Shown: positions 1-15,267 of the stretch, piece by piece
Numbering within the stretch: the stretch's first letter is position 1
Layout of the letters: every line of letters begins with the position of its first letter
From: Clostridia bacterium
GTDB lineage: Bacteria; Bacillota; Clostridia; Oscillospirales; Acutalibacteraceae
Reading direction: 5' to 3'
DNA: 15,267 nt
NCBI GenBank assembly: GCA_017424125.1
Contig: JAFPBM010000008.1
Location: forward strand, 1-15,267
Program-made: the position numbers and the translations under genes
Notes under the pieces: model-generated
Database searches by the model: none
What the model was told of the DNA's origin: nothing
Seen by the model: only the letters and a program-made list of their open reading frames with translations

Positions 1-1
1 A

Positions 2-625
2 CGCAAAGTGCGCGTGCTTAACGGCGCACACACTTCGTCGGTTTTGGCGGCATACCTTGCGGGTAAAACTATCGTCCGCGATATGATGCAGGACGAAATT
101 TTAGGCTATTTCACAAGGCGCGTTGCAGAAGAGGAAATTGCCCCTTGCGTGCCGCTTCCGCAAGACGAGGTTAAAGCCTTTGCCGACTCGGTGTTTGAAC
201 GTTTTGAAAACCCGTTTATCGACCACGAACTATTATCAATTTCTCTTAATTCCGTTTCAAAATGGAAAGCAAGGGTATTGCCTTCTTTCAAGGATTACTA
301 TTATAATAGAAAGGCACTGCCAAAACTTATAACCTTTTCTTTTGCTGCGCTACTTGCGTTTTATTCGTCCTGTGATTTAAGGGAGGACGGATTACACGCA
401 AAACGTGCAAACGGTGACGAGTACGTTATCCACGATGACCGAAAGGTTTTAGAGTTTTTTGCACAGAACGTCGGCAAGGCTGATTTTATAAAATCTGTTT
501 GCCAAAACCAAGATTTTTGGGGCGAAGATTTAAGCCTTTATGATAATTTCACACAAGACGTAACGTTTTGGTATGAAAAAATAATGGCCGACGCAAAAGA
601 TGCTTTAAGGCTTGTTTTACAATAA
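2..625 (+). CDS. uxaB: Tagaturonate reductase (altronate oxidoreductase), C-terminal part
   Basis: This is the 3' end of a cytoplasmic NAD-dependent oxidoreductase of the polyol/mannitol dehydrogenase family. It reduces D-tagaturonate to D-altronate in galacturonate breakdown. The reading frame is already open at the window edge, so the N-terminal Rossmann domain is missing; about 207 residues of a protein usually near 480 remain. The first residues contain the family's catalytic signature K-x4-N-x2-H (KVRVLNGAH), and the following SSVLAAYLAG is typical of UxaB rather than of mannitol dehydrogenases. The rest is the helical C-terminal domain. The stop lies 13 bases before the ATG of the next gene, so the two are probably co-transcribed. 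The uxaA gene two positions downstream supports the substrate assignment. A fructuronate reductase (UxuB) is the main alternative. Confidence 0.88.
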   Translation, partial: RKVRVLNGAHTSSVLAAYLAGKTIVRDMMQDEILGYFTRRVAEEEIAPCVPLPQDEVKAFADSVFERFENPFIDHELLSISLNSVSKWKARVLPSFKDYYYNRKALPKLITFSFAALLAFYSSCDLREDGLHAKRANGDEYVIHDDRKVLEFFAQNVGKADFIKSVCQNQDFWGEDLSLYDNFTQDVTFWYEKIMADAKDALRLVLQ

Positions 626-638
626 CAGAGGGGGACTT

Positions 639-2312
639 ATGAAATTACCTAACATTTGGAGTCAGGGACAATTATTTGCGTTTTCTGCGCTTGATGGCGA
701 AAGTTATGCAAGTGATGATTTTACGGGAACTCTGCTTGGCGACAAAATTGGAATCCGTTTTTATTCGGGCGTTCGCCGTGAACTCGTAATTATAAACAAA
801 TCAAGACTGCCTTATAAATTCCGCGCCGTTACAAGCGATTACATAAGTATATCATACGGCGAAGACGCTTACTGTGATATAGTTTACGCGAAAAGACATT
901 TGATTATCGGCAAAACGCGCGGCGTTTCTCCCATGGTTTTTGTAGAGGGCGAGTGCGAAACAACTTATAGCGATAACGTTTTGATTCAGGACACAAAAGA
1001 CGGCGAATTTACCGCCTTTTATAATGATAACGGACTTTTCGCCTTTGCTTACGGCAAAAGCATACCCTGCGTTTTAGAAAAAATTGCTTTTGCAAAAAAC
1101 CTGAACGTTCAAACAGAAATAGAGAAAAAACTTTCTTTTTGGGACAAATACGGAAAAGCCGATTCACCGCTTTATAACAAGTGTTTATCCACAATGAAAA
1201 CGCAACTTTATTCCCCCGAAGGATTTTTTAAGGGCATTTGGTCCACTCCCGACCGTTTGCCGCACAAATGGCTTTGGCTTTGGGATTCTGTTTTTCACGC
1301 AGTAGGTTTCAGAAACTTTGACGCCGATTTAGCAAAGAAGCTTATATTAAATTTGTTTGACATTCAAGAAGATAGCGGTTTTATACCCCACCGCGCCACC
1401 TCCACCGCCCGTTCAAGCATCACCCAACCACCAGTTATTGCTTGGGGCGCGTATAAAGTTTATGAAAAAAGCGGTAATAAGGACTTTTTGAAAACCGTTT
1501 TTGAAAACAACAAAAAGTTTTTAGAGTGGTGCCGCCAAAACCGCAAAATCACAGACAAAGAGCTCTACACCTGGAACACGCAAAGTGACGTTAACTGCCG
1601 TTGTGACGAATCGGGAATGGACAATTCGCCGAGATTTGACGTTGCAAAGCGGTTATTTGCAATTGATTTTTCTTGCTTTATGGCAAACGAAACAAAGTAT
1701 ATGAAAAAAATTGCAGAACAACTTTCACTATGTGATGAGGCAGAGTATTTCTCGGCGTGGAACGATAATATCGTAAACGACATAAACGAAACCCTTTGGT
1801 GCGAAGAAGACGGATTTTATTACGATTTTATCATTGAAGATAATAAGTTCAACACGGTTGCATCGATTGCATCTTTTTTGCCTCTTTTTGCAGATGTTTG
1901 CACAAAAGAGAGGGCGGAACGTTTGCTCTGTGAACTTAAAAACCCCGAAACTTTTTATACCGAATTTCCAATACCGTCTATATCAAAAAAAGACGCCACG
2001 TTCGGCTCTGATATGTGGCGAGGTCCCGTTTGGATTAACTACAATTATATGATATATGAAGGATTGAAATCGTACGGATATGAGGAGTTCGCAGGGGAAA
2101 TCCGCGAAAAGACCATTACGGTTCTTGAAAATTGGTATGAGAAAAAAGGCACTCTTTTTGAATATTATGACAGCCAAAACTTGACTCCGCCCGAAGAACT
2201 CAACAGAAAAGGGAAACCGCTTTTCCCATACGATTTCACGGTTAAGTATCAAACTGTCAGAGAATATGGTTGGAGTAACGCTTTGTTGCTTGATTTGCTT
2301 CATAACCGATGA
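639..2312 (+). CDS. GH63/MGH-like (alpha/alpha)6-barrel glycoside hydrolase
   Basis: The product is 557 residues with no signal peptide, so it is probably cytoplasmic. Residues 1-165 form a beta-rich N-terminal domain, and about 170-557 form an (alpha/alpha)6 barrel of the inverting clan that includes GH37 trehalases, GH63 and mannosylglycerate hydrolases. Visible motifs are WLWDS (213-217), ESGMDNSPRFD with candidate general acid Asp328, RGPVW (461-465), EYYDS with candidate base Glu508, and YGWSNALLLDLL near the end. Both catalytic carboxylates appear present. An upstream in-frame ATG at 612 overlaps uxaB. The ATG at 639 is preferred because AGAGGGGG sits just before it. The gene is the middle member of uxaB-GH-uxaA, which suggests it releases a sugar, perhaps a uronate- or glycerate-linked one, from a small imported glycoside. 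The substrate cannot be read from the sequence. Confidence 0.8.
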   Translation: MKLPNIWSQGQLFAFSALDGESYASDDFTGTLLGDKIGIRFYSGVRRELVIINKSRLPYKFRAVTSDYISISYGEDAYCDIVYAKRHLIIGKTRGVSPMVFVEGECETTYSDNVLIQDTKDGEFTAFYNDNGLFAFAYGKSIPCVLEKIAFAKNLNVQTEIEKKLSFWDKYGKADSPLYNKCLSTMKTQLYSPEGFFKGIWSTPDRLPHKWLWLWDSVFHAVGFRNFDADLAKKLILNLFDIQEDSGFIPHRATSTARSSITQPPVIAWGAYKVYEKSGNKDFLKTVFENNKKFLEWCRQNRKITDKELYTWNTQSDVNCRCDESGMDNSPRFDVAKRLFAIDFSCFMANETKYMKKIAEQLSLCDEAEYFSAWNDNIVNDINETLWCEEDGFYYDFIIEDNKFNTVASIASFLPLFADVCTKERAERLLCELKNPETFYTEFPIPSISKKDATFGSDMWRGPVWINYNYMIYEGLKSYGYEEFAGEIREKTITVLENWYEKKGTLFEYYDSQNLTPPEELNRKGKPLFPYDFTVKYQTVREYGWSNALLLDLLHNR

Positions 2313-2330
2313 TACAAAGGTGTTAACACA

Positions 2331-3761
2331 ATGAAATCTATAAAAATACATAAAAACGATAACGTTGCCGTATCTTTGGAAAACGGCAACGTTCCTGCGG
2401 GGCACAAGGTTGCGCTTTGCGATATAAAACGCGGCGAAGAAATTATTAAATACGGTTACACGATTGGCGTTGCATCTGCCAACATAAAATCGGGCGAACA
2501 CGTGCATTCACACAATATGCGTTCGTCGCTTTCGGGTGTTTCAAGTTATGAATATACACCGCAAAACGTTGGAACTGAAACTAAAAAGCCCCGCGCGTTT
2601 TTGGGTTATAAACGCAAAAACGGCAGGGTTGGCGTACGCAACGAGGTATGGATTATTTCAACGGTTGGTTGCATTAGCGCAACGGCAACCGAACTTGCAA
2701 AACGCGCACAAAAATATAAAACCGAAAACATTGACGGCATTTACGCTTTTACCCACGCATACGGTTGTTCGCAATTAGGGGACGATATGGAAATGACGCT
2801 TTCGGCGCTTTACGGACTGTCTTGCAACCCCAACGCCGCAGCGGTGCTTATTTTAGGTCTTGGTTGCGAAAACGGAAACATAAACGAATGGCTTAAGCGT
2901 TTCCCTGATTTTGACGCCGACAGGGTAAAATTCTTAAACTGTCAAGATGTTGATGATGAACTTACCGTCGGCGAAAAAATACTTGAAAAACTTTGCGCCT
3001 TGGCAGACGATGACAGAAGAACGCTTTGCGATGCGAGTGACCTTGTAATCGGTCTTAAATGCGGCGGCTCGGACGGATTTTCGGGCATCACCGCCAACGC
3101 GCTTTTAGGCAAGTTTACCGACGCCCTTGTGTCAGAGGGTGGCAGCGCAATTTTGACCGAAGTGCCCGAAATGTTTGGCGCCGAACAAATTTTAATGAAC
3201 CGCGCCGTAAACAAAGACGTTTTTGAAAACACCGTAAACCTTATAAACAATTTCAAAAAATATTTTCTGCGCTACGGCGAACCCGTTGACGAAAATCCGT
3301 CGCCGGGAAACAAAGAGGGCGGAATTACCACACTTGCCGAAAAATCTCTTGGTTGTGTGCAAAAGGGCGGTACAGCACCCGTTATGGACGTACTTGCATA
3401 CGCAGAAGGAGCAAAAGAAAAAGGTCTTTCTCTGCTCAACGCACCGGGCAACGACCTTGTTGCATCTTGTGCACTTGCGGCGTCGGGCGCACAGATTGTG
3501 CTTTTCACAACAGGCAGAGGAACGCCGTTCGCCTGTCCCGTTCCCACCGTTAAAATCAGCAGCAACACAAACCTTTTTGAAAAGAAAAGTGCGTGGATTG
3601 ATTTTAACGCAGGCGTCTTGCTTGACGGCGAAGACGCAGACGCGGTTGCCGACAGATTTTATGATTTTGTTTTGCAGATAGCAGAGGGCAATATTAAAAC
3701 CAAAAGCGAGAAATTAGACAAATCCTCATTCGCAATATGGAAAGACGGCGTAACGTTATAA
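2331..3761 (+). CDS. uxaA: Altronate dehydratase, full-length SAF-UxaA form
   Basis: This enzyme dehydrates D-altronate to 2-keto-3-deoxy-D-gluconate, the step after UxaB in galacturonate catabolism. It is an iron-dependent cytoplasmic enzyme. The 476 residues match the usual length of about 490. Residues 8-65 form the SAF domain, with the histidine-rich HVHSHN at 57-62. The UxaA core runs from about 88 to 472, beginning with GYKRKNGRVGVRN. It has conserved cysteine motifs in THAYGCSQLGDD, LGLGCENGN and GLKCGGSDGFSG, and later GRGTPFACPVPT. The start is supported by AAAGGTG about 8 bases upstream. The gap from the hydrolase stop is 18 bases, and an intrinsic terminator follows the stop codon directly, so this is the last gene of the operon. 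Galactarate dehydratase (GarD) belongs to the same superfamily, but the neighbouring uxaB makes altronate the better substrate. Confidence 0.92.
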   Translation: MKSIKIHKNDNVAVSLENGNVPAGHKVALCDIKRGEEIIKYGYTIGVASANIKSGEHVHSHNMRSSLSGVSSYEYTPQNVGTETKKPRAFLGYKRKNGRVGVRNEVWIISTVGCISATATELAKRAQKYKTENIDGIYAFTHAYGCSQLGDDMEMTLSALYGLSCNPNAAAVLILGLGCENGNINEWLKRFPDFDADRVKFLNCQDVDDELTVGEKILEKLCALADDDRRTLCDASDLVIGLKCGGSDGFSGITANALLGKFTDALVSEGGSAILTEVPEMFGAEQILMNRAVNKDVFENTVNLINNFKKYFLRYGEPVDENPSPGNKEGGITTLAEKSLGCVQKGGTAPVMDVLAYAEGAKEKGLSLLNAPGNDLVASCALAASGAQIVLFTTGRGTPFACPVPTVKISSNTNLFEKKSAWIDFNAGVLLDGEDADAVADRFYDFVLQIAEGNIKTKSEKLDKSSFAIWKDGVTL

Positions 3762-3791
3762 AAAAGGACTTGGGATTTCCCAAGTCCTTTT
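3762..3791. terminator. Bidirectional intrinsic terminator
   Basis: A perfect 13-bp stem (3762-3774 pairing with 3779-3791) encloses the 4-base loop ATTT. T-rich sequence follows on both strands. It begins at the base after the uxaA stop codon and lies 10 bases beyond the stop of the convergent gene ending at 3802, so it can end both transcripts. Confidence 0.93.
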
Positions 3792-3801
3792 AATTTTTAA
3801 T

Positions 3802-4329
3802 TTACCAATTTACAACGCAGGATATGAGGTTGTAGCCGAAGGCGCTTTCGCCGTTGGCGTAGAAAACGCTTTCACATTCGTACTCTTCAGCCGAAGTATC
3901 GGGGTTTACCGTAACTATAGATAAAACCGTTACGGTGCCGTCACCGTTATAAGTAAAACTTTTGACCGTGTGCTTGTAAATATCGTATCCGCAGGCGGCC
4001 AAAACGTAATTTTCTTCCGCCGCATCTTCAGTATTAACGCCATACATATTATATATAAAGCCGTCGACTGCGGCCTTACCCTCAACACCTTGTCTTGCAA
4101 GAGAGAGTGCTGCACCTTTTATTAAAGCCTCATCGCTTTCAAAATCGGCACCGAAGCAATAGTTGTGCGAAAGCATATTTTCAAAACGGGCAATCTTTGC
4201 GCCGTCGGGTTGTTGTGACGTGACCTCTGCTACAACGGGGGCGGGTTCTTTCGGTGTTTCTGCCGTGTTAGAAACGGGCAAAAAACCTATGATTATGACC
4301 ATTAAAAGTTCCACAATCTGTTTGAACAT
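3802..4329 (-). CDS. Small exported protein of unknown function
   Basis: I do not recognise the family. The likely product is 175 residues. A longer frame starts at 4368, but the ATG at 4329 has AAGGGAG about 8 bases upstream and begins an N-terminal hydrophobic segment (residues 5-18, MFKQIVELLMVIIIGFLPVS). That segment looks like a signal peptide or membrane anchor. No lipobox cysteine is visible. A Pro/Ala/Glu-rich linker (24-45) follows, then a small mixed alpha/beta domain with four cysteines (58, 113, 152, 171) that could form disulfides outside the cell. The C-terminal half (YNGDGTVTVLSIVTVNP) resembles a small beta-sheet accessory domain of NTF2-like or PepSY-like shape, which is only a shape impression. 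It is a single-gene unit, convergent with uxaA and divergent from the EF-G-like gene. Confidence 0.72.
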   Translation of the reverse strand: MFKQIVELLMVIIIGFLPVSNTAETPKEPAPVVAEVTSQQPDGAKIARFENMLSHNYCFGADFESDEALIKGAALSLARQGVEGKAAVDGFIYNMYGVNTEDAAEENYVLAACGYDIYKHTVKSFTYNGDGTVTVLSIVTVNPDTSAEEYECESVFYANGESAFGYNLISCVVNW

Positions 4330-4594
4330 AACACACACTCCCTTGTATTTTTTGAGTTGTTTCTGCACAAAACAACCACTACATATAGTATATAACTTTA
4401 TTCAGCAAAATGCGATTTCAAATGGGTTACAAAACGGTATCAATTTTGTAATAAATCTGCGTTTTTCTACCGCTTGTAGAAATTTTGCGTTTAATTTTGT
4501 GTGATTTATCCTGTTTTTTGCCAAAAAACGCCCTTTTTACACCTTTTCGACGGCATTTTACACAATAGTTATTAAACTCTAATAATATTTTTAG
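4330..4594. other. AT-rich divergent intergenic region
   Basis: About 265 bases between the divergent small-exported-protein gene and the promoter of the EF-G-like gene hold no supported gene. A short frame on the + strand here is antisense to the exported protein and has no ribosome site. On the minus strand a TATACT hexamer (4387-4392) could be a -10 for the exported protein, but no good -35 lies at the right distance. Short T- and A-runs and one small inverted repeat are the only other structure. Confidence 0.6.
4464..4482. repeat. 7-bp inverted repeat, possible operator
   Basis: TTTCTAC, the 5-base spacer CGCTT, then GTAGAAA form a perfect inverted repeat about 110-130 bases upstream of the EF-G-like promoter and 135 bases upstream of the divergent gene. 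TTTTG follows on the + strand, but the stem is too AU-rich for a convincing terminator. It may be a regulator site or chance. Confidence 0.35.
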
Positions 4595-4623
4595 TTGAAA
4601 ATCTATTAAAATGGTGATATAAT
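4595..4623 (+). promoter_or_regulatory. Sigma-A promoter with extended -10 for the EF-G-like gene
   Basis: TTGAAA (4595-4600) and a consensus TATAAT (4618-4623) are separated by exactly 17 bases, and TG at 4615-4616 gives the extended -10 form TGnTATAAT. Transcription would start near 4630, leaving a leader of about 25 bases before the start codon at 4655. Confidence 0.87.
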
Positions 4624-4654
4624 TTTTCTATCAAACTTGAAAGGGTTGTTTAGA

Positions 4655-6694
4655 TTGAAACAGTACAAGGTAACCAACATTAAAAACATTGCTTTGCTCG
4701 GCCACGGCGGAAGCGGAAAGACCACGTTGGCAGACGCAATTTTATATTATGGAAAGGCAACCGACCGCATAGGTAAGAACGCAGATGGCACAACCGTTAT
4801 GGACTTTGACGCCGAGGAGAAAAAGCGCAAGGTATCGGTCAGCACGTCGGTTTATCCAATTGAAATCGGCGAAAACAAAATAAACCTGCTTGACGCACCC
4901 GGACAGTTCGACTTTGCGGGTGGCGTAAGCGAGGCACTTACCGCCGCAGATTCGGCTTTAATTGTACTTTCGGGTAAATCAGGTCTTACCGTTGGCGCAC
5001 AAAAAGCGTATGATAGCGCACGCGCACAAGGCAAACCCGTTGCTTTCTTTATCAACAAACTTGATTCGGTACACGCGCACTTCTACCGCGTTATTTCTAT
5101 ATTGACAGGTAGATACGGCGGCGTTATCTGCCCCGTTATCATTCCTTACGTTGAAGGTGAGCACGTTGTTTGCTACATAAACCTTGTAAACGGCAAGGCA
5201 TACACCTTTGACGGAATTACCGCCAAAGAGTATCCGTCGGTACCCGAAAACTCCGACACCGCCAGCATGCGCGACATTATGCTTGAGGCGGTTGCTTCGA
5301 CCGACGAAGAACTTATGGAAAAATATTTTGGCGGTGAAGAGTTTACCGAAGAGGAAATTAAAGCGGCTTTGCGCAAGGGTATGCTCTTTGGCGATATTTG
5401 TCCCGTTATGTGCGGTATCGGTCAGGACGGTTCTGCCGTTTCACTTATGACCGATTTGCTCTCGGAAATCGCACCTTCTGCCGCCGACGTTGCGATAAAG
5501 TGCGGTGATGAGGAAATTAAACCGACCGAAGACGGCCCCGCCGCCGCGATTGTTTTCAAAACCATTGCCGACCCGTTTGTTGGCAAACTTTCATATTTCA
5601 AGGTTATAAGCGGCAGCGTATCTGCCGACTCCAAACTTATAAACCGCCGCACAGGCGCAGAAGAACGTCTTTCCAAAGTTATGTACATTAAAGCGGGCAA
5701 ACAGGAAGACGCCGCAAAGATTACGGCGGGCGACATTGGCGCCGTTGCGAAACTCGGTAACGTTATAACGGGCGATACGCTTTGCGATGCCGCATTTAAA
5801 AAGACCGTTACTGCCGCCGCATTCCCCATGCCGCAACTCACTATGGCGGTTTATCCCAAGAACAAGGGCGAAGAAGAAAAAATTGCCCAAGGTCTTACAA
5901 GACTTATGGAAGAAGACCCGACGATTTCTTTCGCCATCAACAACGAAACAAAAGAACAGTTATTGTCAGGTCTTGGCGAACAGCACATTGACGTTATCGT
6001 ATCCAAACTTGCATCTAAATTTGGCGTAGCGGTTGATTTGCGCACGCCGCGCGTTGCATACCGCGAAAAAATCAGAAAACCCGTCAAGGTTCAGGGCAGG
6101 CACAAGAAGCAATCGGGCGGACATGGACAGTTTGGTGACGTTTGGATTGAGTTTGAGCCGTGCGACAGCGACGAGATGATTTTCGAAGAGAAAATCTTCG
6201 GCGGCTCGGTACCCAAGAACTTCTTCCCCGCCGTTGAAAAGGGCTTGCGCGAGAGCGTAACACGCGGTGTTTTGGCAGGTTATCCTGTTGTTGGACTCAA
6301 AGCCACGCTTGTCGACGGTTCTTACCACCCCGTTGACTCGTCCGAAATGTCCTTCAAAACAGCCGCGGCAATCGCATATAAAGAGGGTATTCCGCAGGCG
6401 TCCCCCGTTTTGCTTGAGCCGATTGGCACACTTAAAGTTACAATCCCCGAAGACAACATGGGCGACGTAATTGGCGACATCAACAAGCGCAGAGGTCGCG
6501 TTATCGGCATGAATCCTCTCCAGAACAAACTTCAAGAGGTTGTGGCAGAAGTTCCGATTGCCGAGACGTCCGATTTCTCCACCGCTATGCGTTCAATAAC
6601 TCAGGGCAGAGCCGAATTTACGCTCACGTTTGAGCGTTATGAAGAGGTGCCCGCCAACATCTCCGCAAAAATTATCGAAGACGCAAAAGAATAA
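4655..6694 (+). CDS. EF-G-like translation factor GTPase (FusA paralogue)
   Basis: The 679-residue protein has the full EF-G domain plan: an N-terminal GTPase, then domains II to V, including the domain IV segment HKKQSGGHGQFGDVWIEFEP. It should be a cytoplasmic ribosome-associated GTPase. Its G motifs differ from canonical EF-G. The P-loop is GHGGSGKT (16-23) rather than AHIDAGKT, G3 is DAPGQFDF (80-87) rather than DTPGHVDF, and G4 is NKLD (134-137). The catalytic histidine position of G3 is therefore glutamine. This pattern fits the EF-G-like second paralogue common in Clostridia, whose exact role is unsettled, rather than the main elongation factor or a TetM-type protection protein. The frame is open from TTG 4637, but TTG 4655 is chosen because GAAAGGG lies 9 bases before it. 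It is monocistronic, with its own promoter and terminator. Confidence 0.87.
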   Translation: MKQYKVTNIKNIALLGHGGSGKTTLADAILYYGKATDRIGKNADGTTVMDFDAEEKKRKVSVSTSVYPIEIGENKINLLDAPGQFDFAGGVSEALTAADSALIVLSGKSGLTVGAQKAYDSARAQGKPVAFFINKLDSVHAHFYRVISILTGRYGGVICPVIIPYVEGEHVVCYINLVNGKAYTFDGITAKEYPSVPENSDTASMRDIMLEAVASTDEELMEKYFGGEEFTEEEIKAALRKGMLFGDICPVMCGIGQDGSAVSLMTDLLSEIAPSAADVAIKCGDEEIKPTEDGPAAAIVFKTIADPFVGKLSYFKVISGSVSADSKLINRRTGAEERLSKVMYIKAGKQEDAAKITAGDIGAVAKLGNVITGDTLCDAAFKKTVTAAAFPMPQLTMAVYPKNKGEEEKIAQGLTRLMEEDPTISFAINNETKEQLLSGLGEQHIDVIVSKLASKFGVAVDLRTPRVAYREKIRKPVKVQGRHKKQSGGHGQFGDVWIEFEPCDSDEMIFEEKIFGGSVPKNFFPAVEKGLRESVTRGVLAGYPVVGLKATLVDGSYHPVDSSEMSFKTAAAIAYKEGIPQASPVLLEPIGTLKVTIPEDNMGDVIGDINKRRGRVIGMNPLQNKLQEVVAEVPIAETSDFSTAMRSITQGRAEFTLTFERYEEVPANISAKIIEDAKE

Positions 6695-6696
6695 AC

Positions 6697-6729
6697 AAAA
6701 ATCCGCAGAGATTTTCTCTGCGGATTTTT
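6697..6729. terminator. Intrinsic terminator shared by the EF-G-like gene and the phage cassette
   Basis: A 15-bp stem (6697-6711 with 6715-6729, core ATCCGCAGAGA) and a 3-base loop are followed by T-runs on both strands. It starts two bases after the EF-G-like stop. The stop codon of the last phage gene (6730-6732 on the minus strand) abuts the other side, so one hairpin ends both converging transcripts. Confidence 0.9.
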
Positions 6730-7089
6730 TTACGTTGCTGCAAACTTATAACTTAATGCCGCAACCGTGAGTTCCTCGATAATGGTATCGTTTTCTCCCA
6801 GAATTTCTTTATAGTCAACCCATTCACAATTTTCATAACTTGTGTCGTAACGAGAATAAGATACGCTAAGCGAAAAGCCTTTAAGCGGGCGCAGTTCTAC
6901 GCCGTCATTTAAAGTGTCTTCTATGTGTCTTTTCCTTGTGATTTTCACGTCTATGGTCTTGAGGCTGACGCTAAGTTTGCCGTCCTGTATATTGCGGTCA
7001 CGGTTATAAACCGTTTCAATTTTTTCAACACCTGCCAGGCGATTACCGTTTATTCTGACCGTTATCGACCTTGATACGTCGTATCCCAT
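6730..7089 (-). CDS. Small phage structural protein, possibly tail-tube-like
   Basis: This 119-residue protein is the last gene of the cassette. The ATG at 7089 overlaps the previous stop as TAATG, with GGAGGG 9 bases upstream. It is preferred over the in-frame ATG at 7116. The sequence is rich in predicted beta strands with alternating polar and hydrophobic residues (SITVRINGNRLAGVEKIETV, LSVSLKTIDVKITRK, FSLSVSYSRY). This is compatible with a small tail-tube or baseplate-hub beta-barrel fold, and its place after a tail-terminator-like gene fits a tube protein. I cannot name a family. It carries no signal peptide or transmembrane segment. No tape-measure gene follows, which would normally come next in a tailed phage. 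Confidence 0.6.
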   Translation of the reverse strand: MGYDVSRSITVRINGNRLAGVEKIETVYNRDRNIQDGKLSVSLKTIDVKITRKRHIEDTLNDGVELRPLKGFSLSVSYSRYDTSYENCEWVDYKEILGENDTIIEELTVAALSYKFAAT

Positions 7090-7535
7090 TAATATCCGCC
7101 CTCCGAATCTCCGCATATTCTATCGTGAAGGTGTATGGTAACGGGCAAAATTGTGCACATAAAGGTTGAGTTATAATGCATTTTACCCGCCTCAATTTTG
7201 GTTACGGTAAGCGAACTTCCCAAAAGCGCTTCAATCATATACGTCAAAACGTTGTAATTGAAAAAACCGCTTGCGGTATGCGGTAGATAAACGTTTGCGG
7301 AAATTGCAACGTCGGCAGGTATAGAATAAACGCCTGTGCCGTTTTTTTCACCCGCATAAAGCATATTTTTACGCAAATCTGCATCAAGCGTCTGCAGTCC
7401 TACCGTTATCATCGGTTCGGCAAGCGGCATATCCATTATCTGTACCTTGTATACCGACACAACCTTAACAGCCATATCGCTTATACCGTTTAAAACCGAT
7501 ATCACCTTATCTATAATACTATTGATGCCCTTCAT
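7089..7535 (-). CDS. Tail-terminator / tail-completion-like phage protein
   Basis: The likely product is 148 residues. An upstream in-frame ATG at 7544 has GAGGG directly against it, whereas the ATG at 7535 has the same GAGGG at a good 9-base spacing, so 7535 is chosen. Either start overlaps the end of the previous gene, which implies translational coupling. The protein begins with a short amphipathic helix (MKGINSIIDKVISVLN). An alpha/beta body follows with strands such as VKVVSVYKVQIM and ADVAISANVYLP, then the helix NVLTYMIEALLG. This layout, with its position between a closure-like and a tube-like gene, fits tail-terminator proteins that cap the tube at the head-tail joint. The assignment rests mainly on position and fold impression. 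Confidence 0.62.
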   Translation of the reverse strand: MKGINSIIDKVISVLNGISDMAVKVVSVYKVQIMDMPLAEPMITVGLQTLDADLRKNMLYAGEKNGTGVYSIPADVAISANVYLPHTASGFFNYNVLTYMIEALLGSSLTVTKIEAGKMHYNSTFMCTILPVTIHLHDRICGDSEGGY

Positions 7536-7878
7536 ACTCGCCATCCCTCACTGTTCTGTAAAGCACCGCCCAAACGTAAAACGGCTTACCGCCGCAGTAT
7601 ATCATTTGTGCGCGTTTTACGCGGTGTTTATATCCTTCAAAATAAATTTTAACCGTTTCCCAATCGTGCGAAAAATCGTATTCGGGCGGTCCGATATATA
7701 GAAAACAACCGTTGTCACGTCTGCCCATTTCGCCTTTCGGCAAATCGATATACATTTTGTTTTTATACCTCATAAGTTGTATAAAAGCCTTGTAATACTG
7801 CGATTCGAACGGCCATTGCAGTTCTACATCCTGACCGCATTTTGAAAAAAGTTTACCTATCTTTTTTGTGCTGTCCAT
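7519..7878 (-). CDS. Head-closure / neck-like small phage protein
   Basis: The protein has 119 residues. The ATG follows GGAGGG and lies 13 bases from the stop of the connector gene. The N-terminus is helical and basic, and the rest looks beta-rich, with the stretch GCFLYIGPPEYDF, then a strand pair and AQMIYCGGKPFYVWAVLYRTV. The 'YIGP ... GG-x2-FYVWAVL' pattern resembles small minor capsid or head-closure proteins of Firmicute prophages that I have seen annotated between connector and tail-terminator genes. That is recollection of a pattern, not a demonstrated homology. A structural role at the portal-tail interface is inferred from gene order. No enzymatic motif is visible. Confidence 0.62.
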   Translation of the reverse strand: MDSTKKIGKLFSKCGQDVELQWPFESQYYKAFIQLMRYKNKMYIDLPKGEMGRRDNGCFLYIGPPEYDFSHDWETVKIYFEGYKHRVKRAQMIYCGGKPFYVWAVLYRTVRDGEYEGHQ

Positions 7879-7890
7879 AACCGCCCTCCG

Positions 7891-8256
7891 TCAAATCGTT
7901 TTAAAACAAAACGCTGAATGTTTAAGGCATCCGTCCACCGAAAGAAGTGCGTCGTGCAAGAGTTCTTTAGCCGAAAGCCTTGCGCCGTCGGGCCTGTTTT
8001 GAATATTAACGTCGCCCGCCTTGTAAACAGCAACGTTATCACACCCGCGCGAAAGAGTGTAGCGGTAAAACGCAAGACACGCGGCAGCATATATAAGTCC
8101 ATCTTCCCATTTTTCTCGAGAAGCGCTTGGCTTCACCCGAGACAAAAGGGTGAAGACCGCGCTTTCGCAAAAAGGGGAAAAGATAGCGCTGTCCGTTTCG
8201 CCCGAAAGGGCGAGGGCAAAATCGCATACCCTATCTAAAGGCAAAGAGTTTATCAT
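7891..8256 (-). CDS. Head-tail connector (gp6-like) protein
   Basis: The product is 121 residues and almost entirely helical, with a central segment DGLIYAAACLAFYRYTLS. That segment resembles the small helical connector proteins that form a ring below the portal, as in HK97 gp6 and SPP1 gp15. A GTG codon at 8265 extends the frame by three residues, but AAGGCGGTG lies 6 bases before the ATG at 8256 and overlaps that GTG, so the ATG is chosen. The gene follows the major capsid gene, the standard place for this connector. The high cysteine content (C11, C29, C59, C75 and others) is odd for a virion protein. Family assignment is by position, size and helicity. Confidence 0.65.
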   Translation of the reverse strand: MINSLPLDRVCDFALALSGETDSAIFSPFCESAVFTLLSRVKPSASREKWEDGLIYAAACLAFYRYTLSRGCDNVAVYKAGDVNIQNRPDGARLSAKELLHDALLSVDGCLKHSAFCFKTI

Positions 8257-8270
8257 TGCCGTCACCGCCT

Positions 8271-9278
8271 TTAAACAGAGAGAATCTTGGAAGCGTCTGT
8301 AAAGATTTTTGCAAAACCAACCGTTGAAGTAACGGCGGCGCGTTCAAGCTGACGGTCGATAAGTTTATCGTAATCAACCGAAACATCGTTTGCAATTACC
8401 ATTTCAAGAGCGCATGACTTATCAAGACCGATAACAACACTATCGGGAGTAGAAGCGGCTTTAATAAACTCTGCACCCAAGGGATGACCTATCTTGCCTG
8501 TGCCCTGGAAGTTGATGCCTGTAACAGGGTTTTTGAACTCTTCTAACTGCAAAAGATTTATCATCATAGCGGGCGACGCAATCAAGGTTGTGAGCTGATG
8601 CGGGTCAAGGCGGTTAAGAAGTTTAATAAGGTCGTTATAGGAAAGAACGCCCTCTTTATCCGCACTGATAATCTCTGCCGCATTATCGTTTCCGTCACCA
8701 TTCAAGAGAACCATGATGGCGTCTGACAATTGCTGACGCGCAATGTACGCACCAATTTGCTTTAACGTTACTGTGAACAAATCAAGACGCTGATACTTAA
8801 GAGCCTCGTATGACGCAACAAGCATTCTACCGCGCTTGTTAAGTTTTACAAGATTATCCTGTGTGTGAATTCGTGTCTGAGGAATATACGCGCCCTCACC
8901 AACAATCTTGAGTTCGCGTTCGTCTTCTGTAGGAACAGAGGCGATTGTGCGGTAATCAAGACCGTCTATACGGGTTTTGGTGGCAACGATAGAATCAAGC
9001 ACCTTTGCCTCTTCCATACCCTGCTTTACTGCGCGGGAAATATACTCAGGGAACAATGCCGCCGACTGTGTTGTTGCAAAGAACTTGTTAACGCAGTCAC
9101 TGCCTGTTCCGCCAACTTTAATATCAAAACGCTTTAACTGTCTGCCGAAAGCATCAAGATTTGCATCTGCGGTGCCTTCGTAATTTTGTGTGGGGTCGAG
9201 CGATTCAAGCACTTCGCTGAACGACTTGCCCGAAACGGCATACATACCCTTTTCAAGTTTAATGTTTTCGTAACTCAT
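8271..9278 (-). CDS. Major capsid protein, HK97-fold
   Basis: This 335-residue protein forms the icosahedral shell. Its position after the protease and decoration genes, its length, and features such as the N-terminal-arm-like region (QNYEGTADANLDAFGRQLKR), a long helix (SRAVKQGMEEAKVLDSIV) and beta-hinge-like strands match phage capsid proteins of the HK97 fold. So does a P-domain region with GDGNDNAAEII and LDPHQLTTLIASPAMM. It lacks the long coiled-coil delta domain of about 100 residues seen at the N-terminus of HK97 gp5. The separate scaffold encoded within the protease gene can explain that. AAGGAGG lies 6 bases before the ATG. The gap to the upstream decoration gene is 12 bases. It is probably the most highly translated gene of the cassette. 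Confidence 0.85.
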   Translation of the reverse strand: MSYENIKLEKGMYAVSGKSFSEVLESLDPTQNYEGTADANLDAFGRQLKRFDIKVGGTGSDCVNKFFATTQSAALFPEYISRAVKQGMEEAKVLDSIVATKTRIDGLDYRTIASVPTEDERELKIVGEGAYIPQTRIHTQDNLVKLNKRGRMLVASYEALKYQRLDLFTVTLKQIGAYIARQQLSDAIMVLLNGDGNDNAAEIISADKEGVLSYNDLIKLLNRLDPHQLTTLIASPAMMINLLQLEEFKNPVTGINFQGTGKIGHPLGAEFIKAASTPDSVVIGLDKSCALEMVIANDVSVDYDKLIDRQLERAAVTSTVGFAKIFTDASKILSV

Positions 9279-9290
9279 TACCTTTCCTCC

Positions 9291-9629
9291 TTAAAAAATG
9301 ATGCCGACTTTTTTAGTTTCGTAATCATACTTGATTACCTGAACAATGTTTCCGTTTTCGGCTTTGCAGATGCCGCCCTTGCCGTCTGCAACAACGGTTT
9401 GCAAACCGTATCTAATGTCATCGCCGCTGCCCTGTACTTCAACATATCCGCCAACCTGTACAGTTGCAAAGTTGTTGCGCTCTACCACGCCGAAACCTAA
9501 AAAGGTCTCGCCCGAGGATGCCAAGCAAACACTACCATCATAATTTATTGTCAGTGGTTTACCTGCAATTTCCGTATCACCGCATCTTGCTGTGATAATT
9601 TTTTCATCAAAACCTGTGTAATCTAACAT
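9291..9629 (-). CDS. Capsid decoration / cement-like protein
   Basis: The protein has 112 residues, is Gly- and Val-rich, and is probably all-beta, with no signal peptide. It contains FLGFGVVERNNFATVQVGGYVEVQ (read in two parts: residues 43-54, then 55-66) and ends in VQVIKYDYETKKVGIIF. Small Gly-rich beta proteins between the protease and the major capsid gene are usually decoration or cement proteins that bind the outside of the capsid (lambda gpD place, DUF2190-like properties). AAAGGAAG precedes the ATG by about 7 bases, and the gap from the protease stop is 16 bases. I infer the function from position, size and composition; there is no diagnostic motif. Confidence 0.65.
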   Translation of the reverse strand: MLDYTGFDEKIITARCGDTEIAGKPLTINYDGSVCLASSGETFLGFGVVERNNFATVQVGGYVEVQGSGDDIRYGLQTVVADGKGGICKAENGNIVQVIKYDYETKKVGIIF

Positions 9630-9645
9630 AATTTTCTTCCTTTCA

Positions 9646-9984
9646 CTAAATCATAAAATCTAAATTTTCAGATTTATTTATTTTTGTTTTGGGTGCAAGT
9701 TGAACTTTTGCACCCTTTTCTTTTTGGAAAGCGCGGTACAGTTCATCAAGTTCCGAAACGCTCATCTTTTCAGCAATTGCCTTTATTGTTTCGGCACTAA
9801 CGCCCGAAAGCGCCTTTTCAATACCGCCTATTACGGCTGTGCGTTTTTCGGCTATAAAACTTTTGCCGATTTCGCAAAGGGTTTTAAGTTCGCCTATGTA
9901 AAGCGAAAGCGATGCCGCCTCGTTTGCCGAGAGTGTAATTTCCTCTCCGGCGCCGAGTTGCTTTACAATATCAATGTTAGTCAA
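9646..9984 (-). CDS. Nested scaffold protein from an internal TTG start
   Basis: Inside the protease gene, in the same frame, AAGGAGAGA (9991-9999) is followed 9 bases later (counted from its GGAG core) by a TTG at 9982-9984. Starting there gives a 112-residue protein identical to protease residues 203-314. The first residues, (M)TNIDIVKQLGAGEEITL, begin exactly where the protease domain ends and the helical scaffold-like domain begins. The content is Lys/Glu-rich and predicted helical, without cysteines outside Cys239 of the long form. Phage lambda uses the same plan, with scaffold Nu3 translated from within protease gene C. A strong ribosome site at a domain boundary is seen directly; that it is used is inferred. 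Confidence 0.55.
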   Translation of the reverse strand: MTNIDIVKQLGAGEEITLSANEAASLSLYIGELKTLCEIGKSFIAEKRTAVIGGIEKALSGVSAETIKAIAEKMSVSELDELYRAFQKEKGAKVQLAPKTKINKSENLDFMI

Positions 9985-10590
9985 ATTTTTTCTCTCCTTT
10001 TTTTCAAAAGACTTGGTTATTCCCGCGCGTCTTTGCGCAGGAACCGCAACAAAAGACCACTCATACGCATCCTGAGGGTTAGAAAGTACGGTATGACAAA
10101 GTGCATTGCCGTAACGTTTGCCCTTGCGGTGAACGCAGCCTTCAGCGCGCGACTTGCCGCATATAGAACACGTGTGAGAACCCATACTGCAACCGATGCT
10201 GACCTCTTTTTTAATACCCGCTTCAATCTCGGCTATGAGGTTTTTGTTTTGCTCGGTTTTAAGCATATACGCCCTTGCACACAACCTTTTATACTGTCTG
10301 CCGTCACGCGTCTGTTCGCCCTCGGGCTTTTCGGTGTAACAACTAAAAATGCGCGCTTTCTGATTTTCGCTTTTAGCACTATGGTCGCAAATGCCCGTTC
10401 TGCCGACAAAAAGTTTCGAAAGAACGTCCAGCGCATCGTCCGAAAAACGCTCAAAATCGCGGTCAATATCGTTGTCACAAAGCGTTACGGTAAAGGCGTA
10501 TATCTCCTCCGCTTTATGTTCGCGGCGGGTGTATTTGTTTATAAGCGCGAGTTCGCCGTCTCGCAGAGTGCTCGTTTCTTTATTTTCCAT
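9646..10590 (-). CDS. Prohead protease with fused C-terminal scaffold domain
   Basis: The product is 314 residues. Residues 25-195 match HK97-type prohead serine proteases. His70 (GICDHS) and Ser131 (KKEVSIGCS) are the probable catalytic pair, and AYEWSFVAVPAQRRAGITKS (175-194) is the typical end of the domain. An insert right after the serine, CSICGKSRAEGCVH (141-154), is a likely zinc knuckle of form CxxC-x7-CxH. Residues 203-314 are charged and helical and look like a scaffold, which the protease would digest during maturation. The ATG overlaps the portal stop as TAATG, so translation is probably coupled. The C-terminal half also appears to be translated separately from an internal TTG. 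A long antisense frame across this gene is only a shadow. Confidence 0.85.
   Translation of the reverse strand: MENKETSTLRDGELALINKYTRREHKAEEIYAFTVTLCDNDIDRDFERFSDDALDVLSKLFVGRTGICDHSAKSENQKARIFSCYTEKPEGEQTRDGRQYKRLCARAYMLKTEQNKNLIAEIEAGIKKEVSIGCSMGSHTCSICGKSRAEGCVHRKGKRYGNALCHTVLSNPQDAYEWSFVAVPAQRRAGITKSFEKKERKNLTNIDIVKQLGAGEEITLSANEAASLSLYIGELKTLCEIGKSFIAEKRTAVIGGIEKALSGVSAETIKAIAEKMSVSELDELYRAFQKEKGAKVQLAPKTKINKSENLDFMI
9991..9999 (-). promoter_or_regulatory. Internal Shine-Dalgarno for the nested scaffold
   Basis: AAGGAGAGA on the minus strand lies inside the protease coding region and is well spaced from TTG 9984. It encodes the Lys-Glu-Arg linker of the protease, so the purine run could also be a by-product of a charged linker. 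Confidence 0.5.
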
Positions 10591-11717
10591 TACTTTTTAT
10601 CCCCCGTTTCTTTTATGATTTTTTCTGCCTGTGCATTATAAAGTTTCGCTTGTGCTAACGAAATCTCATCCTGCAAACTTATGTTGTTCCATTCAAGGTT
10701 TACGTTGCAAAAATATCCTTCGCCACGCAAAAATGCATGGCAAATTTTAAGTAGCACGGGTGTTATAAGTGTTCTGTAATATTCAAGTTCGCTTGTTAAA
10801 ATGTCCGCCTGTTGAGATGACATACGCTCGGTTGTGGACCAAGTAAGTCCCAACAAAAACGGCGGCAAACCTGTTTTTGCAATAATTTGCTCTGTAAGTG
10901 TGCGGATTGGCACCTCGATATCGGGCATTACGGTGTCGCCGCCTATTACCTTAATGTCAACGTCGCCCACCGCAACAAAATCCTTAACCGTAGAACTGTC
11001 ACGCATGGCATCCGACCATGCAGATGCTATCTCGTCGGCGCGGTTTTCGGATATCCCCTGCGTATCAGACGGACGATACGTCACAGCAAAACGCAGATTG
11101 CCAAGTCTTTCAAAATTTACGCCAATAGTATTGTAAATTTTAAGCAAAACTTCACTAACAAAAGGCAGACCGCGCAGAATTGAAATACCGTACGCGCTAT
11201 CAGGTTCGGGTGATAGTGCCGTTACCGTAATTCTTTCGGGATGCGGAACCTTTTCGCCGCCCGCTGTACGAATTACGGGGCACAAAGGATTTTCTTCCAC
11301 CGAAAGTTCAAGATTTTCAAGCGCGGCGGTATAAAGTGCCCTGAGTTTTCCGCTATTATCAAGCACCATCTCGTTAACGGCGGTACCGTAGGTTAAAAGC
11401 CTGTCAACCGTACTGCTTATGAAACTCTCTATTCCGCTTGATACGGGACCGGTGGGGACGGTAGATAGAAAATCGTTAAGCAGTTTTTCGGCAGATTTAT
11501 CGCTACACTTTACCTGTACTCCACCTACAAGGCGTACGATTTTACCGATTGCCGCATCGATAATCGGTATGGCCTCGCGCAGGGCTTTGTACATAGTAAG
11601 TTCTGTTCGCGATATCCCTTGTGTGCGGTTGACGAGAGAAAATCCGTCGTTGCCGCGCGCGGTCTGTACCGCCGCAGTAACCGCACCGCTTTTTTTGTTT
11701 CTTTTAGAAATTTTAAT
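10590..11717 (-). CDS. Phage portal protein, apparent ATT start
   Basis: The portal is the dodecameric ring through which terminase pumps DNA into the head. From the ATT at 11717 the product is 375 residues. The first ATG is only at 11594 and would remove 41 residues that look like a normal portal start (KISKRNKKSG, then TQGISRTELT leading into MYKALREAIPIIDAAIGKIV). No ATG, GTG, TTG or CTG lies between the upstream in-frame stop and that ATG. The stretch GIESFISSTVDRLLTYGTAVNEMV and the C-terminal region TGLPPFLLGLTW...QADILTSELEYYRTLITPVL are typical of portal core and wing. The gene sits between TerL (36-base gap) and the protease (1-base overlap). If ATT is not used, the ATG-initiated 334-residue form would lack part of the clip or stem-proximal region. 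Confidence 0.82.
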   Translation of the reverse strand: MKISKRNKKSGAVTAAVQTARGNDGFSLVNRTQGISRTELTMYKALREAIPIIDAAIGKIVRLVGGVQVKCSDKSAEKLLNDFLSTVPTGPVSSGIESFISSTVDRLLTYGTAVNEMVLDNSGKLRALYTAALENLELSVEENPLCPVIRTAGGEKVPHPERITVTALSPEPDSAYGISILRGLPFVSEVLLKIYNTIGVNFERLGNLRFAVTYRPSDTQGISENRADEIASAWSDAMRDSSTVKDFVAVGDVDIKVIGGDTVMPDIEVPIRTLTEQIIAKTGLPPFLLGLTWSTTERMSSQQADILTSELEYYRTLITPVLLKICHAFLRGEGYFCNVNLEWNNISLQDEISLAQAKLYNAQAEKIIKETGDKK

Positions 11718-11731
11718 GGTTATTCCTCCTT
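11715..11731 (-). promoter_or_regulatory. Perfect ribosome binding site facing an ATT start codon
   Basis: AAGGAGGAA (11723-11731, minus strand) is followed by ATT at 11715-11717, 7 bases after the GGAGG core. A TAA in the same frame lies just upstream of this site, so translation cannot begin farther up. The nearest ATG in frame is 123 bases downstream and has no comparable ribosome site. Confidence 0.75.
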
Positions 11732-11753
11732 TTTAAGTCGGATTATTCTGTTT

Positions 11754-12998
11754 TTATCTTCTCGCCGCTACGGCAAAGACCGATTGCTCGTTACCATAAA
11801 GCACCGTTGATACAAAATATCTGATATCGTCCATTGCGTGGTCGTTCTCTTTTATCGGAGTATCGCGTACGGCTGACGTATCCCAACGGTAGAGCGAAAA
11901 CTCACGTGCGGCATCGAGGCAACCGCGGCAAATTTTAATTTTTCCGCCCCTTAATGCATCAGACACGCGGCGAATTCCGTCAAGCACGTCGTTTTTTGCG
12001 GCAATACATCTGTACTTTCCGTGCTTGCGGATAAGGGTTATAAAGGAGGCGGCTGACGGGTCACATATTACGGCGGAGATGCTTCTGCCGTCTGCTAACT
12101 TTTCCAAAGCAATATAATATTCTTCATCGGTTTTCTGCGCGCCCTCTTTGCGAGAGGAATAATAATATTCGTCTATACGGTACCACACGCCGTCACAAAG
12201 TCCCCACAGTCCAAAGGATGACGGGTTGACGGTGCCGTAATCGCAGGAAACGTAGTATTTTTCACAGTTTAGGGGCACGTCGCAGAGCATATCGTCTTTG
12301 AAAAACGGATAGACAAGTCCCTCAGATGCCACCCATTTCCCCAGCACGTAACGCTCGTAAAATACGCCTGAATAAAGCGACGCATAGCGCGAGCGCATGC
12401 TATTTGACAGCGACGGATTTTCCGCCATTGTGAAATGAAGATAAAGTGCGTTTTTCGCCTTTTTACCCTTTATCCACTCTTTATAGAACCAGTGCGACGG
12501 CGACGAGGGATTGCAGTTGAAGAAAAATTTAGAGCCCTCGACCGAGCAACGCGCAAGCGCCTGTTCCACAAATGAGCGCGGCATAAGCACAACCTCGTCA
12601 AACAGTACGCCCGAAAGCGTCATTCCCTGTATGAGCGCGGCGCTTGATTCATCTTTACCGCCGAAAAGATAGTACCTGTTTTGTATGCCGTCGCGGCTAA
12701 TCTCCAATATTCCGCGGCTAAGCGTTTCTTTACATTCAAAACCGAGTGTTCGCAACGTTTCGCACATCGGGGTGATTAGATTGCGTCTAAGCGACGTTAC
12801 GGTTTTACCGCAAAGCGCGAAATCGGCACCGCTAAATCGGTAAAAAGACCAAAATATAAAGGACAAAAAGAGGCAGAGTGATTTTCCGCTTCGTACGGCG
12901 CCGTCACATATAAGCGCGTCGCACGAATTATAGGGACTTTCCGCATGCCAAAAGGTGAGTGCCGTCATCTGCTTTTTAGAAAAGGGCTTAAATTCCAT
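11754..12998 (-). CDS. Terminase large subunit, PBSX-like family
   Basis: This is the packaging motor ATPase and headful nuclease, 414 residues from ATG 12998. The frame continues to an ATG at 13037, but 12998 overlaps the TerS stop by 11 bases, has GGTGAAGA nearby and begins with the usual FKPFSKKQMTALTFW. The ATPase domain has Walker A GAVRSGKS (33-40), Walker B VLFDEV (131-136, with Asp134-Glu135) and the coupling motif FNCNP (160-164). The RNase H-like nuclease has acidic residues in SCDYG (Asp253), ICDPS (Asp313) and HAMDDIRY (Asp390/391). All key residues are present, so the enzyme looks functional. The family (Terminase_3/Terminase_6C, PBSX type) commonly packages by the headful mechanism. 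It is coupled to the small subunit upstream. Confidence 0.93.
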   Translation of the reverse strand: MEFKPFSKKQMTALTFWHAESPYNSCDALICDGAVRSGKSLCLFLSFIFWSFYRFSGADFALCGKTVTSLRRNLITPMCETLRTLGFECKETLSRGILEISRDGIQNRYYLFGGKDESSAALIQGMTLSGVLFDEVVLMPRSFVEQALARCSVEGSKFFFNCNPSSPSHWFYKEWIKGKKAKNALYLHFTMAENPSLSNSMRSRYASLYSGVFYERYVLGKWVASEGLVYPFFKDDMLCDVPLNCEKYYVSCDYGTVNPSSFGLWGLCDGVWYRIDEYYYSSRKEGAQKTDEEYYIALEKLADGRSISAVICDPSAASFITLIRKHGKYRCIAAKNDVLDGIRRVSDALRGGKIKICRGCLDAAREFSLYRWDTSAVRDTPIKENDHAMDDIRYFVSTVLYGNEQSVFAVAARR

Positions 12999-13467
12999 TT
13001 TCTTCACCCATAAACGACAAATTTTTGGCACCCTCACACAAGGCGCGGTAAAAGGGCTCGGCCGAACCGCCGACGGTTTCCGTTTCGCCCGACTGTAATA
13101 AATCGAGCGCTTTTATACGGTCATAAAACTTAATATCCATACCGCCCTTGGAGAATTTTAGTTCGGACACCATAAACAAATCCAAACTTTCGAGTTCCTC
13201 TTTAGTCACGGGGGTTTCCTTAGTAGCGAGATACACCGCATCGGCTATACTGCCAAACGCTATGCGCCGCAAACCCTCTTCTGCACTCGGTTTCAAAAGA
13301 GAATTTTGTTTTTCCATCTCCCGTTTTACCCCCTCTTTTTTAAGAAGCCGCAGTGCACTTCTTTCAGGAAAGGGGTATCCCGCACGCGCCGCTGCCTCTC
13401 GCGGCGAATGTAGGATTTTGTAGTACTGACAAAAGAGCGCCTCTTTTGCCGATAATCTGTTTGCCAT
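12988..13467 (-). CDS. Terminase small subunit
   Basis: The product is 159 residues. The N-terminal region LSAKEALFCQYYKILHSPREAAARAGYP is the helix-turn-helix characteristic of Terminase_2-family small subunits, which recognise the DNA to be packaged and load the large subunit. A helical oligomerisation region follows, then a short C-terminal tail (EPFYRALCEGAKNLSF) that may contact TerL. GGAGGTG lies 6 bases before the ATG at 13467, so the start is firm. It is the first gene of the cassette and lies next to a repeat-rich intergenic region. The end overlaps terL by 11 bases. Confidence 0.9.
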   Translation of the reverse strand: MANRLSAKEALFCQYYKILHSPREAAARAGYPFPERSALRLLKKEGVKREMEKQNSLLKPSAEEGLRRIAFGSIADAVYLATKETPVTKEELESLDLFMVSELKFSKGGMDIKFYDRIKALDLLQSGETETVGGSAEPFYRALCEGAKNLSFMGEENGI

Positions 13468-13505
13468 TTAAAGCCACCTCCACATATACCCTGTAAAAAC
13501 GGCGT

Positions 13506-13540
13506 TTGTTGCACAAAACCGTGCAACAAGTATGCAACAA
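13506..13540. promoter_or_regulatory. Operator candidate: inverted plus direct TTGTTGCA repeats
   Basis: TTGTTGCAC (13506-13514) and GTGCAACAA (13521-13529) form a perfect 9-bp inverted repeat with a 6-base spacer. A third copy, TGCAACAA (13533-13540), repeats the right arm at an 11-base period, one helical turn. The site lies 39 bases upstream of the terS start and about 100 bases upstream of the divergent S1-domain gene. Adjacent on the S1 side is the 12-bp palindrome AAAAAATTTTTT (13544-13555). No clear -35/-10 pair is visible for terS. The hairpin could alternatively act as an attenuator in the terS leader, but its following T-run is six bases away. Confidence 0.55.
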
Positions 13541-13637
13541 ATTAAAAAATTTTTTGATTTTGCAATTTTCCACAGCACATTAAACGCAAACCTTTCGCAT
13601 ATATTAATGTTGAATGACAAAAGAAAGGTTGATTATA

Positions 13638-14570
13638 ATGACAAGGTTTTGCCCCGAGGGCTTACTTATGAACAAAACTGAAAATATACGCGCCTATTCG
13701 TCGCCACAGAAATTAACCGAAGCGATGCATAGCGGCACGGTGCTTGAGGGAATTGCCGAGGTGTGTGATGCAGAACACAACCTTTGGGTAAACCTTGGGT
13801 GTATGCGCGGTGTAATTCCGCGTGAAGAGGGTGCTATCGGAATGGCGAGTGGCCAGGTGCGCGATATTGCACTTTTATCCCGCGTGGGCAAGGCGGTTTG
13901 TTTTACCGTAAGCGCCATAAAAGAAGACCGTTTTGGAAAACTGTACGCCACACTTTCCCGCCGCGACGCGCAAGAAAAATGTCAAAATGAATACATAAAA
14001 AAACTGCGCCCCGGCACAGTGGTCGAGGCGCGAATTACGCATCTTGAAAGTTTTGGTGCGTTTTGCGATATCGGTTGCGGCAATATTGCCTTATTACCTA
14101 TTAACTCTATTTCGGTTTCACGTATATCCCACCCGCGCGACCGCTTTTTTGCGGGTGAAGACATAAAGGCTGTTGTGCGAAGCGTGGGCGAAGACGGCAA
14201 AATCACCTTATCCCACCGCGAACTTTTGGGTACGTGGGAAGAAAACGCCGCACAGTTTTCACAGGGCGAGACGGTATCAGGTATTGTGCGCTCCGTAGAG
14301 CCTTACGGCGTTTTTGTTGAACTTTCTCCCAACCTTGCGGGACTTGCAGAGCCAAAACCCGACGTATTTATAGGTCAGGGTGCGAGCGTATACGTCAAAA
14401 GCATTATCCCCGACAAGATGAAGGTTAAACTTATTATTATTGACAGTTTTTCGGCTAATTATTCACAAAACAAAAAATATTTTTTCACAGGCGACTATAT
14501 GGACTACTGGGAATATTCACCCAAAGACAGTTATAAAAAAATTGTTACGGATTTCCTTGAAAAAATATAA
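13638..14570 (+). CDS. Three-S1-domain RNA-binding protein (ribosomal S1-like)
   Basis: The likely product is 310 residues. The ATG at 13614 has no ribosome site, whereas AGAAAGG lies 9 bases before the ATG at 13638. The N-terminus TRFCPEGLLMNKTENIRAYSS resembles the start of a clostridial S1-like family I recall. Three OB-fold S1 domains are visible at about 33-107 (degenerate; WVNLGCMRGVIPREEG), 123-194 (GTVVEARITHLESFGAFCDIG, ending KITLSHREL) and 207-268 (GETVSGIVRSVEPYGVFVEL). Such proteins bind single-stranded RNA and may aid translation or RNA turnover. It is shorter than E. coli S1 (six domains), as is common in Firmicutes. It is divergent from the phage cassette. I could not assign its own promoter with confidence. 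Confidence 0.82.
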   Translation: MTRFCPEGLLMNKTENIRAYSSPQKLTEAMHSGTVLEGIAEVCDAEHNLWVNLGCMRGVIPREEGAIGMASGQVRDIALLSRVGKAVCFTVSAIKEDRFGKLYATLSRRDAQEKCQNEYIKKLRPGTVVEARITHLESFGAFCDIGCGNIALLPINSISVSRISHPRDRFFAGEDIKAVVRSVGEDGKITLSHRELLGTWEENAAQFSQGETVSGIVRSVEPYGVFVELSPNLAGLAEPKPDVFIGQGASVYVKSIIPDKMKVKLIIIDSFSANYSQNKKYFFTGDYMDYWEYSPKDSYKKIVTDFLEKI

Positions 14571-14584
14571 AATAGTGGTATAAT
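14557..14584 (+). promoter_or_regulatory. Extended -10 promoter for the Mrp/NBP35 gene
   Basis: TTGAAA (14557-14562) and TATAAT (14579-14584) are separated by 16 bases, with TG at 14576-14577 forming TGnTATAAT. The -35 overlaps the last codons of the S1-domain gene. Transcription would start near 14591, giving a leader of only about 12 bases with AGGTGA inside it. Confidence 0.8.
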
Positions 14585-14602
14585 ATGCCATAGGTGATAT
14601 TT

Positions 14603-15267
14603 ATGGCAGAAGAAAGAAAATGTAACGAACAGGGTTGCACGGGCGATTGCTCGTCTTGCTCTAAAGCTAAAAGTCCTGAAATAACCAAAGAACAGGGCAA
14701 CGAATACAGCAGCATAAAGAAGACAATCGGTATTGTAAGCGGTAAGGGCGGCGTTGGAAAATCGCTCGTCACGGGTACTCTTGCAACACTTATGAGAAGA
14801 CGCGGCAACGAGGTTGGCATTATGGACGCCGATATTACAGGTCCGTCAATACCCAAAATGTTTGGTGTTAAATCCCGCGCTTATCAGAATGAACTGGGAT
14901 TATTACCCGCCGCAACGCAGACCGATATCCGCGTTATGTCGGTAAACCTCTTGCTCGATTCAGAGGATTCGCCGGTTGTATGGCGCGGTCCCGTTTTGGC
15001 AGGCGTTGTAAAACAGTTTTATAACGACGTTGTGTGGGGAGACCTTGATTATCTGTTTATCGATATGCCCCCCGGAACAGGCGACGTTCCGCTGACAGTA
15101 TATCAGTCTATCCCGCTTGACGGCATTATAATTGTTACGTCCCCGCAAGACCTCGTTTCGCTTATTGTTAAAAAAGCATACAATATGGCGAAGATGATGA
15201 ACGTTCCCGTTTTGGGAATTGTGGAGAATATGAGTTATACCGTATGCCCCCACTGCAACGAAAAACA
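14603..15267 (+). CDS. mrp: Mrp/NBP35 iron-sulfur cluster carrier ATPase, 3' end missing
   Basis: The first 221 residues of a cytoplasmic P-loop ATPase that holds and transfers Fe-S clusters are present; the frame is open at the window end. Key features are the deviant Walker A GKGGVGKS (47-54, with signature Lys48), switch I DADITGPSIP (75-84) and switch II DMPPGTGD (154-161). CPHC (215-218), the inter-subunit cluster-binding pair, lies at the right edge. The N-terminus adds a cysteine cluster (Cys7, Cys12, Cys16, Cys19) like that of eukaryotic Nbp35 and many clostridial Mrp proteins, so a second cluster may bind there. AGGTGA lies about 5 bases before the ATG. The gene has its own promoter and is not obviously coupled to the S1-domain gene. 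Confidence 0.92.
   Translation, partial: MAEERKCNEQGCTGDCSSCSKAKSPEITKEQGNEYSSIKKTIGIVSGKGGVGKSLVTGTLATLMRRRGNEVGIMDADITGPSIPKMFGVKSRAYQNELGLLPAATQTDIRVMSVNLLLDSEDSPVVWRGPVLAGVVKQFYNDVVWGDLDYLFIDMPPGTGDVPLTVYQSIPLDGIIIVTSPQDLVSLIVKKAYNMAKMMNVPVLGIVENMSYTVCPHCNEK

Follow-up and report, generated by a model that had tools for sequence, protein, structure and literature searches.

A phage head gene cassette in Clostridia chromosomes, probably domesticated and resembling gene transfer agents

What are ten open phage head genes doing in the chromosome of a Clostridia bacterium, between an EF-G-like gene on one side and S1 and mrp genes on the other? We analyzed the entire contig that carries them (C206; 15,267 nucleotides, hereafter the window). 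Its source genome is 76% complete and split into 210 contigs; an absence from it is thus weak evidence, and more complete relatives were relied upon. An ORF check of the window confirmed the cassette described in a first-pass annotation: ten co-oriented ORFs on the minus strand, without internal stops, encode in order TerS, TerL, portal, protease/scaffold, a decoration-like protein, the capsid, two connector-position proteins, a tail terminator and a tail tube. A terminator-like stem lies at the end of the cassette, whose GC content (0.43-0.48) is inside the range of the flanks. We read it as an old inherited phage head gene set that, by analogy with gene transfer agents, may still build DNA-filled particles for its host. 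The features are as follows.

4637..6694, plus strand: flanking EF-G-like translation factor, convergent (NF009381, 834 bits)
6697..6729, no strand: terminator-like stem-loop (15 pairs, then T's) dividing g10 from the convergent EF-G-like gene; operon end
6730..7116, minus strand: g10, tail tube protein, 128 aa (phrog_27038, 6e-6; window g10 itself folds as a tail tube)
7089..7544, minus strand: g9, tail terminator, 151 aa, assigned via the fold of a homologue
7519..7878, minus strand: g8, head-closure protein by position (XkdI position), 119 aa; no family match, its profile finding 114 ORFs in 121 loci
7891..8265, minus strand: g7, connector by position (XkdH position), 124 aa; no family match, its profile finding 117 ORFs in 121 loci
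8271..9278, minus strand: major capsid protein, 335 aa (Phage_capsid_4, 2.7e-14; phrog_3922, 1.4e-97)
9291..9629, minus strand: small virion structural (decoration-like) protein, 112 aa (phrog_4588, 2e-14)
9646..10590, minus strand: prohead protease/scaffold, XkdF position, 314 aa (phrog_16951, 1.7e-89; head maturation protease phrog_18299 only 0.013; no Pfam match)
10590..11717, minus strand: portal (phrog_30703, 3e-117; Phage_portal, 2.5e-7, 30.7 bits, below the cut-off of 39.1)
11754..12998, minus strand: TerL, large terminase, PBSX family (Terminase_6N, 2e-9; TIGR01547, 193 bits against a cut-off of 105; phrog_2, 4e-46; PDB 5oe8, 3.8e-139)
12988..13467, minus strand: TerS, small terminase subunit, 159 aa (Pfam Terminase_2, 7e-11; phrog_2606 and phrog_51; good ribosome site)
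13468..13613, no strand: divergent intergenic region between TerS and the S1 gene, likely operon start; no sigma-70-type match on its minus strand
13614..14570, plus strand: flanking S1-domain protein, divergent
14594..15265, plus strand: flanking Mrp/ApbC-like ATPase, cut by the contig end (NF041136, 290 bits, below the cut-off of 450 for this fragment)

TerL contains the segment GAVRSGKS, which we take to be the Walker A motif, together with what are presumably the acidic motifs, and it probably starts at ATG 12998, where its homologues begin, rather than at GTG 13037 of the mechanical ORF. In the protease/scaffold, H70 and S131 are invariant in an alignment of 13, along with conserved Cys and His residues. 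The decoration-like gene is missing or unrecognised at part of the loci, and a search of solved structures with the capsid profile returned no match. The homologue through which g9 was assigned is 14% identical to the window protein, is linked to it by iterated profiles and has the fold of a tail terminator; the folds of terminator and tube recur in RcGTA chains, and the tube protein that had been thought possible at first reading is borne out by the fold of g10. The same reading held that gene overlaps and ribosome sites were preserved. Most ribosome sites are kept, plus a terminator; the starts are not all canonical, as the Shine-Dalgarno site of the portal gene is followed by ATT (11717-11715) and by no ATG. 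The frame open from this ATT encodes 375 aa, as in a congener; the ATG-initiated ORF spans 10590-11594, and no ribosome site precedes the ATG at 11594. An encapsulin compartment, which consists of an HK97-fold shell and a cargo protein with no portal or terminase, was ruled out, the portal and both terminase subunits being present here and conserved across the loci of relatives.

Of 200 genomes sampled from the family, 112 carried the capsid gene, one copy each, the source genome included; no copy has an internal stop, and the capsids of the other carriers are 44-77% identical to that of the window. No capsid match was obtained in the other 88, some of which are incomplete, so the cassette has often been lost. 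Across the order, the capsid was present in 71 of 394 genomes from six families (a single match in 69), and 3 more distant matches came from a sample of 391 genomes outside it. When the cassette tree was compared with the host RpoB tree for 27 carriers, only carriers being compared, 18 of 24 splits were in common and 6 differed; label shuffles gave a mean of 0.26 shared splits and a maximum of 3. The distances correlated at 0.83, a value as high being reached in none of 5000 permutations. The window lies in a head-only clade of seven genomes from five genera that both trees recover as a split (supports 0.86 and 0.995). In a wide cassette tree, this clade is monophyletic too, with two more loci, and the loci L146, L035 and L043 fall inside or beside a larger group around it; these three bear tails, hence the clade was counted as seven genomes and the larger group of eight was not used. 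In most of the clade the S1 gene adjoins the cassette. Judged from these counts and trees, inheritance of the cassette is single-copy and largely vertical.

Within the pairs compared, substitution patterns show purifying selection on the cassette, as the first-pass annotation had suggested. The dN/dS ratios of TerL, portal and capsid were 0.05-0.12 in four head-only pairs from other clades, low values that by themselves would fit active phage genes as well; in head-only groups elsewhere, the ratios reached up to 0.22 for these three genes and up to 0.67 for g7-g9. In the window's clade, the comparison of window and congener included, dS is largely saturated, so that exact dN/dS is unusable and the strength of selection was not measured there; between the window and a congener of its own genus, pN was lower than pS in all ten genes (0.16-0.50 versus 0.64-0.86). 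Divergence of g7-g10 is fast (32-46% identity within the window's genus).

Combined, these results make it likely that the cassette, known here from its genes alone, is a viriform: a PBSX-type capsid module, domesticated and passed on by vertical descent, that is gene-transfer-agent-like and, in the window, tail-reduced. Domestication and a likeness to gene transfer agents had been thought plausible from the window; both gain from the single copy, the agreement with host phylogeny and the purifying selection, and, as in gene transfer agents, the phage-derived structural cluster lies in host chromosomes without replication or mobility genes (window and annotated relatives, with integrases judged by eye at loci with listed ORFs). 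Portal, protease and capsid protein would assemble a prohead, into which TerS and TerL would package DNA; as the cassette is not accompanied by replication or mobility genes, this would probably be random host DNA. The neck would be closed by g7, g8 and g9, and in the window also by the tube g10. The ancestral head probably had a very short tail. Particles would be released by lysis and might then bind other cells and deliver their DNA.

A further reading is that of a relic: the ancestor worked as a gene transfer agent, tail loss in the window's clade began its inactivation, and the head genes are intact from slow or recent decay. Several observations speak against a functional agent and fit such a relic, namely the 88 genomes without a capsid match, the ATT start of the portal, the fast divergence of g7-g10 and an internal deletion in the congener G070, and no tail set, lysis gene or adhesin was recognised at the window locus. 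The deletion in G070, at the same site, runs from near the end of TerL to g10; portal to g9 are missing, and the head genes are therefore dispensable in that lineage. Relatives lacking the cassette with a clean empty site had been named as evidence against a maintained cassette; G070 goes part of the way. Against a relic, the head-only state is common to seven genomes of five genera that branch as RpoB does, pN remains below pS in every gene between the window and its congener, the capsid frames are open in all 112 carriers, and most ribosome sites and the terminator are retained. We consider a relic unlikely.

The relatives contain tail genes that were not foreseen from the window, and they form a stepwise series: some carry a contractile set like that of PBSX, lacking a long tape measure, others are sheathless, and several clades are head-only. 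No long tape measure was found in 70 tail-bearing loci. The window keeps two tail proteins, the terminator g9 and the tube g10, also not foreseen; in its clade, the locus has lost the genes for sheath, baseplate and fibre, so that the particle would have little or no tail, at most a stub of tube. Of 17 genomes whose locus has no tail genes, 16 had no orthologous baseplate; the controls were positive in 3 of 3. The Baseplate_J and PhageMin_Tail models had no match in 10 genomes drawn from the window's genus and its nearest relatives, the second model being not fully sensitive, as it missed ORFs that by eye resemble tape measures in prophages of G190 and G152. For the same reason, the lack of a tape-measure match in the source genome carries little weight. 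The window's head-only clade spans at least five genera and is without detectable baseplate.

In head-only clades other than that of the window, a C-terminal receptor-binding-like domain is fused to the tail terminator, and the same domain is the stand-alone last tail gene in tail-bearing relatives. The terminator fusion, likewise not foreseen, suggests that tailless particles could still bind cells. A receptor-binding role of the domain is proposed from its position, a weak fibre-family match (0.008 in 1 of 20 members), a DUF7483 match (0.0028 in 1 of 20) and a match of the linker to PDB 6r5w (0.005); three stand-alone copies had no Pfam match, and fold searches hardly reached the C-terminal half of the fusion model. 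Excerpts of two papers describe 6R5W as from Listeria phage PSA (PMC8470116) and as a receptor-binding domain (PMC9710869). This domain also bears on an exaptation in which the capsid packages DNA without delivering it, for example for phage-assembly interference, DNA sequestration or altruistic lysis. In keeping with such a use, no adhesin could be recognised at the window locus, nor any baseplate detected in the window's clade; a receptor-binding-like domain on the neck in other head-only clades points to delivery, the packaging motor and the neck are kept, and known defence families (PADLOC) gave no match. We hold this exaptation to be improbable.

For the gene-transfer-agent-like module, we tentatively propose, short of an even chance, that tailless gene transfer agents evolved in this Clostridia order. 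The tape measure would have been lost first, then the sheath, then baseplate and tube; in some clades the cell-binding domain would have moved onto the tail terminator, DNA-filled heads binding recipients at the neck. The window would be the extreme form (capsid, motor, neck and a one-gene tube stub), kept across genera. If true, DNA delivery by tailless dsDNA heads would be a new solution, and the series from contractile tail to tailless head, with a binding domain moved to the neck, makes the minimal phage needed for DNA delivery testable in cultured commensals.

A recent deletion in an ordinary prophage, kept open at first reading, would leave a remnant with phage structural genes and without lysogeny genes. 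This reading is disfavoured by a core gene set and a head-only state that are the same across genera and by the monophyly of the seven genomes in both trees. No intact phage with this capsid was present among nine matching phage records or among the six longest viral contigs, some of them partial, and close relatives showed no complete prophage with this capsid at the position of the cassette. Of the second TerL copies in the family, four were examined, and all four lay in prophages without the other genes of the cassette. Such a remnant is very unlikely. Satellites of the cf-PICI type carry capsid and packaging genes without tails, and are mobile, integrase-bearing and dependent on a helper phage. 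Although here too genes for the capsid, for packaging and for connectors occur with no complete tail, the satellite role once thought plausible is barely credible, since inheritance is largely vertical and single-copy, relatives encode their own tails, the 10 genomes had no Baseplate_J or PhageMin_Tail match (the latter model having missed visible prophages elsewhere), and no integrase, repressor or replication gene was found in the window or, by eye, at head-only loci with listed ORFs, save an XRE/ImmA pair in two congeners. This pair adjoins the cassette only in L132 and L303; it was dropped as a general regulator, as it is absent in the window, where no regulator was recognised, and other XRE matches near cassettes are scattered. 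In one viral contig, an integrase gene lies next to the cassette.

How does the domesticated module compare with known agents? In PBSX of Bacillus subtilis the order is xtmA, xtmB, xkdE, F, G, H, I, J, K, M, P, Q, S, T, U. The tail-bearing relatives match this xtm/xkd layout, and TerL is of the PBSX family; PBSX however has a complete contractile tail with tape measure, whereas the relatives lack a long tape measure (xkdO) and the window lacks the tail set. PBSX is known from one species group, whereas the cassette spans an order that includes Oscillibacter, Massiliimalia and Ruminococcus. RcGTA and other alphaproteobacterial agents are chromosomal head-tail clusters without mobility genes, descending vertically under purifying selection. 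The cassette shares this chromosomal location, descent and selection, and its terminator and tube share their folds; RcGTA differs in its siphovirus-like tail and phage lineage.

The closest tested precedent appears to be FpGTA of Faecalibacterium, likened here by description and not by sequence (PMC12946183). Excerpts of that report describe a ten-ORF chromosomal head operon in the same broad bacterial group (TerS, TerL, portal, scaffold, capsid, phage-like hypotheticals), with operon I alone detected in 7 of 12 strains, and particles measuring about 40 nm, in which no tail could be identified and which hold 8.4-8.9 kb of host DNA. Baseplate, fibre and lysis genes form a second operon there, in contrast to the window's clade, where two profiles found no baseplate. 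Known gene transfer agents are few. According to the same excerpts, the Gram-positive ones counted are PBSX and FpGTA only, and GTA-like packaging, for which no operon is reported, occurs in Ruminococcus and Oscillospiraceae (PMC12946183). The cassette, present in several families including common gut bacteria, would offer candidate genes for the host-DNA packaging reported there outside Faecalibacterium, in Ruminococcaceae and Oscillospiraceae. Among the records of a phage collection made from human faeces, 5 contain the cassette; in at least one of them (MT835508) it lies within plain chromosomal DNA, as would be expected from packaging, from contamination or from mislabelling alike.

Ten intact, co-located head genes had been claimed in the first-pass annotation, and ten stop-free ORFs were found on the minus strand. 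Family searches identified them as TerS, TerL, portal, protease/scaffold, a small structural protein, the major capsid protein, g7, g8, g9 and g10, the names of g7 and g8 being given from position only. The housekeeping flanks were also recovered: the EF-G-like gene is convergent with the operon and the S1-domain gene, together with mrp, is divergent. The GC content of the cassette lies inside the range of its flanks, and its 3' end carries a 15-pair terminator-like stem. The features of the window are the following.

2-3761: sugar-acid catabolism-like cluster (tagaturonate reductase-like end, trehalase/glucosidase-like gene, galactarate dehydratase-like gene)
6730-13467, minus strand: ten-gene head operon
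9646-10590, minus strand: protease/scaffold gene, with CxxC and CxH residues conserved across 13 homologues as in a zinc-binding-like insert
11715-11735, minus strand: portal ribosome site (Shine-Dalgarno), followed by ATT where the start is expected

TerL belongs to the PBSX family, and its alignments to two solved terminases (5oe8, 5oea) reach about 1e-137 or better. A tail-tube fold is predicted for g10, which also has a weak sequence match to a tail tube. A tail-terminator fold is predicted for a g9 homologue that is 14% identical to the g9 of the window, and both align within the same profile family. The catalytic residues of the protease are preserved as claimed, with His70 and Ser131 present in 13/13 aligned homologues. 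The portal is blemished in that its ribosome site leads to an ATT; the ATG that opens the called ORF is 41 codons downstream and has no ribosome site. The ATT may represent a rare start, an assembly error or early decay.

The window makes up an entire contig of a genome that is 76% complete. Counting this genome, the capsid protein was present in 112/200 genomes of the family, corresponding within the same sample to 99/157 good genomes and 79/135 genera. Every carrier had a single capsid match free of internal stops; two matches were partial, both at contig starts (genomes G131 and G079). In an order-level profile search, 71/394 genomes carried the capsid, distributed over the window's own family f1 (35) and families f14 (20), f26 (12, one of them, G492, weak), f15 (2), f7 (1) and f2 (1); 69 carriers had one match and 2 had two rows. 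The class-level search gave 11/391 genomes; three of these belong to other orders and are more distant. Named relatives, among 80 of 114 loci, include Oscillibacter, Massiliimalia, Flavonifractor and Pseudoflavonifractor, and the f26 loci are close to proteins named as Ruminococcus. These names indicate the order to which the window belongs.

Five unannotated records from human faeces in a phage collection matched at 53-60%, and the next four records at about 26%. One record filed as a human-faeces bacteriophage (MT835508.1, 46.7 kb, locus L353) appears by eye to be plain chromosome around a head-only cassette, with Rnf-like, ABC transporter and ribosomal protein genes. Among 80 of 396 relatives on viral contigs, 73 contigs are 4-15 kb long, and no full phage with this capsid was found in the six longest viral-contig loci, some of them covered in part. 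A tyrosine integrase gene (18256-19428 of viral-contig locus L226, Phage_integrase 8e-24) lies beside one tail-bearing cassette and probably belongs to a neighbouring element. Further PBSX-type TerL genes, 47-54% identical to that of the window, occur in the same family in four prophage-like regions (L358, L361, L363, L367), which gave no matches to the cassette capsid or portal.

Inheritance was assessed by comparing cassette and RpoB trees for 27 carriers with usable RpoB. The trees have 18/24 splits in common (on average 0.26 and at most 3 in 500 label shuffles), and their distances correlate at 0.83, a value exceeded in 0/5000 permutations. In this comparison of carriers only, six of the 24 splits disagree, which leaves room for some transfer or tree error. 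The window's clade of seven head-only genomes from five genera (G000, G183, G083, G032, G117, G004 and G139) forms a split in both trees, supported at 0.86 (RpoB) and 0.995 (cassette). A wider cassette tree was built from TerL, portal and capsid (134 loci, 1094 columns). Sampled congeners generally group in it, genera g15 and g74 being exceptions, and the seven-genome group also takes in loci L034 and L138 (G130, cut contig), with support of 0.991. Addition of the head-only genome G089 gives a larger split present in both carrier trees (1.0 and 0.995). As this larger group encloses the tail-bearing loci L146, L035 and L043 in the wide tree, tail loss in G089 may be separate.

Synteny at the S1/mrp site, proposed earlier as a check, is kept in eight window-clade loci, where the cassette abuts S1 divergently (G000, G183, G032, G117, G004, G139, G130 and L034), and is absent in G083 and G089. 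The congener G070 (locus L303, G070:C51, 4063-6078) retains mrp, S1, TerS, TerL and g10 at this site, but portal to g9 are deleted; the gap also takes about 20 codons from the end of TerL and stops shortly before g10. This could be an assembly fault; otherwise, head genes can be lost.

Selection was measured as dN/dS by a counting method, and values were compared for 40 of the 61 close pairs. Four head-only pairs belonging to clades other than the window's (L096-L097, L061-L076, L044-L120, L048-L117) had dN/dS of 0.07-0.11 (TerL), 0.06-0.12 (portal), 0.05-0.06 (capsid), 0.08-0.12 (protease) and 0.07-0.13 (matched part of g9). An Oscillospiraceae head-only group is less constrained, with values up to 0.17 (TerL), 0.22 (portal), 0.20 (capsid), 0.56 (TerS) and 0.67 (g9). 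The closest window-clade pair, L033-L034, gave about 0.11 (TerL), 0.15 (capsid), 0.19 (protease) and 0.21 (portal), at high dS. Compared with its congener, the window has largely saturated dS, and pN was below pS in 10/10 genes (0.16-0.50 vs 0.64-0.86). These patterns support the proposed selection on the head genes. Combined, these results indicate that the cassette is a real, old, selected and largely vertically inherited capsid operon.

Tail states were compared across 161 loci annotated with iterated profiles. The 154 with a capsid match comprise 43 with a sheath, 37 sheathless with a baseplate, 57 without a baseplate in the locus (head-only) and 17 cut by contig ends; these counts contain five duplicate loci, three of them head-only, and the head-only count contains four distant non-cassette relatives (L287, L296, L310, L311). 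Tail-bearing loci share the order terminator, sheath, tube, LysM protein, hub, baseplate proteins, XkdT-like, XkdU-like, which is the gene order of PBSX. From capsid to XkdU-like gene, the longest plus-strand frame in 70 tail-bearing loci was never above 533 residues (median 369), and therefore even the fullest sets have no long tape measure; between tube and LysM gene, the longest frame was 289 in sheathed (36) and 159 in sheathless (30) loci. Head-only loci fall in several separate clades of the wide tree. In L067, L071, L074 and L078 the order is rearranged, with decoration and capsid genes ahead of portal and protease. The tail-bearing cassette L315 (G046:C58), with TerL and the XkdT-like gene each in two frames, is possibly decaying or mis-sequenced.

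Unlinked tail genes were sought in 17 genomes whose fetched locus has no tail genes; three of these loci are contig-cut and one is the G070 deletion. The orthologous XkdT-like profile had no match in 16/17 (controls 3/3), the exception, G080, giving four weaker matches on other contigs. For the LysM tail protein only generic LysM-domain or weak partial matches were obtained in the same 17 genomes, with full-length matches in 3/3 controls. Pfam Baseplate_J had no match in 17/22 genomes without tail genes at the locus (controls 3/3) and was present to some extent in G080, G005, G181, G067 and G156. In the window's genus and nearest relatives (G000, G183, G070, G083, G032, G117, G004, G139, G130, G089), Baseplate_J was found in none of the ten genomes; nor was PhageMin_Tail, a model that missed visible prophages elsewhere.

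In two head-only groups g9 is enlarged to about 270-335 residues and consists of the terminator domain and a C-terminal domain of about 130. The loci with a fused g9 are as follows.

Loci with a fused g9
Group 1: L044, L048, L061, L072, L073, L076, L117, L120, L147
Group 2: L095-L097, L109
Further: L062 (in part); L141, L145, L066 (at cut contigs)

The profile of the C-terminal domain matches a separate gene in 26 sheathless and 6 sheathed loci, counts in which L036 and L142 are one locus and the L083 match is weak and on the other strand. Among tail-bearing loci with at least 700 bases beyond the XkdU-like gene, this separate gene lies 3' of it, mostly by about 100 bases, in 25/35 sheathless and 5/29 sheathed loci. 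In a domain tree, 16/17 fused copies cluster (0.957), L109 standing apart; their neighbours, placed with low support, are separate copies from sheathless lineages that are neighbours in the cassette tree too. The simplest origin would be an internal deletion joining the first and last tail genes. In five fused pairs, two of them near dS saturation, dN/dS of the C-terminal domain was 0.13, 0.13, 0.14, 0.17 and 0.26; one further pair was saturated. The linker of the domain is similar to PDB 6r5w, a receptor-binding protein from Listeria phage PSA; the phage is named in PMC8470116 and the receptor-binding domain in PMC9710869. The domain is absent from the window's clade at the locus. Partly by our reading, the terminator of an Oscillospiraceae head-only group seems to carry a tube-like C-terminus instead.

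The closest tested system is FpGTA of Faecalibacterium (PMC12946183, January 2026). Its head operon has ten ORFs, and baseplate, fibre and lysis are encoded by a second one; the particles measure 40 nm, show no identifiable tail and contain 8.4-8.9 kb of host DNA. The paper also describes GTA-like packaging in Ruminococcus callidus (4.6 kb) and in an Oscillospiraceae genome, and reports no operon there. Full-text searches, whose listings leave out most subscription papers and bioRxiv preprints, showed no account of the cassette across the order, of the tail-loss series or of the fusion. The domestication and GTA likeness first suggested for the window agree with a single-copy capsid, largely vertical descent and selection, and the cassette is best read as a gene-transfer-agent-like viriform in a tail-reduced state. 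We infer particle production, host-DNA packaging and delivery, the last being least certain for the window's own clade.

Genes for an XRE repressor and an ImmA/IrrE-like peptidase, a pair not found in the window, adjoin the cassette in two congeners (L132, 6908-7740, HTH_3 3e-17 and Peptidase_M78 4e-15; L303, 6110-6940). This arrangement is reminiscent of xre/xkdA of PBSX.
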